NCBI RefSeq assembly: GCF_017377795.1 | Contig: NZ_JAFRDR010000007.1 | Span: forward strand, 124,001-188,000 | Reading direction: 5' to 3' | DNA length: 64,000 bases | DNA from: Williamsia soli | Lineage (GTDB): Bacteria; Actinomycetota; Actinomycetes; Mycobacteriales; Mycobacteriaceae | In this document: positions 1 through 64,000 of the stretch, piece after piece | How the letters are laid out: each line of letters opens with the position of its first letter | Numbering within the stretch: position 1 is the stretch's first letter | The notes under the pieces: model-generated | Seen by the model: only the letters and a program-made list of their open reading frames with translations | Database searches by the model: none | What the model was told of the DNA's origin: nothing | Translations under genes and position numbers: made by a program

Positions 1-96
1 CAGCGCAGCCTCGTCGTAGAAGAACTCCTCTACTTCCGAGCGTTCCACGGCTCGGTCGCTGCCGGTGGTGGTGTCCATCTGGATTGCAGTAGTCAT
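1..96 (-). CDS. Ring-hydroxylating dioxygenase beta (small) subunit, 3' part outside window
   Basis: Only the first 32 codons are present. The predicted N terminus begins MTTAIQMDTTTGSDRAVERS and continues with an acidic stretch VEEFFYDEAAL, which is typical of the start of the small subunit of Rieske ring-hydroxylating dioxygenases (SnoaL/NTF2-like fold, structural role in the alpha3beta3 hexamer). The ATG overlaps the stop of the preceding alpha-subunit gene by four bases (ATGA), the usual coupling of alpha and beta subunits. The identification rests on this position and the short N terminus; the rest of the gene lies beyond the left edge of the window. Confidence 0.75.
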   Translation of the reverse strand, partial: MTTAIQMDTTTGSDRAVERSEVEEFFYDEAAL

Positions 97-1436
97 TCTC
101 CGACCTTTCCGTTCACGCCGGCGACCTCGCCGACGCGCTTGCTCCAGTGCCGCCAGAAACTGCGCATGGCACCTTCGTCCGTGGACCGTCCACGCGGTCC
201 GGCGATGTCGTCGGCCATGCCGCGGGACATGTCGCTCCAGTCGAACTGTTCGGCATCGAAACCTGCGGTCGCGACGATACCGCGCTGGACCGCTTCATAG
301 GCCTCGATGTCATCGGGAGTGGCCAGGCCGCCGGGGCCGACGAAGCTCGCCATCGTCTTGAGTCGTAGGGCCCGCACATCGTCCGGCTCCCCGTTCTCGA
401 CGAGCTGCCAGGCGCGTACATCGGTGACCCCGGGCTCGACGGGTTCGAGCTGCCGGATGGTCAGTGCTTCGAGGTCGAAGAGCAGAAGGTTCGGGAAGAC
501 GAAGAGGATCCGTGACGCGTCCGCAATCGTCGCCGCCCGGTCGGCGCCGAGTCGTTCGGTCATCTCGGCGCGCTTGACCTCGATGCGATCCTTCTCGCTC
601 TCACCGAACCGAGGCTCCCACACCATGCCGATGCGGCCGTTGTGTCCGGTCAGGACCAACAGGCCATGGCCTTCCCCGAGGTCGTGGGCGTACTGATCGT
701 GATCGGTGACGGCGAATCCGGTCTCGCGGAGATACCCGACAAAAGTGTTGTGGGTTGGCGCGAAATGGTAACCGTCCATGGCATTTTCGACCGCCAGCTT
801 CCAGTTGCCGCGAACACTGTACTTCTGGATTCCCGGCAGCGTGGTCATCCCGTCCTTGCCGATGGACGCTGTCATCGAGATGTAGTCCGCTGCCTTGCCC
901 AGGTGGTCGAGGAGTGGGGGCACTCCGTCGTGGAAGGCGATGAAGACGAAGCCTTCGTGGATGTCGAGACGGGCGACCTCACGGAGGGACACCGAATCGA
1001 CGAAGGCGCTGTCGGTCGGATAGGCATCGCTGTCGGGTAGGGCCGCGAGTTCACCAGAGTTCCGGAAAGCCCATGCGTGATAGAAACATTGGAACGTTCT
1101 GGTGCGGCCCTCGGTCTCGCGGCAGAGGATGGTGCCGCGGTGCGGGCAGGCGTTGAGGTACGCGCGCACCTCTCCTTTGGAGTCGCGGACGAAGATCAGC
1201 GGGCGCCCACCGATGGTACGGGTCTTGAAGTCGCCGTTGACGGGGATCTCGGTCTCGTGTCCGAGGTAGAGCCACGTACGGCCCCAGATCTCGTTACGCT
1301 CGCGATTGAACACCGCGTTCTCGCGGTAGGCGCTGCGGTGGACCTTGAACGTCAGGTCGTCCCAGTCTTGGGCGATGAGCGAGTTGCCCACGGTGAGACG
1401 GTCGGTCTCGGCGTGGTTGGGAAGTGTTGTGGTCAT
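93..1436 (-). CDS. Rieske ring-hydroxylating dioxygenase alpha subunit
   Basis: This 447-residue protein is the catalytic subunit of an aromatic-ring-hydroxylating oxygenase. The N-terminal Rieske domain has C97-P-H99 and C117-F-Y-H120, the ligand pattern of a [2Fe-2S] Rieske cluster. The C-terminal domain carries the mononuclear iron motif D221-G-Y-H224-x4-H229. The length matches benzoate/anthranilate-type alpha subunits. It is followed, with a four-base overlap, by the beta subunit, so the pair should form a hexameric oxygenase. Electrons could come from a separate reductase, not seen here, or possibly from the fused P450 reductase upstream. The substrate cannot be read from sequence; the nearby aryl-alcohol-type and aldehyde dehydrogenases suggest an aromatic carboxylate or related acid. 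Confidence 0.9.
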   Translation of the reverse strand: MTTTLPNHAETDRLTVGNSLIAQDWDDLTFKVHRSAYRENAVFNRERNEIWGRTWLYLGHETEIPVNGDFKTRTIGGRPLIFVRDSKGEVRAYLNACPHRGTILCRETEGRTRTFQCFYHAWAFRNSGELAALPDSDAYPTDSAFVDSVSLREVARLDIHEGFVFIAFHDGVPPLLDHLGKAADYISMTASIGKDGMTTLPGIQKYSVRGNWKLAVENAMDGYHFAPTHNTFVGYLRETGFAVTDHDQYAHDLGEGHGLLVLTGHNGRIGMVWEPRFGESEKDRIEVKRAEMTERLGADRAATIADASRILFVFPNLLLFDLEALTIRQLEPVEPGVTDVRAWQLVENGEPDDVRALRLKTMASFVGPGGLATPDDIEAYEAVQRGIVATAGFDAEQFDWSDMSRGMADDIAGPRGRSTDEGAMRSFWRHWSKRVGEVAGVNGKVGE

Positions 1437-1527
1437 GGTGTCACGCTCATTTCATTCCAGAAGTGCGGATGCGAGGTGTGAGCTCTCATCAGCTGTTTGA
1501 TCGGGCCGGGCTGTGGCTGGTGATCTT

Positions 1528-3720
1528 TCACAGGTCGAGGACGAGTCCGGTGGGGGCGGCGCGACCGACGCACACCATCATCGCTGTGTTCGCTGCGCGT
1601 TCATCGGGGGTCAGGACGGTGTCGCGGTGGATCGGTTTGCCCGCGAGAACCCGGGTTTCGCAGGCACCGCAATAGCCCTCAGAGCAGTCGCTGGGAATTC
1701 CGGGCACCACCCCGGAGATCGCGTCGAACAGAGTTTGTCCAGGTGCGACATCGATGTCTGCTCCGGTGCGGGCCAGCCGAACCGTGAAGGCCGTGTCGTC
1801 GGGCTCGGCACCACGGCCTGATGCGGCGAATCGTTCGGTGTGCACCCGGGAAGCGAGGTCGGCGGCGTCGGCCGCAGCCGACAGGTCGTCGATGAGGCCG
1901 GCCGGACCGCAGCAATAGAGCAAACCGCCCGGAGGTAGGGCACGGACGAGTTCGGCGAGATCAGGTCGACCGCCGGTTGCGGTGTGCACCACGCTCAATC
2001 GGTCACCGAGCAGGTCGGCGAGTTCGTCGAGGTACGCCGCGCTGTCGGGTGCCCGCGTCAGGTACAGCATGCGGACTCGCGCGCCGCGGCGGAGCGCTTC
2101 GGTGACCATCGGGAGGATGGGCGTCACCCCGATACCGCCAGCGACGAACGTGTAGTCGTCTGCATCCTGGAGTGCGAAGTGGTTCCGGGGTGGTGCGGCA
2201 TCCAAGGTGACCCCCGAATCGGCCGTCGCATGCATCTCGGTCGAGCCGCCGCGGCCCGCCGGTTCCAACAGCACGGCAATCCGGTAGCTGTCGGACGATG
2301 ACACGCTGCCGCACAACGAGTATTGGCGGACCAGGCCGGACGGCAGGGTGACCGGTAGGTGAGCCCCCGGGGCCCATGTAGGCAGCGGGGAGCCGTCCTC
2401 GGAATGCAGGGTGATCTCGAGGATGCGGTCGGCGACTTTCCTGGTGGCCCCCACCTTGAGGCGAAGGGTGGTCCGCGGTGCAGTCGGTCGACGCCTATCC
2501 GCTGCGCGCGGACCCGGTGTGAACACCGCCGGAACCGAATCCCAGCCGGCCTGATTGCCAAGGGTCGGGTAGGGGACCAGGCCGGATTGCAGCACCTCGT
2601 ACGCGGGTAGGCGGGTGAGCACAGCGGTGATCATCTCCGTGAACATCGCGCGCGCGAGATGGGCGCCCGCGCATCGGTGGCTGCCGATCCCGAACGAAAG
2701 GTGCCGCCGCGCATCGCGATCGAGGTCGACGATCTCGGGGTCGTCGAACACGTCGGGGTCATGATTGGCTGCGACCCAGGGGATCAGTACGCGCTGCCCA
2801 CCGGAAACCGGGCACCCACCGACCACGGTATCGGTCTTCGCGGTGCGGGCCATGGACTGCGATGGGGCGAACACCCTCAGGAACTCTTCGGTGGCACCGG
2901 ACAACAGGGCGGGCTCATCGATCAGTCGTTGCCGCTGCTGAGGGTTCTGTGCGAGCCAGACCAGCACCGAACCGGTCAGCGATGTGGTGGTGTCGACGCC
3001 ACCGGCCACGAGAAGATAGGTGACGGAGACCAATTCGTCGTCGGTGAAGTGGCGGCCACTCGGATGCCAAGCATTGACGAGCTCGGAGAGTACATCGTCG
3101 CGGGGTTGCTGACGCCGGTCGACGAGCAGCTGCCGGACCCGTTGTTCGAGGTACCCGAGCCCGTCGACACCGCGCTGAGCCCGCTCGCTGCCGACCGGCG
3201 CCGCGAAGATGTCGTGCACGGGCCCCGCGAGCAGCGGTCCGTCCTCGTCCGGGAAGCCGAGCCAGCGCAGGGTGACGGCGGTCGGCAGGGGATTGGTCAG
3301 GTCGGCGACGAGGTCGCAGGAGCCCGACTCGATGAATTCGTCGATGATCGCGGTCGTGAGCTCGGCGATCATGGGCCGTAGCTTCTCCACGGCGTCCGCG
3401 GTCAGGAACGGGTTGATCAGTTCGCGGTACGCCACTGACGCCGGGGGATCCAGTTCGATCGGGTATTGCGGGAGACCCCCTCCGCGGGGGATCACGAACG
3501 ACACCCCATCGTCAGGTCGCTGTCGTTCGGACGAGAACGCGTTGTCGTCGCGGGCAACGCGGACGACATCATCCCATCGGGTCGTGTACCAGAAGCCCTC
3601 GTGCGCGTCTGTCCACGCGACGGGACATGCCGACCGGTGTTGCGCGTAGTACGCGACAGGGTCTGCATTGCATTGCGGGGAGTGGTGATCGAAGAACGGG
3701 CTGGGCGAAGTTGTCATCAC
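1528..3720 (-). CDS. Self-sufficient cytochrome P450 fused to phthalate-dioxygenase-type reductase (class VII-like)
   Basis: One 730-residue polypeptide joins three modules. Residues 1 to about 410 are a P450: I-helix AGGVDTT (239-245), ExxR at E279-R282, and the heme loop FGIGSHRCAG with C350 as the axial thiolate. After a Pro/Arg-rich linker, residues about 415-640 form a flavin/NAD(P)H reductase with RQYSLCG and GGIGVTP motifs. Residues about 650-730 are a plant-type [2Fe-2S] ferredoxin with C679, C684, C687 and C717. This domain order is that of the CYP116B/P450RhF class, which needs no separate redox partner. Start choice: GTG at 3720 is immediately followed by ATG at 3717; either is possible. 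The gene lies 58 bp after the aldehyde dehydrogenase in one orientation, consistent with oxidation followed by aldehyde removal. Confidence 0.9.
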   Translation of the reverse strand: MMTTSPSPFFDHHSPQCNADPVAYYAQHRSACPVAWTDAHEGFWYTTRWDDVVRVARDDNAFSSERQRPDDGVSFVIPRGGGLPQYPIELDPPASVAYRELINPFLTADAVEKLRPMIAELTTAIIDEFIESGSCDLVADLTNPLPTAVTLRWLGFPDEDGPLLAGPVHDIFAAPVGSERAQRGVDGLGYLEQRVRQLLVDRRQQPRDDVLSELVNAWHPSGRHFTDDELVSVTYLLVAGGVDTTTSLTGSVLVWLAQNPQQRQRLIDEPALLSGATEEFLRVFAPSQSMARTAKTDTVVGGCPVSGGQRVLIPWVAANHDPDVFDDPEIVDLDRDARRHLSFGIGSHRCAGAHLARAMFTEMITAVLTRLPAYEVLQSGLVPYPTLGNQAGWDSVPAVFTPGPRAADRRRPTAPRTTLRLKVGATRKVADRILEITLHSEDGSPLPTWAPGAHLPVTLPSGLVRQYSLCGSVSSSDSYRIAVLLEPAGRGGSTEMHATADSGVTLDAAPPRNHFALQDADDYTFVAGGIGVTPILPMVTEALRRGARVRMLYLTRAPDSAAYLDELADLLGDRLSVVHTATGGRPDLAELVRALPPGGLLYCCGPAGLIDDLSAAADAADLASRVHTERFAASGRGAEPDDTAFTVRLARTGADIDVAPGQTLFDAISGVVPGIPSDCSEGYCGACETRVLAGKPIHRDTVLTPDERAANTAMMVCVGRAAPTGLVLDL

Positions 3721-3778
3721 AGGACTTTCGAACGAACCGATCGCATGGTGTTATCCGGCCACGCGGCACCGGGGGTGT

Positions 3779-5239
3779 TCAGGGGTGGACGGTGGAACGC
3801 AGTTTGGCGGCCACTCCCTTCTCGTGACTGTACTCACGCATTGCGAGGTAGCCTCCGCCTCGGCTGAATCCGCTGTCCTTCTGCATGTTGAACGGGAAGC
3901 CGATGACGCCGGAGTCAGCGAACTGATTGATCGAGACCTGACCGGCACGAACGGACGCGGCCATGTGAAGAGCCCGCGATACATCGGAGGTCCAAATGCA
4001 GGCCAGCAGACCGAAGTCCGTGGAGTTGGCGATCTCGAGAGCCGCCGCGTCGGTCGAGAACGTCTGGATCGCGAGCACCGGTCCGAAGACCTCTTCTCGG
4101 ATGATCCGCGATGAGGCGTCGACGTTGTCCACGACGGTGGGTTCGACGAAGAAACCGGCGTCACCCACCGATGTGGGCCGTCCCCCGCCGGTCAGGATCC
4201 GGCCGCCCTCACCGGCTGCGCCGTCCAGGAATCCTCTCACCTTGTCGTACTGGGCGCGGTTGACGAGTGGGCCCATGTCCGGGTTGGTGTCCCACGAGCC
4301 GATTTTCACCGCGCGCATCGACGCGACGACCCGCTCACGTACGGCATCGGCGATGGAGGATGCCACGATCAACCTGGAACCGGCGTAACAGTTCTGTCCG
4401 GCATTCTCGGTGATCGAGCGCACGATTTCGGGAATGGCCTCGTCGAGATCGGCATCGGCGAACACGATGTTGGGTGATTTGCCACCCAATTCGAGTTTCA
4501 CGGGTACCAGGGTTTCGGCTGCTGCACGCATCACTGCGCGGCCCGTTGCGGTCGAACCGACGAACGAGATGTGATCGATCCCGGGGTGCGCCGTCAGCGC
4601 CGCACCCGTCTCGGCCAGTCCGGTCACCACGTTGAACACACCGTCCGGCAGGCCGGCCTCGGTGGCGAGGGCAGCAAGTGCCAGCACCACTCGTGGGGCC
4701 TCTTCCGATGGTTTGAGTACGACGGTGTTGCCCGCGGCAAGGGCAGGCGCGACGTTGGCTGCGGTGAGTACCGCGGGCACGTTCCACGGTGTGATGACCG
4801 CGCAGACGCCCAACGGTTCGAGCAGGGTGTAGCCGTGGAAATCGGGTGACCGGGTCGGCAGTGTGACACCGGTCAGTTTGTCGGCGGCGCCGGCGAAGTA
4901 CTGGACGATCGACGTCGCGATCGCGATGTTCATCGATCCGCCCCACAGCGGCTTTCCGACGTCTCGGGCCTCCAAGGCGGCGAGGGCATCGGTGTTGTCC
5001 TCGATCAAGCGAGCCCAGCGACCGAGACTTTGCCCACGTTCAGAGGCCGACGTGGCCGCCCAACCTGCGGCCGCCTTGCGAGCCGCCCTCACAGCCGAGT
5101 CCACGTCCGCTGCCGAACCGCGCGCGACGGTGAAGAATGTGTTTTCGGTCGAAGGATCGGTGACGACGATGCCCTCGTCGCCGGTGGGGCACCAACGGCC
5201 GTCGACGAACTGCGAGCGCTCGGGCAAGTCAATGTGCAT
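3779..5239 (-). CDS. NAD(P)-dependent aldehyde dehydrogenase
   Basis: This 486-residue member of the ALDH superfamily should oxidise an aldehyde made by the neighbouring oxygenases or alcohol dehydrogenase. It contains the ELGGKSPNIVFADADL segment with the general-base glutamate and the catalytic cysteine in NAGQNCYAGSRL; cofactor-binding PWNVPAV and GSTATGR motifs are present. I chose ATG at 5239 (MHIDLPERSQF). An in-frame TTG at 5269 would add ten residues but has no ribosome site. A -35-like TTGACT on the minus strand (5274-5269), followed after about 17 bp by an AT-rich -10 region, would place transcription start at or next to this ATG, so the mRNA may be leaderless. The substrate is not determined. 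Confidence 0.92.
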   Translation of the reverse strand: MHIDLPERSQFVDGRWCPTGDEGIVVTDPSTENTFFTVARGSAADVDSAVRAARKAAAGWAATSASERGQSLGRWARLIEDNTDALAALEARDVGKPLWGGSMNIAIATSIVQYFAGAADKLTGVTLPTRSPDFHGYTLLEPLGVCAVITPWNVPAVLTAANVAPALAAGNTVVLKPSEEAPRVVLALAALATEAGLPDGVFNVVTGLAETGAALTAHPGIDHISFVGSTATGRAVMRAAAETLVPVKLELGGKSPNIVFADADLDEAIPEIVRSITENAGQNCYAGSRLIVASSIADAVRERVVASMRAVKIGSWDTNPDMGPLVNRAQYDKVRGFLDGAAGEGGRILTGGGRPTSVGDAGFFVEPTVVDNVDASSRIIREEVFGPVLAIQTFSTDAAALEIANSTDFGLLACIWTSDVSRALHMAASVRAGQVSINQFADSGVIGFPFNMQKDSGFSRGGGYLAMREYSHEKGVAAKLRSTVHP

Positions 5240-5297
5240 ATTTGAATGTTCGAGGATTTCGTCGCGCAAGTCAAGACGACATATCTTATTGTAAGAC
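5239..5297 (-). promoter_or_regulatory. Divergent promoter/operator between aldehyde and alcohol dehydrogenase genes
   Basis: The 59-bp gap holds a 15-bp palindrome ATCTTATTGTAAGAC at 5283-5297 (arms TCTTA/TAAGA). On the minus strand a TTGACT -35-like box at 5274-5269 and a weak -10 about 17 bp later point to a start near 5239, which places the palindrome centre around -51, a usual activator position. On the plus side the palindrome ends one base before the ATG of the alcohol dehydrogenase. The same sequence family recurs at 6436, 25094 and 25111. Regulator and function are inferred. Confidence 0.55.
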
Positions 5298-5298
5298 G

Positions 5299-6402
5299 AT
5301 GAAACGAGATGTTTACACCGTCACCGCAGCCGTGGTCCGCAGTCCCGGAGGGGCGTTTGACCTGGAAGAAGTCCAGATCGAAGGCCCGCGCCCAGGTGAG
5401 ATCCTGGTTCGGATCATGAGTTCGGGCATCTGCGGCACGGACCTCGAGTTCGCGTCGATGATGAATCTGCCGGTCGTCCTCGGGCACGAGGGTGCCGGGA
5501 TCGTGGAAGCCCTCGGCGACGGCGTCGACGACCTGGAGATCGGCGACAAAGTCGCCATGTCCTTTGCTCACTGTGGGCGGTGTCGGACCTGCGGGGGCTC
5601 CGCGCCTGCTTACTGTGAGCACTTCTGGGAGTACAACTTCATCGGGACGAGGCCAGACGGCAGCACCGCTCTCTCCCAGGGCGGTCGACCCGTGTATGGA
5701 CACTTCCTCGGTCAGTCGTCGTTCGCGACCCATGCAGTCGTCCGGCGCAGCAGTGTCGTCCGGGTGCCCGACGACACCGACCTCCACCTGGTGGGTCCCT
5801 TCGGATGTGGATTTCAAACCGGCGCGGGGGCTGTACTGAACGTCCTGCGTCCGGAGCCCGGGTCGTCGATCGCGGTCTTCGGCGTCGGAGGGGTTGGAGC
5901 CGCCGCCGTCATGGCTGCGGCGAGCGTGGAGTGCGGCACCGTCATCGCCGTCGACATCATGGATGCTCGATTGGAACAGGCCCTGGGTTTCGGCGCCACA
6001 CATACTGTGCGTAGTGACAGCGCGGACCTGCAGGACAAGATCCGCGAGATCGTGCCCGGGGGACTGGATTACAGCATCGACGCGACCGGGCGCACCGATG
6101 TGTTGCGAAACGCGGTCGACGCGCTCGCGCCGCTGGGCCGATGTGGTGTGGTCGGCGTGGGGCCGAGTCCGGAAATGATCCTCGAGTGGCGGTCGGTACT
6201 GGCCGGACGGACGATCACGGGCATCACGGCGGGCAACTCCGTTCCTGCGACGTTCTTGCCGCAATTGCTCGATCTTCATCGCGCAGGGCGCTTTCCGGTC
6301 GACACATTGTTGACCGAATTCCCCTTCAGCGAGATCAATGCGGCCGTAGATGCAGTCCGTGCGGGCGCGGTGGGCAAGGCCGTTCTCGTGATGGATTCGT
6401 GA
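5299..6402 (+). CDS. Zinc-dependent alcohol dehydrogenase, aryl-alcohol-dehydrogenase type
   Basis: This 367-residue medium-chain dehydrogenase begins MKRDVYTVTAAVVRSPGG. It has the catalytic zinc motif SGICGTDLEF followed by the GHEGAG histidine/glutamate segment, the structural-zinc cysteines C-GR-C-RT-C with a fourth at AYC, the FGCGFQTGAGAV helix typical of benzyl/aryl-alcohol dehydrogenases, and the Rossmann motif GVGGVGAAAV. It should interconvert an alcohol and aldehyde with NAD. Upstream in-frame codons from 5242 are rejected as start because they fall in the divergent operator. The ribosome site is weak (AAGA), and the palindrome at 5283-5297 abuts the start codon. It is divergent from the aldehyde dehydrogenase and co-directional with the importer operon downstream. 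Confidence 0.88.
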   Translation: MKRDVYTVTAAVVRSPGGAFDLEEVQIEGPRPGEILVRIMSSGICGTDLEFASMMNLPVVLGHEGAGIVEALGDGVDDLEIGDKVAMSFAHCGRCRTCGGSAPAYCEHFWEYNFIGTRPDGSTALSQGGRPVYGHFLGQSSFATHAVVRRSSVVRVPDDTDLHLVGPFGCGFQTGAGAVLNVLRPEPGSSIAVFGVGGVGAAAVMAAASVECGTVIAVDIMDARLEQALGFGATHTVRSDSADLQDKIREIVPGGLDYSIDATGRTDVLRNAVDALAPLGRCGVVGVGPSPEMILEWRSVLAGRTITGITAGNSVPATFLPQLLDLHRAGRFPVDTLLTEFPFSEINAAVDAVRAGAVGKAVLVMDS

Positions 6403-6435
6403 AAAACCGTCCGCCCGCGTTTCAGCAATATTAAT

Positions 6436-6489
6436 ATCGCATTGTGAGACGCCATATGGCTTGACGAGATGCCGGGATGGATCTCTAAT
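6436..6489 (+). promoter_or_regulatory. Promoter and operator of the BMP-type ABC importer operon
   Basis: A 15-bp element ATCGCATTGTGAGAC at 6436-6450 matches the palindrome family seen upstream of prmA in 13 of 15 positions. It is followed by a perfect 10-bp palindrome GCCATATGGC (6451-6460), a TTGACG -35-like box (6461-6466), a 17-bp spacer and a TCTAAT -10-like box (6484-6489). The element centre would lie near -53, almost the same spacing as at the aldehyde dehydrogenase promoter. Confidence 0.55.
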
Positions 6490-6539
6490 GGTCAGGACAG
6501 CGTCGCTCTGACACTCAACTCAGCTCTTGGAGGAACAAA

Positions 6540-7619
6540 ATGCGCTCGAAGACTATCGGTGCTCTGGCGGCGCTGACCGCCGGTGTGCTTTTACTGCCCG
6601 CGTGTGGTTCACGCAACGATGACGGTGGGGGTACCGATACCGGGTCTGTCGCCGATGTAGCAGCCATTCAAGAGGCGATGCCGGATGTCAACGGTGATGG
6701 CAACGTCGTCATCGGCATCATGAGCCCCGGTGACACCGGCGACGGCGGGTACTACGAATCATTCGTCACCGAGGCGCGGGCGTTCGCCGACGAGAAGGGG
6801 TGGACGCTCAACATCGTCGACAAGATCAACACCTCCGACGCCGTCGCCCAGGCCCGAAACCTGTGCCGGCAGAACGTGGACATGATCGCCGTTGGTGCCA
6901 GTGAACTCAAAGATGCGCTGTCGGCCACCAGCGACGAATCTTGCGCCAACGTGGCTTTCTACATCTCTTCAGGCGACGGCGTCGACGAGAACCCACAGGT
7001 CGCGCAGAGTCAGGATCGCGCCAACGAGTCGATCATCGTGGCCGGGTACTCCGCTGGGCTGATCATGCAGCGCACCGGCGCGAAGACCGCCGGATTCATC
7101 GGCGGACCCGAAGTCGACTTCTCCACCCGCGCAGCGAATGCGTACGCAGCAGGTGTCAAACAGGTCGTCCCCGACGCGAATGTGCTCACCACATACACCG
7201 GTGACAGTGAGGACTCAGGCAAGGCGCGGGAGGCAGCGACCGCGCAGATGGCGCAAGGCGCAGCTGTGATCTACCCATACCTGGGTGGTGCCACCGACTC
7301 CGTCGCGTCTCTCGCGAACGAGCGGAACGTCGCCGTCCTCACCCCCGGAAGTGATCGGTGCGATTCGACCGCGCCCTCGTACGACGTCTCGGTCCTGTTC
7401 GCGCCGGGGCTGTACTTCGGAGAGACGCTGAACCAATTCAACGACGGCACATTGGAATTGGGCGCGATCAAGGTCTACCACCTCGGCGTCGACAAGTACC
7501 CGACGGTCAAGATCTGCGAGCCGGAGGGTACCGAAGAAGCTCAGCTCAACGAGTTCATCGCCGGAATCGGCGCAGGAGACATCAAGCCCGACGATCTCAT
7601 CGCCGCGTCGGTGTCATGA
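6540..7619 (+). CDS. BMP-family (PnrA/Med-like) substrate-binding lipoprotein of an ABC importer
   Basis: This 359-residue protein is the extracellular binding component of the importer encoded by the next three genes. The N terminus has a short charged region, a hydrophobic core and a lipobox LLLPAC, so it should be lipidated and anchored outside the membrane. The mature part begins a BMP/Bmp fold (VVIGIMSPGDTGDGGYY, later AGYSAGLIMQ and VIYPYLGGATDS). Family members bind purine nucleosides or other ring-containing ligands, but the oxygenase-rich setting leaves the ligand open. A strong ribosome site GGAGGAAC precedes the ATG. The stop overlaps the ATPase start (ATGA), showing one operon. 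Confidence 0.88.
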   Translation: MRSKTIGALAALTAGVLLLPACGSRNDDGGGTDTGSVADVAAIQEAMPDVNGDGNVVIGIMSPGDTGDGGYYESFVTEARAFADEKGWTLNIVDKINTSDAVAQARNLCRQNVDMIAVGASELKDALSATSDESCANVAFYISSGDGVDENPQVAQSQDRANESIIVAGYSAGLIMQRTGAKTAGFIGGPEVDFSTRAANAYAAGVKQVVPDANVLTTYTGDSEDSGKAREAATAQMAQGAAVIYPYLGGATDSVASLANERNVAVLTPGSDRCDSTAPSYDVSVLFAPGLYFGETLNQFNDGTLELGAIKVYHLGVDKYPTVKICEPEGTEEAQLNEFIAGIGAGDIKPDDLIAASVS

Positions 7620-9208
7620 CAGGAGCGAGTTCCGCGCGTCGCGATCAGGTCGGCGTGGCAGTTCCTTCCGCTGTCGAGATACACGGCGCCACCAAGAAGT
7701 ACGGATCGCTGTTCGCAGTCGATTCTGTGGACTTCTCCGTTCTCCGCGGTGAGATCCATGGTCTTCTCGGTCAGAACGGGGCCGGGAAGAGCACCCTGAT
7801 GAAGATCCTGAGCGGGCTCGTGGTGCCCGACTCAGGTGAGGTGTTGGTCGATGGTCGCGAGGTCCGCATCACCGACCCTCACATCGCCGCGGAACTCGGT
7901 ATATCGATGGTGCATCAGCACTTCAGTCTCGTCGGACCACTGACGGTGTGGGAGAACGTGATACTGGGTGATCGCGGTCGCGTGGACCGCGCCACCGCGC
8001 GGCAGCAGGTCCTCGACGTCGGGGCCAGATACGGCCTCGACGTCGACCCTGATGCCGTGGTCGACGACCTGTCAACCGGATTGCGACAACGGGTCGAGAT
8101 CATCAAATGCCTTCGCAATCAACCATCGATCTTGGTGCTCGACGAGCCGACCTCGGTACTGACAGCGGCTGAATCGAAAGACCTGTTCAGCGTTCTGCGG
8201 TCCGTCGTCGATCGGGACGACACCGGGGTGATCTTGATCAGTCACAAACTCGACGAGATCAAGCACAGCTGCGACCGCGTCACGATCATGCGGAACGGTA
8301 AGGTCGTTGGACGCTACGTCACGGCCGAGACCGGTGTGGACAAACTGGCGACTGAGATGATCGGACGCCAGATCAGCGTGGAGGACCGGCAGGCCGTCAC
8401 CGGCGTGCTGGACGGCGAGGACCTCGGCGGTGTCACCACGGCCCCCCGGGACCAGTCCGAGAAGCCTGTCCGTCTACGGATCATCGACGCCGTGGCGAAC
8501 GATGTGGAGGGTCGCCCTCTGCTGCGCGGCATGTCCTTTCATGTCCGCGCCGGTGAAATACTCGGCGTTGCGGGCGTCGAGGGAAATGGGCAGTGGGCAC
8601 TCGGGAATCTGTTCTCGAGCCTGCAGCCCCTGGTGTCCGGATCAGTGGAGGTCGACGGGTCGGTGGTCGCGTCCGACAAACCCGGCTCGATGGGCAGAGC
8701 GGGTGTCGGGGTCATTCCCGAGGACCGTCACGATTCCGGATGCGTCCTCGAACTGAGCGTCGCCGAGAACCTCATCATGACTGCGCCGCAGATTGTTGCG
8801 CGGCACGGGTTCATGGACCGCCGGGCCATGCGTAGGCACGCAGAGACGTTGATCGAGCAGTTCTCGATCTCGACACCTTCGCCTGACACCGCGATCGGAC
8901 GTCTGTCCGGCGGCAACCAGCAGAAGGTGGTACTCGCTCGCGAACTGTCGAACGGCCCAGGTGTGCTGGTGGCCGCTCAGCCGACGCGCGGCCTCGATGT
9001 CGGTGCCGTCGAGTACATGAACGAACAGCTCCGCAAGGCGGCCGAACGTGGAATCGCTGTGCTGCTCATCGCAAACGAACTGCAAGAGATATTGACACTC
9101 GCCACCCGGATCATCGTGATCCACCGCGGCGTCGTGGTCGGTGAAATGGACAGAGAAAACGTCGACATCGACAAACTCGGTCTGATGATGGGAGGGCAGA
9201 AGGTATGA
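7616..9208 (+). CDS. ABC importer ATPase with two fused nucleotide-binding domains (NupA/RbsA-like)
   Basis: This 530-residue cytoplasmic ATPase powers the importer. Domain 1 (residues about 20-250) has Walker A GQNGAGKST, Walker B ILVLDEPTS, and a family-typical altered signature LSTGLRQRVE. Domain 2 has the degenerate P-loop GVEGNGQW usual for this family, signature LSGGNQQK and a Walker-B-like VLVAAQPTRGLDVGA. This organisation is characteristic of nucleoside and sugar importers that pair with BMP proteins. The ATG at 7616 overlaps the stop of the binding-protein gene by four bases; longer in-frame extensions upstream run through that gene and are rejected. The 3' end overlaps the first permease by four bases. 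Confidence 0.9.
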   Translation: MTGASSARRDQVGVAVPSAVEIHGATKKYGSLFAVDSVDFSVLRGEIHGLLGQNGAGKSTLMKILSGLVVPDSGEVLVDGREVRITDPHIAAELGISMVHQHFSLVGPLTVWENVILGDRGRVDRATARQQVLDVGARYGLDVDPDAVVDDLSTGLRQRVEIIKCLRNQPSILVLDEPTSVLTAAESKDLFSVLRSVVDRDDTGVILISHKLDEIKHSCDRVTIMRNGKVVGRYVTAETGVDKLATEMIGRQISVEDRQAVTGVLDGEDLGGVTTAPRDQSEKPVRLRIIDAVANDVEGRPLLRGMSFHVRAGEILGVAGVEGNGQWALGNLFSSLQPLVSGSVEVDGSVVASDKPGSMGRAGVGVIPEDRHDSGCVLELSVAENLIMTAPQIVARHGFMDRRAMRRHAETLIEQFSISTPSPDTAIGRLSGGNQQKVVLARELSNGPGVLVAAQPTRGLDVGAVEYMNEQLRKAAERGIAVLLIANELQEILTLATRIIVIHRGVVVGEMDRENVDIDKLGLMMGGQKV

Positions 9209-10395
9209 GTGCAGTGACTGATGCGACGCCGGAGCTCGAGCCTGTCGGACCCTCGGCGTCCAAGCCGGAGCCAGGTGCTCGTGCTGCGGCATCGGCCCAG
9301 GCTCTGCGCACCGTGGGCCTGTATGTAGCGGCCCTTGCGGTCGCACTTGGCTTGTCGGCGCTGATCGTGGGCGCGACGGGAGGGTCACCCTGGGAGACAC
9401 TCAAAGCCCTGTACGAGGGCAGCCTCAGCAATGGAGCGGCTTGGGGTCAGAGTATCGACCAGGCGGTCCCCCTGTTGCTGGTTGCGCTCGGGACCGCGGT
9501 GGCCATCCGCGCCGGGTTGTTCAACATCGGGCAGGAAGGGCAGCTCGCGATCGGGGCGACCGTCGCAACAGCGATGTCGCTCTACGTCTTCGGGCCCGGT
9601 TGGCTGGTTCTGCTGCTCACTCTCGTGGGGGCCGTGGTAGGCGGCGCGCTGTGGGCCGGAATCGCGGCGCTGATGCACTTCACCCGTGGGGTGTCCGTGG
9701 TGATCAGCACCTTGCTGATGGTGTTCATCGCCCAGCAAGTGGTCGCGTACGCGGTGACTGATCCCGATCTCCTCGGCGAACGGGCCCGGCCGGGAGCTGC
9801 GGCGCTGGCCCAGTCTCCTCAGATCCCCGTCGACGCAAGGATTCCCAGGCTCGGCGAGTATCCCGGGTTCAACGTCACCAGCGCCGCGCTCGCCGCCGTC
9901 ATCGTCGCAGCACTGCTGTACCTCGCTCTCAATCGCACGGTGTGGGGGTTCAAGCTGCGGATGCTTGGTCTGAACCCTCTTGCCGCCCGCCGGTCCGGAG
10001 TGCGCGCTGCCGTGGCCGGCTCTGTGGCACTGCTGATCTCGGGTGGGTTCGCCGGGCTCGCCGGAGGTGTTGCCCTCGCGAGTACGTCGTATCGGTTGCA
10101 GCCGGGGTTCTCCAACAACATCGGCTTCCAGGGGTTGCTGGTGGCGTTGGTGGCGCGAAACAACCCGATCGCTGCGATACCGGTTGCCTTCTTCTTCGGG
10201 GCGTTGCGCGCCGGCGGCGGGTTCCTCACCGCAACCGGTGTTCCGCGCTACCTCGTGGACGTGGTCACCGCGCTGCTGGTGCTGGCGTGTGTCTTTCCTC
10301 CTGCCTGGCAGGCATTTCGGTCAAGTCGCGTGGTCAACGAGAAGATCTTCCCGTTCCGGCTCCTCGACAAGTTCACTACCTCTAAGGCGTCGTGA
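9205..10395 (+). CDS. ABC importer permease 1 (NupP/YufP-like)
   Basis: This 396-residue inner-membrane permease has a hydrophilic alanine-rich N-terminal tail of about 35 residues, then about nine to ten hydrophobic segments. Conserved stretches include FNIGQEGQLAIGA, in the loop of the BPD_transp_2 family that contacts the ATPase, and NNIGFQGLLVALVARNNP near the C terminus. It pairs with the next gene to form the heterodimeric channel for the BMP-bound ligand. Start and stop overlap both neighbours (ATGA upstream, GTGA downstream), so translation of the four importer genes is coupled. Confidence 0.88.
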   Translation: MSAVTDATPELEPVGPSASKPEPGARAAASAQALRTVGLYVAALAVALGLSALIVGATGGSPWETLKALYEGSLSNGAAWGQSIDQAVPLLLVALGTAVAIRAGLFNIGQEGQLAIGATVATAMSLYVFGPGWLVLLLTLVGAVVGGALWAGIAALMHFTRGVSVVISTLLMVFIAQQVVAYAVTDPDLLGERARPGAAALAQSPQIPVDARIPRLGEYPGFNVTSAALAAVIVAALLYLALNRTVWGFKLRMLGLNPLAARRSGVRAAVAGSVALLISGGFAGLAGGVALASTSYRLQPGFSNNIGFQGLLVALVARNNPIAAIPVAFFFGALRAGGGFLTATGVPRYLVDVVTALLVLACVFPPAWQAFRSSRVVNEKIFPFRLLDKFTTSKAS

Positions 10396-11300
10396 TGTCG
10401 GCATTTGAAATCATTCTTGCGGCAGCCATCCACCTGACCATCCCGCTCGCCTTTGCAGCTCTGGGTGAGTGCGTCGCCGAACGTGCAGGGACGCTGAACA
10501 TCTCGCTCGAGGGGATGATGCTGTGCGGAGCGTTCGCGGCCGTAGCGATCGGTACCGCGACGGGCTCACCCACGATGGGGTTGATCCTCGGTTCGCTGGC
10601 CGGGGTGCTGGTCGCCGCGGTGCATGCCTTCTTCTCACACTTCCTCGCCGTCAATACGTTCGTGGTGGGTTTGACCCTCAATGTCGCGGTGCTCGGTCTG
10701 ACGAGCATCCTGAGTGTGGCGATGGTGCTGTCGCCGGTGCAGATCAGCCAGTGGTCCATTCCCGGGCTCTCGTCCATTCCCGTCCTGGGTGACGCTGTCT
10801 TCACGCAGCGCTGGGCGGCGTTCCTGCTGCTGCCGCTGATCCCTGCGTGCTGGTGGCTGCTGTACCGGACGCGCTGGGGGCTGGAACTGCGCGCCTGTGG
10901 CGAGAATCCCCAATCTGCAGACGTCAGCGGCATTCACGTCAACCGCCGCCGCCGGCAGGCCCTGTTGTTCTGTGGCTTGATGGCGGGCCTGGGAGGCGCC
11001 TACCTGGCGGTGGGCGAGGTGGGGTCGTTCAACGACAACATGACGGCGGGGCGTGGTTTCGTGGTGCTCGCGGCCGTGATCTTCGGAGGCTGGCGACTGA
11101 AGATGACGCTGATCGGCTGTCTGTTGTTCGGTACGGCAGACGCACTACGTCTCGCGATGCCCGCGCTCGGGTATCAGATCAGCTCGCCGATCCTGATCGC
11201 TGCGCCCTATGTGTTGGCCATCGCCGCCATGCTGTTTCTCGCGAAGAAGCAGCGGGCCCCGAAGGCGCTGTCCAAGCCGTTCGAGCGAGGTCTCGTCTAG
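10392..11300 (+). CDS. ABC importer permease 2 (NupQ/YufQ-like)
   Basis: This 302-residue permease of the BPD_transp_2 family has about eight membrane segments. The family loop ERAGTLNISLEGMMLCGAF is clear near residue 35, and GRGFVVLAAVIFGGW is the second conserved segment. It is the partner of the preceding permease. The start may be GTG at 10392 (four-base overlap) or the adjacent ATG at 10395; the two differ by one residue. The operon ends here: a strong hairpin follows 26 bp after the stop. Confidence 0.88.
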   Translation: MMSAFEIILAAAIHLTIPLAFAALGECVAERAGTLNISLEGMMLCGAFAAVAIGTATGSPTMGLILGSLAGVLVAAVHAFFSHFLAVNTFVVGLTLNVAVLGLTSILSVAMVLSPVQISQWSIPGLSSIPVLGDAVFTQRWAAFLLLPLIPACWWLLYRTRWGLELRACGENPQSADVSGIHVNRRRRQALLFCGLMAGLGGAYLAVGEVGSFNDNMTAGRGFVVLAAVIFGGWRLKMTLIGCLLFGTADALRLAMPALGYQISSPILIAAPYVLAIAAMLFLAKKQRAPKALSKPFERGLV

Positions 11301-11325
11301 TCGGTCCTGCTGTGTCCCTTCGATA

Positions 11326-11359
11326 CCGGATGCCCCGGCCTGATGGCCGGGGCATCCGG
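11326..11359 (+). terminator. Terminator of the BMP-importer operon
   Basis: A perfect 15-bp stem (CCGGATGCCCCGGCC paired with GGCCGGGGCATCCGG) with a four-base loop begins 26 bp after the last permease stop. There is no long T-run, which is common for high-GC actinobacterial terminators. Confidence 0.85.
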
Positions 11360-11431
11360 TGTTTCCGGGTGGGGCAGCGTTGTGTCCCGACGGGGTTCGG
11401 CTCACAGCTGGCCCGGTGGCCCGATAACCAG

Positions 11432-11466
11432 AAGGGCCCCACCCGACGAGGTCGGATGGGGCCCTT
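11432..11466 (-). terminator. Terminator of the TauD-like dioxygenase gene
   Basis: A hairpin with arms AAGGGCCCCACCCGAC and GTCGGATGGGGCCCTT (one mismatch, three-base loop) lies 22 bp beyond the stop of the minus-strand dioxygenase gene. With the hairpin at 11326 it separates two convergent transcription units. Confidence 0.8.
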
Positions 11467-11487
11467 TCGACGGGGCGGGCGGTGCGG

Positions 11488-12564
11488 TCACACGCCCCAG
11501 TTGTCGTCCGGCACAACGGCACCGGAGATATGCTTGACGCGGTCGGCGACCGGAGCGCCACTGCGGTCCTCGTCGCGGCCCTGCACGACGTTTCTGCCGA
11601 ATCCTTCGACCATGGGCCGGCCGACATCACGTTTGAGCCACAGGCGCAGCAGGTGTCGACGACGCTCGGGCTCCGGGTAGTCCACGAACGACGTACGTGA
11701 GTGCAGCGCAGCGTAGTTGAGAAGCCACTGCACATCACCCGGTTGGAAATCCATGTCGATCGCGAGGCCAGGCTCCTGGGTGATCTCGTCGTACAGGTCG
11801 AGCAGTTCGATCTGTGCCTCTGTCAGGCGGGGGACCTCGGGATAGTCCTGTGCGGACTTGATGACCGAGCTCCCGGCGTAGGTGGAGAAGATCCCGTCGA
11901 CGTAGCTCACGATCGGGCTGGTGTAGGTGTTGGCCGGCGCATCGTGGTCCTGCTTGTACCAGTCGAAGTGCCACTCCTCGAAGAGCAGCGGTGCGAGATC
12001 CGGTCGGCGGCGCAGGATCTCGTTGTAGATGGTGGTACCGCTGGCCAGGCTGCTTGCGCCACCCGACTTGGACCCGCGCAGGCACATCAGTGCCACCACG
12101 TCGGAGCTGTCCGAGTGGAAGGGGAGTCGATCCCGGATCCGCGACGGCAATGCCGCAGGATCTTCCATCGTCTTGTTGGAGGTGGCGACCACATGGTCGA
12201 TCAGGTCGCCGACTTCGTTCTGCTTCATGGGAACCCCGAGGTGCAGACCCATGATGAAGAAGATGGCGCCGGCGACCTCATCGCCGTACTCCTCGGTGCG
12301 GAGGCCGCGAACCAGCACGAATCCGCGACCGGTATCCATTGCCGCGCCGAACTCTTCGAGCGCACCGGCGCATGCCGGCAATGGGTATTGCTCGGCGGTG
12401 ACCGTTCGCAGGTCTGGGTCGGCGGCCACGAACTTGCGGCCTGCGGCCTCGAGTTCGACTCTCTCGGCATCGGACAGGCGGTAGATCCAGTCGTCTGTCT
12501 TGACGAGTTCGTCACCGCGCCAAGCGGTGGGTCCGGCGATTGGTTCCAGGGTTCTGGTCTTCAT
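11488..12564 (-). CDS. TauD/TfdA-like Fe(II)/2-oxoglutarate-dependent dioxygenase
   Basis: This 358-residue protein has the non-heme iron triad of the TauD family: H150-S-D152 in PFHSDSSD and the distal H288 in ALHSRTSF, followed by an arginine-rich segment (about 301-307) that would bind 2-oxoglutarate. Such enzymes hydroxylate unactivated carbons and often release a leaving group such as sulfite, glyoxylate or an amine. It is longer than TauD (about 280 residues) and resembles the larger TauD-domain proteins. It is a single gene convergent with the importer operon, flanked by its own terminator and by a promoter with a 21-bp palindrome. The substrate is unknown; the location suggests the same catabolic island. 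Confidence 0.85.
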   Translation of the reverse strand: MKTRTLEPIAGPTAWRGDELVKTDDWIYRLSDAERVELEAAGRKFVAADPDLRTVTAEQYPLPACAGALEEFGAAMDTGRGFVLVRGLRTEEYGDEVAGAIFFIMGLHLGVPMKQNEVGDLIDHVVATSNKTMEDPAALPSRIRDRLPFHSDSSDVVALMCLRGSKSGGASSLASGTTIYNEILRRRPDLAPLLFEEWHFDWYKQDHDAPANTYTSPIVSYVDGIFSTYAGSSVIKSAQDYPEVPRLTEAQIELLDLYDEITQEPGLAIDMDFQPGDVQWLLNYAALHSRTSFVDYPEPERRRHLLRLWLKRDVGRPMVEGFGRNVVQGRDEDRSGAPVADRVKHISGAVVPDDNWGV

Positions 12565-12623
12565 CTTGGGTTCCTTTTGTGTGGTGTCGCGAAAGAAACA
12601 GCCGCCTCAAATGGCAATACGGC

Positions 12624-12667
12624 ATCGCATACTATGAGATGGTCCCAAGATTCTCGGGACCTGTCAA
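12624..12667 (-). promoter_or_regulatory. Promoter with 21-bp palindrome upstream of the TauD-like gene
   Basis: On the minus strand TTGACA (12667-12662) is a consensus -35 box. Directly next to it is a 21-bp palindrome, GGTCCCAAGA-T-TCTCGGGACC (12641-12661, 9 of 10 arm positions), which would occupy the spacer. A second inverted repeat, ATCGCAT-ACT-ATGAGAT (12624-12640), abuts it. The layout fits a repressor operator 60-80 bp from the TauD-like start. It could also serve the divergent DUF1275 gene. Confidence 0.5.
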
Positions 12668-12798
12668 TCGCACGCGAGCAGATGTTCGGCTCGTTGCGGG
12701 AGTTCGTCACCAGGGCCGCAATCTGCGGCGAAGATGCAGCAGGAGGTTGTCGTGAACTTTGGCCCGGATGTGGTTGTTACCGGAAAGAAGGTGGCGTG

Positions 12799-13512
12799 AT
12801 GCAGATCCGCACGGTCCCGTTCTGGGCGATGACGGCGGTCTCCTTCGGTACCGGAGCGCTCGACGCCGCAACGTTTTTGGGGATGGATGAGGTCTTCGGT
12901 GCCAACATGACCGGCAACGTGATCCTCATCGCCATGTCGATCGCGGGAGAGGGATCGCACTCCTACCTCGGGCCGCTGATGGCACTCGGCGGATTCGCGA
13001 CCGGATCCTGGCTGCTCGGTCTGATCGCCCGGCGTCACGCGAAGACCTCTCCCGTCGACCCACTCGTGGCACCGGTCTTCGCTTTCTGCGCCGCCGGGAT
13101 GATCGCGGTCATGGTCGCGCTCATGGTTTTCCCGCTCGAGGGGTTCACACTGCACGCCGCGACGTTCTCTATCGGTGTGCTGATGGGTTGCCAGGCCATC
13201 GCGGCGCGCAGGGTGGGGGTGCCGGACATGTCGACGGTGGTGATCACGTCCACGCTGTCACTGTTGTTCGCCGAGGCGGGGACCTTCCGCGGTGGTGCCT
13301 CCAATCTCGCCACGTCGAGGAGAGCGGCGGCAGTGCTCTCGATGTTCCTAGGAGCGGTGTGCGGCGCGTTGCTCCTGAAGATCGCCCTGGTGGCGGCGCT
13401 CGCGGTGCCCAGCCTCATCCTGACCGCGGTGGCGGCGGTCTACGTGGTTCGTGCCGTACGGAACAGGCGCGGGCCGGTAGTTCAACCGGAGGTGGAGCCC
13501 GCACTGCGCTGA
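12799..13512 (+). CDS. YoaK/DUF1275 family membrane protein
   Basis: This 237-residue polytopic membrane protein has about six hydrophobic segments. The family signature SFGTGALDAATFL followed by FGANMTGNVILI near the N terminus identifies the DUF1275 (YoaK) family, whose function is not established. ATG at 12799 follows an AGAAGG ribosome site. The open frame continues far upstream to 11701, but that part runs antisense through the TauD-like gene and is not coding. It stands alone, divergent from the TauD-like gene. Confidence 0.85.
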   Translation: MQIRTVPFWAMTAVSFGTGALDAATFLGMDEVFGANMTGNVILIAMSIAGEGSHSYLGPLMALGGFATGSWLLGLIARRHAKTSPVDPLVAPVFAFCAAGMIAVMVALMVFPLEGFTLHAATFSIGVLMGCQAIAARRVGVPDMSTVVITSTLSLLFAEAGTFRGGASNLATSRRAAAVLSMFLGAVCGALLLKIALVAALAVPSLILTAVAAVYVVRAVRNRRGPVVQPEVEPALR

Positions 13513-13560
13513 TCCGCCGTCGGCAGGAATGCGGGAAGCGACACGTCGGTTGTCTCATAC

Positions 13561-14220
13561 ATGAGTGCTCCCATCACCGTCGACATCTGGTCCGACATCG
13601 CCTGCCCGTGGTGCTACATCGGTAAGAGGAAGTTCGAGGCCGGTCTGGCCGAGTTCGAAGGTCGTGACGACGTCGAGGTGACGTATCACAGCTACGAACT
13701 GTCCCCGGATACACCGGTGGACTTCGCCGGGACCTCGGTCGACTTCCTCGTCAAGCACAAGGGGATGCCCGCCGCGCAGGTGGAGCAGATGCTCGGACAG
13801 GTCACCGGTATCGCCGCCGAGGTCGGTCTCGACTACGACTTCGGCTCCGTGCTGCAGACCAAGACGCTCAAAGCTCACCAGGTGCTGCACTACGCGAAGT
13901 CGCAGGGGCTGCAACTGGAGTACGTCGAGCGGCTCTTCAAGGCGTACTTCGAGCAGGGCAAGCACGTTGGCCGCGACGAAGAACTCGCCGATCTGGCAGC
14001 CGAAGTGGGTCTTGATCGTGATGCCGTCCTGGCGGTTCTCGCCTCGGGCGAGTTCGCTGACGCCGTCAACGCAGACATCGATCAGGCCCGCGCCTACGGC
14101 ATCTCCGGCGTTCCGTTCTTCGTGATCAACGGCAAGTACGGCGTCTCCGGTGCGCAGGCTCCGGAAGCGTTCACGGGCGTACTGGAGAAAGTTCGCGCCG
14201 AGGAGTCGAGCAATGCCTGA
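13561..14220 (+). CDS. FrnE/DsbA-family thiol oxidoreductase
   Basis: This 219-residue protein begins with the thioredoxin-fold strand ITVDIWSDIACPWCYIGKRKFE, which contains the CPWC redox motif. A helical insertion follows and the fold closes with GISGVPFFVINGKYGVSGAQ, which holds the cis-proline (VP). The arrangement is that of the cytoplasmic 2-hydroxychromene-2-carboxylate isomerase/FrnE branch of DsbA; no signal peptide is visible. It probably acts on disulfides or stress-related thiols in the cytoplasm. Its stop overlaps the next small ORF by eight bases. Confidence 0.88.
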   Translation: MSAPITVDIWSDIACPWCYIGKRKFEAGLAEFEGRDDVEVTYHSYELSPDTPVDFAGTSVDFLVKHKGMPAAQVEQMLGQVTGIAAEVGLDYDFGSVLQTKTLKAHQVLHYAKSQGLQLEYVERLFKAYFEQGKHVGRDEELADLAAEVGLDRDAVLAVLASGEFADAVNADIDQARAYGISGVPFFVINGKYGVSGAQAPEAFTGVLEKVRAEESSNA

Positions 14221-14341
14221 GCCGCTGACGCCGTTCGAGATGGTCGGCGATGCGGACGTCGGTATCTGCGTCGACGGAGTGTGCGCGCTGCCCGGTGCGG
14301 AGGTCGCGATCGGGGAGTCGGACCCAGAGGAAGTCCGCTAG
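14213..14341 (+). CDS. Small conserved-looking protein coupled to the FrnE-like gene
   Basis: This is a 42-residue ORF starting MPEPLTPFEMVGDADVGICV and ending TAG at 14341. It is acidic with two cysteines five residues apart (CVDGVC). Its ATG lies inside the last codons of the FrnE-like gene (eight-base overlap), with AGGAG about eight bases upstream, so translation is likely coupled. The function is not recognised; the Cys pair and the oxidoreductase neighbour suggest it might be a redox partner or substrate. Codon third positions are GC-rich as in neighbouring genes. Confidence 0.55.
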   Translation: MPEPLTPFEMVGDADVGICVDGVCALPGAEVAIGESDPEEVR

Positions 14342-14387
14342 CACTGCAACGATGCTTTGATCTATATCGATCGGGTAACCGAACCGC

Positions 14388-15287
14388 ATGCAGACGTTTC
14401 TGCCGTACGCCGATTTCGCTCGTTCTGCGGCCGTCCTCGACGTGCCGCGGCTCGGCAAACAGCGGGTCGAAACCCTCCAGATCCTCCGTGCACTGGAACT
14501 GTTCGACTACGGCTGGGGCACCCATCCCGCCGTCCAGATGTGGCGGGGACACACTCCAGCGCTGGTCTGCTACGGATTGACCTTCGTCGCAGAGTGGACC
14601 CGCGCCGATCGCGCTGACACCACTGCGGACCAGATTGCAGAATTCGCGCCGGAAGTGGCTGGTCGTTCACAGGACGAACTGGTCGCAGAGGGTCTCATGC
14701 CGCCGTGGTGGGGCGACGACCGTCTGCACGCCAGCCATAGGTCGGCGCTCGTCCGCAAAGATCCTGACTTCTATCGGCCGATCTTCGGCGACGCCGACGG
14801 CGACGTCCCGTACTTTTGGCCCGATCCGCCCAGCGCACCGAGCGTGCTCCGCACCGGGCACGGCGTGGTGTGGGTGCTCCGGGCGGCCTCGTCCGAGCAA
14901 TTCGCCGAGTTTCGGCGCAGGGGTCATGTCGGTTTCGGCACCGAATCGGGAATCTCCGTCGATGCCTCCTCCGGCGGGGACCTGCGCGCACTGCTCAAGA
15001 AGGCCGGGTCCGGACGCCGGCCTGGCAAAGACCTGCGGGTACTGGCCTCGTTCGTGTCCGATCTCGGCGTGGGTGATCAGGTTGCCGTTCCGGTGCCCGG
15101 AGAGAACCATCTCGAACTCGCAACGCTCACAAGCGACTACGAATTCGCTCAGGGCGGAAACACCCTGACGCCACATCGTCGGCTGGTGCGGTGGGAAGGA
15201 CGACTCGACCGGAGCGACGTCGAACCCCCTGCGCTGCTGCAGAATCCGCGATCGTTGTTCCCGGTCAACATCGCGACCCCCCGATGA
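14388..15287 (+). CDS. MSMEG_6728-like protein: pyrimidine-dimer-glycosylase-like N domain plus PUA/EVE-like C domain
   Basis: This 299-residue protein opens with MQTFLPYADFARSAAVLDVP and RLGKQRVETLQIL, the signature of a widespread actinobacterial family annotated as MSMEG_6728-like, whose first half resembles T4 endonuclease V-type pyrimidine-dimer DNA glycosylases. The second half (residues about 160-285) has GVVWVLRAA, a GDQVAVPVPG strand and a GxLTPHRRLVRWEG ending. This looks like the PUA/EVE-like beta-barrel found at the N terminus of McrB/Mrr-type restriction proteins. A role in recognising damaged or modified DNA is inferred from family resemblance only. It is a single gene ending in an inverted-repeat terminator. 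Confidence 0.7.
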   Translation: MQTFLPYADFARSAAVLDVPRLGKQRVETLQILRALELFDYGWGTHPAVQMWRGHTPALVCYGLTFVAEWTRADRADTTADQIAEFAPEVAGRSQDELVAEGLMPPWWGDDRLHASHRSALVRKDPDFYRPIFGDADGDVPYFWPDPPSAPSVLRTGHGVVWVLRAASSEQFAEFRRRGHVGFGTESGISVDASSGGDLRALLKKAGSGRRPGKDLRVLASFVSDLGVGDQVAVPVPGENHLELATLTSDYEFAQGGNTLTPHRRLVRWEGRLDRSDVEPPALLQNPRSLFPVNIATPR

Positions 15288-15347
15288 TGTGCCCTTATTG
15301 CGAACAAAGCCGCAGGTCGGCTCCGCCACAACGACACATCATCGGGG
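15279..15347. terminator. Long-loop inverted repeat between convergent genes
   Basis: CCCCGATGATGTG (15279-15291) is repeated inverted as CACATCATCGGGG (15335-15347), 13 perfect base pairs with a 43-base loop. It overlaps the end of the MSMEG_6728-like gene and lies just before the convergent PEBP gene ends, so it probably serves as a bidirectional terminator. The loop is unusually long. Confidence 0.6.
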
Positions 15348-15356
15348 TGCGGGGGA

Positions 15357-15890
15357 TCAGCGGGGCGGCGACCAGCCGTAGGCTGCGGTCAGTGTTGCGC
15401 TTCCGACCGCATGGCAGTCGAGCGCTGCAATGAGTTCAGCAGGGCCGGCATCTGCCGACAGGGGCAGCCGCCCGACATCCACCGCATGGACCGCGAAGAT
15501 GAACCGGCCGGGCAACCCGAGGATCGCCGGAGCCGGACCCACATAACGCTCCCGGCCCAGATGGTTACGCAATTGTCGTGCCACACTGGGCAGTCGTTCG
15601 CCCAAACCGTTACCGGCGTCGACCACCAGCGACGTCACACCGCCGCTGATGTCGGCCACGGCCCAGTGACACCGGCCGTCGAAATCGGTCGCGGTGACCG
15701 CGTACGACAGCGTTCCGAGCGGTGCACCGGTCCATTCCAGCGACGGCGAGACATCCAGCCCGCCACCGCCGAGAATGCCGCTGCGCTGCGCCGTGCGGAG
15801 CCGGCCGCCGTCGACAACCTCGTTCGAACGCAGCCGAAGTCGTGGCTGCGTTCGAACGGAGGTCGCCGGAGGGAGGAAATCGGTGGTCAT
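15357..15890 (-). CDS. YbhB/YbcL-like phosphatidylethanolamine-binding-family protein
   Basis: This 177-residue protein is of the PEBP fold (Raf kinase inhibitor-like). Characteristic pieces are DVSPSLEWTGAPLGTLSYAV and CHWAVADI (the ligand-pocket histidine), then YVGPAPAILG, and a C-terminal FAVHAVDV strand. No signal peptide is visible. Bacterial members have no firm function. It is transcribed towards the MSMEG_6728-like gene and starts only 7 bp after the GroEL gene ends, so it could be the last cistron of the propane monooxygenase transcript. Confidence 0.82.
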   Translation of the reverse strand: MTTDFLPPATSVRTQPRLRLRSNEVVDGGRLRTAQRSGILGGGGLDVSPSLEWTGAPLGTLSYAVTATDFDGRCHWAVADISGGVTSLVVDAGNGLGERLPSVARQLRNHLGRERYVGPAPAILGLPGRFIFAVHAVDVGRLPLSADAGPAELIAALDCHAVGSATLTAAYGWSPPR

Positions 15891-15897
15891 GGCCGTG

Positions 15898-17601
<1,704 letters not shown>

Positions 17602-18627
17602 CTACGGAACCAAGATCGCCCTTCCGCGGACATTGCCCGCATCGAGATCGCTCAGGGCCGTCGCGAAGTCGGCCAGCGGATAGGTACTGGTGTGCAGGGA
17701 CACCTTCCCTTGGGCCGCGAGCACCATGAGCTCGACCAGGTCGTTGTAGGAACCGACCAGGTTGCCGATGAAGTTGATCTCGGTCGAGATCACGTCGATG
17801 GTCGGGATGGAGAGCGTGCCGCCGTAGCCGATCACGTAATAATTGCCTGCGCGGCGGAGCATCCCGACTCCGTCTTCGATGGCGCCACCTTCACCGACGA
17901 AGTCGATGACGGCCTCGGCGCCGTTTCCGTCGGTGAGGTCGAGGACCTGCTGTACCTGGGTGCCGTCGGCCACCACGGTGTGGTGAGCGCCCAACTCCGA
18001 GGCCAACTTGAGGGCCGGCTCGGATCGGTCGACGACGATCATCCGGGCCGCCGACAGAGCCGCGAGCACCTGGACGCCGATGTGACCGAGCCCGCCGGCA
18101 CCGATGACCACCGCAGTGTCGCCGGGACGCAGGAATCGGGCCGCCTTGGCCACCGCGTGATAGGCGGTCAGGCCGGCGTCGGCCAGTGCCGCGACATCGG
18201 CAGGCTTGAGTGACGAGTCGAGCTTGACCACGGCACGGGCGTTGGTCTTCAGGTACTCGGCGTAACCACCGTTGCTGTCGATGCCAGGAAAAGCCGATGC
18301 AACACAATGCACATCGTCTCCGGCTCGGCAGTACCGGCACAGTCCGCAGGTGGCCAGGGGATGCAGGATCACCGGATCGCCGGGTTTGACGGACGTGACC
18401 GCACTCCCCACTTCCTCGACCCATCCCGCGTTCTCATGCCCGATCGTGTAGGGCAGGGTCACACCGGACTTCTGCTCCCACTGACCTTCGATGATGTGCA
18501 GATCGGTGCGGCAGACGCCCGCACCGCCGATCTTGACCACGACATCCAGCGCACCGTCGGCGTGGGGATCGGGGACCTCCACGAGTTCGGGCTTGGTGTC
18601 GTAGGCGGACAGTTGCACCGCTCTCAT
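17602..18627 (-). CDS. adh1: NAD-dependent (secondary) alcohol dehydrogenase of the propane cluster
   Basis: This 341-residue zinc MDR dehydrogenase has the catalytic zinc segments AGVCRTDLHIIEG and TIGHENAGWVEEVG, structural-zinc cysteines C-GL-C-RY-C with HC, and Rossmann motif GAGGLGHIGVQ. In Gordonia sp. TY-5 an NAD-dependent secondary alcohol dehydrogenase gene (adh1) is linked to prmABCD and oxidises 2-propanol, the product of subterminal propane oxidation, to acetone; this gene occupies an equivalent position, so the same role is inferred. It lies 13 bp downstream of the MIP18-like gene and 54 bp before groEL in the same direction. Confidence 0.85.
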   Translation of the reverse strand: MRAVQLSAYDTKPELVEVPDPHADGALDVVVKIGGAGVCRTDLHIIEGQWEQKSGVTLPYTIGHENAGWVEEVGSAVTSVKPGDPVILHPLATCGLCRYCRAGDDVHCVASAFPGIDSNGGYAEYLKTNARAVVKLDSSLKPADVAALADAGLTAYHAVAKAARFLRPGDTAVVIGAGGLGHIGVQVLAALSAARMIVVDRSEPALKLASELGAHHTVVADGTQVQQVLDLTDGNGAEAVIDFVGEGGAIEDGVGMLRRAGNYYVIGYGGTLSIPTIDVISTEINFIGNLVGSYNDLVELMVLAAQGKVSLHTSTYPLADFATALSDLDAGNVRGRAILVP

Positions 18628-18640
18628 GACTCTCTCCCAT

Positions 18641-19444
18641 TCATGACTTACTCGTCAGGGTCGGCATTCCCAGGTCGGCGGATTCGAGATCGCCGATACC
18701 ACTCCGGGTTCCGGGTGTGCTCTCATCGCCGTACCGGGTCTCCAGCAGGCCGCGGCAGAAGATGCCGTTGCCTTCGATGCTGACCCGGACGGACTTGGCG
18801 AACCGCAATCTCTTCGGGAGCCTGTCGGCGCTCATACGTTCGCCATCGTGTTCCACCATGACCAGGCTCATCTCGGTTACCGGCAGCCCGACGTCGCGCC
18901 GCCGCCGCATCAACGAGTCGGTTTCCAGCCCGGCGGGCAGGTCGCCGATCCGAAGTGACGTGTAGGCGTCGAACTCCACACCGTCGGTGGCCAGGCGCTT
19001 CGTCATCCGGTCCAGTGAGGCCAGATAGGCCTTGCGCTGGAACGTCTGTCGCAATTCCTCCAGTTCACCGATTGCTTCGATGGGGAACGAGCCGACAAAC
19101 CCGGCTCGCGCGGCGACACCGCTGTTGATCTCGTCGGAGGCGAAGTGATCGTCCAACCGCACCCAAGTTCGCGACACCTCGGGCAGCGCGGCCACCGCAT
19201 CGTAGGCGTCGGCAACCATCAGGTAAGCGAAGTTGGGAGCACAGAAGTACGTCGGCAATCGCAGTCTGATCGACACCTCCGCCCCCCGTTCACCGCGGTC
19301 GATCTCGACCGTGGTGACGAACTTCAGATCCGTGATCGGCTCATCGAGTTCGGGATCCTGGACGGTTCCGAGTGCTTCCCAGACTTTTTCTGCGACAACG
19401 TGATCCCGCGCGACCACCTCGCCGGGCCAGGTCACTGCAGTCAT
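18641..19444 (-). CDS. MIP18/DUF59-family protein, putative iron-centre assembly factor of the monooxygenase
   Basis: This 267-residue protein has a DUF59/MIP18-like N-terminal domain (residues about 15-100): VWEALGTVQDPELDEPITDL and LRLPTYFCAPNFAYLMVAD. The family motif normally carries a reactive cysteine in the TPxCP loop; here the cysteine sits in YFCAPNF. The C-terminal 150 residues are not recognised. Proteins of this type accompany propane/alkane diiron monooxygenases and are thought to help metal-centre maturation, but a specific role here is inferred. ATG overlaps the amidohydrolase stop by four bases. Confidence 0.75.
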   Translation of the reverse strand: MTAVTWPGEVVARDHVVAEKVWEALGTVQDPELDEPITDLKFVTTVEIDRGERGAEVSIRLRLPTYFCAPNFAYLMVADAYDAVAALPEVSRTWVRLDDHFASDEINSGVAARAGFVGSFPIEAIGELEELRQTFQRKAYLASLDRMTKRLATDGVEFDAYTSLRIGDLPAGLETDSLMRRRRDVGLPVTEMSLVMVEHDGERMSADRLPKRLRFAKSVRVSIEGNGIFCRGLLETRYGDESTPGTRSGIGDLESADLGMPTLTSKS

Positions 19445-20487
19445 ACCGTGACCGCCTCCGGGCTGCTGCCGACCGGCTTCTCCGCGGGGGCTTCTTCGTC
19501 GGACTGGATCTGCGCCTCGGCTGGGACGTCGAAGTCGTACAGCTTGGCGGCGTTCAGGCCCAGGATCTTCTTCTTGATCTGGGTGTTGAGGGTGCCGTAC
19601 TCGTCCTGCATGTCCGCGGGGATCTGGAAGTCGACGAACTTCTCGATGAGCCAGGCCGGCTTCCAGATGGCGTAGTCGCTGGCAAACGTCAGGCGATCCT
19701 CGCCGACCCAGTACAGCAGTTCGCCGATGATCTGGGCGAAATACTTCGGGCGGGTATGGATGAACGGCATCGCGACCGCCAAACCGCCGTACACGTTCGG
19801 CTCCTGGGTGGCGATCCAGCAGAAGTCCTCCAGGCGCGGCAGGCCGACGTGCTCGACGATGAAGTTGAGGTCCGGGAACGCCGTGGCGACATCATCGACA
19901 TCGGCGACGTCGAATGCGTCCCGGTTGAGCGGGTAGATGGTCGGACCCTTATGGATGTGGATGTTCTTGATACCGAGTTCCTGGGTTTTCTCCAGGTAGC
20001 GGTACGACCAGTCGTCGGTGAGCTTGTACCCCTTCGAATCGCCCTTCCACTCCGCGGTATAGAGCTTGACGCCCTTCAAATTCCACCGTGACGCCAGCTT
20101 CTCGAGATCCTCGAGACCGGCCTCGCCGTTCCGCGGGTCCCACGCGCCGTTGGTGATCAGCTTGTCGGGGTGCTTCTCGGCGAGGGCGCCGTTGCGCTCC
20201 GTGGTGTTGAAGCCCTCGATGTAGAAGTCGTTCAGGTAGGTGGGCTGAAAGATGCCCTTGTCGACATAGCCGACCTCGAACAGGTCGTGCATCAGGTCTT
20301 CTTCGGTGTAGCTACCGAACTTCTCGAGTGTCCACTTCTCCGACTCGGGGGAGAGGTTGGCGTGGTAGTCGTAGAAACACCCCGTGAACCCCTTGCCGTA
20401 GCGGTTCTTCTGATTGCGCGAACCGCCGTTCCAGAAGTGGATATGGCTGTCGACGATGTAGTAGCTTTCGCCGTCCTTGTTGTACAT
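19441..20487 (-). CDS. Amidohydrolase-2-family protein of the propane monooxygenase operon
   Basis: This 348-residue protein has the amidohydrolase TIM-barrel metal motif at the start (IVDSHIHFWNGG), IHIHKGP in the middle, IVEHVGLPRLEDF and the late aspartate FASDYAIWKP. Homologous genes are a regular part of mim/prm clusters, where their role has not been settled. In some strains related proteins are needed for activity towards ketones. The C-terminal 30 residues are acidic and proline-rich and probably disordered. It begins 121 bp after the coupling-protein gene, separated by a strong hairpin, and is translationally coupled to the MIP18-like gene. Confidence 0.85.
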   Translation of the reverse strand: MYNKDGESYYIVDSHIHFWNGGSRNQKNRYGKGFTGCFYDYHANLSPESEKWTLEKFGSYTEEDLMHDLFEVGYVDKGIFQPTYLNDFYIEGFNTTERNGALAEKHPDKLITNGAWDPRNGEAGLEDLEKLASRWNLKGVKLYTAEWKGDSKGYKLTDDWSYRYLEKTQELGIKNIHIHKGPTIYPLNRDAFDVADVDDVATAFPDLNFIVEHVGLPRLEDFCWIATQEPNVYGGLAVAMPFIHTRPKYFAQIIGELLYWVGEDRLTFASDYAIWKPAWLIEKFVDFQIPADMQDEYGTLNTQIKKKILGLNAAKLYDFDVPAEAQIQSDEEAPAEKPVGSSPEAVTV

Positions 20488-20568
20488 CGATTACTCCAAT
20501 ACTGGTGGGGTGCCGGAACGAAGAATGGGTGCCGGCGAGGGGTTGAGGGGGAGGGGTGCACGCGAGCA

Positions 20569-20599
20569 GGCATGGGTTCTGGTGACCAGAACCCATGCC
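20569..20599 (-). terminator. Hairpin between prmD and the amidohydrolase gene
   Basis: A perfect inverted repeat, GGCATGGGTTCTGGT paired with ACCAGAACCCATGCC around a single base (effectively a 13-bp stem and five-base loop), starts 9 bp after the prmD stop. It may partly terminate transcription or protect the prmABCD mRNA, lowering expression of the accessory genes relative to the structural ones. Confidence 0.75.
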
Positions 20600-20607
20600 C
20601 GCTCGGA

Positions 20608-20958
20608 TCATTCGACGACTTTGAGATCGAAATCGATGAATTCGGCCGCGTCTTCCGGATTGGCGAACAGCATGGTCCGGTCATCGAAGTGGACCATCCG
20701 CCCGTAATGGGTGGACATGATCTCTTCGAAGTCGGACTGGTCGAAGTCGGCGCCGAGGGCGTCGGTGATCTCGTCGAAGTCGAAGGTGAGGACGTTCTTT
20801 CCGTCCACCCGGATCATCGACGGGAACTCGGCGATCTCGACGCCTTCCTTCTTGCTCATGATCTCGGCGACCACGTAGCCGTTCTGGTTGTTCATCAGGG
20901 TGACACCGCACATGTTGGACGATCCGATGTCGGCGCCAAATGTCATCTCGCTGCTCAT
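20608..20958 (-). CDS. prmD: Propane/alkane monooxygenase coupling (regulatory) protein
   Basis: This 116-residue effector protein has the MmoB/DmpM fold expected for soluble diiron monooxygenases; it binds the hydroxylase and couples electron transfer to oxygen activation. Sequence features are [20 protein letters not shown] and the acidic [13 protein letters not shown] segment. ATG at 20958 overlaps the stop of prmC by four bases; the frame extends further upstream inside prmC and that part is rejected. The size fits the family (about 100-140 residues). It is the fourth gene of the canonical prmABCD order. Confidence 0.9.
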
Positions 20959-22091
20959 GCGTCCAGCTCCTTCGATACGGGGATTTTGAGATCTTCGAGG
21001 ACGGTCCGAAGGCCGGCCTTGGCGGTGTTGAACGAATCCTGGAACGGCACATGTCGCTCCTGCGGCTGCGACCAGATCGGCTGCAGATCCCGGGCTGCGG
21101 CCAGGCTCAGTGGAATCCATTTGTCCGACCACTGGCCCAGCAGCTCGCGGTTGGCCTCGCCGTGCTCTTCATCGCTGACGAGTAGACGCAGCAGGGTCCG
21201 GGTGTAGCCGAGATCGCGGTTGTAGTCGTGCTCACCGGATCCGACCAGCGACGGGGTGACGTAGTCGCCGTTGCGAGCCGCGATCTGCATCACCAGCAGC
21301 GACCGGAAGAGCACACCGACGAGTTGCTCGAAGATGATGTTGGTGGCGAACACCGCCTCGGCCCAATCGCCCTCGGCGGTCAGCAGTTCGACGTTCTCGC
21401 GCACGCCCTGCCAGACCGGGTCGCTGTGCCAGACCTCGCGGTGCACGGCACCGTCGAACCCCTCGATTGTGTCGGTCAGGTCCAGGTTGTAGAGCGCGAG
21501 GTCCTGGGCGAACCGCATCTTGTGGGCGCTGTTGACACAGATCGCGTTGTTGAGCATGTTCGTCGGTGCTGACCGTTGTGCGGCGGTGAAGACGTGCAGG
21601 CCTAGACCGTTCTCGGCGTGCATCCAGGCACCGAGGTTGCGCTGGATGAACGTCGCCCAGCTCGGAGTCCAGGACGCGTAGGCGTCGGAGAGCTTGGCGT
21701 TGGCCAGGTTCTGCTGTACCTGCCGAACAACGTTGGCGTTGTTGCGATAGATTGTCTGTTCCCACTCCTCATTGGGATCGCGGAACTGGTGCCAGTCAGA
21801 CGATTTGAGCGCTGTCCAGTCCTTGGGGTAGCCGCCCGGACCGTCGGCGAAGCCGTAGATCCAGCCCTGCGAGAGGTGGCGCTCCGGGTCCGGTTGGACG
21901 TCGAAGGTCACGTCTTCGTAAGTGGTCGCCCGCATCTTGGCCGGCTTGAAGTAGTTGTAACTCCGGCTCTTCGAGCTGGGGAAGTCGAGAGCTCCCGCCT
22001 CGGCGTCGGTGAATTTGGGCTTGGGAAAACTGCGTACCGGTTGCCCGGTCGATTCTCCGGTATCGGGCTTGGGGGCTGCTGGGGCGCTCAT
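20955..22091 (-). CDS. prmC: Propane/alkane monooxygenase hydroxylase small (beta) subunit
   Basis: This 378-residue subunit pairs with PrmA in the hydroxylase. It shares the ferritin-like helical fold of the large subunit but lacks the metal ligands. Diagnostic stretches are [34 protein letters not shown] and [21 protein letters not shown] chose ATG at 22091 ([10 protein letters not shown]) because AAAGTGAG lies about 8 bases upstream; an in-frame GTG at 22103 would overlap that ribosome site. The first 30 residues are proline-rich and likely flexible. It lies 42 bp after prmB. Confidence 0.9.
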
Positions 22092-22133
22092 CGGTGAACT
22101 CACTTTCGGTAGCTGACGGTCGGCTCAAGGGTT

Positions 22134-23201
22134 CTAACTGTCTTGCGGAACTGTGGTGGTGAACTTGTCGAAGTGGACCTGGTCGATCGGGACGCCGGCG
22201 CCGTCGAGCAATGCCATGGCGGCATCGACCATCGGGGGAGGGCCGCACAGATAGAACTCGGCTGCCTCCATGTCGGCTTCCCGGCGTTCGACGACCTCGG
22301 TGACGAAGCCGAAATCCCCTGCCACGCCCATGCTCTCCCAGTCCGCCGAGGTCTCTTCCGACAGGCACGGGACGAAACTGAAGTCGGGCAGCTGATTGCC
22401 GATCTCCTTGATCTCGTGGAGGTAGAAGAGGTCCTTGGCGGTTCGCGCACCGTAGTAGAAGTGCACCGGCCTGACCTTGGCGTTGCCCCCTGCCTCGAGT
22501 TCGGACAGATGGCGCAGCAGCGACAGGATCGGGGACATCCCGGCGCCACCGCCGATGCAGATGATGGGTCGTTCTGACGACTCTTTGATCGTGAAAGAGC
22601 CGTAGGGGCCGTTGAGTTCGAGTTCATGCCCGACCTCAATGCTCGTCTCCAGCAGACCGGAGAAGTGCCCGCCCGGATACTTCTTGATGATGAACTCGAG
22701 CCGCCCGGCCATCGTCGGGGTGGTGGCCATGGAGAATGATCGGTGATCTTCGGTGCCCGGGATCATCAGGTCCGCGTACTGACCGGGCTTGAACATGAAC
22801 GTCGCCGGCTCGAGCAACTCGAGTTTGACCGAGACGATGTCATGGGTCAGGTCGTCCATCGCCACGATCATGGCCCGAAGATGCTGAAGGGGAACAGCAT
22901 TGCGGAGCTCGTCCTCGTCGAAGTTGATGAGTTCGATCTCGCAGTCGGAGTACGCGTGCGTCTTACAGAGCAGGACGTATCCCTCTTCGCTCTCGTAGTC
23001 GGCGAGCGCGAAGGTGGAGTACCGGTCCATCTGGACGTCGCCGTCGAGCAGGAACGACTTGCACGCCGAACACTGGCCTTCGCGACAGCCGTGCATCAGT
23101 GAGACACCCTGGCGGAATGCGGCATCGAGGATCGTTTCGTCCTCATCGACTTCGATCTCGAGATCGACGGGTTCGAACCGAACGTTGTGGGTATCACCCA
23201 T
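22134..23201 (-). CDS. prmB: Propane/alkane monooxygenase NADH reductase
   Basis: This 355-residue reductase transfers electrons from NADH to the diiron hydroxylase. The N-terminal [2Fe-2S] ferredoxin domain has HGCREGQCSACKSF and LLCKTHA cysteines; the FAD-binding domain has RSFSMAT; the NAD domain has ICIGGGAGMSPILSLLRHL and ends with YLCGPPPMVDAA. ATG at 23201 (MGDTHNVRF) is preceded by AAGGAA eight bases upstream; the longer frame to 23279 is rejected because it enters the structured intergenic region. The gene order A-B-C-D matches Gordonia and mycobacterial clusters. Confidence 0.93.
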   Translation of the reverse strand: MGDTHNVRFEPVDLEIEVDEDETILDAAFRQGVSLMHGCREGQCSACKSFLLDGDVQMDRYSTFALADYESEEGYVLLCKTHAYSDCEIELINFDEDELRNAVPLQHLRAMIVAMDDLTHDIVSVKLELLEPATFMFKPGQYADLMIPGTEDHRSFSMATTPTMAGRLEFIIKKYPGGHFSGLLETSIEVGHELELNGPYGSFTIKESSERPIICIGGGAGMSPILSLLRHLSELEAGGNAKVRPVHFYYGARTAKDLFYLHEIKEIGNQLPDFSFVPCLSEETSADWESMGVAGDFGFVTEVVERREADMEAAEFYLCGPPPMVDAAMALLDGAGVPIDQVHFDKFTTTVPQDS

Positions 23202-23251
23202 GGGTGGGGTTCCTTGCGCTGGGATGGGTTGACATGCAGGGGTGGAGCCCC

Positions 23252-23286
23252 GGGGGCAGCGTGGCGCGTGCGACCACACTGCCCCC
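23252..23286 (-). terminator. Hairpin in the prmA-prmB intergenic region
   Basis: GGGGGCAG (23252-23259) pairs with CTGCCCCC (23279-23286), and GTG/CAC inside extends the stem after a mismatch. The 138-bp gap between prmA and prmB is unusually long for this operon. The hairpin may attenuate read-through or stabilise the 3' end of a prmA message, giving more large subunit than reductase. Confidence 0.6.
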
Positions 23287-23339
23287 GAGTCCTGGGTAGG
23301 CGCCCGGCACCGGCAGGGGCAGACCCGCCGGCGAGGGGA

Positions 23340-25001
23340 TCAGACGCCTACGGTCTGTTTCGCCGGACGGCCGCCGGGGCCACCCGCCTTGTACTCGGCG
23401 ATGTGGGCTTCGCGCTCGGCGTCGGACATCTCGTTCAGCGCCACATTGGGGCTGCCGAACTGGATGCCGCGTACGTCGTCGAGGGTCCACAACTTCTTGG
23501 GATCGTCGAGGTGCAGATGCGGCTGCGGGATGAGGGTCTTCCCGTCGTCGCGGACGTAGCCGAGATCCTTGATGATGTCGGCGAGGTCGCGGCCGTGGTG
23601 GAGGGTTTCCCACTCGCGGTCACCGGTGAGCCGGCCCATGTTCGGGGTCGGACGACCCTCGTACTCGGGACGGAACGCCTTGATGTCGGTCCAGGCGCAG
23701 GTCTCCGAGCAGTAGGTCCGCCACTGTCCGTCGACCTTCTCGGTGACCATGTCCTCACGGATGAGGGCAGGCACCATGCAGGTCCAGCAACGATGCGGGT
23801 ACTGGTAGTTGGCCTCGGACTCGAAGGCGATGGGCTTGTTCTTGCCCGGGTACGCCATCCGGTTGTAGTTCTCCCACCACTTGCCGTACTTGTCGTACCA
23901 GCCCGGGTACTTGTACTCGAACCATTCGAAGTCCTCGTCGGTCATGGCGTCGATGCGCCAGTAGTTGACCGGCCAGCCGGTGGCGAAGAACTGGGCGACC
24001 TCGTGCACGTAGCCCTTGTTGACGATCCGGTTCCAGGACTCCTCGACCAGATCGTGCGGGATCTTCAGGCCGTACTTCTCGAGGGGGATGAGGTAGGAGC
24101 GGTAGTAGTCGTCGTAGATCCACCGGCGCCACATCTCGGCGTAGGAGTCGCGGTCCTTGCGACGGTCCTTGGTGCCGTACTCGATGAAGGTGCCGATCGC
24201 GGCGTCGACCACACAGTGGTTGTTCCACCATGCGTACCGCAGGTCGCGCTCGAGCAGCACCCGGTTGTCCTCGTCGGCCAGGGCCATCAGCAGGATCGAG
24301 TAGCCGTTCGAGATGTGCCGCGACTCGTCGGACTGGACCGAGTGGAACACCGTCGGCAGCAGGTAGTCGCCGTTGGCGGCCGCCTCCGAGGGCATCGCGA
24401 CGAACAGGGTGTTGGTGAATGCGGTCTCGGCGACCACGGTCAGGTAGATGTTGGCCGCGGTGATCGCGTCACCGGTGATGAAACCCTCGCCGAATTGGCG
24501 ACCGATGGTGCCGGCGTAGTTGTTGGCGAAAGCCTTCTCACTCATGTCGAACCCGGCGGGGTCGATGTAGTGATTCATGTAGAGGCGCTTGAGGTTCATC
24601 TGGATCGTCGAGTGGCGGACCTCGTCGATCATCTGCACGGCCAGCCCGTTGTGGATCTCGGGGTTGGGCACTGCGTCGATGGCCATCGGCATCGCCCGCG
24701 CCGCGGAAATCTCCGGGAAGGGGATGATCGAGAGGAACAGCTTCTGCCATTCCATCCAGCGCTGCTCCACCTGGCGGAACATGTTGCCTCGAATGGCACC
24801 GTCCATCGCTCCGAAGACGCGGTTGTCCTTCTCCTCCTCCATCGGGAAGTAGGACCGCAGGATCTGCTTGAGCGGATCCTTCTTGGGGGCCTTGTCGAAG
24901 GTGTAGTCGGTGCCGAACCTGGTGGCCGGCGTCGCAAAAGTCGGCTCCCAGGACAGTTCAGTGATCTTCTTGTGTGCCTTGCTCAGACTCTGTCTGCTCA
25001 A
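23340..25001 (-). CDS. prmA: Propane/alkane monooxygenase hydroxylase large (alpha) subunit
   Basis: This 553-residue catalytic subunit of a soluble diiron monooxygenase shows all expected iron ligands: E97 (FPEIS), E127 and H130 (DEVRH), E192 (AETAF), E226 and H229 (DESRH). It belongs to the group-5 propane-type/MimA enzymes that hydroxylate propane subterminally and can also oxidise acetone or phenol in some strains. The start is TTG at 25001, supported by a strong GAGGAGGA ribosome site five bases upstream. The C-terminal part has a CWTC...CSETC cysteine set that could bind a metal. First gene of the operon, divergent from the regulator and preceded by two operator palindromes. Confidence 0.95.
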
Positions 25002-25093
25002 CGCGATCCTCCTCGTTCAAGCACGCGGGCTGTCGGTGGAGGGAGTTGTCAGCTCCCTGTGATCGATGACACACCGGCTAGGATGGCAAGGCC

Positions 25094-25125
25094 GTCTCAT
25101 TGTGAGACTCGTCTCATTTAGAGAC
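25094..25125. promoter_or_regulatory. Two operator palindromes between prmA and its regulator gene
   Basis: GTCTCATTGTGAGAC (25094-25108, perfect 6-bp arms) and GTCTCATTTAGAGAC (25111-25125) lie 17 bp apart centre to centre in the 186-bp gap. On the minus strand TTGCCA (25089-25084) follows as a possible -35 for prmA. On the plus strand TACTAT (25131-25136) is a possible -10 for the regulator gene, so the operators would cover its -35 region and could mediate autoregulation. They are probable MimR-type binding sites. Confidence 0.7.
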
Positions 25126-25187
25126 GCTTCTACTATCGGCAGTAGGCCGAATGGCGTGGTTCGGTCCCGGAGGTGAGCGTCGGAAAC

Positions 25188-26954
25188 ATGACTGATTTCT
25201 CGAAACGGCAACAGGCCCGTGAGAAGTTCCTGGCTGCGCCGGGAGCAGGCGAACTACCGGTACGGGCCGCGGTACTCGATTCGTGGCGTCGCTCGGAGGC
25301 CCTCCACATCCACGTAGACCGCGTGGAGTTGCCATTTGTCCGGGAACCGGACCTCGACACCCCGCTCATGAACGCCGCGCAACCCGTTCTGCGCTCCATC
25401 GCCGAAGACATGTCCACGCAACCGGTGAGCGTCATCCTCACCTCCGCGGAGGGCCTAATCCTCGACCGATTCTCCTCGGACGCCGGTATCAACCGCACCC
25501 TCGACGACGTCAAACTCGCCCGCGGCTACAGCTACGCCGAACAGTTCGTCGGGACCAACGGCATCGGAACCGCCATCGAGACGCGGCAGCCGACCTACAT
25601 ACTCGGCAGCGAGCACTATGTCGGCGAGTTGGGGACGCTCGCCTGCGCAGGTGTGCCCATCCGGCATCCCGGATCCGGCACGCTGCTCGGGGTCCTGGAC
25701 ATGACCTGTCGCGCCGAACACGCAAATCCGCTCCTGCTGTCGCTGGCGAAGTCGGCGAGCAGGCAGATCGAGAGCCAACTTCTCAGCCAGGCCAACGAGC
25801 GGGAGACCGCGCTGCTGACGACGTACCTCGCGACCGCGCGTCGTTACAGTCGCGGTGTGCTCGCCGTTGCCGGGGAGATGGTGTTGATGAACGCACACCT
25901 TCGGCGCAATCTCGATGCCCGCGATCAGACCGCGTTGCTCGAACACGCCCTGGACATGCAGTCGGTGTCGCACACGCGAACGCTGGTCGTGCAACTGCCG
26001 AGCGGCCGCAGTGCGCGGGTGAGTGTGGCCGATCGAAATGAAATCCGCTCGGGTGCAATCAATATCGTCTTTCACGTGTCCGTCGAAGATTTCCCGGATG
26101 CCGCCACGCTGCCGGCACCGGCGCGGGTCGAGAGTGAGGCCCTTCCTGTCGGGCTCGTAGGTAACAGCGCATCCTTGCGTCGCAGCTACAGTCAGGTCCG
26201 ACGCTGTTATGCCGATCGGCACTGGGTGCTGGTGGAAGGCGAGTCGGGGACCGGTCGTGGTGCGCTCATCACGGCCGCCGCCCACAAGGCCGCTCCTGCA
26301 AACCATCTGCTCACACTCGGCATCCGTGATTTCGGCGACCACGAACGGTTTCTCGACCTCCTGTCACAGGAGTTGGAGTCGAGCGACGCGTTCAATGTAC
26401 TGCTGACCGACATCGACAGGCTGCCGGCGCAACTGGTCGATCCGGTGGCATTGCTGCTGCAGTCGGTGGAAGGTACCGGCTGGGTCGCGGCCACCATGAA
26501 CGGGAACACCGAGCGGCCCGAGATCGACGCGACCCTGCTGCCGTTCTTCTCGCACACGGTGACATTGCAGGCCCTGCGGCATCGCAGCGAGGACATCGGC
26601 GAATTGATCCCGTATCTGATCGACCAGATACATCCCGGGTCGACGGCGCGGCTGACCCCCGCGGCGGTTCGGGCTCTGAGCAAACACCCGTGGCCCGGCA
26701 ATGTCGCTCAGTTGCGTCGAATCCTGACCGAGACGTTGACGCTCCGTCGCGGCGGTGTGATCGACGTCGACCACCTACCGGCGGAGTGCCGGACGACGAT
26801 CCGCCGTACGTTGTCGCAGATCGAATCGCTCGAACGCGACGCGATCGTGCGCAGTCTCATCGACAACAATGGCAATAAAGCCGATGCCGCTGCGGCGCTG
26901 GGTTTGTCGCGTGCGACGATCTATCGCAAGATCAAGGAATTCGGGATCCACTGA
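25188..26954 (+). CDS. mimR: AcoR/MimR-type regulator of the propane monooxygenase operon
   Basis: This 588-residue protein has the layout of an enhancer-binding protein: an N-terminal GAF-like sensor (residues about 60-230, including GYSYAEQFVGTNGIGTAIE, typical of acetoin/AcoR-like activators), a central AAA+-like region, and a C-terminal Fis-type helix-turn-helix (KADAAAALGLSRATIYRKIK). The ATPase core is degenerate: the P-loop reads GESGTGRG instead of GESGTGKE, the Walker B region is VLLTDIDRL, and the sigma54-contact GAFTGA loop is missing. Divergent position and two palindromes make it the likely activator of prmA, as MimR is for mimABCD. ATG at 25188 was preferred; GTG at 25173 overlaps the GGAGG ribosome site. 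The symbol is by synteny. Confidence 0.85.
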   Translation: MTDFSKRQQAREKFLAAPGAGELPVRAAVLDSWRRSEALHIHVDRVELPFVREPDLDTPLMNAAQPVLRSIAEDMSTQPVSVILTSAEGLILDRFSSDAGINRTLDDVKLARGYSYAEQFVGTNGIGTAIETRQPTYILGSEHYVGELGTLACAGVPIRHPGSGTLLGVLDMTCRAEHANPLLLSLAKSASRQIESQLLSQANERETALLTTYLATARRYSRGVLAVAGEMVLMNAHLRRNLDARDQTALLEHALDMQSVSHTRTLVVQLPSGRSARVSVADRNEIRSGAINIVFHVSVEDFPDAATLPAPARVESEALPVGLVGNSASLRRSYSQVRRCYADRHWVLVEGESGTGRGALITAAAHKAAPANHLLTLGIRDFGDHERFLDLLSQELESSDAFNVLLTDIDRLPAQLVDPVALLLQSVEGTGWVAATMNGNTERPEIDATLLPFFSHTVTLQALRHRSEDIGELIPYLIDQIHPGSTARLTPAAVRALSKHPWPGNVAQLRRILTETLTLRRGGVIDVDHLPAECRTTIRRTLSQIESLERDAIVRSLIDNNGNKADAAAALGLSRATIYRKIKEFGIH

Positions 26955-26998
26955 CCCGCGCCGCCGCCGGGCGTGTCAAAGCAACCACCGGTGGACGG

Positions 26999-27712
26999 TC
27001 AGTTCGGAACGGTCGACGGGGTCCGGACGACGGTGAACGTGATGCTGGACCGTAAGACGAAGCCGAGGTGTTTGTAGAGCTCGATGGCATTGGTGTTGGT
27101 CGCGGCGGCGTGGAGGAAGGGGGTCTCGCCGCGGGCGTAGATGCCATCGGCAACCGCGAGCACCAACCGTGTGGCAAGCCCTTGCCCGCGGAACTCGGCA
27201 TCGGTGCACACCGCGCTGATCTCGGTCCAGCCGGGCGGGTGCAGCCGCTCGCCTGCCATCGCGATCAGCTTTCCCTCCCGTCGAACGCCGAGATAGGTTC
27301 CCAGTCGGTAGGTTTCGGGAAGAAAAGGACCGGGCTCGGTGCGGGCGATGAGGGCGAGCATGTCCTCTACGTCGTCGGCGCCGAGTCGGATCGCCTCATC
27401 GAAGGGCCTGGGCTTCACGGCGTCGGTGGCGATCATCTGCACACCGGGACCACTGACGACCACCAGCCATCCTTCGGGGAGGCTCGCGACGTCACGGGGG
27501 ACTGCGACTTCCTGGCTCGGCCCTACGAGCTGGGCGAGTTCGGTCCAGGTGCGCGGATCGTCGATGTCGTTGATGCCGACGAACGGTGCGATCGTGGGGA
27601 GGTAGCGGCGTGCACGGTCGGTACCTTCGGTCAGGTGGGCGTGCGCCCCGGTCATGCTCGCCCAGATGGCGTTCTCGAGTACTGCGTTGTCGGGCAGTGC
27701 TTGTGCGGTCAT
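26999..27712 (-). CDS. GNAT-family N-acetyltransferase, last gene of the SAM-IV-controlled operon
   Basis: This 237-residue protein has a C-terminal GNAT (FR47-like) domain with the acetyl-CoA loop RGQGLATRLVLAVADG and the AATNTNAIELYKHLGF helix; the first 110 residues are a variable substrate-side domain. ATG at 27712 overlaps the stop of the upstream monooxygenase gene by four bases, so it belongs to the operon. In Bacillus subtilis sulfur-salvage operons (ytm, yxe) a GNAT enzyme N-acetylates S-substituted cysteines before a flavin monooxygenase attacks them; an equivalent role here is inferred, not shown. It is convergent with the monooxygenase regulator, 44 bp apart. Confidence 0.82.
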   Translation of the reverse strand: MTAQALPDNAVLENAIWASMTGAHAHLTEGTDRARRYLPTIAPFVGINDIDDPRTWTELAQLVGPSQEVAVPRDVASLPEGWLVVVSGPGVQMIATDAVKPRPFDEAIRLGADDVEDMLALIARTEPGPFLPETYRLGTYLGVRREGKLIAMAGERLHPPGWTEISAVCTDAEFRGQGLATRLVLAVADGIYARGETPFLHAAATNTNAIELYKHLGFVLRSSITFTVVRTPSTVPN

Positions 27713-28881
27713 CGGTCGGCCCACTCCTTGGCGATCAGTTCGTACGAGCGCACGCGTGCTTCGTGGTCGTGGGTGATGGTCGTGATCGAGATCTCGGACG
27801 CGCCGGTCGCATCGCGTAGCTGTTCGAGTTTGTCGGCAACCGTCTTCGGAGATCCGACGAATTGGGTGAGCACGCGGTCTCGGACCAGTTCGCGGTCTTC
27901 GTTGGTCCATTCCAGGGCCGCGGCCTCGGCGGGGGTCGGAAACGGGATGGCGCCCTCGCCGCGCCGGATGCTCCGCACCCAGGGTGCGTAACCGCTGGCG
28001 AGTTCCGTTGCCTCCTCGTCGGTTTCGGCGATGACCGCGTCGACCGACACCGCGACATACGGTTCGGGCACGTCCGTCGAGGGCTTGAAGGCGGCGCGGT
28101 ACGCGTCGACGGCGTCGATGACGGTGCTGGGACTGTGGTGATAGCTGGCCACGAACCGCAGACCCTTCGTGCCTGCCACGGTGGCGCTGGATCCGCCGGA
28201 AGCGCCGAGGATCCACACCTGGACGTCCGCCCCTTCGCCGGGCGCCGCGTGGGCGGGCAGTCCTTCAGGGCTCACATAGCTCCCGTCGAGCAGAGCGAGG
28301 ACAGTGGAGATCTGGTCGTCGTAGCTCGGCGCGTATGCACCGGGTTGCTGCAGGAGATTCAGCAGATGTGCGACGGCGTCACTGGAGAACGCGGAAGAGA
28401 TGTCGAACTGCTTGGGCAGCAGCAGACCATTCGGGGTGTAGCTGTCCTCGTCATGGGCCGAGCCGCCGCGAGAGGCGAGATAGCCCTTTCTGGCGCCCTC
28501 GGTCACGGACTCCTCGCCGGAATCGACCTTCGGCTCCGGCCGCGAGATCGACCGCCCGATACCGAGATCGAGGCGCCCGGGGTAGAGCGAATTGATGAGT
28601 CCGAACTCCTCGACCGTCGCCAGCGGGGAACGGTGACCGAATTGCACGCCGGCCGAACCCAATCGGATGGACGATGTCGACCCGGCGACCAGGGCGATCT
28701 CCACCGCGGGCGACGAACCGATGACGCCGGGGTTCAGATGATGTTCGGCGAACCAGTAGCGGGCGTACCCAAAACGCTCGGCCTGTTGCGCGAGGTCGAT
28801 GGTGTTCCGCAAGGCGGTGGCGTTGTCGGAGCCGCTCGAGCGCGGCAGTAGATCGAGGACGGACAGCGGAATGGGTCCCAT
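27709..28881 (-). CDS. LLM-class flavin-dependent oxidoreductase (luciferase-like, MsnO/YwcH-type)
   Basis: This 390-residue protein has a luciferase-like TIM barrel beginning IPLSVLDLLPRSSGSDNATA, with the YWFAEHHL motif and the SSIRLGSAGVQF strand that are standard in the single-component-looking LLM group. Enzymes of this family use FMNH2 from a separate reductase to oxygenate small molecules. It differs from the two upstream monooxygenases, which are of the NtaA/SnaA type. ATG at 28881 has an AGGAG ribosome site seven bases upstream; longer in-frame extension runs into the upstream gene. No flavin reductase is encoded in the operon, so FMNH2 must be supplied from elsewhere. Confidence 0.85.
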   Translation of the reverse strand: MGPIPLSVLDLLPRSSGSDNATALRNTIDLAQQAERFGYARYWFAEHHLNPGVIGSSPAVEIALVAGSTSSIRLGSAGVQFGHRSPLATVEEFGLINSLYPGRLDLGIGRSISRPEPKVDSGEESVTEGARKGYLASRGGSAHDEDSYTPNGLLLPKQFDISSAFSSDAVAHLLNLLQQPGAYAPSYDDQISTVLALLDGSYVSPEGLPAHAAPGEGADVQVWILGASGGSSATVAGTKGLRFVASYHHSPSTVIDAVDAYRAAFKPSTDVPEPYVAVSVDAVIAETDEEATELASGYAPWVRSIRRGEGAIPFPTPAEAAALEWTNEDRELVRDRVLTQFVGSPKTVADKLEQLRDATGASEISITTITHDHEARVRSYELIAKEWADR

Positions 28882-28891
28882 GGGGAGTCTC

Positions 28892-30286
28892 CTAGGTGGT
28901 GGTCGACGCGTGGGCCGGCAGGTTGTCGTGTGGCCATGGCCGAGCTTGGGCGGTCGGCAGTCCGAGGTTCTCGCGCAGCGTCGCGCCGGTGTATTCCGTA
29001 CGGAAGACTCCGCGCTCCTGCAATTCTGGCACGACCTTGGCCGCGAACTCGTCGAGTCCGGACGGGGTGAGGTGGGGCGCGAGGATGAAACCGTCGGCGG
29101 CGTCGGTCTGGACCCGGTGGTTGATCTGCTCGGCGACCTCGGCCGGTGTCCCGATGAACGACTGCTTGGCACTGACCTCGACGACCAGCTCGCGGATCGA
29201 CAGGTTCTTGGTCTCGGCCCGGTGTCGCCATTCCTCGATCACGGCGGTCGGATCCTTGATGATCCTGCTCTTGCCCTGGACGATCGCCGGTGCCTCGAGT
29301 TCGGGCCCGATGTCTGGTAAGGGGCCGTCGGGATCGTATGAGCTCAGGTCGCGATTCCAGATCTCCTCGATGAACCCGATCGCGGTCGCGCCGCTGACCT
29401 GCTGGCTCCGGATCGCTGCGGCGTTCTCCTGTGCCTCGTCGGTGGTGTCGCCGAGGGCGAACGTGGCGGCCGGAAGAATCAGCAGATCGTCATGGGTGCC
29501 GCCGATCGCGACCTTGCGGGCCTTGAGTTCGCGGTAGTACCTGCGGGATTCGTCGATGTCGCGCACCAGGGTGAAGATCCCGTCGGCGTATGCGCCGCCG
29601 AAATCTCGACCGGCCTCGGAGTCGCCCGCCTGCAGGATCACCGGATAGCGCTGCGGGCTGGCAGGGACAGAGAACTGCCCCTGGACATCGAAGTGCTCGC
29701 CGTGGTGGCTGAAGGCGCCGGTGTCCGGGTCGTTCCAGAACCTGCCCTGCTCGCCGTCGGCGATCACCGCGTCGGTGGGCCATGAATCCCACAAGGTCCG
29801 AGCGACATCGAGCAGTTCGGCGGCCCGTGTGTAGCGGTCCTCGTAGGCCAGGTAGCCGCCGCGCCGGAAGTTCTCGCCCGTGAACGCATCCGACGACGTG
29901 ACGAGGTTCCATCCCGCACGTCCACCCGAGAGGTGATCGAGACTCGCGAATTGCCGGGCCACTTCATAGGGCTCGTTGAAGGTTGCGTTGATGGTGCCGA
30001 TCAGGCCGATGTCGGTCGTCACGGCGGCCAGCGCGGCGAGCACCGGCAGAGTGTCGGGACGGCCGACGACGTCGAGGTCGTGGATCAGGCCCTTCTTCTC
30101 GCGGAGGCGCAGTCCCTCCGCGAGGAAGAAGAAGTCGAACTTCGCGGCTTCGGCGGTCTTCGCGAGATGCACGAAACTGCTGAATTCGATCTGGCTGCCA
30201 GCCCGCGGGTCACTCCACACCGTGGTGTTGTTGACCCCGGGAAACGCGGCCCCCAGACGCACCTGCTTGAGCGGCCTGCCTGTCAT
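28892..30286 (-). CDS. NtaA/SnaA/DszA-family flavin monooxygenase
   Basis: This 464-residue FMNH2-dependent monooxygenase carries family signatures AAFPGVNNTTVWSDP, FDFFFLAEGLRLRE, GTINATFNEPYEVARQFASL and GWNLVTSSDAFTGENFRRGG. Relatives oxygenate NTA, sulfones (DszA) or N-acetyl-S-alkylcysteines (B. subtilis YtnJ/YxeK). Set under a SAM riboswitch, a C-S or sulfur-side oxygenation is the most economical reading, but the substrate is not proven. ATG at 30286 overlaps the preceding LLM gene by four bases. A closely similar paralogue, in the same gene order, lies at 43550-44899. Confidence 0.85.
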   Translation of the reverse strand: MTGRPLKQVRLGAAFPGVNNTTVWSDPRAGSQIEFSSFVHLAKTAEAAKFDFFFLAEGLRLREKKGLIHDLDVVGRPDTLPVLAALAAVTTDIGLIGTINATFNEPYEVARQFASLDHLSGGRAGWNLVTSSDAFTGENFRRGGYLAYEDRYTRAAELLDVARTLWDSWPTDAVIADGEQGRFWNDPDTGAFSHHGEHFDVQGQFSVPASPQRYPVILQAGDSEAGRDFGGAYADGIFTLVRDIDESRRYYRELKARKVAIGGTHDDLLILPAATFALGDTTDEAQENAAAIRSQQVSGATAIGFIEEIWNRDLSSYDPDGPLPDIGPELEAPAIVQGKSRIIKDPTAVIEEWRHRAETKNLSIRELVVEVSAKQSFIGTPAEVAEQINHRVQTDAADGFILAPHLTPSGLDEFAAKVVPELQERGVFRTEYTGATLRENLGLPTAQARPWPHDNLPAHASTTT

Positions 30287-31488
30287 GACACCTCTGATGA
30301 TGTTGCGTACCGCGAGCGGGGTCGCTCCAAGCCGAGATGGCCCCTCAGTGTGGTGGCCGAGTAGCCATGTGGACGTAGGCCGCGGTGTTGCAGCTCCGGG
30401 ACCAACGCGTCGCTGATCAGCGGCAGATCGATCGCGTTGCTTGCCGGCCGCAGGCGGATGCCGTCGAGGCCTGCCGTCGTCCACGCCTCGATCAGATCTG
30501 TCAGCTCCGACGGCGTGCCGGTGAAGATGTCCGCGTCCGAGGCCAGCGGTTCACCGGACAGTTCGTCGAGGCGATGCAACCGGTCGACCGCGCGTTCCCG
30601 GTCGGGATCCAGCACCACGACGAGATCGCCGAACACCTGTGCAGGCGGTGTGTTTCGTCCCGAGGCTGCGGCGAGGTCAACGATCTCGGCACTCACTGAA
30701 CGGACGTCCGCATTGCTGCGCGGCGTGAACCAGATCAGATCTGCGACGGACACACCGAGCCGATAGACGTCCGTCGAGTGCGCCAGGACGCCGACGATCG
30801 GTTGTCCTTGCGGCGGACGAGGAACCGTCAACGGACCCTTCACCGAGAAGTGTTCACCCTGGAAGTCGATGTAGTGCAACTTGCTCCGGTCGATGAACCG
30901 TCCGGTGGACTGGTCGCGGATCTCGGCGTCGTCCTCCCAGCTGTCCCAGAGCCTGTGCAGGACTTCGCCGTAGTCGATTGCCTCGTCGAAGGCCTTGGTG
31001 ATGAACGAGGTGTCCGAGGCGGCTTTCAATTCGGAGAGCGTCAGTTCAGGAATGTCGCGGCGGCCGAACAGTCTCGCCTCTGTGCCCGTCACGCCGACCT
31101 TGAGTCGCACGCCTGACCGGCCGGAGCTGACGAAGTCGAGAGTCGCGATCGCTTTCGCCAGGTGAAATGGTTCGGTGTGCGTGACCACTGCGGTGGGTAT
31201 CAGGCCGATGTGTTTGGTACGGGGTGCAATACGCGATGCTATGAGTACCGAGTCCAGCCTCCCACGAACCCGGTCGGTGCGCGGGACCGGTGGACCGTAG
31301 GTCTCCGATTGCAGGGCCAGGGTGTCGTCGATGGTGACGAAATCGATCAGCCCACGCTCCGCGGTCTGTGCGAGCTCGACCCAGTATCCGGGATCGGTCA
31401 GGCGCTTGGCATTCTCGGTGTCCTCCCGCCAGGCCGCCGGATGCCAGCCGACACCGTCGAGGGCGACGCCGAGGTGTAGCTGTGTCAT
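30283..31488 (-). CDS. LLM-class flavin-dependent monooxygenase, partner of the NtaA-like enzyme
   Basis: This 401-residue luciferase-fold protein starts TQLHLGVALDGVGWHPAAWR and contains LIDFVTIDDTLAL, HTEPFHLAKAIATLDFVSSG and HYIDFQGEHFSVKGPL. It ends with the LVPELQHRG...TLRGHLGL pattern shared with the NtaA-like group. It always appears next to the NtaA-like gene here: a paralogue of both sits at 43550-46119 in the same order, suggesting that the two monooxygenases act on one substrate or form a complex. The start overlaps the stop of the GST-like gene by four bases. Confidence 0.83.
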   Translation of the reverse strand: MTQLHLGVALDGVGWHPAAWREDTENAKRLTDPGYWVELAQTAERGLIDFVTIDDTLALQSETYGPPVPRTDRVRGRLDSVLIASRIAPRTKHIGLIPTAVVTHTEPFHLAKAIATLDFVSSGRSGVRLKVGVTGTEARLFGRRDIPELTLSELKAASDTSFITKAFDEAIDYGEVLHRLWDSWEDDAEIRDQSTGRFIDRSKLHYIDFQGEHFSVKGPLTVPRPPQGQPIVGVLAHSTDVYRLGVSVADLIWFTPRSNADVRSVSAEIVDLAAASGRNTPPAQVFGDLVVVLDPDRERAVDRLHRLDELSGEPLASDADIFTGTPSELTDLIEAWTTAGLDGIRLRPASNAIDLPLISDALVPELQHRGLRPHGYSATTLRGHLGLERPRSRYATSSEVS

Positions 31489-32375
31489 CGGGCGACGCCC
31501 ACTGGGCTCTGCCAGTCTGCGACCACCGAGTCGCCGCCGAATGAACTGAAATCGGTGGTCTTGGTGAACGCCTCGATGGCGTAGAGGTCGCGGGCGTAGC
31601 GCCAGAGTTCGCCGAACTCGGACAGTCGGGGCGAGCCAGTTCGGGCGGCCGCGGCGTCGTAACGCACCAGCGTCACGAACAGCCGGACATCGGCCAGGGT
31701 CACGTCGTCACCGAGGAGAAACCGGCTGCCCTGCAAACGATTGTCGAGTTGTGTGAAGGCTTTCTGGAGAGTCTCCGCAGCCTCTGCTGCCGCCGGACTG
31801 TCACTCGTCGCCACATGGGCAGTGCTGTTGACGTCGGCCCGCAGCCAGGTCTCCAGCTCGTCGATCTGCGAACGCAACGCGGTCGGGTACAGCTCGACCC
31901 CACCGTTCGCGGCAACGTCGTACTGCGACGACAGGTCGGCGTCGAGGGTGGCGAAGTCGTTGCTGACGACCTTCCCGGTCTCCCGATCCCAGAGCGTCGG
32001 GACCGAGACATGACCATCGAAGTCGGGCTCGGTGAGGTTGTAGGCCTCGCGTAGCAAGGTGAAGCCGTTGACGGGGTCGGGGCCGTAGGTCTCCCGGAAT
32101 GCCCACCCACGCGCATCACGCTTCCCGTCGACATAGCTGACACTGACGATGTCGGAGAGTCCGGCCAGTTCGATGACCAGCGTGACTCGTTGTGCCCACG
32201 GGCAAAACCAGCCCGAGTAGACGTGGTAGCGATCGGCGACGGCCGGATAGGGCGTGGAGCCGTCGTTGCTGATCCGTCCGGTGAAACGGTAGAGCGGGCG
32301 GGTGTCTTCAGGAGTTTGCTTGATCGTGTACTCGCCGTGGGTCGCGGTATCGGCGGGGCTGGCGTAATTCGGCAT
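31485..32375 (-). CDS. Xi-class glutathione-S-transferase-like / thiol-hydroquinone reductase family protein
   Basis: This 296-residue protein has a thioredoxin-like N domain with the catalytic cysteine C58 in YSGWFCPWAQRVTLV, then a GST C-terminal helical domain with the DVTLADVRLFVTLVRYD motif. This is the ECM4/YqjG group, glutathionyl-hydroquinone reductases, which reduce mixed thioethers. Actinobacteria use mycothiol rather than glutathione, so the thiol partner is uncertain. In this operon it could reductively cleave an S-adduct or mixed disulfide produced by the monooxygenases, which is an inference. It is the sixth gene of the operon, two bases after the oxidase gene. Confidence 0.82.
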   Translation of the reverse strand: MPNYASPADTATHGEYTIKQTPEDTRPLYRFTGRISNDGSTPYPAVADRYHVYSGWFCPWAQRVTLVIELAGLSDIVSVSYVDGKRDARGWAFRETYGPDPVNGFTLLREAYNLTEPDFDGHVSVPTLWDRETGKVVSNDFATLDADLSSQYDVAANGGVELYPTALRSQIDELETWLRADVNSTAHVATSDSPAAAEAAETLQKAFTQLDNRLQGSRFLLGDDVTLADVRLFVTLVRYDAAAARTGSPRLSEFGELWRYARDLYAIEAFTKTTDFSSFGGDSVVADWQSPVGVAR

Positions 32376-32377
32376 GG

Positions 32378-33508
32378 TCAGAGCACCTTTTCTGCAGAAT
32401 GGCTACGGAATGAGAACAGCGCGGGGGCGTCTTTGTCGATGGTGAGGTCGGCCAGCAGTCTGCCGATGGCGGGAACGAACTTGAAGCCGTGGCCGGAGAA
32501 GCCGGCGGCGACGGCGACCGGGCCGACTCGGTCGATCACGAAGTTGGAGTCGGGCGTGGTGGCGTAGGTGCAACTGATCGGTGTCATCGCGTCGGCGTCG
32601 ACACCGGGAACCCATTCTCGGACGTACTCCTGGAGTGCGGCGAGCTGGCGTGGTTCGGCGGTGAAGTCGCGGTGATCGGGATCGACGACGGGGCCGACTC
32701 CATGGAATCCGACCTTGACTCCTTCGAGTCCGGACGAGAGCCCGTAGACTCCACCGAACTCGGGGGCATCGGGCGCTTCGGGGTCGTGCAGGATTCCGAA
32801 GCTGGGCCAGTCGGCGGCGGGGTCGCGTGGTGCGAAATGGGCAGGTTGTTCCTGGGTGACGCGGATCGGGGGTAGCGGTGCGATGTCCCGGAGGAGCTTG
32901 TCGGCCCATGCCCCGACCGCAACCACCACCCGCCGCGCGATGTACTCATGGTCGGCGGTGCGCACGGTGACGGAATCGTCGTCTGTGACCTCGATCGATA
33001 TCACCTGCGATTCGTGTCTGACTTCGGCACCACGGTTGGCCGAGGCCTGTTGCAGCGCCGCCACCGCATGGTCGGCGTGCAGTCGCCCACTGTTCGGGTA
33101 GTACAACGAGCGACCGGAAAATGTGATTCCCGGCCACCGTTCGGCCGCTTCGTCGGGGCTCAGCCACTGGTGGTCTACACCCAGGTCAGCGAGGGTGTCG
33201 GCAATTTGAATCAGGTAGGGCGTAAATCCCTGGTCGACGCCACCGGTGACCGTGAGGAGCGGCGACCCCGACTCGCTTTCGAGTTCCGCCCACTGTTGCT
33301 CGGCTTCGCGCGCCAACTCGACATAGGTGCGGTCGGCGTAGGACGTCCGGAAGATGCGGGAGCTGCCGTGGGAGGCGCCGTTGGTGTGGCCGGGGGTGAA
33401 GCGTTCGAGCAGCACGGTGTCGACGCCGCGGCGGGCGAGGTGCCAGGCCGCGGCTGACCCCATGGCGCCACCTCCGACGACGACGGTGTCCACGCGGGTG
33501 GCGCTCAT
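32378..33508 (-). CDS. Monomeric sarcosine oxidase/SolA-like FAD-dependent amine oxidase
   Basis: This 376-residue DAO-family flavoprotein has the N-terminal dinucleotide motif VVGGGAMGSAAAWHLARRG, then GASHGSSRIFRTSY, and C313 in SCTYATTPD, the position of the covalent 8alpha-S-cysteinyl FAD in monomeric sarcosine oxidase. Such enzymes oxidise N-methyl or secondary amino acids to imines, releasing hydrogen peroxide. Here it may process the amino-acid portion of the imported compound. ATG at 33508 overlaps the ATPase stop by four bases; it precedes the GST-like gene. The substrate is not known. Confidence 0.87.
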   Translation of the reverse strand: MSATRVDTVVVGGGAMGSAAAWHLARRGVDTVLLERFTPGHTNGASHGSSRIFRTSYADRTYVELAREAEQQWAELESESGSPLLTVTGGVDQGFTPYLIQIADTLADLGVDHQWLSPDEAAERWPGITFSGRSLYYPNSGRLHADHAVAALQQASANRGAEVRHESQVISIEVTDDDSVTVRTADHEYIARRVVVAVGAWADKLLRDIAPLPPIRVTQEQPAHFAPRDPAADWPSFGILHDPEAPDAPEFGGVYGLSSGLEGVKVGFHGVGPVVDPDHRDFTAEPRQLAALQEYVREWVPGVDADAMTPISCTYATTPDSNFVIDRVGPVAVAAGFSGHGFKFVPAIGRLLADLTIDKDAPALFSFRSHSAEKVL

Positions 33509-35190
33509 ATGCCCGTTCCCACTTTCTCGGTGGCGCGTTGTTTTTCGAGGGTGGGTATGGCTGCGAGGAGCGCGCGGGTGTAGTCGTCGGTGGGGTTGTT
33601 GAAGATCTGTTCGACGGTGCCGGTTTCGATGGCTCGGCCGTCTTTCATGACCAGGACGCGGTCGGCGACGTGGTAGATGACGCCGAGGTGGTGGGAGATG
33701 AAGACGTAGGCGATGCCGAGTTCGGCTTGTAGGTCGGCGAGGAGGTCGAGGATTTGGGCTTGGATGGAGACGTCGAGGGCGGAGACGGGTTCGTCGCAGA
33801 TGATGATGTCGGGTCGGGTGGCCAGGGCGCGGGCGATGGCGACGCGTTGGCGTTGTCCGCCGGAGAGTTGGCGGGGACGGCGGCCGAGGTGGTCTTTGCT
33901 GAGGCCGACGAGTTCGAGTTGTTCGAGGACCCGGGTGCGGCGGTCGGCGCGGTTGATGCCACCGGCGGCCAGGAGGGGTTGCTCGATGATGCGGGCGACG
34001 GTGTGTCGGGGGTCGAAGGAGCTGAGGGGATCTTGGTAGATCACCTGAATGTTCTGGCGGGTCGCGCGCACTTCTTTGTCGGACAACGATGTCCAGTCGT
34101 TGCCGCCGACGTGAACGCTGCCGTCGTCGGGTGTCTCGAGGTGCAGGAGTAGGCGGGCGATGGTGGATTTGCCGGATCCGGATTCGCCGACGATGCCGAG
34201 GGTTTCTCCGCCGTGGACGGTGAGGCTGACGTTGTCGACGGCGCGCAGTCGGCGGTTGCCGGACAACGCGAAGTGTTTGGTGAGGTTGTCGGCCTGCAGG
34301 ACGACGTCTTTCGAGATCGGTGCGCGGGTCAGCTTCTGAACGCCGCCCGTGGAGGACAGGCGGGTGCCGCGGGCGTGGGCGACGGGGACGGCGTCGAGGA
34401 GCTGGCGGGTGTAGGCGTGGTGGGGGTTGTTCAGGACGTCGCGGGTGGGTCCGTGTTCGACGAAGACACCGTCTTTCATGACGTAGAGGTAGTCCGAGAC
34501 GCGGGAGACGACGGCGAGGTCGTGGGAGATGAGTAGCAGCGCGGTGCCGTCGCTGCGGCGTTGTTCGAGGAGTTCGAGGATTTGGGCTTGGACGGTGACG
34601 TCGAGGGCGGTGGTGGGCTCATCGGCGATGAGCAGGTCGGGGTCGGCGGCGATCGCGGAGGCGATGAGGGCGCGCTGGCGCAGTCCGCCGGAGAGTTGGT
34701 GGGGGTATTGGCCGGCGCGCAACTCAGGTTCGGGGATACCGACTTTGGTCAGTAGTTCGATGACCCGGGCGTCGACGTCGCTGCGTCCGACAACCCGGTG
34801 AGTGCCCAGTACCTCGCCGATCTCGGCGCCGATGGTGCGTAGCGGGTCGAGGGAGACGAGGGCGTCTTGTAGGACGAACCCGACCTGTTTGCCGCGTAGG
34901 GCGCGCCAGTGCCGCTCGGAGTATTTTCGGGTGTCGGATCCGCCGACCTGCAGGCGGTCGGCCCGGACGTGGGCGTTACCGCCGATCAGTCCGACGAGGC
35001 TGCGGGCGGTGACGCTTTTGCCCGAGCCGGATTCGCCGACGATCGCGACGGACTGTCCGCGGTCGATGGTGAAGGAGATGCCGTCGACGGCGGCGATGGT
35101 GCGGGCGCCGGAGGGGAAGCCGACGCGCAGGTCCTCCACCTCGACCAGTGGGCCGGCGGTCGGGGAGGTCTTTGTGGTGAGGGTGGTCAT
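33505..35190 (-). CDS. Peptide/nickel-type ABC transporter ATPase, DppD-DppF fusion
   Basis: This 561-residue protein has two complete ATPase domains: Walker [10 protein letters not shown] and GESGSGKST, signatures LSGGLRQR and LSGGQRQR, Walker [11 protein letters not shown] and [10 protein letters not shown]. It powers the importer made by the next-upstream permeases and binding protein. Each half ends with an oligopeptide-transporter C-terminal region ([19 protein letters not shown] and [17 protein letters not shown]). ATG at 35190 overlaps the permease stop by one base (TGATG); extension to 35340 runs inside the permease gene. Confidence 0.92.
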
Positions 35191-36146
35191 CACGAGGTCC
35201 GTCCGTCGGTGCGTCGTTGCAGGTATTGGCCGACCACGGTCACCGACAGCACTGTCAGGGTGATGGCGAGGCCGGGGAAGATGGCGGGCCACCAGGCGAC
35301 GGAGAAGTAGGTGCGGCTGGCCGAGAGCATGCTGCCCCATTCGGCGGTGGGTGGTTGGGGACCCAGGCCCAAAAAGCTGAGGGAGGAACCGATTCCGATG
35401 GCCGAGCCGATGCCGATGGTCGCCAGGACCAGGACGGGTCCGAGGGCGTTGGGGATGATGTGGCGGCCGATGATGTTGGCCTGGGTCCAGCCAAGGGCTC
35501 TGGCTGCTTCGACGAACACGGCTCCGCGTAGGCGGATCACTTCGCCGCGGACGAGTCGGGCGTAGCTGGGCAGCGTCACGACAGCGACGCCGATGATGGT
35601 GGTGAGGGTGCCGGGTCCGCGGGCGGCGACGATCAGGAAAACCAGTAGCAGGCCGGGGATGGCCAGGAAGACGTCGAGCAGACGGGACACCACCCAGTCG
35701 CCGGTGCGGCCGCCGCGGGCGGCGAACACCCCGATCGCGGTGCCGGCGATGAGTGCGAACACTGTTGCGCTGACGCCGATCAGCAGTGAGGGCCAGGCGC
35801 CGTAGATGATGCGGGCGTAGATGTCGCGGCCGTTCTGATCGGTCCCGAACAGGTGTTCAGCGCTGGGTGCGAGGAGCATGTCCAGTGGTTCCCCGGCGTT
35901 GGGGTCTCGACCGGTGAACAGCGCCGGGAAAAATGCGGCCACGGTGATGGCGGCGATGAAGATGCCACTGAGGATGACCGAGATCCGCAGACGCCTGATC
36001 CGCTGCACCACAGTCTGGCTGGCAGCAAATCGTACGGCCGGTGCGGGGTCGAGCTCCGCTTCGCTTCGTCTCCGCGGTACGGGGTCGAGCTTCGCTTCGC
36101 TTCGTCTCCGCGGTGCGGGGTCGGGCAAGATGTCAGGCGTGGTCAT
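35190..36146 (-). CDS. Peptide-type ABC transporter permease (DppC-like)
   Basis: This 318-residue permease has about six membrane segments, the LFGTDQNGRDIYARIIYGAW motif of the OppC/DppC group and the EAARALGWTQANIIGRHIIPN cytoplasmic (EAA) loop. The N-terminal cytosolic tail contains two and a third tandem copies of a 12-residue repeat (RRRSEAxLDPxP) that arises from a 36-bp DNA repeat at 36040-36123; most relatives lack it. It works with the DppB-like permease, ATPase and binding protein. Both ends overlap neighbours. Confidence 0.9.
   Translation of the reverse strand: MTTPDILPDPAPRRRSEAKLDPVPRRRSEAELDPAPAVRFAASQTVVQRIRRLRISVILSGIFIAAITVAAFFPALFTGRDPNAGEPLDMLLAPSAEHLFGTDQNGRDIYARIIYGAWPSLLIGVSATVFALIAGTAIGVFAARGGRTGDWVVSRLLDVFLAIPGLLLVFLIVAARGPGTLTTIIGVAVVTLPSYARLVRGEVIRLRGAVFVEAARALGWTQANIIGRHIIPNALGPVLVLATIGIGSAIGIGSSLSFLGLGPQPPTAEWGSMLSASRTYFSVAWWPAIFPGLAITLTVLSVTVVGQYLQRRTDGRTS
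36040..36123. repeat. 36-bp in-frame tandem repeat, 2.3 copies
   Basis: The unit starts GGTGCGGGGTCGAGCTCCGC and ends CTTCGTCTCCGC; copies are at 36040-36075, 36076-36111 and a partial at 36112-36123, differing at only two positions. It adds 12 residues per unit to the permease N-terminal tail without breaking the frame. Confidence 0.9.
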
Positions 36147-37156
36147 CCGGTCACCTTCCCTTCAGTGGTTGCGGACGAGCTCTGGGTGCGTAAGCGGGGG
36201 TCGAGCCAGCCGTACGCTGCGTCGATCAGGGTGTTGACGATGGTGTAGAACGTGGCGGCGATGATGACCACGCCGAGTACAAGTGGCAGGTCCTTTCCGG
36301 TGACCGCAGCAATGGTCAAGCGGCCCAGTCCTTCTCGGGAGAAGACCTGTTCGACCACGACGGCGCCGCTGATCAGCGCTCCGATGATCCAGCCCCACAA
36401 CGTGATCACCGGCATTGCCGCGTGCCGGAGCACATGGCGCAGCAGCACGACGGTCTCGTCGACCCCGCGGGAGCGGGCGGTGACCACGAACGGTTCATCC
36501 AGGGTTTTCTCGACGCCGTGGCGCAGCACTTGCGAGAGCAGGGCGGCCGGCGCTGCCGCCAGCGCGATGGCGGGCAGCACCAGCGAGGACATGCCGTCGG
36601 AGCCGACGGAGGGAAACCAACCCAGCTCGAACGAGAAGATCGTCAGCAGCAGGATGCCCAGCCAGAACGTGGGTACAGCCACGGTCAGCACTTCCAGGGA
36701 GGTGATCGGGCCGCGGATCCAGCCGGGGCGGTTGGCTGTCGCCAAGCCGACCACCAGAGCGGTCACCAGCGAAAGGAATGCGGCAACGATCACCAATTGC
36801 AGTGTGGGCCAGATCTGCCCGCCGATGGCCTCGGTGACCGGCATCCGCAGTGCGTAGGACTGGCCGAGGTCGCCGTGCAGCAGACGCCACAGGTAGTTCC
36901 CGTACTGGGTCAGGATCGGATCGTCGAGCTTGTAGTCGCTGATGATCTGGGCTCGGACCTCGGGGGAGACCTGGGCGGTCCCGATGATCGAGTTGATCGC
37001 CGAACCCTTGCCGGAGTGGATCACGATGAAGGTGGCAGTGATCGCGCCCCACAACACCAACAGCGAGACGGCCAACCGGCGGGCGACCGCCCGGCCGAGA
37101 GTCCGAGTGCGCGGAATCTCGGTCGGGACAGCCGCCGTTTCGATCACCACAGTCAT
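36143..37156 (-). CDS. Peptide-type ABC transporter permease (DppB-like)
   Basis: This 337-residue permease has about six membrane segments. It has the OppB-type opening (ARRLAVSLLVLWGAITATFI), the periplasmic LDDPILTQYGNYLWRLLHGDLGQS segment and the EAA loop VVTARSRGVDETVVLLRHVL. It forms the channel with the DppC-like permease. ATG at 37156 overlaps the binding-protein stop by four bases. Confidence 0.9.
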   Translation of the reverse strand: MTVVIETAAVPTEIPRTRTLGRAVARRLAVSLLVLWGAITATFIVIHSGKGSAINSIIGTAQVSPEVRAQIISDYKLDDPILTQYGNYLWRLLHGDLGQSYALRMPVTEAIGGQIWPTLQLVIVAAFLSLVTALVVGLATANRPGWIRGPITSLEVLTVAVPTFWLGILLLTIFSFELGWFPSVGSDGMSSLVLPAIALAAAPAALLSQVLRHGVEKTLDEPFVVTARSRGVDETVVLLRHVLRHAAMPVITLWGWIIGALISGAVVVEQVFSREGLGRLTIAAVTGKDLPLVLGVVIIAATFYTIVNTLIDAAYGWLDPRLRTQSSSATTEGKVTG

Positions 37157-38817
37157 TGCGTGACCCAGGCGTCATAGAACGTCGGGAACGCCTGCGGCTC
37201 GAACTTCACACCCTGCACGTTGTTGCTGCGGCCGAGTGCGTAGTTGAAGACGTACACCGGGAAGACTGCAGCGTCGTCAGCGATCTGCTGCTGGGCGCGG
37301 CCGTAGATCGCCGACTGCTTGGCCAGGTCGGTCTCGGCCAGTGCTGCCTTGAGGTCGGCGTCGACGGTCGGGTTCGAGTATCGCGCAAGATTGGTACCGA
37401 AAGAGTCTCTCGGGATGTTGCTCGAGTCCGACAGCGTGCGGAGCGCATCAGGTGAGGCGCGTTGCCAACTGATGTCCAGTACGTCGTATCCGTTGGTGTA
37501 CAGCGCCGTGTAGAAGTCATCGACGGTGATGTTCTTGATCTGGTAATCGGCGCCGAGTTTCTTGGCCGACGATTGCACCTGCTCGAGCAGGGTGTCGCGC
37601 TGTTCACGGGCGTACTCCTTGAGGAAAGGGTGTACGACGGTGAGACGCTTGCCGTTCTTGGTGCGGTATCCCTCGCTGTCACGTCCGGTCCAGCCGGCTT
37701 CGTCGAGGAGCTGGTTGGCCTTGTCCTCGTCGTAGGTGTAGGCGGACTCGCTGTCCTTGTTGTAGCCGACGGTGGCCGGGCTCAGAGTGTTCTTCGCGGG
37801 CTGGAAGACACCGAAGTACAGCTTGTCGACGATGGTGTCCCAGTCGATGCCGGCGCGGAAGGCCTCGCGGACCTTGACGTCGGCGAAGACACCGGCCTCG
37901 GTGTTGGGATAGTAGTTGTAGTTGCCGCCGGGTGCCTGGGCGGTGTCGACGGTGAACCCGGGGGTGTCCTTCAGCTGGGAGACGTTGACCGGCGGCACGC
38001 TGGCGATCGCGTCGACCTGGTTGCTGGTCAGTGCGCCGTAGCGGGACGAGTCCTCGGGGATCTCCTGGATGCTGATCCCCGCCAGGTGCGCCTTTCCGGT
38101 GTGGTCGGCGTTGCCCGGACCCCAGTTGTAATCCTCGTTACGGGTGTACTCGATGCCCTTGTTCGGGGTGTAACCGTTCTCGCTCACGAACGGTCCGGAT
38201 CCGATGATCCTGCTGCACAGCGCATCCGGACTCTGGGTGAGGGTCGACGGCGCCTCGATGCCGAGATACGCCGTGGCCAGCGAGGGGAGGAACGCCGAGT
38301 TCGGTTCGGAGAAGCTGACCTCGACGTGGGTGGGGTCGATGACGTTGGTTCCGGTATACGTGGCAATGGTGTTGGCGGCCAGTTGCGACTTGGTGGCCGG
38401 ATTGACGATGTGGTCGAGGTTCGCCTTGACCGCGTTGCCGTCGAACTTCTCTCCGTTGGAGAACGTCACGTCATCACGCAGCGTGAACGAATAGGTGAGC
38501 TGATCGGGCGAAACGCTCCATTCGGTCGCCAGCCACGGATCGAGCGTGCCGTCCTCGTTGAGCGCGACCAGCGAATCGAGGATCGGCCGGGTGTAGAAGC
38601 CGGCGATATCGGCTGGACTCTGATGCGGATCGATGCAACCGCCCGGACCCGACGCACTGGCGAACCGCAATGTCCCGCCGTCGACGGGATCGCCCGTGGC
38701 GGTTGCCGACTCGCTGCTGTTCCCCGAGCTACAGGCGCTGGCGATGAGTCCGATCGAGACGGCAGCGAGGACGGCGGCCTGCGATCGGTGTCTGAAGCGA
38801 CCGGGTGGTCGGGACAT
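37153..38817 (-). CDS. SBP_bac_5 substrate-binding lipoprotein of the peptide-type ABC importer
   Basis: This 554-residue extracellular binding protein has a cleavable lipoprotein signal: RRHRSQ-like basic start, hydrophobic AAVLAAVSIGLIASAC lipobox, then a Ser/Thr-rich linker. The mature part has the family 5 features LRFASASGPGGCIDPHQS, YSFTLRDDVTFSNGEKFDGN and LDISWQRASPDALRTL. Ligands of this family include peptides, opines, nickel chelates and glutathione, so a sulfur-containing peptide or conjugate is plausible given the riboswitch. ATG at 38817 has AGGAGAG seven bases upstream; the extension to 38847 lacks one. First gene of the operon. Confidence 0.9.
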   Translation of the reverse strand: MSRPPGRFRHRSQAAVLAAVSIGLIASACSSGNSSESATATGDPVDGGTLRFASASGPGGCIDPHQSPADIAGFYTRPILDSLVALNEDGTLDPWLATEWSVSPDQLTYSFTLRDDVTFSNGEKFDGNAVKANLDHIVNPATKSQLAANTIATYTGTNVIDPTHVEVSFSEPNSAFLPSLATAYLGIEAPSTLTQSPDALCSRIIGSGPFVSENGYTPNKGIEYTRNEDYNWGPGNADHTGKAHLAGISIQEIPEDSSRYGALTSNQVDAIASVPPVNVSQLKDTPGFTVDTAQAPGGNYNYYPNTEAGVFADVKVREAFRAGIDWDTIVDKLYFGVFQPAKNTLSPATVGYNKDSESAYTYDEDKANQLLDEAGWTGRDSEGYRTKNGKRLTVVHPFLKEYAREQRDTLLEQVQSSAKKLGADYQIKNITVDDFYTALYTNGYDVLDISWQRASPDALRTLSDSSNIPRDSFGTNLARYSNPTVDADLKAALAETDLAKQSAIYGRAQQQIADDAAVFPVYVFNYALGRSNNVQGVKFEPQAFPTFYDAWVTQ

Positions 38818-38951
38818 GGGTGCTCTCCTGAGGTGATGGGTGGACACTGATGCAACTGAGACCGCGCACAGGCAGGCGTGAGCGGTACGGGGTGAGGCGA
38901 ACCGACTTCATCGGCCGGGTATGGCTGAACATCGAACTCCCGAAATCTCTC

Positions 38952-38971
38952 GGGTTCGCATGTGTGAACCC
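38952..38971 (-). promoter_or_regulatory. Probable expression-platform hairpin of the minus-strand SAM-IV riboswitch
   Basis: Read on the minus strand, GGGTTCACA and TGCGAACCC form a nine-pair stem (one mismatch) around a two-base centre. Its 5' arm begins in the GCGCGGG strand that ends the riboswitch, so aptamer folding and this hairpin compete. The start codon is about 135 bp further downstream, so control is more likely at transcription than at the ribosome site. Confidence 0.45.
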
Positions 38972-39086
38972 GCGCTTGCTCCATGCCCGTTGCGGACTGG
39001 AGCCGTGTCTTTTATCCAGGGCACCCCGCCGCGGTGGAGGGTTGCCGACCAGCCAGCTGGAACTTGGCACTGGTACTCGTTGACAC
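38967..39086 (-). ncRNA. SAM-IV riboswitch controlling the organosulfur-type ABC/monooxygenase operon
   Basis: On the minus strand the aptamer begins with GTGTCAACGAG and its P1 partner GACAC. The conserved core GGTCGGCAACCCTCCACCGC followed by GGCGGGGTGCCC is the SAM-binding four-way region, and the 3' pseudoknot strand reads GCAAGCGCGGG. These match the published SAM-IV consensus known almost only from Actinobacteria. It lies 150 bp upstream of the binding-protein ATG, in the leader of the ten-gene operon. SAM-IV RNAs switch sulfur-metabolism genes off when S-adenosylmethionine is plentiful. Confidence 0.92.
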
Positions 39087-39176
39087 ATGGCAGTCGAAGT
39101 CCACCAAAGGGTTTGGAGTCGACCGCCTGAACAGAAGGGTACGCAGAGTCGCCGCAGAATCAATAATTCGTAGGCA

Positions 39177-39191
39177 CTTCGAATCTCGAAG
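39177..39191. promoter_or_regulatory. 15-bp palindrome between the two SAM-IV riboswitches
   Basis: CTTCGA-ATC-TCGAAG is a perfect 6-bp-arm inverted repeat in the 210-bp segment that must hold both divergent promoters. It is a candidate operator for an additional protein regulator of both units. Confidence 0.35.
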
Positions 39192-39296
39192 AACTTAATC
39201 TGGCGCCCGTTTGTCATCAGAGGCTATGGCGCCCCGGGAAAGGTGCCGACGGGCGGGCACTGGCGTCTACGGAGCCTGTTTGTTAGCATTCGTCTC

Positions 39297-39408
39297 GGTC
39301 ACGAGTATCAGCGCACAGCCCCGGCTTGCTGATCGGCAACCCTCCACCGCGGCGGGGTGCTCCGGGTGATGACCTGGCCGTCTCGAACCTGAGCCGGCAA
39401 GCGCGGAC
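39297..39408 (+). ncRNA. SAM-IV riboswitch controlling the SufS-like cysteine desulfurase gene
   Basis: The aptamer starts GGTCACGAGTATCAGC and pairs with GTGATGACC (39365-39373) to form P1. The core GATCGGCAACCCTCCACCGC and GGCGGGGTGCTCCG match SAM-IV closely, including the CCCCGGCTTGCTG hairpin; the 3' pseudoknot strand is GGCAAGCGCGGAC. A small hairpin CGGAC/GTCCG (39404-39420) overlaps the 3' strand and may be part of the switch. A TAGCAT -10-like box lies about 8 bp upstream (39284-39289). The next gene starts at 39487. Confidence 0.94.
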
Positions 39409-39486
39409 CCCCCACGTCCGGTAATCGCAGTTCCGTTCTGCGACCCCTGTGCGTGGTGGTGTCCAACGAGACACCGGAGGAAGACA

Positions 39487-40698
39487 TTGAGTATCGCGAC
39501 AGAACTCGCTCGTGCGGCGAAAGCCATTGCAGAGGTAGAAGGTTCGGACCTGCAAGCACCATTGGCCGATGGTTCGACCACTCGCTACGTCAACTTCGAC
39601 TACGCGGCCAGCGCGCCGGCACTCCGAAGCGCCGTCACGCGGATCCACGAGTTGTTGCCGACCTATTCGAGCGTCCATCGGGGCGCCGGGTACGCCTCGC
39701 AGGTCACCACACAGGCGTATGAGGACGCCCGGGCAGTCGTGACGGAGTTCGTCGGAGCCGCCGGAGACCAGTGCCTGGTCTTCACCCGCAACACCACCGA
39801 CTCCTTGAATCTGTTGGCCGGCTGCGTGCCCGGCCCGGTGGTGGTCCTGGACATCGAACATCATTCGAACCTGTTGCCGTGGAAACAGTCCCACGTTGTC
39901 CAGGCCGGCGACAGCATCGGCGAAACGATCGCGCGGGTGGACATCGAGCTACAGCGTACGGGCGCAGCCCTGTTGGCGGTAACGGGTGCATCCAACGTCA
40001 CCGGGGAGATCCTGCCGATCCGCCGGCTCGCCGATCTGGCACATTCGAGGGGCGCGCGAATCGTGGTCGACGGTGCTCAGCTCGTTCCTCATAGGAGGGT
40101 GTCCCTGGCCGCCGACGGCATCGACTACCTGGCCTTCTCCGGCCACAAGGTGTACGCGCCGTTCGGCGCAGGTGTGCTGGTCGGCCGGCGGGATTGGCTC
40201 GATGCCGCGGCGGCTTACTTGGCCGGAGGGGGTGCGGTCCGCAACGTCACGGTCGATCGAACGGAGTGGGCTCCTGCGCCTGCCCGCCACGAAGGTGGAT
40301 CGCCCAACGTCCTCGGCGCGGCCGCGTTGGCGGCGGCGTGCCAGGAGATCAATTCTCTCGGAGATGCGGCGGCGCAGCATGAATCGGCGCTCACCGACCA
40401 TTTGCGCTGGGGTCTCGCCGACATCCCAGGCGTTGAGGTGCTGAAGATTTTTCACGACGTCGTGGACTCGGTCGGTGTCGTCAGCTTTGTTGTCGAAGGT
40501 CATCGGGCGGTAGATGTGGCGCGGTATCTGTCCACAGAACACGGCATCGGGGTGCGGGACGGCCGGTTCTGCGCTCATCCGCTGCTGGGCCGACTAGGCC
40601 ACGGCGACGGAGCAGTTCGGGCCAGCCTTGGCCTGGGCTCGAGTTCCGCCGACGTCGAGGTGCTGCTGTCCGCGCTCGCGCGGTACGCCGCCCGGTGA
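39487..40698 (+). CDS. SufS/CsdA-like class V aminotransferase (cysteine desulfurase-like)
   Basis: This 403-residue PLP enzyme has the cofactor lysine K221 in AFSGHKVYAPFG, the EHHSNLLPW histidine that stacks on PLP, and C362 in VRDGRFCAHPLL, the catalytic sulfur-accepting cysteine position of group II cysteine desulfurases. It could release sulfur or sulfide from cysteine or a cysteine derivative. The start is TTG at 39487, backed by GGAGGAAG five bases upstream. It is transcribed from a SAM-IV riboswitch leader and is not next to suf genes, which points to a sulfur-assimilation rather than a general Fe-S role. Confidence 0.85.
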   Translation: MSIATELARAAKAIAEVEGSDLQAPLADGSTTRYVNFDYAASAPALRSAVTRIHELLPTYSSVHRGAGYASQVTTQAYEDARAVVTEFVGAAGDQCLVFTRNTTDSLNLLAGCVPGPVVVLDIEHHSNLLPWKQSHVVQAGDSIGETIARVDIELQRTGAALLAVTGASNVTGEILPIRRLADLAHSRGARIVVDGAQLVPHRRVSLAADGIDYLAFSGHKVYAPFGAGVLVGRRDWLDAAAAYLAGGGAVRNVTVDRTEWAPAPARHEGGSPNVLGAAALAAACQEINSLGDAAAQHESALTDHLRWGLADIPGVEVLKIFHDVVDSVGVVSFVVEGHRAVDVARYLSTEHGIGVRDGRFCAHPLLGRLGHGDGAVRASLGLGSSSADVEVLLSALARYAAR

Positions 40699-40704
40699 CC
40701 GACC

Positions 40705-40733
40705 GCCGAGCGTGCCAGGACGGCACGCTCGGC
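40705..40733. terminator. Bidirectional terminator between the desulfurase and htpG
   Basis: A perfect 12-bp stem, GCCGAGCGTGCC paired with GGCACGCTCGGC, with a five-base loop sits in the 52-bp gap between these convergent genes. Confidence 0.85.
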
Positions 40734-40750
40734 GCACTGGCCGGGTGTGT

Positions 40751-42718
40751 TCAGTCCCCGGTCACAGTCCTTGTCAGCAGGTTGGCGAGGGTCTTGCTGA
40801 ACGCGGCCGGCTGTGTCGGGCTACCGCCTTCGGCCAGCAGTGCAGCACCGTAGAGCAACTCTGCAGTCTCCCGGAGGGCAGCGTCGTCGCCGCGGTCGGC
40901 GAACGCCTTCTGCAATCCCGACGTCAGGGCGTGGTCGGGGTTGAGTTCGAGGATGCGCTTGCTCTCGGGCATGGGGATCCCGGAGTCGCGATACATCTTC
41001 TCGAGCGCCGGTGAAAGGCTCTGTGCCTCACCAACGATGCACGCCGCCGAGTCGGTCAACCGCGACGACAGGCGCACCTGGCTGACATCGTCGACGAGCA
41101 CGCCGGTCAGCCACGTCAGCAGCTCGGCGAACTGCTCGTTGTCCTTCTTGTCGTCGTCTTCCTTGTCGGTCTCGTCACTCAGATCGACCTCGCCCTTGGC
41201 GACCGACTGCAACGGCTTGCCCTCGAAGTCGGGAATCGACTGGATCCACATCTCGTCGATGGGATCGGTCAGCAGCAGCACCTCGAGGCCCTTGGCCTTG
41301 AACGCCTCGAGATGTGGGGAGCGCTCGATCTGCTCCCGCGACTCGCCGGTGGCGTAGAAGATCTGACTCTGGGTGTCCTTCATCCGCTCGACGTACTCGG
41401 CCAGCGATGTCGCCGTGTCGACCGAGTGGGTGGAGCTCAGCGAGGTGATGGCCAGCAGGGCATCGCGATTGTCGACGTCCTGCAACAGACCTTCTTTGAG
41501 GACGCGGCCGTACTGCGACCACAGGGTGTCGTACTTCTCGCGATCGTTCGCGCGGAGGTCCTTGATGACCGACAAGACCTTTTTGGTGAGCCGTCGTCGG
41601 ATCGCCTTGATCTGACGGTCCTGCTGCAGGATCTCGCGGGAGACGTTGAGCGACAGATCCTGCGCGTCCACCAAACCCTTGACGAAGCGCAGGTATTCGG
41701 GCATCAGCTCTTCGCAGTCGTCCATGATGAACACCCGCTTGACGTACAACTGCACGCCCGCCTTGTGTTCGCGCATGAACAGATCGAACGGCGCGGTCGA
41801 CGGGATGAACAGCAGGGCCTGGTACTCGAACGTGCCCTCGGCCTTCATCGGGATGATCTCGAGCGGGTCGTCCCATGCGTGGCTGACGTGGCGGTAGAAC
41901 TCTGCGTACTCCTCGTCGGTGACCTCGGACCGAGGCCGGGTCCACAGCGCCTTCTGCGAGTTCAGTGTCTCGGTGACGTGAGTAGGTGCCGGCTCGGTGT
42001 CCTCCGTAGTCTCGGCGTCGGCGTCCTCATCAGTCTCCGGCGCCGGGGGAGCAGGTGGCGCGGGCACGTCCATGCGGATCGGCCACGATATGAAGTCGGA
42101 GTACTTCTTCACCAACTGGCGGATCTGCGACACCGACGCGTAGTCGTGGAGGTCGTCTTCGGCATCCTCGGGCTTGAGATACAACGTGACCGTGGTGCCC
42201 TGTGGGGCATCCGTCACGTCTTCGATCGTGTATGTGCCCTCGCCCGCCGACTCCCAGCGCGTGGCCTGCTCCTCGCCGGCCTTGCGGGTCAGCAGGGTGA
42301 CCTTGTCTGCGACCATGAACGTCGAGTAGAAGCCGATGCCGAACTGGCCGATCAGCTCCTCTGATGCCGCGGAGTCCTTCGCCTCTTTCAGCTTTTTTCG
42401 GACTTCCGCGGTGCCCGACTTCGCGAGCGTGCCGATGAGGTCGACGACCTCGGAGCGGGACATGCCGATGCCGTTGTCGGAGAGGGTGAAGGTCCGGGCC
42501 TCGGGATCCAGTGTGATCTGGATGTGCAGATCGGAGGTATCCGCCGCGAGGTCCTTGTTGCGGTAGGTCTCCATGCGCAGCTTGTCGAGGGCGTCCGATG
42601 AGTTGGACACCAGCTCACGCAGGAAAGAATCCTTGTTCGAGTAGACCGAATGGATCATGAGGTCGAGCAATTGCCGCGTCTCCGCGGCAAACTCCATCTC
42701 TTCGACCTGAGCGCTCAC
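40751..42718 (-). CDS. htpG: Hsp90-family molecular chaperone HtpG
   Basis: This 655-residue cytoplasmic chaperone has the GHKL ATP-binding motifs: RELVSNSSDALDKLR with the ATP-contact asparagine, SDNGIGM and IGQFGIGFYSTFMVAD. A charged, proline-rich linker (residues about 220-255, rich in D/E) separates the N and middle domains; the middle-domain LNVSREILQQDRQIKAIRRR is conserved. It acts as a dimer in folding and stress response. It is a single gene convergent with the desulfurase and divergent from the DUF4166 gene. Confidence 0.95.
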   Translation of the reverse strand: MSAQVEEMEFAAETRQLLDLMIHSVYSNKDSFLRELVSNSSDALDKLRMETYRNKDLAADTSDLHIQITLDPEARTFTLSDNGIGMSRSEVVDLIGTLAKSGTAEVRKKLKEAKDSAASEELIGQFGIGFYSTFMVADKVTLLTRKAGEEQATRWESAGEGTYTIEDVTDAPQGTTVTLYLKPEDAEDDLHDYASVSQIRQLVKKYSDFISWPIRMDVPAPPAPPAPETDEDADAETTEDTEPAPTHVTETLNSQKALWTRPRSEVTDEEYAEFYRHVSHAWDDPLEIIPMKAEGTFEYQALLFIPSTAPFDLFMREHKAGVQLYVKRVFIMDDCEELMPEYLRFVKGLVDAQDLSLNVSREILQQDRQIKAIRRRLTKKVLSVIKDLRANDREKYDTLWSQYGRVLKEGLLQDVDNRDALLAITSLSSTHSVDTATSLAEYVERMKDTQSQIFYATGESREQIERSPHLEAFKAKGLEVLLLTDPIDEMWIQSIPDFEGKPLQSVAKGEVDLSDETDKEDDDKKDNEQFAELLTWLTGVLVDDVSQVRLSSRLTDSAACIVGEAQSLSPALEKMYRDSGIPMPESKRILELNPDHALTSGLQKAFADRGDDAALRETAELLYGAALLAEGGSPTQPAAFSKTLANLLTRTVTGD

Positions 42719-42849
42719 GTTGAAGCTCCTTGGGGTGTTGTGCTTGTAGTTGGTGCGTGGAGTTGTTGCGTGCTCCGACCGATCATTTTATGCAGGCGGG
42801 TCGTAGTACATTCAGACCTCATGTCTGGTACCCCCATCCGGCGGCAGCC

Positions 42850-43521
42850 GTGAGCCCGGTCATCCAGAACGTGCTCGGTCGGGAATTCGAGAATCTGCAT
42901 CCCAATCTGCAATGGCGATATGGGATCGATTCCACCTCTCAACTCTCCCAGGCCTCGCACGGGATCATGGAGTCGGTGTACAGCTCGCCCGTCGTAGCCA
43001 CCGGTCTGCGTCATTTCGGAAAGCGCAACGCGATGCCGATCAGGACGAGCCGACTCGTTCCTTTCACGATGCACAACTACTGCTATCGGGACGAACTCGG
43101 TCGCGAATCCCTGGCGGTGATGCGGTCGCTGAACTACACCAGCGGCGCGCATGGACTCAATTCGCTGCTCGTGGACGGCAAGGAAGGCCTGGTGGACTAT
43201 TTCGGCGACGGGCCGGAACTGCTGTGGCCCATCGAGGCGTCGGTCGACCGGCACGGGTCGCTGGTGTTCGAGAGCGGACCGATGCGTCTGCTGGCGGGTC
43301 CGAAGATCGGGATGCGCGGTTTCATGGCCGCCCGCATGCAGTACATCGAGGGATGGGACGACGCGCACAATCGCTTTCGCGTCGACGCGACCGTCCGCAA
43401 CCCGGTTCTCGGGGAGCTCATCCACTACCGGGGCTGGTTCACGACCCACGACGAGCCGTGCTCCTTGCGGGAGATCCCCGACGAGGCCTGGCCGGTCCGC
43501 CTGGAGGCGCGCGAGCGTTGA
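42850..43521 (+). CDS. DUF4166-family protein
   Basis: This protein of about 223 residues opens SPVIQNVLGREFENLHPNLQ and contains MRFG/RGFMAARMQYIEGW-type segments, matching the DUF4166 family, whose function is unknown. No signal peptide or clear membrane segment is visible. I chose GTG at 42850 because it gives the usual family N terminus; an in-frame ATG at 42790 lacks a ribosome site. The stop codon lies inside a strong hairpin. Alone between divergent htpG and the convergent monooxygenase pair. Confidence 0.65.
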   Translation: MSPVIQNVLGREFENLHPNLQWRYGIDSTSQLSQASHGIMESVYSSPVVATGLRHFGKRNAMPIRTSRLVPFTMHNYCYRDELGRESLAVMRSLNYTSGAHGLNSLLVDGKEGLVDYFGDGPELLWPIEASVDRHGSLVFESGPMRLLAGPKIGMRGFMAARMQYIEGWDDAHNRFRVDATVRNPVLGELIHYRGWFTTHDEPCSLREIPDEAWPVRLEARER

Positions 43522-43539
43522 ACTCGCCTCGCGCGCCTC
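43504..43539. terminator. Hairpin terminator between the DUF4166 and monooxygenase genes
   Basis: GAGGCGCGCGAG (43504-43515) pairs perfectly with CTCGCGCGCCTC (43528-43539) across a 12-base loop. It overlaps the last codons of the DUF4166 gene and precedes the end of the convergent monooxygenase gene by 10 bp. Confidence 0.7.
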
Positions 43540-43549
43540 GGTCGGCGCG

Positions 43550-44899
43550 TCAGACTCCCGCGACCGCAGACCGGGTCAGCCCGAGGTGATCGCGCAGGGT
43601 CTCGCCCTCGTACTCGGTGCGGTAGACGCCCTTTTCCTGCAGGAGGGGGACGACCGTGTCCGCGAACTCGTCGAGCCCACCCGGGGTGATGTGCGGGACG
43701 AGGATGAACCCGTCGCTGGCGTCGGCCTGGACGAAGTCGTTGATCGTGTCGGCCACGGTCTGTGGCGAACCGATGAACGACTGCCGGCCGGTGACCTCGA
43801 TGATCAGTTCCCTGGTCGTCAGGTTCTCGGCTTCGGCCCGCGCCCGCCATTCGGCCGCGACATCGCGCGGATCGCGGTGGATCCGGACACTGGCCCGGCC
43901 CTTCGCGACGGTGTTCTCACCGGGCAGCGGATCGATGGTCGGTAGCGGACCATCGGGGTCGTGGTCGGAGAGATCGCGGTTCCACAATTGCTCGAGGAAC
44001 TTGATCGCCGTCTGACCACTGACCTGCTGGAGCCGGATCTCGTGCGCGCGCTCGGCAGCGTCGGCATCGGTGTCGCCGAGGACGAACGTCGCGGCGGGCA
44101 AGATCAGCAGATCGCCGTGGCTGCGGCCGTACGTCGCGAGCCTGCCCTTGACGTCCTTGTAGAACGCCTGGCCGTCGTCGAGAGTCGAGTGCCGGGAGAA
44201 GATGGCGTCGGCCCGCGCGGCAGCGAACTCGCGGCCGTCCTCTGAATCGCCTGCCTGAAAGATGACCGGGCGTCCCTGGGGACTGCGCGGGACATTGAAC
44301 TGACCGGCGATGTCGAACTGATCGTCGGAGTGGGCGAACGATCCGACGTCGGGACGGCGCAGAAAAGTTCCTGACTCCTTGTCGGCGACGATGTCGTCGG
44401 CCTGCCAGGAGTCCCAGAGTTCAATCGCGACCTCCAGGAATTTCCTGGCCCTGCCGTAGCGCTCGTCCTTGGGCAGATAGCCGCCGCGACGGAAGTTCTC
44501 GCCGGTGAACTCGTCCCATGAGGTGACGACGTTCCACGCCGCCCGGCCGTCTGTGAGGTGGTCGAGGCTGGCGAACTGGCGGGCCACCTCGTAGGGCTCG
44601 TTGAAGGTGGAATTGATGGTGCCCGTCAGGCCGAGCTTGTCGGTGACGGCCGCCAGTGCCGCGAGGATGGTGAAGGTGTCCGGGCGCCCCACGACGTCGA
44701 GGTCATAGATCACGCCGTTCTGTTCGCGCAGACGCAGACCCTCTGCCAAGAACAGGAAGTCGAACTTGGCGCGTTCGGCGGTCTTGGCGAAATGGGTGAA
44801 CGAGTCGAACTCGATGTGACTGCCCGCGGCCGGGTCGCTCCAGACCGTGGTGTTGTTGACTCCGGGGAAATGTGCAGCCAGGTGAACTTGCTTGGTCAT
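43550..44899 (-). CDS. NtaA/SnaA-family flavin monooxygenase, paralogue of the 28892-30286 enzyme
   Basis: This 449-residue LLM-class enzyme aligns over its full length with the riboswitch-operon enzyme: AHFPGVNNTTVWSDPAAGS, FDFLFLAEGLRLRE, TINSTFNEPYEVARQFASLD and FTGENFRRGGYLPKDERY. It needs FMNH2 from a separate reductase. The ATG at 44899 overlaps the upstream LLM gene stop by four bases, the same arrangement as in the other copy. No SAM-IV aptamer precedes this pair, so its regulation has diverged. The substrate is probably an organosulfur or amine compound related to that of the first pair; this is inference. Confidence 0.85.
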   Translation of the reverse strand: MTKQVHLAAHFPGVNNTTVWSDPAAGSHIEFDSFTHFAKTAERAKFDFLFLAEGLRLREQNGVIYDLDVVGRPDTFTILAALAAVTDKLGLTGTINSTFNEPYEVARQFASLDHLTDGRAAWNVVTSWDEFTGENFRRGGYLPKDERYGRARKFLEVAIELWDSWQADDIVADKESGTFLRRPDVGSFAHSDDQFDIAGQFNVPRSPQGRPVIFQAGDSEDGREFAAARADAIFSRHSTLDDGQAFYKDVKGRLATYGRSHGDLLILPAATFVLGDTDADAAERAHEIRLQQVSGQTAIKFLEQLWNRDLSDHDPDGPLPTIDPLPGENTVAKGRASVRIHRDPRDVAAEWRARAEAENLTTRELIIEVTGRQSFIGSPQTVADTINDFVQADASDGFILVPHITPGGLDEFADTVVPLLQEKGVYRTEYEGETLRDHLGLTRSAVAGV

Positions 44900-46119
44900 C
44901 GGTTGATCAGCTCCTGTGCTCCTGCGTAACGGTTGGCCGGCCGGGTGAGGCCGAGGTTCTCTCGCAAGGTCGTCCCGGCGTATTCGGTGCGGAAGATGCC
45001 GCGGCGCTGCAACTCCGGGACCAGCGACGACGTGATGGCCCGGACATCATCCGGAATCGCTCCGGGTCGCAATCGGATGCCGGTGACACCCGCGGCTTTG
45101 AGTTCTTCGATCCGGTCGGCGAGACCGGCTGCGGTGCCCACGAAGATCTGGGCGTCACTGCTGTACTCGGCCCCGGCACGCTCGTCGAGCCGCGACTTGC
45201 GGCTCGCTGCGTCGGAATCGGACTCGGCGAGGAACACGACGAGATCGGCGAAGACGTGGACGGTGTCGTCCCCGCGACCTGACCGCTGCTGCGCGTCGCG
45301 GATCTTGCCGATGATGGTCGTCGCGTCGCTCGGGTCGGTGGGGGTGATGAACCCGACGTCGGTGGACGCGCCGATCAGCTCGAACGGGATCTGCTGATGA
45401 CCCAGCGCGGCGATGATCGGCTGGCCCTGGGGTGGGCGTGGGGTGATCGATGGTCCGCGCACGCCGAAGAAACGGCCTTCGAAATCGATGTAGTGCAGTT
45501 TGTCGCGGTCGACGAATCGCCCGCTGGCCTTGTCGCGGATCTCGGCGTCGTCTTCCCAGCTGTCCCAGAGGCGGCGTAGCACCTCGGCGTAATCGCCGGC
45601 TTCCTCGAAGAGATCGGCGATGAGCGCCTGTGCGGTCGGACCTGCCAGGTCGGCTCTGTCGAGCTGAGGGAGCTCGCGGCGTCCGAGCAGTGCCGCCTCG
45701 TGCGGCTGGACCGAGACCTGTAGCCGGACCCCGGCCCGGCCTGTGCTGACGTAGTCGAGGGTCGCGATCGCCTTCGACAGGTGGAACGGCTCGGTGTGCG
45801 TGACCACCGCTGTCGGGATGATGCCGATGTGCGTGCTCTGTGGTGCCACCCGCGCCGCGATGAGCACCGAATCGAGACGCCCGCTGACGAGGTCGGTCCG
45901 CGGTTGCAAGCCCTCTAGGACGGCAGCCCGTAGCCCGAAGGAATCCTCGATCGTCACGAAATCGGCAACACCGCGTTCGGCATCGGCGATCAGTTCGGCC
46001 CAGTAGCGCGGCGAGAGCAGACGGTGCGGTTCGGCGTTCGGTTCGCGCCACGCGGCGGGATGCCACCCCGCTCCGTCCAGCGCGATCGCCAGATGGACCT
46101 GGTCAGATGTCGGCATCAT
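44896..46119 (-). CDS. LLM-class flavin monooxygenase, paralogue of the 30283-31488 enzyme
   Basis: This 407-residue luciferase-fold protein starts with QVHLAIALDGAGWHPAAWRE and carries GVADFVTIEDSFGL, THTEPFHLSKAIATLDYVSTG and HYIDFEGRFFGVRGPS, the same landmarks as the riboswitch-operon partner gene. It is the first gene of a two-gene operon. The start is one of two adjacent ATG codons (46119 or 46116) after ACAGGAG. It is divergent from a 48-residue ORF and a GNAT gene, with 182 bp between them and no evident riboswitch. Confidence 0.85.
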   Translation of the reverse strand: MMPTSDQVHLAIALDGAGWHPAAWREPNAEPHRLLSPRYWAELIADAERGVADFVTIEDSFGLRAAVLEGLQPRTDLVSGRLDSVLIAARVAPQSTHIGIIPTAVVTHTEPFHLSKAIATLDYVSTGRAGVRLQVSVQPHEAALLGRRELPQLDRADLAGPTAQALIADLFEEAGDYAEVLRRLWDSWEDDAEIRDKASGRFVDRDKLHYIDFEGRFFGVRGPSITPRPPQGQPIIAALGHQQIPFELIGASTDVGFITPTDPSDATTIIGKIRDAQQRSGRGDDTVHVFADLVVFLAESDSDAASRKSRLDERAGAEYSSDAQIFVGTAAGLADRIEELKAAGVTGIRLRPGAIPDDVRAITSSLVPELQRRGIFRTEYAGTTLRENLGLTRPANRYAGAQELINR

Positions 46120-46301
46120 TCATCTCCTGTGCAGTCGTACCCGGGCCGGCGAGAAGTCGAACTCCCACCCTCAGGCTCACAACGTCCCGCGCGCAGGTGA
46201 AGATTCCGTCTCGGCGGGGCTCGGATCAGCGTGAATCTAACTCTCGCCGGGGCGCCGATTCGGGTGCTCAATGGAACGACCACTCAACCGGGAGCTGCCG
46301 C

Positions 46302-46448
46302 ATGTCACTTTTCACCAAGCTGATGTCGGTCGACCATCTGATGATGGCCGCCGCCGCCGTGCACCCCGAGGCGCCACCGGCCCTTCCGATGATCGAGCGT
46401 TGCGGGTACCCGCGGTTGGCCACGCAGGACAGCGAAGGTGTGCGATGA
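46302..46448 (+). CDS. 48-residue small protein coupled to a GNAT gene
   Basis: The ORF starts MSLFTKLMSVDHLMMAAAAV and ends DSEGVR. It has a GGGAG ribosome site seven bases upstream and its stop overlaps the GNAT start by four bases, which supports real, coupled translation. An N-terminal amphipathic, Met-rich stretch is followed by a Pro-rich segment HPEAPPALPMIERCGYP. I do not recognise the family. It could be a regulatory leader, a substrate peptide for the acetyltransferase, or a small partner; none is shown. Confidence 0.55.
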   Translation: MSLFTKLMSVDHLMMAAAAVHPEAPPALPMIERCGYPRLATQDSEGVR

Positions 46449-46948
46449 CACCCGCCGACTCCCTCCTGCTCGTGCGGGTACGTCCGAGTGACGTCCTGGC
46501 CAGGACAATGCTCTCCGAGCTCGCCATCGAATGCAGCCACCGCTACGGCGGTACGTCGTGCAACTGGTTCTCGAAGCTGACCAAACAGTCCGCCGGCAAA
46601 GACGGAGCTTTTCTGGTGGTGGTCTCCGGCGGTGTCGCGGTCGCGGGCGGCGCCTACCGCCCGGTCGATGACCAGACCGTCGAACTGAATCGGATCTGGA
46701 CTGCGGCGAAGTTTCGTCGGCAGGGACTCGCGCGACGGGTGCTCGCGGACCTGGAAGCCGACATCGCCGACCACGGCTACCGACGGGTCGTGCTGACCAC
46801 CGGTCCGCAGCAACCCGAGGCGCGCAGCCTGTATCTCGGTGCGGGTTACCGACCGTTGTACGACACGGGCCGCGAGGCCGACGAGATCGGCCTCCACCGA
46901 TTCGAGAAAGATGTCGTCGCCGACTCATCGCTGGCGGCCTCCGCCTGA
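46445..46948 (+). CDS. GNAT-family N-acetyltransferase
   Basis: This 167-residue protein has the acetyl-CoA-binding RRQGLARRVLADLEAD loop and helix and the GPQQPEARSLYLGAGYRPL segment of GNAT enzymes; the small N domain includes VELNRIWTAAKF. It is divergent from the second LLM monooxygenase pair, repeating the GNAT/LLM association seen in the riboswitch operon. Substrate unknown. ATG at 46445 overlaps the small upstream ORF by four bases. Confidence 0.85.
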   Translation: MTPADSLLLVRVRPSDVLARTMLSELAIECSHRYGGTSCNWFSKLTKQSAGKDGAFLVVVSGGVAVAGGAYRPVDDQTVELNRIWTAAKFRRQGLARRVLADLEADIADHGYRRVVLTTGPQQPEARSLYLGAGYRPLYDTGREADEIGLHRFEKDVVADSSLAASA

Positions 46949-47141
46949 CGTCGCGGCACCAGGAAGTTCAAATCCCCTGTAGCCCTGAGCTATTCCAGAT
47001 AGGTTCAGATCAGGTGTGTGGGATGGGCTTCTTGTGCTTGTCAAGCATTCGGTTCTGTCCGACACCAAAGGTACGACCGGGTGCTGCGATGAGGGAAGCT
47101 CTGGTGGCAGAGATGGTCGACAACTGGAGTGGGTGATTGCG

Positions 47142-47429
47142 ATGGCGGGGTTTGGTCCGGAAACCGGTGCGGTGGGCTGGGATTGGCGAGTGCACGGTAC
47201 CTGTCGCGATGACGACATCGACTGGGATGTGTTCTTCACCCCGTCCGGACGCGAGTCCGCGACCGCACGTCGGCGCCGCGAAGCTGAGGCAAAATCGTTG
47301 TGCGCAACGTGCCCGGTCATCAGGCAATGTCGAGAACACGCGGAGACCTTCGGCGAGAAGCACGGGATATGGGGAGGTTTGACGGTCGACGAACTCGCCG
47401 CCCTGAGCTCGCGGATTCGCTCGGCCTGA
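47142..47429 (+). CDS. WhiB-family [4Fe-4S] transcriptional regulator
   Basis: This 95-residue Wbl protein has the four cluster cysteines: HGTCRDDD, then CATCPVIRQC; the G-I-W-G-G turn (GIWGGLTVDE) and the basic C terminus follow. Wbl proteins sense oxygen, NO or redox state and act through the sigma-A subunit. ATG at 47142 was chosen; an in-frame GTG at 47133 would be only three bases from the GGAG ribosome site. Which Wbl subclass it belongs to cannot be fixed by eye. The 190 bp upstream shows no clear gene. Confidence 0.88.
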   Translation: MAGFGPETGAVGWDWRVHGTCRDDDIDWDVFFTPSGRESATARRRREAEAKSLCATCPVIRQCREHAETFGEKHGIWGGLTVDELAALSSRIRSA

Positions 47430-47482
47430 GCTGTTCGAGCAACTCGCCCGACACCGTGCGTCGCGGCCCGTACGCTGGAGTC

Positions 47483-48364
47483 ATGACCACAGACGTACCT
47501 GCAGTCGAACTGAACTCTGGCACCTCCATTCCGCAACTGGGACTCGGGGTTTGGCAAGCCACCAACGACGAGACCGAACGCGCGGTGCTCTCGGCGATCG
47601 ACGACGCCGGCTACCGACACATCGACACCGCGGCGGCATACGGCAACGAGGAGGGTGTCGGACGAGCTCTCGCTGCCACCTCGGTCGCCAGGGAGGACCT
47701 CTACGTCACCACCAAGCTCTGGAACGCCGACCAGGGATTCGAGCCTGCACAGGCGGCGTTCGACAAGAGTCTGTCGCTCCTCGGCCTCGACTACGTCGAC
47801 CTGTACCTGATCCATTGGCCGCTGCAGAACGACGAACGACTGCTCCGGACGTGGGACGCCCTGGAGACGATCGCCGAGTCGGGCCGGGCCAAGGCCATCG
47901 GTGTCTGCAATTTCGAGCCTCACCACCTGCAGCTCCTGGTCGACCGCGGTGGCACACTGCCCGCCGTCGACCAGGTAGAGCTACATCCGCACCTGACCCA
48001 ACACGCAATACGGGACGTCGCGGGAAAGCATGGCATCGCGGTGGAATCGTGGAGTCCACTGGGCGGCACCAGCAACTCGGGATGGGGCAAAGCGTCCAAA
48101 CCGAATACGCTGTTGTCAGATCCTGTGATCGCCGGCATCGCGGAGCGACACGGTAAGTCGCCCGCCCAGGTGCTCATCCGCTGGCACCTCTCGAACGGGC
48201 TGATCGTCATCCCGAAGTCGGTGAACCCGGAGCGGATCGCGCAGAACATCGACGTCTTCGGATTCGACCTGACCGACGCCGACCTGCAGGAGATCGCGAC
48301 GCTGGACGACGGGGTCCGCGTCGGTATACATCCCGACGAGATGAACATGGGCGCACCGGAGTAA
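47483..48364 (+). CDS. Aldo/keto reductase
   Basis: This 293-residue NADPH-dependent reductase has the AKR catalytic tetrad segments: GYRHIDTAAAYGNEEGVG (Asp, Tyr), YVTTKLWN (Lys) and LIHWP (His), plus the C-terminal cofactor motif VIPKSVNPERIAQN. The sequence is close to the AKR5 2,5-diketo-D-gluconate reductase-like group common in Mycobacteriales. It lies 53 bp after whiB and is followed by a strong terminator shared with the convergent ferredoxin gene. Confidence 0.93.
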   Translation: MTTDVPAVELNSGTSIPQLGLGVWQATNDETERAVLSAIDDAGYRHIDTAAAYGNEEGVGRALAATSVAREDLYVTTKLWNADQGFEPAQAAFDKSLSLLGLDYVDLYLIHWPLQNDERLLRTWDALETIAESGRAKAIGVCNFEPHHLQLLVDRGGTLPAVDQVELHPHLTQHAIRDVAGKHGIAVESWSPLGGTSNSGWGKASKPNTLLSDPVIAGIAERHGKSPAQVLIRWHLSNGLIVIPKSVNPERIAQNIDVFGFDLTDADLQEIATLDDGVRVGIHPDEMNMGAPE

Positions 48365-48401
48365 TCCCGGTGAGCCGTTGACACCCACTCCTCCACCCGT
48401 T

Positions 48402-48441
48402 TTCGCGCCACCCACCCGAAAATTCGGGTGGGTGGCGCGAA
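48402..48441. terminator. Bidirectional terminator, perfect 19-bp stem
   Basis: TTCGCGCCACCCACCCGAA (48402-48420) pairs perfectly with its complement at 48423-48441 across two bases. It separates the convergent aldo/keto reductase and ferredoxin genes; the ferredoxin stop is at 48443. Confidence 0.9.
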
Positions 48442-48442
48442 T

Positions 48443-48784
48443 TCAGGTGGGTGGAAGTCGTGGGGGCTGGCCGTCGTGCGGGATCGGAGGCCCGACGGCA
48501 AGGAGACTGCCCACGGTACGGCCCTTACCCCAGCCGAGCTTTTCTCGGTAAGAGCCCACCGGGGCGTCGTCGAGTACGGAGCGATCACGTAGTGGCGCGG
48601 ATTCCGGTGACACGTAGAGCGCATCGGTGGGGCAGTAGGCCTCGCACATGAAGCATGTCTGGCAGTCGGCCTGCCGAGCGATCACCGGTATTCCGTCCGT
48701 ACCGCGATCGAATACGTCCGTGGGGCAGGCCTCGATGCACTTGTCGCATCCGATGCATGCCTGTGCCAATACCACTTCGATCAT
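48443..48784 (-). CDS. 2x[4Fe-4S] ferredoxin, partner of the AprA-like flavoprotein
   Basis: This 113-residue protein has two full cluster motifs, CIGCDKCIEACPTD and CQTCFMCEAYCPTD, separated by about 25 residues, then a 50-residue tail unrelated to the ferredoxin core. ATG at 48784 overlaps the flavoprotein stop by four bases, so the two are made together and probably form a complex. The pair resembles the layout of adenylylsulfate reductase or fumarate-reductase-like modules; it should carry electrons to or from the flavoprotein. Confidence 0.9.
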   Translation of the reverse strand: MIEVVLAQACIGCDKCIEACPTDVFDRGTDGIPVIARQADCQTCFMCEAYCPTDALYVSPESAPLRDRSVLDDAPVGSYREKLGWGKGRTVGSLLAVGPPIPHDGQPPRLPPT

Positions 48785-50376
48785 GAGGCGTGTGCCAGCA
48801 GGACTGTCTCGGCGGGGCTGGTGGCCGTCCAGACCCGGTCGAGGCCGCCGGTGAGGATGTGGTGATGCTGGCGCGGATCCAGATCGGGATGATCGTCGCG
48901 TTTGCTCATACCGCGGGATTCTGTGCGGGACAGTGCCGATCGGTACATCCAGCGGCCGACGGCGGTCATGGCGGCAGCCTGGCGGGAACGGATCCGCTCG
49001 ATACCGCCGATGGGTGCCAGCCCGGCGGACAGGTCGATCCACAGGTGGTCGAGTTCGTCGGCCGCCGCGATCAACCGGTCTCCACTGCGAAGGTAGTTCT
49101 TCTCGAAGGGGAGTAGTTGGGCCTGGGCGGCCGCGACCACGTCCTGGGCGCCCAGGGCCTGCCTGCCCTCGGGTCGTAGACCGGCGCGGCCGGCCCCGAT
49201 GACATCGATCGCCGTCACCTTCTTCGTGTGCCGGGCATGACGGGCCGCACCGGCACCGGCCCAGGTGCCCGACGACATCGCCCATGCCGAATTGTGACTG
49301 CCCCCACCGGTGAATCCACCGCAGATGCGCTCCCGGGTGGCGGCGTCGCCGGCCGCGAACAGGCCGGGCACCGTGGTCGCGCAGGTGTCGTCGACGATGT
49401 TGATGCCGCCGGTCCCGCGGACGGTGCCCTCGGCCAGCAGGTCGACCTCGAACCTGTCGGTGAACGGATTGATACCACGACGGTCGAACTGGAGGAAGAA
49501 GTTGGGCTGTCCCATCCGCATCTGCCGCTGGACGTCCGGGGTCGCCCGGTCGAGCTGGGCAAAGACTTTCTCCTGCAACAGGGTCCGGGCGATCACCGAG
49601 CGACCCTTGGTGGAGCCGGCACCTTCGACGACCCGGCCGTCACCGTGGAAGAACGTGGCGTAGCCGTAGTAGGCGGTCTTGGTCACGGTGGATCCGGCCG
49701 GAACGATGCCGTAGGCGTTGGAGAACTCCATCCCGGAGAACTCCGCACCGACTTCGGCTGCCATCAGTGCACCGTCACCGGTGTTCACATTGGTGCCGAG
49801 CGCCCGGGACAGGAATGCGCACCCGCCACTGGCCAGCACCACCGCGCCGGCGAGAATGGTGTAGTCACGGTTCTCGTGTCGCTGGTATCCGGCTGCACCA
49901 CGAACCGACCCATCGGTTTCGACGAGCAGTTCGAGGGCGGGCGAATGATCGAGGATTCGGACGCCGGCCCGCTGGATCCACGCCCGCATCCGGCGCATGT
50001 ACTCGGGACCCTGCACGCCGGTACGGTCCTGTGCGCCGGTGGTCGGGTCGACCGGGAACGGGTAGCGGCCCTCGGTACCGAGGCGTTCCATGTTCGTGAA
50101 CGTCTGCGCCAGAACTCGATCCATCCATTGGTGGTCGGCGAGATGACCACCGAGGGTTTCCCTGCTCGCCTTGGCGGCGCTTCGCTTCTCGGGATCGGGT
50201 GCGACGTACCAGACCCCGGTGCCCGATGGCGCCGTCGCGCCGCTGGTCCCGCAGTAGCCTTTGTCGACTAGGACCACGTCCGCGCCACTCTCGCGGGCAT
50301 GCAGGGCCGCCCAGGTGGCGGCGGGCCCACCGCCGATCACGAGTACATCGGTGGACAACTCCAAAGGTGCGGACAC
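48781..50376 (-). CDS. FAD-dependent oxidoreductase, AprA/fumarate-reductase flavoprotein-like
   Basis: This 531-residue flavoprotein has the N-terminal FAD motif VLVIGGGPAATWAALHARE, GYCGTSGATAPSGTG, VVLASGGCAFLSRALG, and the C-terminal FAD site GLFAAGDAATRERICGGFTGGG. The family includes APS reductase alpha, succinate/fumarate dehydrogenases and aspartate oxidase. Which reaction it performs is not evident; pairing with a two-cluster ferredoxin is the APS-reductase-like arrangement. GTG at 50376 (VSAPLELSTDVLV) follows CAGGAG; an in-frame extension from 50454 is probably not translated as part of the protein. Proximity to the sulfur-linked monooxygenase genes is suggestive only. Confidence 0.83.
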   Translation of the reverse strand: MSAPLELSTDVLVIGGGPAATWAALHARESGADVVLVDKGYCGTSGATAPSGTGVWYVAPDPEKRSAAKASRETLGGHLADHQWMDRVLAQTFTNMERLGTEGRYPFPVDPTTGAQDRTGVQGPEYMRRMRAWIQRAGVRILDHSPALELLVETDGSVRGAAGYQRHENRDYTILAGAVVLASGGCAFLSRALGTNVNTGDGALMAAEVGAEFSGMEFSNAYGIVPAGSTVTKTAYYGYATFFHGDGRVVEGAGSTKGRSVIARTLLQEKVFAQLDRATPDVQRQMRMGQPNFFLQFDRRGINPFTDRFEVDLLAEGTVRGTGGINIVDDTCATTVPGLFAAGDAATRERICGGFTGGGSHNSAWAMSSGTWAGAGAARHARHTKKVTAIDVIGAGRAGLRPEGRQALGAQDVVAAAQAQLLPFEKNYLRSGDRLIAAADELDHLWIDLSAGLAPIGGIERIRSRQAAAMTAVGRWMYRSALSRTESRGMSKRDDHPDLDPRQHHHILTGGLDRVWTATSPAETVLLAHAS

Positions 50377-50570
50377 GGGTGAACTCCTGACGAGGTGGCG
50401 GTCCACCGTTCGGCGGCCGAGACGCAGCGGAGCTGGACCGGTCCGGTGGGACATCTGCCGGTCAGAGTAGGACGGGCGTACCGGGTCCGAGAATGGTTGC
50501 GGTCAGGTTGATTCTGGCCCCGGGGTCGTTCTGACTTGCCAGGATGTGCCGGCACCGCGATAGTCGGGTC

Positions 50571-51011
50571 ATGTCCTCCGAAGATGCTGCTCTCATCGAG
50601 TTCGTCACCGAACACACCCGCGGCACCCTGGCCACCATCCGGCGCAGCGGGGTGCCGCAGCTGTCGACGATCAGTTATGCCTTCGACCCACGGACGCGGC
50701 TGTTCCGGATCTCGGTCACCGCGAGCCGTGCGAAGGTGACGAACCTCCGTCGCGACCCCCGGGCCAGCATTCACGTCAGTAGTGCCGACGGCTGGTCGTA
50801 CGTCGTCGCCGAGGGTCGAGTGGAGCTCAGCCCGGTCGCAGAGCAGACGCAGGACGACGACACGGTGTCGGAGCTGATCGATGTCTACCGCGACATCCTC
50901 GGCGAGCACCCGGACTGGGACGAGTACGCCCGGGCCCTGGTCTCCGACCAGCGCCTCGTGATCCGGCTGCACGCCGACCACGTCTACGGGCAGGTGTCGG
51001 ACCGGATCTGA
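50571..51011 (+). CDS. PPOX-class F420-dependent oxidoreductase
   Basis: This 146-residue split-barrel flavin/F420-binding protein contains GTLATIRRSGVPQLSTISYAF near the N terminus and the VTNLRRDPRASIHVSS segment of the PPOX/pyridoxamine-5-phosphate-oxidase-like F420 family. These proteins reduce diverse small molecules using coenzyme F420, present in Mycobacteriales. It is divergent from the AprA-like gene (194 bp between the starts) and is followed by an unusual nested hairpin. Confidence 0.85.
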   Translation: MSSEDAALIEFVTEHTRGTLATIRRSGVPQLSTISYAFDPRTRLFRISVTASRAKVTNLRRDPRASIHVSSADGWSYVVAEGRVELSPVAEQTQDDDTVSELIDVYRDILGEHPDWDEYARALVSDQRLVIRLHADHVYGQVSDRI

Positions 51012-51017
51012 TCGCGG

Positions 51018-51089
51018 CACAGAAACACACGCTTCAGTTATATGCACACGTCGCAACGTGTGCATATGACCGGAACGTGTGCTTCTGTG
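51018..51089. repeat. Nested inverted repeat built from GCACACGT/ACGTGTGC copies
   Basis: Inner perfect stem: ATATGCACACGT (51040-51051) with ACGTGTGCATAT (51056-51067), four-base loop. Outer stem: CACAGAAACACACG (51018-51031) with CGTGTGCTTCTGTG (51076-51089), one mismatch. It starts seven bases after the PPOX stop and could terminate its transcript, but the two-level symmetry and repeated octamer are more elaborate than a usual terminator. Confidence 0.75.
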
Positions 51090-51240
51090 AACCGCCCAAC
51101 TGGCGCAACGACACTCATGACAGGCGTCCAAATTCCGCTGTCCGGTTCCGCCCTAGAATTGCCCTGATTTCTAGTGGCGGTAACCATGCCCCGCCGCGCT
51201 ACCCTTGGTGACATCAGTCACTTGCCCGAAGGGGGTTGCC

Positions 51241-51462
51241 ATGTCACCGGAAGCTCAAGAATTACTGGACTTCGAGGTCCGTTGGTACCCGCTCGGCGGT
51301 GGCCCCTCGCAGCAGATCCACGAGCGCTTCGGGATGTCCGACCGCGACTACTTCATCAAGATCAACGATCTCCTCGAGACCGAACCGCCCGAGACGCTGT
51401 CACCCGTCGCAGTGGACGAGATGCGCGGCGTCGTCCGGCGGCGGCTCTGGATGGCGAAGTAG
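51241..51462 (+). CDS. DUF3263 family protein
   Basis: This 73-residue basic/acidic small protein beginning SPEAQELLDFEVRWYPLGGG matches the actinobacterial DUF3263 family, which has a helix-turn-helix-like middle (QQIHERFGMSDRDYFIKIND) but no established function. ATG at 51241 is preceded by an AGGGGG ribosome site; a longer frame from 51205 is rejected. Single gene, convergent with the SRPBCC gene 17 bp away. Confidence 0.85.
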   Translation: MSPEAQELLDFEVRWYPLGGGPSQQIHERFGMSDRDYFIKINDLLETEPPETLSPVAVDEMRGVVRRRLWMAK

Positions 51463-51479
51463 GACGGATCAGCTCCTGC

Positions 51480-51917
51480 TCAGGCGAGCCGGCGCTTGGC
51501 TTCTTCCTTCAGCCCCTTCTGGGCGGTGTTCAACGCGGTTTTCTGAGCCTGCTTGACGATCAGGCCGGGCAATTTGATCTTCAGGTCGACCTCGAGTTCG
51601 AAGGCGACATGTGATCCCTCGCCTTTCGGGGTGACGGTGTACTGCCCGTGCTGGTGCGAGAGCTGATCCGCCTCGATCAGGTCCCAGGTGCAGGTGTTCT
51701 CGGTCCAGGTGTAGCTGAGCAGCTGGTGGTCGGTCATACCGACCGCCTGGAGTTCGAGCTTCACGGTCTTGGGTGAACCATCGTCGTGCTCGTCGACGAT
51801 CTCGGCCTTCTTGTGGGGGCCGGACCAGTCGGGGAGTGCTTCGACATCCATGAGGATTTCCATGATGACCGCAGGCGGTGCATCGATATCGAACTCGGTC
51901 TTCGCGTTGACAGGCAT
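51480..51917 (-). CDS. SRPBCC (START/Bet v1-like) family protein
   Basis: This 145-residue protein has the helix-grip fold pattern: N-terminal strand KTEFDIDAPPAVIMEILMD with the conserved PDWSGPHKKAE turn, central beta strands ending GSHVAFELEVDLKIKLPG, and a long C-terminal helix. Such proteins bind hydrophobic ligands; mycobacterial relatives are annotated as polyketide-cyclase-like or cyclase/dehydrase. No catalytic residues can be assigned. Monocistronic. Confidence 0.85.
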   Translation of the reverse strand: MPVNAKTEFDIDAPPAVIMEILMDVEALPDWSGPHKKAEIVDEHDDGSPKTVKLELQAVGMTDHQLLSYTWTENTCTWDLIEADQLSHQHGQYTVTPKGEGSHVAFELEVDLKIKLPGLIVKQAQKTALNTAQKGLKEEAKRRLA

Positions 51918-52262
51918 GGAACAAAAAGTACACCGACGGGGAACGATTCTGAGGCTGGTTCCGAAGAGGTGGACACCGGTGTCGAAGACAGCGGGAAATC
52001 GGACGTCGCGGTCAGAGGTTGACGGGATCGCAATTGAGCCCCGTGGCAACAACATTGACCGGTGAGGACAGAGCGCTCGGTCGGGGCCGATTTCGTGACC
52101 GGACCGATGCAATCGAACGGCGGCACGGAGGCCGTGCGCGGGAGTACGCTCAGCCCTGAGCGGCGCCCGGGACCAACCCGGGCCTCGCGGGTGCTCGAGG
52201 AAGTCGCGGCCGGATCCGGTCCGTTTCGACGAGCGCGGGGGACATTGCACATTTCTATCTCG
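51918..52262. other. Gene-free segment between divergent SRPBCC and secreted-protein genes
   Basis: I see no convincing gene here. The plus-strand frame of the secreted protein continues upstream to 52062 but its codons look random and precede the signal peptide. Promoters for both genes must be here; no strong -35/-10 pair stood out. Confidence 0.5.
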
Positions 52263-52832
52263 ATGGGACCAAGGTTGTTCATTCGCAAGGTGTTTCGTAG
52301 GCGTCAGCGGACCGCGGTCCGGGTCGCGGTGGTGGGTCTCGTCGGAACGGGAGCGCTTGCGCTGGCCGGTCTCGCCGGCAGTGGCGCGGCATCGGCGGAT
52401 CCGCTGACCTGCACAGCAGCCAACGGACACAACGTAATCCGGACAGACGGCCACGGCGGGTGCGGGGCCAAGGCCGGACCGGGTAGTACCGCGCGCGCCG
52501 AAGACCACAGTCGCAAGGGCACCGCAGTCGCGTCGTCGGACACCGGCGGCAACGCCACGGCCATCAACCTGCAACCGGGTACGGCGGCGTTGTCGGGGGC
52601 GGTGTCCGGCGGTACGGGATACTCGGTGACGACCGGCCCCGGCGGCCTCGCGATCACGCAGGCCCGGCAGGGCGGCACCTCGCTGGCGGTTGCCGGGTGG
52701 GGCGGCACGGCCTACTCCGGCGAGTACGGAGCCCAGTGCACCGGTAGCTTCGCCGCCGCGATCGATACCAACACCGGCCAGGCCTGCATCGGCTCCGGTG
52801 GCATCTGGCTCTCGACACCGAGACCTCAGTAG
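52263..52832 (+). CDS. Secreted protein of unknown function (DUF6764-like)
   Basis: This 189-residue protein has a clear signal peptide: basic start RKVFRRRQRTAVR, hydrophobic VAVVGLVGTGALALAGLAGS and a cleavage site after AASA (before DPLTC). The mature part is rich in Gly, Ala, Ser and Thr with four cysteines (CTAANGH, GGCGAK, QCTGSF, QACIGS) that may form two disulfides. It resembles small secreted actinobacterial proteins annotated DUF6764; function unknown. ATG at 52263 lacks a strong ribosome site; an upstream in-frame TTG at 52245 with GGGGGA nearby is an alternative. Confidence 0.65.
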   Translation: MGPRLFIRKVFRRRQRTAVRVAVVGLVGTGALALAGLAGSGAASADPLTCTAANGHNVIRTDGHGGCGAKAGPGSTARAEDHSRKGTAVASSDTGGNATAINLQPGTAALSGAVSGGTGYSVTTGPGGLAITQARQGGTSLAVAGWGGTAYSGEYGAQCTGSFAAAIDTNTGQACIGSGGIWLSTPRPQ

Positions 52833-52926
52833 ACCCAGGGCGGGGGCGCACACGAAAACCCCCGCACTTCCAACGAAGGGCGGCGCCGCTGACGGTGTCG
52901 CCCTTCGTGCTGGATTCATGCCGGTC

Positions 52927-53448
52927 TCAGGCAGGAGCGATCGGTGCGCTCGAGAAGCCCACCGACCGCCCGGTCATCTCCCTGTCGAACGTCTGCTGGG
53001 CCACCCGCATCGACTCGGCGTACTCGGGGAGCGCGAGCCGGCGCCAAATCTCCTCGTCGGGGACCTCCTCTACTCGCGACACCACCCACCAGATATTGCC
53101 GAACGGGTCGCGGATCCGGCCCCCGCGGTCGCCCCACGCACTGTCCGACAACGGGGTGACGACTGTGGCGCCTGCATCGACTGCGGTGGCGAACGCGGCC
53201 TCGGCGTCGGGAACGAACACCCGGAGCAGTGACGGCATCGTCGGCCAGTCAGGCCTACGGTCGAACGCCAGCAGAATGGTGTCGCCTACGCGAATCTCAG
53301 CATGGCCGATGGTGCCGTCGGCGGTGGCCACACGCGCGAGCTCGACGCCGCCGAATGCGGTGCTGACGAAATCGAGCAGGGCGCCGGTATCGTCGGTGAC
53401 GATCCAGGGTGCAACCGTGGTGTAGCCGGCAGGAACTGAATCACTCAT
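52927..53448 (-). CDS. VOC-family (glyoxalase/bleomycin-resistance-like) protein
   Basis: This 173-residue PhnB-like vicinal-oxygen-chelate protein has paired beta-alpha-beta modules with TTVAPWIVTDDTGALLDFVS at the start, GHAEIRVGDTILLAFD, and the final GDRGGRIRDPFGNIWWVVSR motif with conserved DPFGN. PhnB-like proteins often lack full metal sites and their substrates are mostly unknown. The C-terminal 40 residues extend beyond the core fold. Monocistronic. Confidence 0.85.
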   Translation of the reverse strand: MSDSVPAGYTTVAPWIVTDDTGALLDFVSTAFGGVELARVATADGTIGHAEIRVGDTILLAFDRRPDWPTMPSLLRVFVPDAEAAFATAVDAGATVVTPLSDSAWGDRGGRIRDPFGNIWWVVSRVEEVPDEEIWRRLALPEYAESMRVAQQTFDREMTGRSVGFSSAPIAPA

Positions 53449-53634
53449 CTGGTGGACCCCTTTGTGTTGTCGGTCTCTCCGGCGGTTCCGGAGCGGATGT
53501 GCTGTCGGCTAGAAGGTATGACTGATCGAGGTCAGGTTCGGTCCGCAATCGCGAGACGCGGGTTACGGTGCGCGTTTGTCCCGCGTTCATCGGCTCGCCA
53601 TGTCTCGGTGGTCGCGACGGATTAGATTTGATCG

Positions 53635-54603
53635 GTGAACGAGATCCTGCGTCTTTCAGATTTTGGTCCTGACCATCCCGATATCGGTCCGGACTTCAGC
53701 GTTGTCGCCGGGCGCGAGGCCCTGCAGCACATCGTCGACCTCGCCGATACGACCCAATTCCTCGTCGACGATCGCGACGACGACGACCCGCGACTGCTGA
53801 CCCTCCCCGGTCGCAACGTCATAGACACCTGGCGGGAGGACTACCCGTACGACGAACGGCTCAGCCGTGACGAGTACGAACTCGACAAGCGGTTGCTGCA
53901 GATCGAACTGCTGAAACTGCAGCAGTGGATCAAGGCCACGAACCGGCGGCACATCATGGTGTTCGAAGGCCGTGACGCCGCAGGCAAGGGTGGCACGATC
54001 AAGCGCTTCATGGAGCACCTCAATCCTCGTGGTGCGCGCGTGGTGGCCCTCGAGAAGCCCAGCGAACGGGAGTCCACCGAGTGGTACTTTCAGCGCTACG
54101 TCCAGCACTTTCCGGCTGCCGGCGAGATCGTCATGTTCGACCGGTCCTGGTACAACCGCACCGGCGTCGAGCGAGTCATGGGATTCGCCACCGAGGAGCA
54201 GCACGCGACATTCGTCCGTCAGGCCCCACTGTTCGAGCAGATGCTGGTCGACGACGGCATCAGCCTGACCAAGTTCTGGTTCTCGGTCAGCCCGCTGGAA
54301 CAGCGCACCCGGTTCGCGATCCGGCAGGTCGATCCGGTCCGGCAATGGAAACTCTCGCCGATGGACCTCGCTTCGCTGGACAAATGGGACCGCTATACGG
54401 CAGCCAAGGAAGAGATGTTCACCTTCACCGACACCGACCACGCGCCCTGGACCGTGGTGAAGAGCAATGACAAGAAGCGCGCTCGGCTCAACGCGATGCG
54501 TCATGTCCTGAACCTCTTCGACTACGACAACAAGGACGAGAGCGTTGTCGGTGAGCCTGATCCGCTCATCGTCGGACGGGCGCGTGACCTCGCCGGTGAA
54601 TAG
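53635..54603 (+). CDS. ppk2: Polyphosphate kinase 2
   Basis: This 322-residue enzyme transfers phosphate between polyphosphate and nucleotides. It has the Walker A EGRDAAGKGG (111-120), Walker B VMFDRSWYNRTGVERVMGF and the lid-module SPLEQRTRFAIRQVDPVRQW. The length of about 300 with one catalytic domain fits class I/III PPK2. The start is GTG at 53635 (VNEILRLSDF), because no closer ATG gives the full N terminus. Downstream is the membrane protein gene 43 bp away, perhaps in one operon. Confidence 0.92.
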   Translation: MNEILRLSDFGPDHPDIGPDFSVVAGREALQHIVDLADTTQFLVDDRDDDDPRLLTLPGRNVIDTWREDYPYDERLSRDEYELDKRLLQIELLKLQQWIKATNRRHIMVFEGRDAAGKGGTIKRFMEHLNPRGARVVALEKPSERESTEWYFQRYVQHFPAAGEIVMFDRSWYNRTGVERVMGFATEEQHATFVRQAPLFEQMLVDDGISLTKFWFSVSPLEQRTRFAIRQVDPVRQWKLSPMDLASLDKWDRYTAAKEEMFTFTDTDHAPWTVVKSNDKKRARLNAMRHVLNLFDYDNKDESVVGEPDPLIVGRARDLAGE

Positions 54604-54646
54604 GCACCTGCGCGATCTGCGGCGTGCGGATCGGTAGCCTGGGCCG

Positions 54647-55468
54647 GTGCGTTCATTCCTGACTGCTCTGTTGTGCCTCGTCGCCATCGTCGGGGCTGCC
54701 ATCGCCGTGCCCGCGTTCTGGGTGAATGAGCACGTGGTCGACCGCGATGGGTTCTCAGAAACCGTTGCGCCCCTCGCAGACAACGCGAAGGTGCAGCAAC
54801 TGATCGCGGATGAGATCACCACGCAGGTCGGGGTGGCCGCACCGCTGGTGCCATCGGCGCTGGTGCAGCCGCTGGCCGACGCCTACACCCGGGGCAGCGA
54901 GTTCCCGAAGGACTTCGCTGAGGTGATGAACCAGCAGCACGACTGGTTGTTCTCTGAAGCCACTCCCGAGGACGAGGGGCGGGTGATGTCCCTCGACCTG
55001 ACCCCGATGGTGAACCGGGTGCTCTCCGAGCAGGGGCTCGGTGCGATCCAGGTCGAAGGGCCCATCGAGGTGCCACTGAGCGACTCGGCGCAGGCCGGGC
55101 TCGAGGCGGGCCGCTATCACCAGCTCGGTGAGCAGATCGGGTACATCGCTTTCGGCGTGGCAATAGCGGCGATCGTCGCGACCCTCGGCGCGCTGATCTT
55201 CGCCCGCCGTCGTGGCCTGGTGCTGCTGGCAGTCGGTTTCGGCGTCGTCATCGGCGGGATCCTGACCTGGTTGCTCGGCGAATGGGCCCGTCGCCGGGCG
55301 CAGGACGAAGTCGGCGGCGCCGAGGGATCGGCGCGTGAGGTCGCAGATCTGATGGTCGACAAGGTCGTCGACAACATGCAGAACGTCGGACTGATCGCCG
55401 TTGGCGCCGGCGTTGCGTTGGCCGCGATAGGCCTGCTGATCTCAGCGCTGCTCGAGCGCCGCAGGTAG
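54647..55468 (+). CDS. Membrane protein of unknown function
   Basis: This 273-residue protein has an N-terminal membrane segment (FLTALLCLVAIVGAAIAVPA), an extracellular region of about 130 residues, and three further membrane segments near residues 170-195, 200-220 and 245-265. The external part resembles the loop of actinobacterial proteins of this type with a conserved helical stretch AEVMNQQHDWLF. The start is GTG at 54647. No family function is known to me. It lies between ppk2 and dinB. Confidence 0.75.
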   Translation: MRSFLTALLCLVAIVGAAIAVPAFWVNEHVVDRDGFSETVAPLADNAKVQQLIADEITTQVGVAAPLVPSALVQPLADAYTRGSEFPKDFAEVMNQQHDWLFSEATPEDEGRVMSLDLTPMVNRVLSEQGLGAIQVEGPIEVPLSDSAQAGLEAGRYHQLGEQIGYIAFGVAIAAIVATLGALIFARRRGLVLLAVGFGVVIGGILTWLLGEWARRRAQDEVGGAEGSAREVADLMVDKVVDNMQNVGLIAVGAGVALAAIGLLISALLERRR

Positions 55469-55497
55469 CGGCGAGTAGCCACTGTCGGACGCCCATG

Positions 55498-55511
55498 CGA
55501 ACATGTGTTCG
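55498..55511 (+). promoter_or_regulatory. LexA (SOS) box upstream of dinB
   Basis: CGAAC-ATGT-GTTCG is a perfect match to the actinobacterial SOS box CGAAC-N4-GTTCG. It lies 30 bp before the chosen start of the DinB gene, so the polymerase should be DNA-damage inducible. It also argues against the upstream GTG at 55505, which lies inside the box. Confidence 0.8.
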
Positions 55512-55540
55512 TGTCGGATGAACCGGGAGCGCACGCGCGG

Positions 55541-56734
55541 GTGCCGAGAGAGCAGGCGAGCATTCTGCACGCCGATCTTGACTCCTTCTATGCCTCGGTC
55601 GAGCAACGCGACCACCCGGAGTTGCGTGGACGGCCCGTGATCGTGGGCGGTGGGGTGGTCCTCGCCGCGAGTTATGAGGCCAAAGCCTGCGGTGTCCGGA
55701 CTCCCATGAACGGTCGCGACGCCCGCAAGCTGTGCCCCGAGGCGGTGGTCATGCCGCCTCGATTCGATGCGTACACCGAGGCGAGCCGCGCGGTCTTCGA
55801 GATCTTCCACGACACCACGCCGTTGGTCGAGGGCATCTCGATCGACGAGGCGTTCCTCGACGTCGGCGGTCTGTACCGGGTCAGCGGCACCCCGAGGGAG
55901 ATCGGCGCGAGGCTGCGTGAGCAGGTCCGGGTGGACGTCGGTCTGCCGATCACCGTGGGCATCGCGCGGACGAAGTTTCTCGCCAAGGTGGCCAGCGCGG
56001 TGGGCAAACCGGATGGGTTGCTCGAGGTACCACCCGGCGAGGAACTGTCCTTTCTGCATCCGCTGCCCGTGGAGCGGTTGTGGGGCGTCGGAGTGGTCAC
56101 GGCGCGCAAGTTGCGGGATGCCGGGCTGAACACCGTCGGTGACCTGGCCGCAGTCGGCGAGGCGCCGCTGGGTTCGCTGCTGGGTCGCGGGGCCGGACGC
56201 CACCTCTACGCGTTGGCCCTGGCGCGTGATCCGCGCCCGGTCGAGGGAGGAAAGCGGAGAAGATCGATCGGGTCGCAGCGTGCGCTTGGTCGCAAGCCCA
56301 AGTCCCAGGAAGATCTGGAGGCGACGATGGTGGCGATCGTCGACCGGCTCGGGAAACGTCTACGGAAAGCCGAGAGAGTCTGCCGCACGGTGATATTGAG
56401 GCTCCGATTCGACGACTTCACCAGGGCCACCCGTTCGCGGACCCTGTACGAACCGACCGACGGCACCCAGGTACTCATGACCGCCGCGCGAGCCCTCCTC
56501 GACGACGCGATGCCGATCATCCGCAGCAAGGGCTGCACGCTGATCGGTCTATCGTTGACCAACCTCGACAGCAACGGGTCCATCCAGATGGCCTTGCCGT
56601 TTGACGAGCATCACCAAGAGAAACTCGACATCACCATCGACGGTTTACGCGACCGATTCGGCGCCGGTTCGGTCACCCGCGCGGTGCTCCTCGGCCGCGA
56701 TGCGGGAATGTCGGCGCCGATGCTGCCCGACTGA
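55541..56734 (+). CDS. dinB: DNA polymerase IV (Y-family, DinB)
   Basis: This 397-residue translesion polymerase has the palm catalytic motifs ILHADLDSFYASVEQRD and GISIDEAFLDVG, the GVGIARTKFLAKVAS finger region, the HhH motif LWGVGVVTARKLRDAGLNTV and a little-finger domain. The C terminus has the beta-clamp-like QMALPF motif (residues 360-365). I chose GTG at 55541 (VPREQASILHAD), 11 bases after GGGAG, because the preceding in-frame GTG codons fall in the LexA box; the upstream start would add 12 residues. Confidence 0.88.
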   Translation: MPREQASILHADLDSFYASVEQRDHPELRGRPVIVGGGVVLAASYEAKACGVRTPMNGRDARKLCPEAVVMPPRFDAYTEASRAVFEIFHDTTPLVEGISIDEAFLDVGGLYRVSGTPREIGARLREQVRVDVGLPITVGIARTKFLAKVASAVGKPDGLLEVPPGEELSFLHPLPVERLWGVGVVTARKLRDAGLNTVGDLAAVGEAPLGSLLGRGAGRHLYALALARDPRPVEGGKRRRSIGSQRALGRKPKSQEDLEATMVAIVDRLGKRLRKAERVCRTVILRLRFDDFTRATRSRTLYEPTDGTQVLMTAARALLDDAMPIIRSKGCTLIGLSLTNLDSNGSIQMALPFDEHHQEKLDITIDGLRDRFGAGSVTRAVLLGRDAGMSAPMLPD

Positions 56735-56744
56735 GACTCCTGGG

Positions 56745-57487
56745 TCAGGCGGGGGTCGTCGCCAGAGCGTCTCGCTCGTTACGCTCGGCGACCTCCCGGA
56801 TGGCCTCCGCGGACTCCGCGGCGGAATCGCGTCGGTACTGGATGAACGAGTACGCGAACGCGCCTACCCAGATCGCGATGATGATCGAGTAGATGACCCA
56901 GCGTGCGCCGGTGTCCAGTGCGAAGCCGTCTTTTCCGATGATCGTGCGGGTGTTGGTCAGGATGATCAGACCGCCGACGCCGGCACCGAGCAGCCGGGGC
57001 GGGATGTGCCGGACGAGGAACGCCGCGATGGGTGCCGCGATCACACCACCGGCCAGGATGGCCGTCGCGTAACCGAAGTTGATGCCTTCGCCGCTGAAGT
57101 TGGTGAGAAATCCGATGGACGCGGCCACAGCGATGATTAACTCGCTGGTGTCGATCGTGCCGATCACCTTGCGCGGCTCCATCCGGCCGGAGGCGAGGAG
57201 TGCGGGCGTACCGACCGGTCCCCAACCACCGCCGCCGGTGGCGTCTATGAACCCACCGAAGACACGACGACCTTCCAGTCGACGTTGCCGAACCGCCAGT
57301 GCGAGAACCCGGACACCAGGGACGTGCCGATCTCGGCGAGGTGCACCGTCGCGCTCACGGCTGCCGGTGACAGCGTGGTCGAGGCGAGTAGCAATGTGGT
57401 CGCGGTGACGCCGAACGCCATGCCGAGGCTGCCGTCTACGAGTTGACCGAACAGTCCTACGAAGGCGACGACAAGCAGGGTAGGCAT
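56745..57487 (-). pseudogene. Broken TauE/SafE-family sulfite exporter gene
   Basis: The first part (57487-57245, start after GGAGG) encodes the N-terminal half: LLVVAFVGLFGQLVDGSLGM ... SHWRFGNVDWKVV, and then stops at TAG 57247-57245 after a frameshifted VSSVGS. The second part resumes in another frame near 57265: RRVFGGFIDATGGGGWGPVG, TPALLASG then MEPRKVIGTIDTSELIIAVA to the stop at 56745. In intact relatives about 50-55 residues separate the two pieces, so an internal deletion with a frame change has removed one or two membrane helices. The product would not be a functional exporter of sulfite or sulfoacetate-type anions. A base-calling error alone cannot explain the missing residues. 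Confidence 0.82.
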
Positions 57488-57611
57488 GAAACCTCCGGAG
57501 TGGCGTGGTGATGACAACGCGGGGCGGGCATGGTCAGGGAAGTGAGCCGCCCGCACGGCTGTTCGAAAACTGCTGGTAGAGGGGTCGCGCACTCTTCGCT
57601 ACGGTGTCTAG

Positions 57612-59126
57612 ATGGCTTCACCCACCGTGTCGGACTCGGACGACCTGACCCCGGACGTCGTCGACGACGAGGCGTCGGCGCCTGTTGACGCCGGCTCCGG
57701 TGAGAATCTCCGTCGGAGTCGACGAGCTGCGGCGCGCCTGCCACTGCCGTCGTGGCAGGTGCCCTGGGTGGTGGCGCTCGCGACCTTCGCGATCACCGCG
57801 ACCCTCTACATCGTCTACGCCGTGAGGCGGTATGAACGGCTCGGGTTCACCGGCTGGGACCTCGGGATCTTCACGCAGGCGGTCAAGGCGTACAGCCGCT
57901 TCGAGGCGCCGATGGTCCCTTTGGAGGGCACCGACATCAATCTGATGGGCGACCACTTCCAACCCTGGATCGCGCTCATCGGTCCGCTGTATCGACTGTG
58001 CCCGTCTCCGATCACGTTGCTGATCGTCCAGGCGCTTCTGTTCGCTGTCGCCGCGATCCCGATTGTCCGGCTCGCCACCAAACAACTGGGCGTCGTGATC
58101 GGGGTGCTGATCGCGATCGCCTACGGCCTGGCCTGGGGTGTGGCGCACGCGTTGGCATTCGACTTCCACGAGATCGCACTCGCGGTGCCGCTGATGGCCT
58201 TCTCGCTCGTGGCGTTGGTGGAGGAGCGTTGGCGGGCGGCTTTGCTCTACGCGCTGCCGTTGGTGTTCTGCAAAGAAGACCTCGGACTGACGGTTGCCGT
58301 GGTTGCGGCTGTCGTCGCAGTGCGCTGCGGATCGCGGACGTACCGGTGGGCGGCAGCGACCGCGGTTTGGGGTCTGGCCTGGACCGTGCTTGCGGCGAAG
58401 GTGATCGTGCCGGCCTTCAGCAGTGCCGACTACTCGTACGGATCGAAGTTCGCGGAGTCGCCCGCCGACGGGGTTCGCGAGTTGGTGCTCGGGTTCGCCG
58501 CCGGAGATGCCAGGGCTTCCACCGCGTTCATGCTCCTCGTCATCACGGTGTTCCTCGCGGTTCGCTCACCGATCGCACTTGTCGCGATCCCGACCATCGC
58601 GTGGCGCTTCTGGAGCACCAATCACCTCTACTGGTCCGACGATTACCACTACGACGCCATCCTGATGCCGGTTATGTTCGTCGCGATGATCGATGCGCTG
58701 ATGACCTTGCGCAGGCGTGGCAGCTCGCGCCGGGTGCTGACCGGGTTCGCCGCGGGCGCCGCGGTGATCGCAGTGGTGCTGACTGCGGGTGGCCCGCTGC
58801 ACCGGCTGGCCGAACGCGATTTCTACACGCCGGCCACCGCGGCACAGGCAGTTGCGGCGCTCGAAAAGCAGATACCGGCAGGAGAGTCGGTGGCCGCCAC
58901 CAACAACATCGCACCGCAGTTGGTGGCCGATCACGAGGTGACACTCTTCCCGCGGCTCGACCGGGATCGGTCCATTCCGCAGTGGATCTTGGTGGACACC
59001 AACACCTATGGCATGTTCCCGACCAGTCCGGAGGGTGTTCGAGACGCCCTCGCGAAGGTCGAGAACGGTGGCGGGTACCGCGAGGTCGGCGAGCGGGACG
59101 GGGTTGTGTTGCTCGAGCGACGTTGA
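57612..59126 (+). CDS. DUF2079 polytopic membrane protein
   Basis: This 504-residue protein has a 45-residue acidic/basic cytoplasmic tail, then about ten hydrophobic segments. The extracytoplasmic GFTGWDLGIFTQAVKAYSRF and LMGDHFQPWIALIGPLYRL segments, with conserved DLG and GDH, mark the DUF2079 family, which resembles GT-C-type glycosyltransferases. The C-terminal 130 residues are soluble and external. Envelope glycan modification is possible but not shown. It lies 125 bp from the broken exporter, divergent to it. Confidence 0.85.
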   Translation: MASPTVSDSDDLTPDVVDDEASAPVDAGSGENLRRSRRAAARLPLPSWQVPWVVALATFAITATLYIVYAVRRYERLGFTGWDLGIFTQAVKAYSRFEAPMVPLEGTDINLMGDHFQPWIALIGPLYRLCPSPITLLIVQALLFAVAAIPIVRLATKQLGVVIGVLIAIAYGLAWGVAHALAFDFHEIALAVPLMAFSLVALVEERWRAALLYALPLVFCKEDLGLTVAVVAAVVAVRCGSRTYRWAAATAVWGLAWTVLAAKVIVPAFSSADYSYGSKFAESPADGVRELVLGFAAGDARASTAFMLLVITVFLAVRSPIALVAIPTIAWRFWSTNHLYWSDDYHYDAILMPVMFVAMIDALMTLRRRGSSRRVLTGFAAGAAVIAVVLTAGGPLHRLAERDFYTPATAAQAVAALEKQIPAGESVAATNNIAPQLVADHEVTLFPRLDRDRSIPQWILVDTNTYGMFPTSPEGVRDALAKVENGGGYREVGERDGVVLLERR

Positions 59127-59147
59127 TCATCAACGCCTTTCACGGCC

Positions 59148-61181
59148 TCAGCGGCTCAACTTCTCCCATAGGAACTCGTAGACCAGAGCAGACTTGAACG
59201 CCGCCTGTTTGTTGTCGGCCGCACCGCCGTGCCCGCCCTCGATGTTCTCGTAGTAGCTCACCGTGTGGCCGTACTCCTCGAGGCGGGCGACGAACTTACG
59301 TGCGTGTCCCGGGTGGACCCGGTCGTCGCGCGTGGAGGTGGTCATCAGGAGTTCGGGGTAGGTCGCGTCTTCACGGAGAAGTTGATAGGGAGAATATTTC
59401 GAGATGAACTCCCACTGCTCCGGGTCGTCCGGATCTCCGTATTCCGCCACCCATGAGGCCCCGGCGAGCAACAGGTGATAGCGCTTCATGTCCAGCAATG
59501 GGACCTGGCACACGAGCGCGCCGAAGAGCTCGGGGTAACTCGTGAGCATCACTCCCATGAGCAGCCCGCCATTCGATCCACCCTGGGCCGCGAGCTGCTC
59601 GGGAGTGGTCAGTCCGCGCTCGACGAGGTTCTTTGCGACACTGGAGAAATCCTCGTAGACGAGATGTCTGCCGGCGAGCTGCGCCTGGGTGTGCCAGGTC
59701 GGTCCGTACTCTCCGCCGCCCCGGATGTTCGCGATCACGTAGATCCCGCCCCGCTCGATCCAGCTGCGTCCCGAGATCGCGCCGTAGGCGGGTGTCATCG
59801 AGTTCTCGAAACCGCCGTAGCCGTAGAGCAGGGTTGGCCCGGCGTCGACGTCGTCCCGCTTGACGACGAAATACGGCACCTGGGTGCCGTCATCGGACGT
59901 CGCGAAATACTGTGACGCAGTCACATTCGCGGTGTCGAAGAGTGCAGGCGACTGTTTGATGGGTGCGACACCGTCCGTGCTCGACCCATGCAGCAGGCTA
60001 GGAGGCGTGGTGAAGCTGCTCGCCGACAAGAACAGCTCGTCACTGTGATCGGGATCGGTGTCGAGGACACCGATGGTCGCCAATCCCGGTAGACCGGCGA
60101 GCTCGGAAACACTCCAGTCGTCGACGCTCAGCAACCGGAGTTCGGTCTGCACGTCTCGCAAGGTCACCAATACCAGATGCGCGGACGTGAACGAGAAGTT
60201 CTGCAGGCTCGTGTGTGCATCGGGCGAGAACAGCAGTGTCGCATCGCGACTGCCGTTCTTGTAGCCGTCGTAGTCGAAGACCAGCAGGGTGCCGGTCGGG
60301 TAGGTGGTCTGTTCGTCGAGCCGCCACGGTGACCGGGTGAAGACCAGGAGCCAGTTCCGATGGACGCTCGTATGCGCGTCGCTGGGGACATCGATCAGAG
60401 TGATCGCGTCGCCGTCGAGTTCGTAGAATTCCTGGTTGAAGAAGTCTGTCGACCGGATGAGGAAGTGACGCTCGAATCCGATCGTGTCGTCGTACATCGC
60501 CTGCACTGCCACGTCTTCGACGGCGCCGGTGTACACCACCGCGGCCTGCTCCAAGGGAGTACCGCGGGTCCAGCGCTTGACCACGCGCGGGTAGCCGGAG
60601 TTGGTCAGTGCGGATCCGCCATCGGGTTGGTCACCGAAGTCGGTACCGACGTAAACGGTGTCCTCGTCGATCCAACCGATGTCGGACTTGTTCTCGGGCA
60701 ACGTGAATCCGCCATCGTCGGCGGAGACCCACGTCCGTGCGACCATGTCGAACTCGCGGACGATCGATGCATCGGCACCTCCCCGCGACAGCAGGATGAG
60801 CGCGCGGCGGTGATCGGGGCGCAGCACCAGTGCGCCTTTCCACACCCAGTTCTCGTCCTCGTCGGCGGCGACGGTGTCGAGGTTGATCAGCACGTCCCAT
60901 TCCGGGGCGTCGGTGCGGTACTGCTCCAAGGTGGTGCGACGCCACAGGCCGCGCGGGTTGGCGGCGTCGCGCCAGTAGTTGTACAGGTACTCGCCACGGC
61001 GGCGGACATACGCGATGCGGTCGTCGGTGTCGAGGACCTCCAAAGCGCCGGATTGCAGGTCGGAAAACCTCGTCGATGTGGTCAACGTGTCGATGGTCGG
61101 CTGATTGTGCTCGCGGACCCAGGCCAGGGCCTTGTCGCCGGTCACATCTTCGAGCCAGAGGTAGGGATCGGAATCACTCAC
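59148..61181 (-). CDS. Prolyl oligopeptidase-family serine peptidase (S9A)
   Basis: This 677-residue peptidase has an N-terminal beta-propeller (residues about 70-400) and a C-terminal alpha/beta-hydrolase domain with the nucleophile GGSNGGLLMG, Asp in TSTRDDRVHPGH and His in NIEGGHGGAADN. It cleaves short peptides after proline. No signal peptide, so cytoplasmic. GTG at 61181 (VSDSDPYLWLEDV) matches the family N terminus; the extension to 61208 is rejected. Last gene of a four-gene peptidase group on this strand. Confidence 0.92.
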   Translation of the reverse strand: MSDSDPYLWLEDVTGDKALAWVREHNQPTIDTLTTSTRFSDLQSGALEVLDTDDRIAYVRRRGEYLYNYWRDAANPRGLWRRTTLEQYRTDAPEWDVLINLDTVAADEDENWVWKGALVLRPDHRRALILLSRGGADASIVREFDMVARTWVSADDGGFTLPENKSDIGWIDEDTVYVGTDFGDQPDGGSALTNSGYPRVVKRWTRGTPLEQAAVVYTGAVEDVAVQAMYDDTIGFERHFLIRSTDFFNQEFYELDGDAITLIDVPSDAHTSVHRNWLLVFTRSPWRLDEQTTYPTGTLLVFDYDGYKNGSRDATLLFSPDAHTSLQNFSFTSAHLVLVTLRDVQTELRLLSVDDWSVSELAGLPGLATIGVLDTDPDHSDELFLSASSFTTPPSLLHGSSTDGVAPIKQSPALFDTANVTASQYFATSDDGTQVPYFVVKRDDVDAGPTLLYGYGGFENSMTPAYGAISGRSWIERGGIYVIANIRGGGEYGPTWHTQAQLAGRHLVYEDFSSVAKNLVERGLTTPEQLAAQGGSNGGLLMGVMLTSYPELFGALVCQVPLLDMKRYHLLLAGASWVAEYGDPDDPEQWEFISKYSPYQLLREDATYPELLMTTSTRDDRVHPGHARKFVARLEEYGHTVSYYENIEGGHGGAADNKQAAFKSALVYEFLWEKLSR

Positions 61182-61218
61182 GCCGACCAGTCTGCCGCAA
61201 CGGCTCACCTCCGGGCAG

Positions 61219-62151
61219 TCAGGGAGTCGGGGGACGGCCCTCGAGATGCCTGGCCAGGACGGCCAGGTTCATCGTGAGTATCTCGAGTGCGACAGACGGA
61301 TCGACGGTGTCGAGGACGTCGCCGGCGGTGTGTACATCGGTATTCGCGCGGTCATCGGCCTCGATGGTGAGAACCGCCGGGAGTCCGGCATCGATGAACG
61401 GGACGTGATCGCTCGCGAACGGGTTCAGCGACGTGGTCACCTGCAGTGCGGTCCAGGTGCCGGCAGCGGCGACGAGTTCGGACATCAAAGCCTTCGATGC
61501 AGTACCACCTTCGATCATGACTCCGGGCTGCGTGGTGTTCTTCCGACCGATCATGTCCATGTTGATGATCGCGCTCAAGCGAGCTCGGGTCTCGGTGTCG
61601 AGCCCGCCGACATGGTCGATGCTCCCGAGTAATCCCTGTTCCTCGCCGCCGAACAGGATCAGCACGACATCGTTCGACCAGGTCCTGCCGGCGAGGACAC
61701 GGCCGAGCTCGAGGACGCCCGCCGATCCACTGGCATTGTCGTCGGCACCTGGTGCGGGAAGTGAGCGGCCTTCCTGGTTCACCGAGTCGAGATGCGCGGT
61801 GACCGCGACGAGCCCCCGGGGAGCTGCGCCGGTTCCGGTGCGGTGGGCGAGCAGGTTCTCACTCCGGCCGGCTCCGACGGCGATGGGACGGCGGATCACG
61901 GAATAGCCCAAACGGTCTAGCTCGGTTGCGGCGAACGTCATCACCGCGGCGAACTCCGGGCTCAGCGAGTGTCGGGTGGTCGGGGCGGCGATCGTCGTCA
62001 GATACCGCTCGTAGTGTGCGGGGGACAACGTTGCGACGAGGGTGGCCAGCTCCGGATCCCGGGCGCCCTCCACCCTTGGTGGTTGCCCGAGCAGCGACGG
62101 GTCGATCCGCGCGGCACCCGATCGGCGACAGGTTGTCTCATGCTCGCTCAC
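61219..62151 (-). CDS. M28-family zinc aminopeptidase
   Basis: This 310-residue di-zinc peptidase has the metal ligands in order: VTAHLDS (His), PGADDNASGSAG (bridging Asp), FGGEEQGLLGS (Glu pair), NMDMIG (Asp) and the late histidine in DVHTAGD. No signal peptide or PA-domain insertion, so it is a compact cytoplasmic M28 form. ATG overlaps the stop of the small gene upstream by four bases and the S9 gene follows after 37 bp, so they are likely one operon. Confidence 0.88.
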   Translation of the reverse strand: MSEHETTCRRSGAARIDPSLLGQPPRVEGARDPELATLVATLSPAHYERYLTTIAAPTTRHSLSPEFAAVMTFAATELDRLGYSVIRRPIAVGAGRSENLLAHRTGTGAAPRGLVAVTAHLDSVNQEGRSLPAPGADDNASGSAGVLELGRVLAGRTWSNDVVLILFGGEEQGLLGSIDHVGGLDTETRARLSAIINMDMIGRKNTTQPGVMIEGGTASKALMSELVAAAGTWTALQVTTSLNPFASDHVPFIDAGLPAVLTIEADDRANTDVHTAGDVLDTVDPSVALEILTMNLAVLARHLEGRPPTP

Positions 62152-62393
62152 AGTCGTCGTATCTCGAGTCGGTCATCGGCCTGACGGACGACCTCCACGG
62201 TTGTGCTGGCCCCGGGCGCCGCGCGGCTCGGGGTGTCGTCGCGACCCAGTCCGAGCTCGACGACGGTGCCGTCGGGATCGAGCTCGAGTCCGCGACGCCC
62301 CCGGGCCGGTGGAAAGCCGAAGCCGTCGGGTCGGTAGACCGCGACGTCGTCGTGGTCTTCCTCGAAGGAGTGCCACCAGGTCTGGGCGGGCAT
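62148..62393 (-). CDS. 81-residue hypothetical protein in the peptidase operon
   Basis: This small protein, opening MPAQTWWHSFEEDHDDVAVY and continuing with RPDGFGFPPARGRRGLELD, lies five bases after the metallopeptidase stop and overlaps the M28 start by four bases. The WWHSFEED and FPPARGRRG stretches recur in short actinobacterial proteins next to metallopeptidases, in my recollection; no function is known. It may be an inhibitor or chaperone of the neighbouring metallopeptidase, which is speculation. Confidence 0.65.
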   Translation of the reverse strand: MPAQTWWHSFEEDHDDVAVYRPDGFGFPPARGRRGLELDPDGTVVELGLGRDDTPSRAAPGASTTVEVVRQADDRLEIRRL

Positions 62394-62398
62394 GTCAG

Positions 62399-63328
62399 CT
62401 ACCTCGATGCGGTCGGCGTGGGCGCCCGCAGTGAAGACCGGGCAGTCTCGAGGCAGGTGCGCATCCGGCTGACCTGCCCAGCAGTGAACATGACCATCGT
62501 GTCGTCGTCGACATAGTCCATATAGTCCATGAACAGATCGCCCGAGGGACCGTTGTCGCAGCTGACCTTCGGAAAGGTTGGCTTGCCGGTGTTCTCCGAA
62601 CCCTGATTGGGGGTGTCGGACACCTCGTCGGTGCCGCCGCAGCCGCTGCCGTCGTCGCCCCAGATGTGGAACAAGTTGAGGTAGTGCCCGACCTCGTGGG
62701 TGGCGGTGCGACCGAGGTTGAACGGATCCGTTGCCGTTCCGGTGGTCCCGAATGCGGTGTGGGTGATCACCACGCCGTCGGTGTCCTTCGGGCCGCCGGG
62801 GAACTGCGCGTAGCCCAGGAGCCCGCCGCGGAGCTGGCCCACCCACATGTTCAGGTAGCGGTCGGCGGGCCAGGCGTCGGTACCGCCGCTGTCGCTGTAT
62901 TTGATCGCGTTGTCGGTGCCGAAGGAACTCTGGGACGTCGAGGTGCGGGTGATCCCCGACGTCGGCTCGCCGTCTGGGTCGACGCTCGCCAAGACGAACT
63001 CGATCCTGGCGTCGCCGACGAGTTCGGAGAACACCTCGGGCACGGTCGCCAGGTCTGCGTTGGTCGCCCGGTAGTCGTGGTTGAGAACCTCGATCTGGCT
63101 GACCACCTGGTCATCAGAGATGTTCTCGGCGGCGGTCCTTGCCACGACGTGCACGACCACCGGGATCTGGACGATCTCGTCGGTGGACCGTTCCAATCGC
63201 TGAAAATCGATGGTGGTGTTCTCCAGCGCGGCCCTGGTGCGGCGGTAATCGGCTGATTCGGTCAGCAACCGGCGATGTTCTGCCATCGCCCCGCAGGTGC
63301 GACGGGTCGGGGGCTCGATGTTCGTCAT
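62399..63328 (-). CDS. M43-family (pappalysin/cytophagalysin-like) zinc metallopeptidase
   Basis: This 309-residue protein has the metzincin zinc motif HEVGHYLNLFHIWGD, where asparagine replaces the usual glycine of HExxHxxGxxH, followed by a Met-turn FMDYMDYVDDD. Three cysteines near the active site (CGGTDE, VSCDNG, RTCLET) fit the M43 pattern. Unlike most relatives it has no signal peptide; the N terminus is MTNIEPPTRRTCGAMAEHRR. ATG at 63328 was chosen; ATG at 63343 is also possible. First gene of the peptidase operon. Confidence 0.85.
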   Translation of the reverse strand: MTNIEPPTRRTCGAMAEHRRLLTESADYRRTRAALENTTIDFQRLERSTDEIVQIPVVVHVVARTAAENISDDQVVSQIEVLNHDYRATNADLATVPEVFSELVGDARIEFVLASVDPDGEPTSGITRTSTSQSSFGTDNAIKYSDSGGTDAWPADRYLNMWVGQLRGGLLGYAQFPGGPKDTDGVVITHTAFGTTGTATDPFNLGRTATHEVGHYLNLFHIWGDDGSGCGGTDEVSDTPNQGSENTGKPTFPKVSCDNGPSGDLFMDYMDYVDDDTMVMFTAGQVSRMRTCLETARSSLRAPTPTASR

Positions 63329-63514
63329 GTGCGTCAGACGCACCGGAAGCGATCTCGGTTCCCCACCACCCCGATCTTGGTGGGTTCTGGCGGACCCGAC
63401 CTGGGGCTTTGGTCACCACCACCCACCAATTCGGGAACGGTGTCGATTCGATAGAACGTCGATCGTCATCACTGTGCAAGCGACAATGAACACAGAAACT
63501 CGAAGGAGCACATC

Positions 63515-63883
63515 ATGCGCTACTCACTACTGCTGAACAACGTCGAACCGGCCGAGGGCGAGATTCCAGCGGAGGCGATCGAAGAGATGCAGGAGGCCTT
63601 CGGTGTCTACGGCAGGGCGCTCGAGTCGGCGGGCGTCCTCGTCGCCGGCGAGATCCTGCAACCGGTGGCCGCGAGCACCACGGTCACCTTGCGGAACGGA
63701 AGCGTGCAGGTGCAGGACGGACCGTTCGCCGACACCAAGGAAGCGTTGGCCGGGGTCTTCGTGATCGATGTCCCCGACCTCGACGCGGCGCTGGCGTGGG
63801 CCGAGAAGTGCCCGGGCGCGCAGTACGGCGTGATCGAGGTACGTCCGGTCGCCATCTCGCTGATCGACGGCGCCTGGCGTTGA
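63515..63883 (+). CDS. YCII/DGPF-domain protein
   Basis: This 122-residue ferredoxin-like-fold protein of the YCII-related family contains the diagnostic VQVQDGPFADTKEALAGVFV (DGPF) motif and a C-terminal VIEVRPV strand. These genes are regularly followed by a sigma-70-like ECF gene, as here, and are thought to be part of a paired regulatory or stress module. A GAAGGAG ribosome site precedes the ATG. Confidence 0.9.
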   Translation: MRYSLLLNNVEPAEGEIPAEAIEEMQEAFGVYGRALESAGVLVAGEILQPVAASTTVTLRNGSVQVQDGPFADTKEALAGVFVIDVPDLDAALAWAEKCPGAQYGVIEVRPVAISLIDGAWR

Positions 63884-63887
63884 GCCG

Positions 63888-64000
63888 ATGACCGATACCG
63901 ATGCGACGGTGTGGGCCGCGCAGGCTGCCCGCACCTCGTACGGGCGGTTGCTGGCGTTGCTCGCGGCGGCCGACGGTGACGTGCCCGCCGCGGAGGACGC
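63888..64000 (+). CDS. ECF-type sigma factor (DUF6596-like), truncated by window end
   Basis: Only the first 37 codons are present: MTDTDATVWAAQAARTSYGR then LLALLAAADGDVPAAED. The pattern RxSYGRLLALLA followed by an acidic AED is the start of the sigma-70 region 2 in the ECF group that pairs with YCII genes. The start ATG lies four bases after the YCII stop, consistent with a two-gene operon. Confidence 0.75.
   Translation, partial: MTDTDATVWAAQAARTSYGRLLALLAAADGDVPAAED

Follow-up and report, generated by a model that had tools for sequence, protein, structure and literature searches.

The window, a 64,000-nucleotide stretch of the Williamsia soli genome, carries ten open reading frames on the minus strand (38817-26999) that encode an ABC importer, a flavoprotein oxidase, a glutathione S-transferase-like protein (GST), three LLM proteins, and a GNAT enzyme (Table 1). 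All ten are co-directional and, on re-derivation, free of internal stops. Adjacent genes overlap by 4 bases at seven of nine junctions when GTG 35193 is taken as the ATPase start (ATG 35190 is the other candidate), and the remaining two junctions are gaps of 2 and 10 bases, bearing out the co-directional, mostly overlapping arrangement given in a preliminary description of this DNA.

Table 1. Features of the operon and its surroundings in the window
Feature	Coordinates	Strand	Supporting match
GNAT N-acetyltransferase	26999..27712	-	PF08445, PF00583
LLM_Msn, MsnO8 family, CmoO candidate	27709..28881	-	TIGR03558, 289 bits, over cut-off
LLM_NtaA, CmoJ/YtnJ-like FMN monooxygenase	28892..30286	-	TIGR03860, 408 bits, over cut-off
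LLM_short, CmoJ-related, degenerate FMN site, proposed partner subunit	30283..31488	-	YtnJ, 152 bits
xi-class GST, CPWA motif	31485..32375	-	Solved relatives 4pts, 3m1g (xi / glutathionyl-hydroquinone-reductase entries)
Monomeric sarcosine oxidase-like flavoprotein	32378..33508	-	PF01266, 204 bits
ATPase, two fused ABC domains	33505..35193	-	PF00005 x2, PF08352 x2
ABC permease C	35190..36146	-	PF00528
ABC permease B	36143..37156	-	PF00528
Substrate-binding protein (SBP), family 5 (peptide/nickel class)	37153..38817	-	PF00496, 244 bits
SAM-IV aptamer heading the ten-gene operon	38967..39085	-	RF00634 (Rfam), 85.9 bits
Second SAM-IV aptamer, divergent, heading the SufS-like gene	39297..39409	+	RF00634, 107.7 bits
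SufS-like class V aminotransferase / cysteine desulfurase	39487..40698	+	PF00266
Second LLM_NtaA/LLM_short pair, paralogous to the operon pair	43550..46119	-	Matched stretches 43577-46101

The SAM-IV aptamer proposed ahead of the operon was confirmed by score, with both window aptamers exceeding the RF00634 gathering score of 38 and the SBP start lying 149 bases from the operon's aptamer. A search of the genome returned three SAM-IV hits in total, the third located 5' of a gene that, from its translation, we take to encode an O-acetylhomoserine sulfhydrylase (metY-like). No significant fold was detected for an expression platform behind the two window aptamers, where stability did not surpass that of shuffled sequences (z = 0.43 and -1.07). 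Sulfur-linked control of the operon through a predicted SAM-IV switch is supported by aptamer matches.

Related sets were recovered in other actinobacteria, far outside the window's genus, and parts of the set turn up in several actinobacterial families. Across 125 sources, every one of the 33 SAM-IV hits scoring 70 bits or more leads a same-strand gene of the set (18 + 15 hits; 9 of the 18 and none of the 15 had built the search model), 28 to 894 bases upstream of the matched part of that gene. Matches below 70 bits (5 + 5, all ≤24 bits) were left uncounted. Among 80 named loci, 15 SAM-IV hits were found in 12 loci from 5 genera versus approximately 0.34 expected, a rough ratio, since the expected count comes from the Rfam model with stricter filters and the observed count from a custom model. 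In Streptomyces, the order is SAM-IV, permease, ATPase, SBP_bac_3, GNAT, LLM_short, LLM_NtaA, LLM, and LLM_Msn.

Among solved structures, LLM_NtaA is closest to the YtnJ/CmoJ entries (1yw1/6ask; 281 bits), which outscore DszA (222 bits) and DmoA (162 bits). LLM_Msn passes the MsnO8-family cut-off, a family in which a different gene of the genome scores higher (407.9 bits) and which is matched in 10 of 14 control genomes, 7 of them over the cut-off, with B. subtilis among the 10; of 29 other LLM_Msn loci, 28 were covered (G446 left out). Together with the GNAT, these affinities support the suggested likeness to ytm of B. subtilis. It is quite unlikely that the operon instead serves other organosulfurs, such as sulfonates, thioether xenobiotics, or sulfones, through LLM proteins like SsuD, DszA, or SfnG. 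These enzymes share the LLM superfamily, DszA/BdsA and DmoA are related to LLM_NtaA, and a fluorotelomer sulfonate elicits a response from NtaA and LLM genes in Gordonia (passages of PMC7661421); however, the CmoJ/YtnJ match is the strongest of the three, and the GNAT and the polar-amino-acid importers of relatives suit amino-acid substrates. Moreover, sulfur starvation raises many such genes jointly, so induction does not identify the substrate.

The preliminary description counted three LLM monooxygenases; three LLM proteins are present, but only two look catalytic. With residue places taken by hand from the alignment, V137, R159, and Y160 of BdsA, FMN contacts essential in that relative, are kept in 77 of 77 LLM_NtaA sequences, whereas LLM_short keeps them in only 0, 2, and 1 of 79, respectively. 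The serine at BdsA S139 is retained in 56 of 79 LLM_short sequences; H156 and L230 are not kept even in LLM_NtaA. In 75 of the 80 named loci, LLM_short and LLM_NtaA are same-strand neighbors, and the second pair in the window is 64% and 53% identical to the operon pair. Because the FMN contacts are lost and the two genes are so consistently adjacent, LLM_short is probably a non-catalytic partner of LLM_NtaA, by analogy with the NtfO1-NtfO2 heterodimer. In that system and the related StmO1-StmO2 (PDB 7e36), the Stm pair genes overlap, NgnO1 and NgnO2 are each inactive singly, and docking together with mutagenesis located FMN in NtfO2 (as given in passages of PMC8027225). Both are LLM pairs, the window pair being known from adjacency and lost FMN contacts, but NtfO1-NtfO2 hydroxylates a polyketide rather than acting on sulfur, and LLM_short scores 103 bits against NtfO1 (324-residue chain) versus 152 against YtnJ. 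Whether LLM_short could be an independent enzyme with another cofactor (e.g., F420) or substrate appears doubtful: the predicted model (mean pLDDT 78.3) retains the LLM fold (closest 1yw1; E = 5.2e-27), and an alignment of 13 sequences, leaving out L107 (stop codon) and L113 of the first list, has 63 invariant columns listed, yet the lost FMN contacts, the LLM_NtaA neighbor, and the heterodimeric precedent (PMC8027225, in part) all argue for a subunit.

The CPWA motif and xi-class solved relatives uphold the earlier thiol-transferase reading of the GST. Among listed matches of at least 44% identity, with overlapping loci counted twice, 31 of 37 carry CPWA or CPWS, 2 carry CPYA, and 4 carry CPCS or CPLS. 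Judged from its sequence, the protein is a probable mycothiol-type thiol transferase and, within a salvage route, a probable sulfenate reductase. C. glutamicum MstX, likewise a CPWA-containing xi-class protein of a mycothiol organism, is a thiol transferase resembling mycoredoxin and has been assigned a general role in stress (PMC6815410); the operon's GST differs in being a separate, rarer kind. Of the 297 further genomes searched in this order, 7 hold a match above 240 bits, and the remaining matches reach at most 195.5 bits. In the 80 named loci, tallied by identity and coverage thresholds on open reading frames that miss more distant GNATs and GSTs, it passed in only 8. Wider clustering placed GST-like proteins in 19 of the 80, 10 of them only 26 to 32% identical; the L184 GST (61% identity) fell under the coverage threshold and is absent from the stricter tally. 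No LLM genes were found in the stretches fetched around some close GST relatives (L035, L036, and L038).

The importer belongs to the peptide class: the best NCBIfam match of the SBP is TIGR04028 (under cut-off), its solved relatives are 5u4o and NikA, and no polar-amino-acid (Tcy) importer was found in the window operon. Importer class had been offered as a difference from Bacillus, but it is not a defining one. Fetched stretches of the 80 named loci, some of which end at contig ends, contain a polar-amino-acid importer in 21 cases, a peptide importer in 16, with 3 of these having both, and neither in 46, and the Streptomyces versions carry the polar-amino-acid type, as does Bacillus. Importer class as a novel feature was rejected, both classes being found among relatives.

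Family profiles found neither a deacetylase nor a flavin reductase among the ten operon genes; two TIGR01891 members over cut-off lie unlinked elsewhere in the genome. A glutaredoxin-like CmoI was likewise not found among the ten genes, the xi GST being present instead. The SufS-like protein scored 267 bits against TIGR01979 (under the cut-off of 475), its relatives retain the active-site Cys and PLP Lys motifs, and its gene occurs in 7 of 9 genus members, exactly those with the operon's GST. The genome also encodes Mca, the mycothiol S-conjugate amidase (504 bits; cut-off 277), whose products are N-acetylcysteine S-conjugates. These products are substrates of the CmoO/CmoJ type, which would fit a system devoted chiefly to recovering thiols damaged inside the cell (mycothiol S-conjugates, mercapturates) and less to using outside sulfur. 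We regard this as unlikely, however, given that the operon includes an importer and that its predicted switch would respond to SAM, not to electrophile stress.

The remaining operon gene had been called a SolA-like amine oxidase; monomeric sarcosine oxidase is nearer (1zov, 214.8 bits) than E. coli SolA (134.1 bits). The protein falls below the TIGR01377 cut-off (264 bits; cut-off 479.65) and reaches that of PRK11259, N-methyl-L-tryptophan oxidase (260.1 bits; cut-off 257), and it passed the threshold in only 4 of the 80 named loci. It shares its family, and presumably the active-site residues, with the Bacillus monomeric sarcosine oxidase, but lies in an operon under predicted sulfur control. 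Tyr254 also seems kept, which disfavors a specialized thioproline enzyme. The Bacillus oxidase turns over thioproline at 0.17% of its sarcosine efficiency, and Tyr254 hinders this reaction (passages of PMC12582975). The window oxidase probably acts on a second class of cysteine adducts with a secondary amine; thioproline as its substrate is a guess.

Our main reading has its sequence basis in the composition of the gene set, its SAM-IV leaders, the kinship with CmoJ, and the recurrence of related sets. It holds that the operon encodes an actinobacterial form of the CmoO/CmoJ route for salvaging S-substituted cysteines and is expressed under low SAM (probability of roughly 0.7). Also in its favor are the activity described for MstX, the distribution of the SufS-like gene, and the IGTS8 and Gordonia genes described below; counting against it are the deacetylase and flavin reductase not found in the operon, the higher-scoring MsnO8-family gene elsewhere in the genome, the few named loci with the GST or the oxidase, the GST relatives with no LLM genes nearby, and the 46 loci with neither importer type. 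In the published route, the acetylated compound is sulfoxidized by CmoO and then cleaved by CmoJ to give a sulfenic acid, which is reduced before the acetyl group is removed (passages of PMC10863075). For the window operon, we infer the enzyme steps, import, and substrates. The peptide-class importer would take up cysteine S-conjugates or small peptides holding them, the GNAT would N-acetylate the cysteine, and LLM_Msn would form the sulfoxide. LLM_NtaA with its FMN-degenerate partner LLM_short would then cleave the C-S bond, yielding an aldehyde and N-acetylcysteine sulfenate, and the MstX-like xi GST would reduce this sulfenate or the mixed disulfide that it forms with mycothiol. Removal of the acetyl group may fall to an unlinked M20-type amidohydrolase, for which the TIGR01891 members are candidates, and the SufS-like enzyme may pass cysteine sulfur to the metY-like enzyme and thence to methionine. 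The position of the genome's three SAM-IV hits ahead of these genes would follow from such a sulfur flow.

A more elaborate version, which we put forward tentatively and consider rather unlikely in full, is a mycothiol-adapted SAM-IV regulon. It would combine a CmoJ split into catalytic LLM_NtaA and non-catalytic LLM_short, a mycothiol-dependent GST sulfenate reductase, an oxidase opening thiazolidine-4-carboxylates (cysteine-aldehyde adducts, including those from CmoJ-released aldehyde), and the SufS-like and metY-like enzymes leading to methionine.

Like B. subtilis ytm, the window set has a CmoJ-type monooxygenase, an MsnO8-type LLM, a GNAT, an importer, a thiol-active protein, and sulfur-linked control. 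Bacillus ytm is controlled by protein regulators and its CmoI is glutaredoxin-like, whereas the window has SAM-IV, a xi GST, an extra degenerate LLM, a sarcosine oxidase-like gene, and a peptide-class importer, and no linked deacetylase. The B. subtilis scm (yxe) system for S-(2-succino)cysteine similarly uses N-acetylation and then an FMN-dependent monooxygenase (passages of PMC12757645), but it has one monooxygenase and a linked deacetylase, whereas the window adds a sulfoxidation-type LLM. The claim that such a system is undescribed in actinobacteria needs narrowing: the CmoO/CmoJ route is already published and widely distributed among soil bacteria (PMC10863075, in part), but no SAM-IV-led actinobacterial set of this kind was recognized in the literature listings searched, which cover open-licence papers. 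Overall, SAM-IV control, the ytm parallel, the thiol-transferase GST, and the actinobacterial relatives of the preliminary description held up; the importer contrast and three catalytic LLM proteins did not.

If the main reading is correct, a widespread actinobacterial gene set gains a likely function and regulator. SAM-IV is known for control of methionine synthesis, and its reach would extend to organosulfur salvage. The set would also offer test cases for a catalytic flavoprotein acquiring a dead partner and for the thiol chemistry that takes the place of glutaredoxin where mycothiol is used. Oxidoreductases of this type, repressed by sulfur, are already suspects in pollutant and fuel desulfurization (passages of PMC7661421 and PMC8557817). 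Sulfur proteins changing on dibenzothiophene in R. qingshengii IGTS8 include the NtaA protein ScmK, a Tcy-type importer, and SoxA_1 (PMC8557817, in part), and the portion of PMC7661421 cited here describes NtaA genes of Gordonia NB4-1Y without expression on MgSO4; both sets of genes are placed beside those of the window by description, not sequence. The records examined name the set's genes no more specifically than as oxidoreductases of the LLM class or the NtaA/DmoA or MsnO8 family.

The ten genes, a real, sulfur-controlled, and recurrent operon, are best read as a variant of the CmoO/CmoJ salvage system that departs from it at specific points. Rederivation of the open reading frames agreed with the preliminary description of a codirectional, mostly overlapping run: 7 of 9 junctions overlap by 4 bases, and the other two have gaps of 2 and 10 bases. 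Placement under a SAM-IV switch was also upheld, with an aptamer of 85.9 bits (gathering threshold, 38) that ends 149 bases upstream of the first start codon. A second aptamer, in the opposite direction (107.7 bits), leads the SufS-like gene. A search of the whole source genome returned three SAM-IV matches in total, the third upstream of a gene that we take, from its translation, to be metY-like. Folding of the stretches 3′ of the window's two aptamers gave no clear expression platform.

Coordinates and content of the operon and of other features observed
Feature	Position	Strand	Content
Operon	38817-26999	minus	Family 5 binding protein, two permeases, two-ABC-domain ATPase, sarcosine-oxidase-like flavoprotein, xi-class GST, three luciferase-like (LLM) proteins, GNAT acetyltransferase
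SufS-like gene	39487-40698	plus	Divergent from the operon
Second LLM_NtaA/LLM_short pair	43577-46101	minus	64% and 53% identical to the operon pair
Binuclear-iron monooxygenase type cluster	15898-26954		Two Phenol_Hydrox proteins, reductase, amidohydrolase, FeS-assembly domain protein, alcohol dehydrogenase, chaperonin; regulator of GAF/Fis type, for which Pfam reports an AAA+ lid and no AAA+ core
Locus L114 (own genome)	G000:C25:101001-121000		Another peptide-class importer adjoining an MsnO8-type LLM gene, 48% to LLM_Msn
Locus L208 (Streptomyces cadmiisoli plasmid)	8685-8795		Annotated "putative leader peptide" upstream of LLM genes

We quantified recurrence of the set (the operon genes plus the SufS-like gene) from several of its members. 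At 1e-30 the GST was matched in 262 of the 298 genomes searched in the order, with the window's among them; 7 genomes besides the window's own exceeded 240 bits, and the remaining matches reached at most 195.5 bits. Within the genus, the operon GST and the SufS-like gene occur in the same 7 of 9 genomes, and LLM_short occurs at 1e-60 in 8 of 9, partly as the second pair. Across 394 genomes of the class, LLM_Msn was found at 1e-90 in 69. The stretches fetched for 28 of the top-scoring further LLM_Msn loci included LLM_short 23 times, LLM_NtaA 22 times, GNAT 12 times, and a close GST twice. Five loci fetched for the GST (L035, L036, L038, L041, and L042) had none of the three LLM genes in the stretches examined. 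A scan with LLM_short confirmed at least 590 places, of which the best 80 (the named loci) were kept for tallies. The counts among these 80, at fixed thresholds, were 77 for LLM_NtaA, 36 for LLM_Msn, 12 for GNAT, 8 for GST, 4 for the oxidase, and 2 for the SufS-like gene; a polar-amino-acid importer was present in 21 loci and a peptide importer in 16, with 3 loci having both and 46 neither.

Two relatives of the operon are the fullest: that of Hamadaea tsunoensis combines SAM-IV with an importer, the oxidase, LLM_Msn, GNAT, LLM_short, and LLM_NtaA and shows no GST at threshold, and that of Microbispora sp. H13382 has all the genes but the oxidase, spread over two strands, with SAM-IV not found. 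Presence of the LLM pair, the importer, and the oxidase varies between members of the genus (L049, L051, L052, and L054), and another genus member (G303) carries 6 of 10 operon genes near the end of one contig (L050) and the SAM-IV pair with the SufS-like gene on another. Parts of the set are found in several actinobacterial families; among the loci fetched, all ten genes occurred together in the window and in L053, from one other genus member. Genus members without the operon LLM pair still have, elsewhere in the genome, an LLM_short of about second-pair similarity (53%). L114 is a paralogous mini-version of the operon. Both genes of the LLM pair, at 55% and 62% identity, lie on a contig labeled Candidatus Melainabacteria (L137), which is perhaps misbinned or transferred DNA. 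Extra genes also recur among the best 80 of at least 590 loci: a cluster in 7 whose L181 member has a flavin reductase domain, a cluster in 8 whose L158 member has DUF1684, and a further LLM family in 27; L130 is also among the loci with such genes.

To survey SAM-IV control, a search model was built from ten aptamers. At ≥75 bits it gave 15 matches in 12 of the 80 named loci, none among the model-building sequences, versus ~0.34 expected from a background of 62 matches over cutoff in ~286 Mb (43 whole genomes). These loci comprise 8 from Streptomyces plus Blastococcus, Hamadaea, Nakamurella, and Ornithinimicrobium; since related strains are not independent, the five genera are a safer count than 15. 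No strong SAM-IV was found in the stretches examined for the other 68 of these best 80 loci. Another 45 sources gave 18 matches at ≥70 bits, of which 9 were model-building sequences; several of the 18 come from one genus. All 33 matches precede a matched part of a set gene (importer, LLM, GST, or SufS-like) by 28 to 894 bases on the same strand, indicating that SAM-IV control recurs outside the window. In L122, L130, and L092, two of which are Streptomyces loci, a distant GST-like gene (30 to 32%) has a SAM-IV of its own ahead of it, near the LLM module. Divergent SAM-IV pairs occur in the window's genus, in L113 (SufS-like and LLM_Msn), and in L181 (LLM_Msn and LLM_short). The leader peptide of L208 is perhaps a different sulfur-sensing attenuator replacing the riboswitch.

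LLM_NtaA scores above the NtaA/DmoA family cutoff, and its top solved relatives are B. subtilis YtnJ/CmoJ entries (281 bits; PDB 6ask is labeled "CmoJ (earlier YtnJ)" in the structure list), followed by a Burkholderia NtaA protein (269 bits), DszA/BdsA (222 bits), and DmoA (162 bits). LLM_Msn falls in the MsnO8 family, above cutoff, and another gene of the genome scores higher for MsnO8. LLM_short matches YtnJ at 152 bits, and its predicted model shares the YtnJ fold (1yw1, E 5.2e-27). In BdsA, single mutations of V137, S139, R159, Y160, or L230 are described as abolishing activity and H156A as halving it (PMC5819316). Equivalents of V137, R159, and Y160 are present in 77 of 77 LLM_NtaA proteins; among 79 LLM_short proteins the respective counts are 0, 2, and 1. 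The S139 equivalent is serine in 73 of 77 and 56 of 79; neither group conserves the equivalent of H156 or of L230, a residue that makes a backbone contact. Much of the FMN site is gone from LLM_short. It adjoins LLM_NtaA on the same strand in 75 of the 80 named loci, a count that reflects loci found via LLM_short itself; in one of the five exceptions (L148), the contig ends directly after LLM_short. A precedent for paired LLM proteins is the NtfO1-NtfO2 heterodimer, whose homologues NgnO1 and NgnO2 are each inactive alone and in which FMN was assigned to NtfO2 by docking and mutagenesis (PMC8027225). Given the lost contacts, the adjacency, and this analogy, LLM_short is probably a noncatalytic partner of the CmoJ-like LLM_NtaA.

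The published S-alkylcysteine route runs from N-acetylation through CmoO sulfoxidation to CmoJ cleavage into a sulfenic acid and an aldehyde, then reduction and deacetylation (PMC10863075). Compared with this route, the window holds a candidate for every step through sulfenic acid formation. Reduction of the sulfenic acid would fall to the xi GST, proposed on its likeness to MstX and on the glutaredoxin-like nature of B. subtilis CmoI. The GST shares a CPWA motif with C. glutamicum MstX, a mycothiol-linked thiol transferase (PMC6815410). Deacetylation would be supplied from outside the operon; two amidohydrolases elsewhere in the genome exceed the TIGR01891 cutoff. In the SufS-like protein, the Cys motif is conserved in 12 of 12 listed matches reaching that site and the PLP Lys in 13 of 13, with overlapping loci counted twice. 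Sulfur would then flow from cysteine to methionine via the SufS-like and metY-like genes, as suggested by the third SAM-IV switch, and such a flow would be the simplest reason for SAM control.

The tyrosine that hinders thioproline oxidation seems to be kept in the window oxidase, by the residue numbering that we assume, which weakens the case for a specialized thioproline enzyme. Thioproline, formed spontaneously from cysteine and formaldehyde (PMC9814826), is described as a minor substrate of Bacillus sarcosine oxidase (PMC12582975). One Blastococcus SAM-IV precedes a polar-amino-acid importer with the oxidase gene behind it, and the Hamadaea oxidase belongs to a SAM-IV-led run, linking the oxidase to sulfur control beyond the window's genus.

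Expression data from other actinobacteria, whose proteins resemble the window's by description, offer support from elsewhere. For R. qingshengii IGTS8, a table of the sulfur proteins that change on dibenzothiophene, its first part headed upregulated, has rows for ScmK (an NtaA protein), for a Tcy-type importer, and, under the following number, for SoxA_1; these rows appear to fall under that heading (PMC8557817). In Gordonia NB4-1Y, the NtaA genes RS14155 and RS14730 are reported as silent on MgSO4, and LLM genes with nearby numbers as expressed on organosulfur (PMC7661421).
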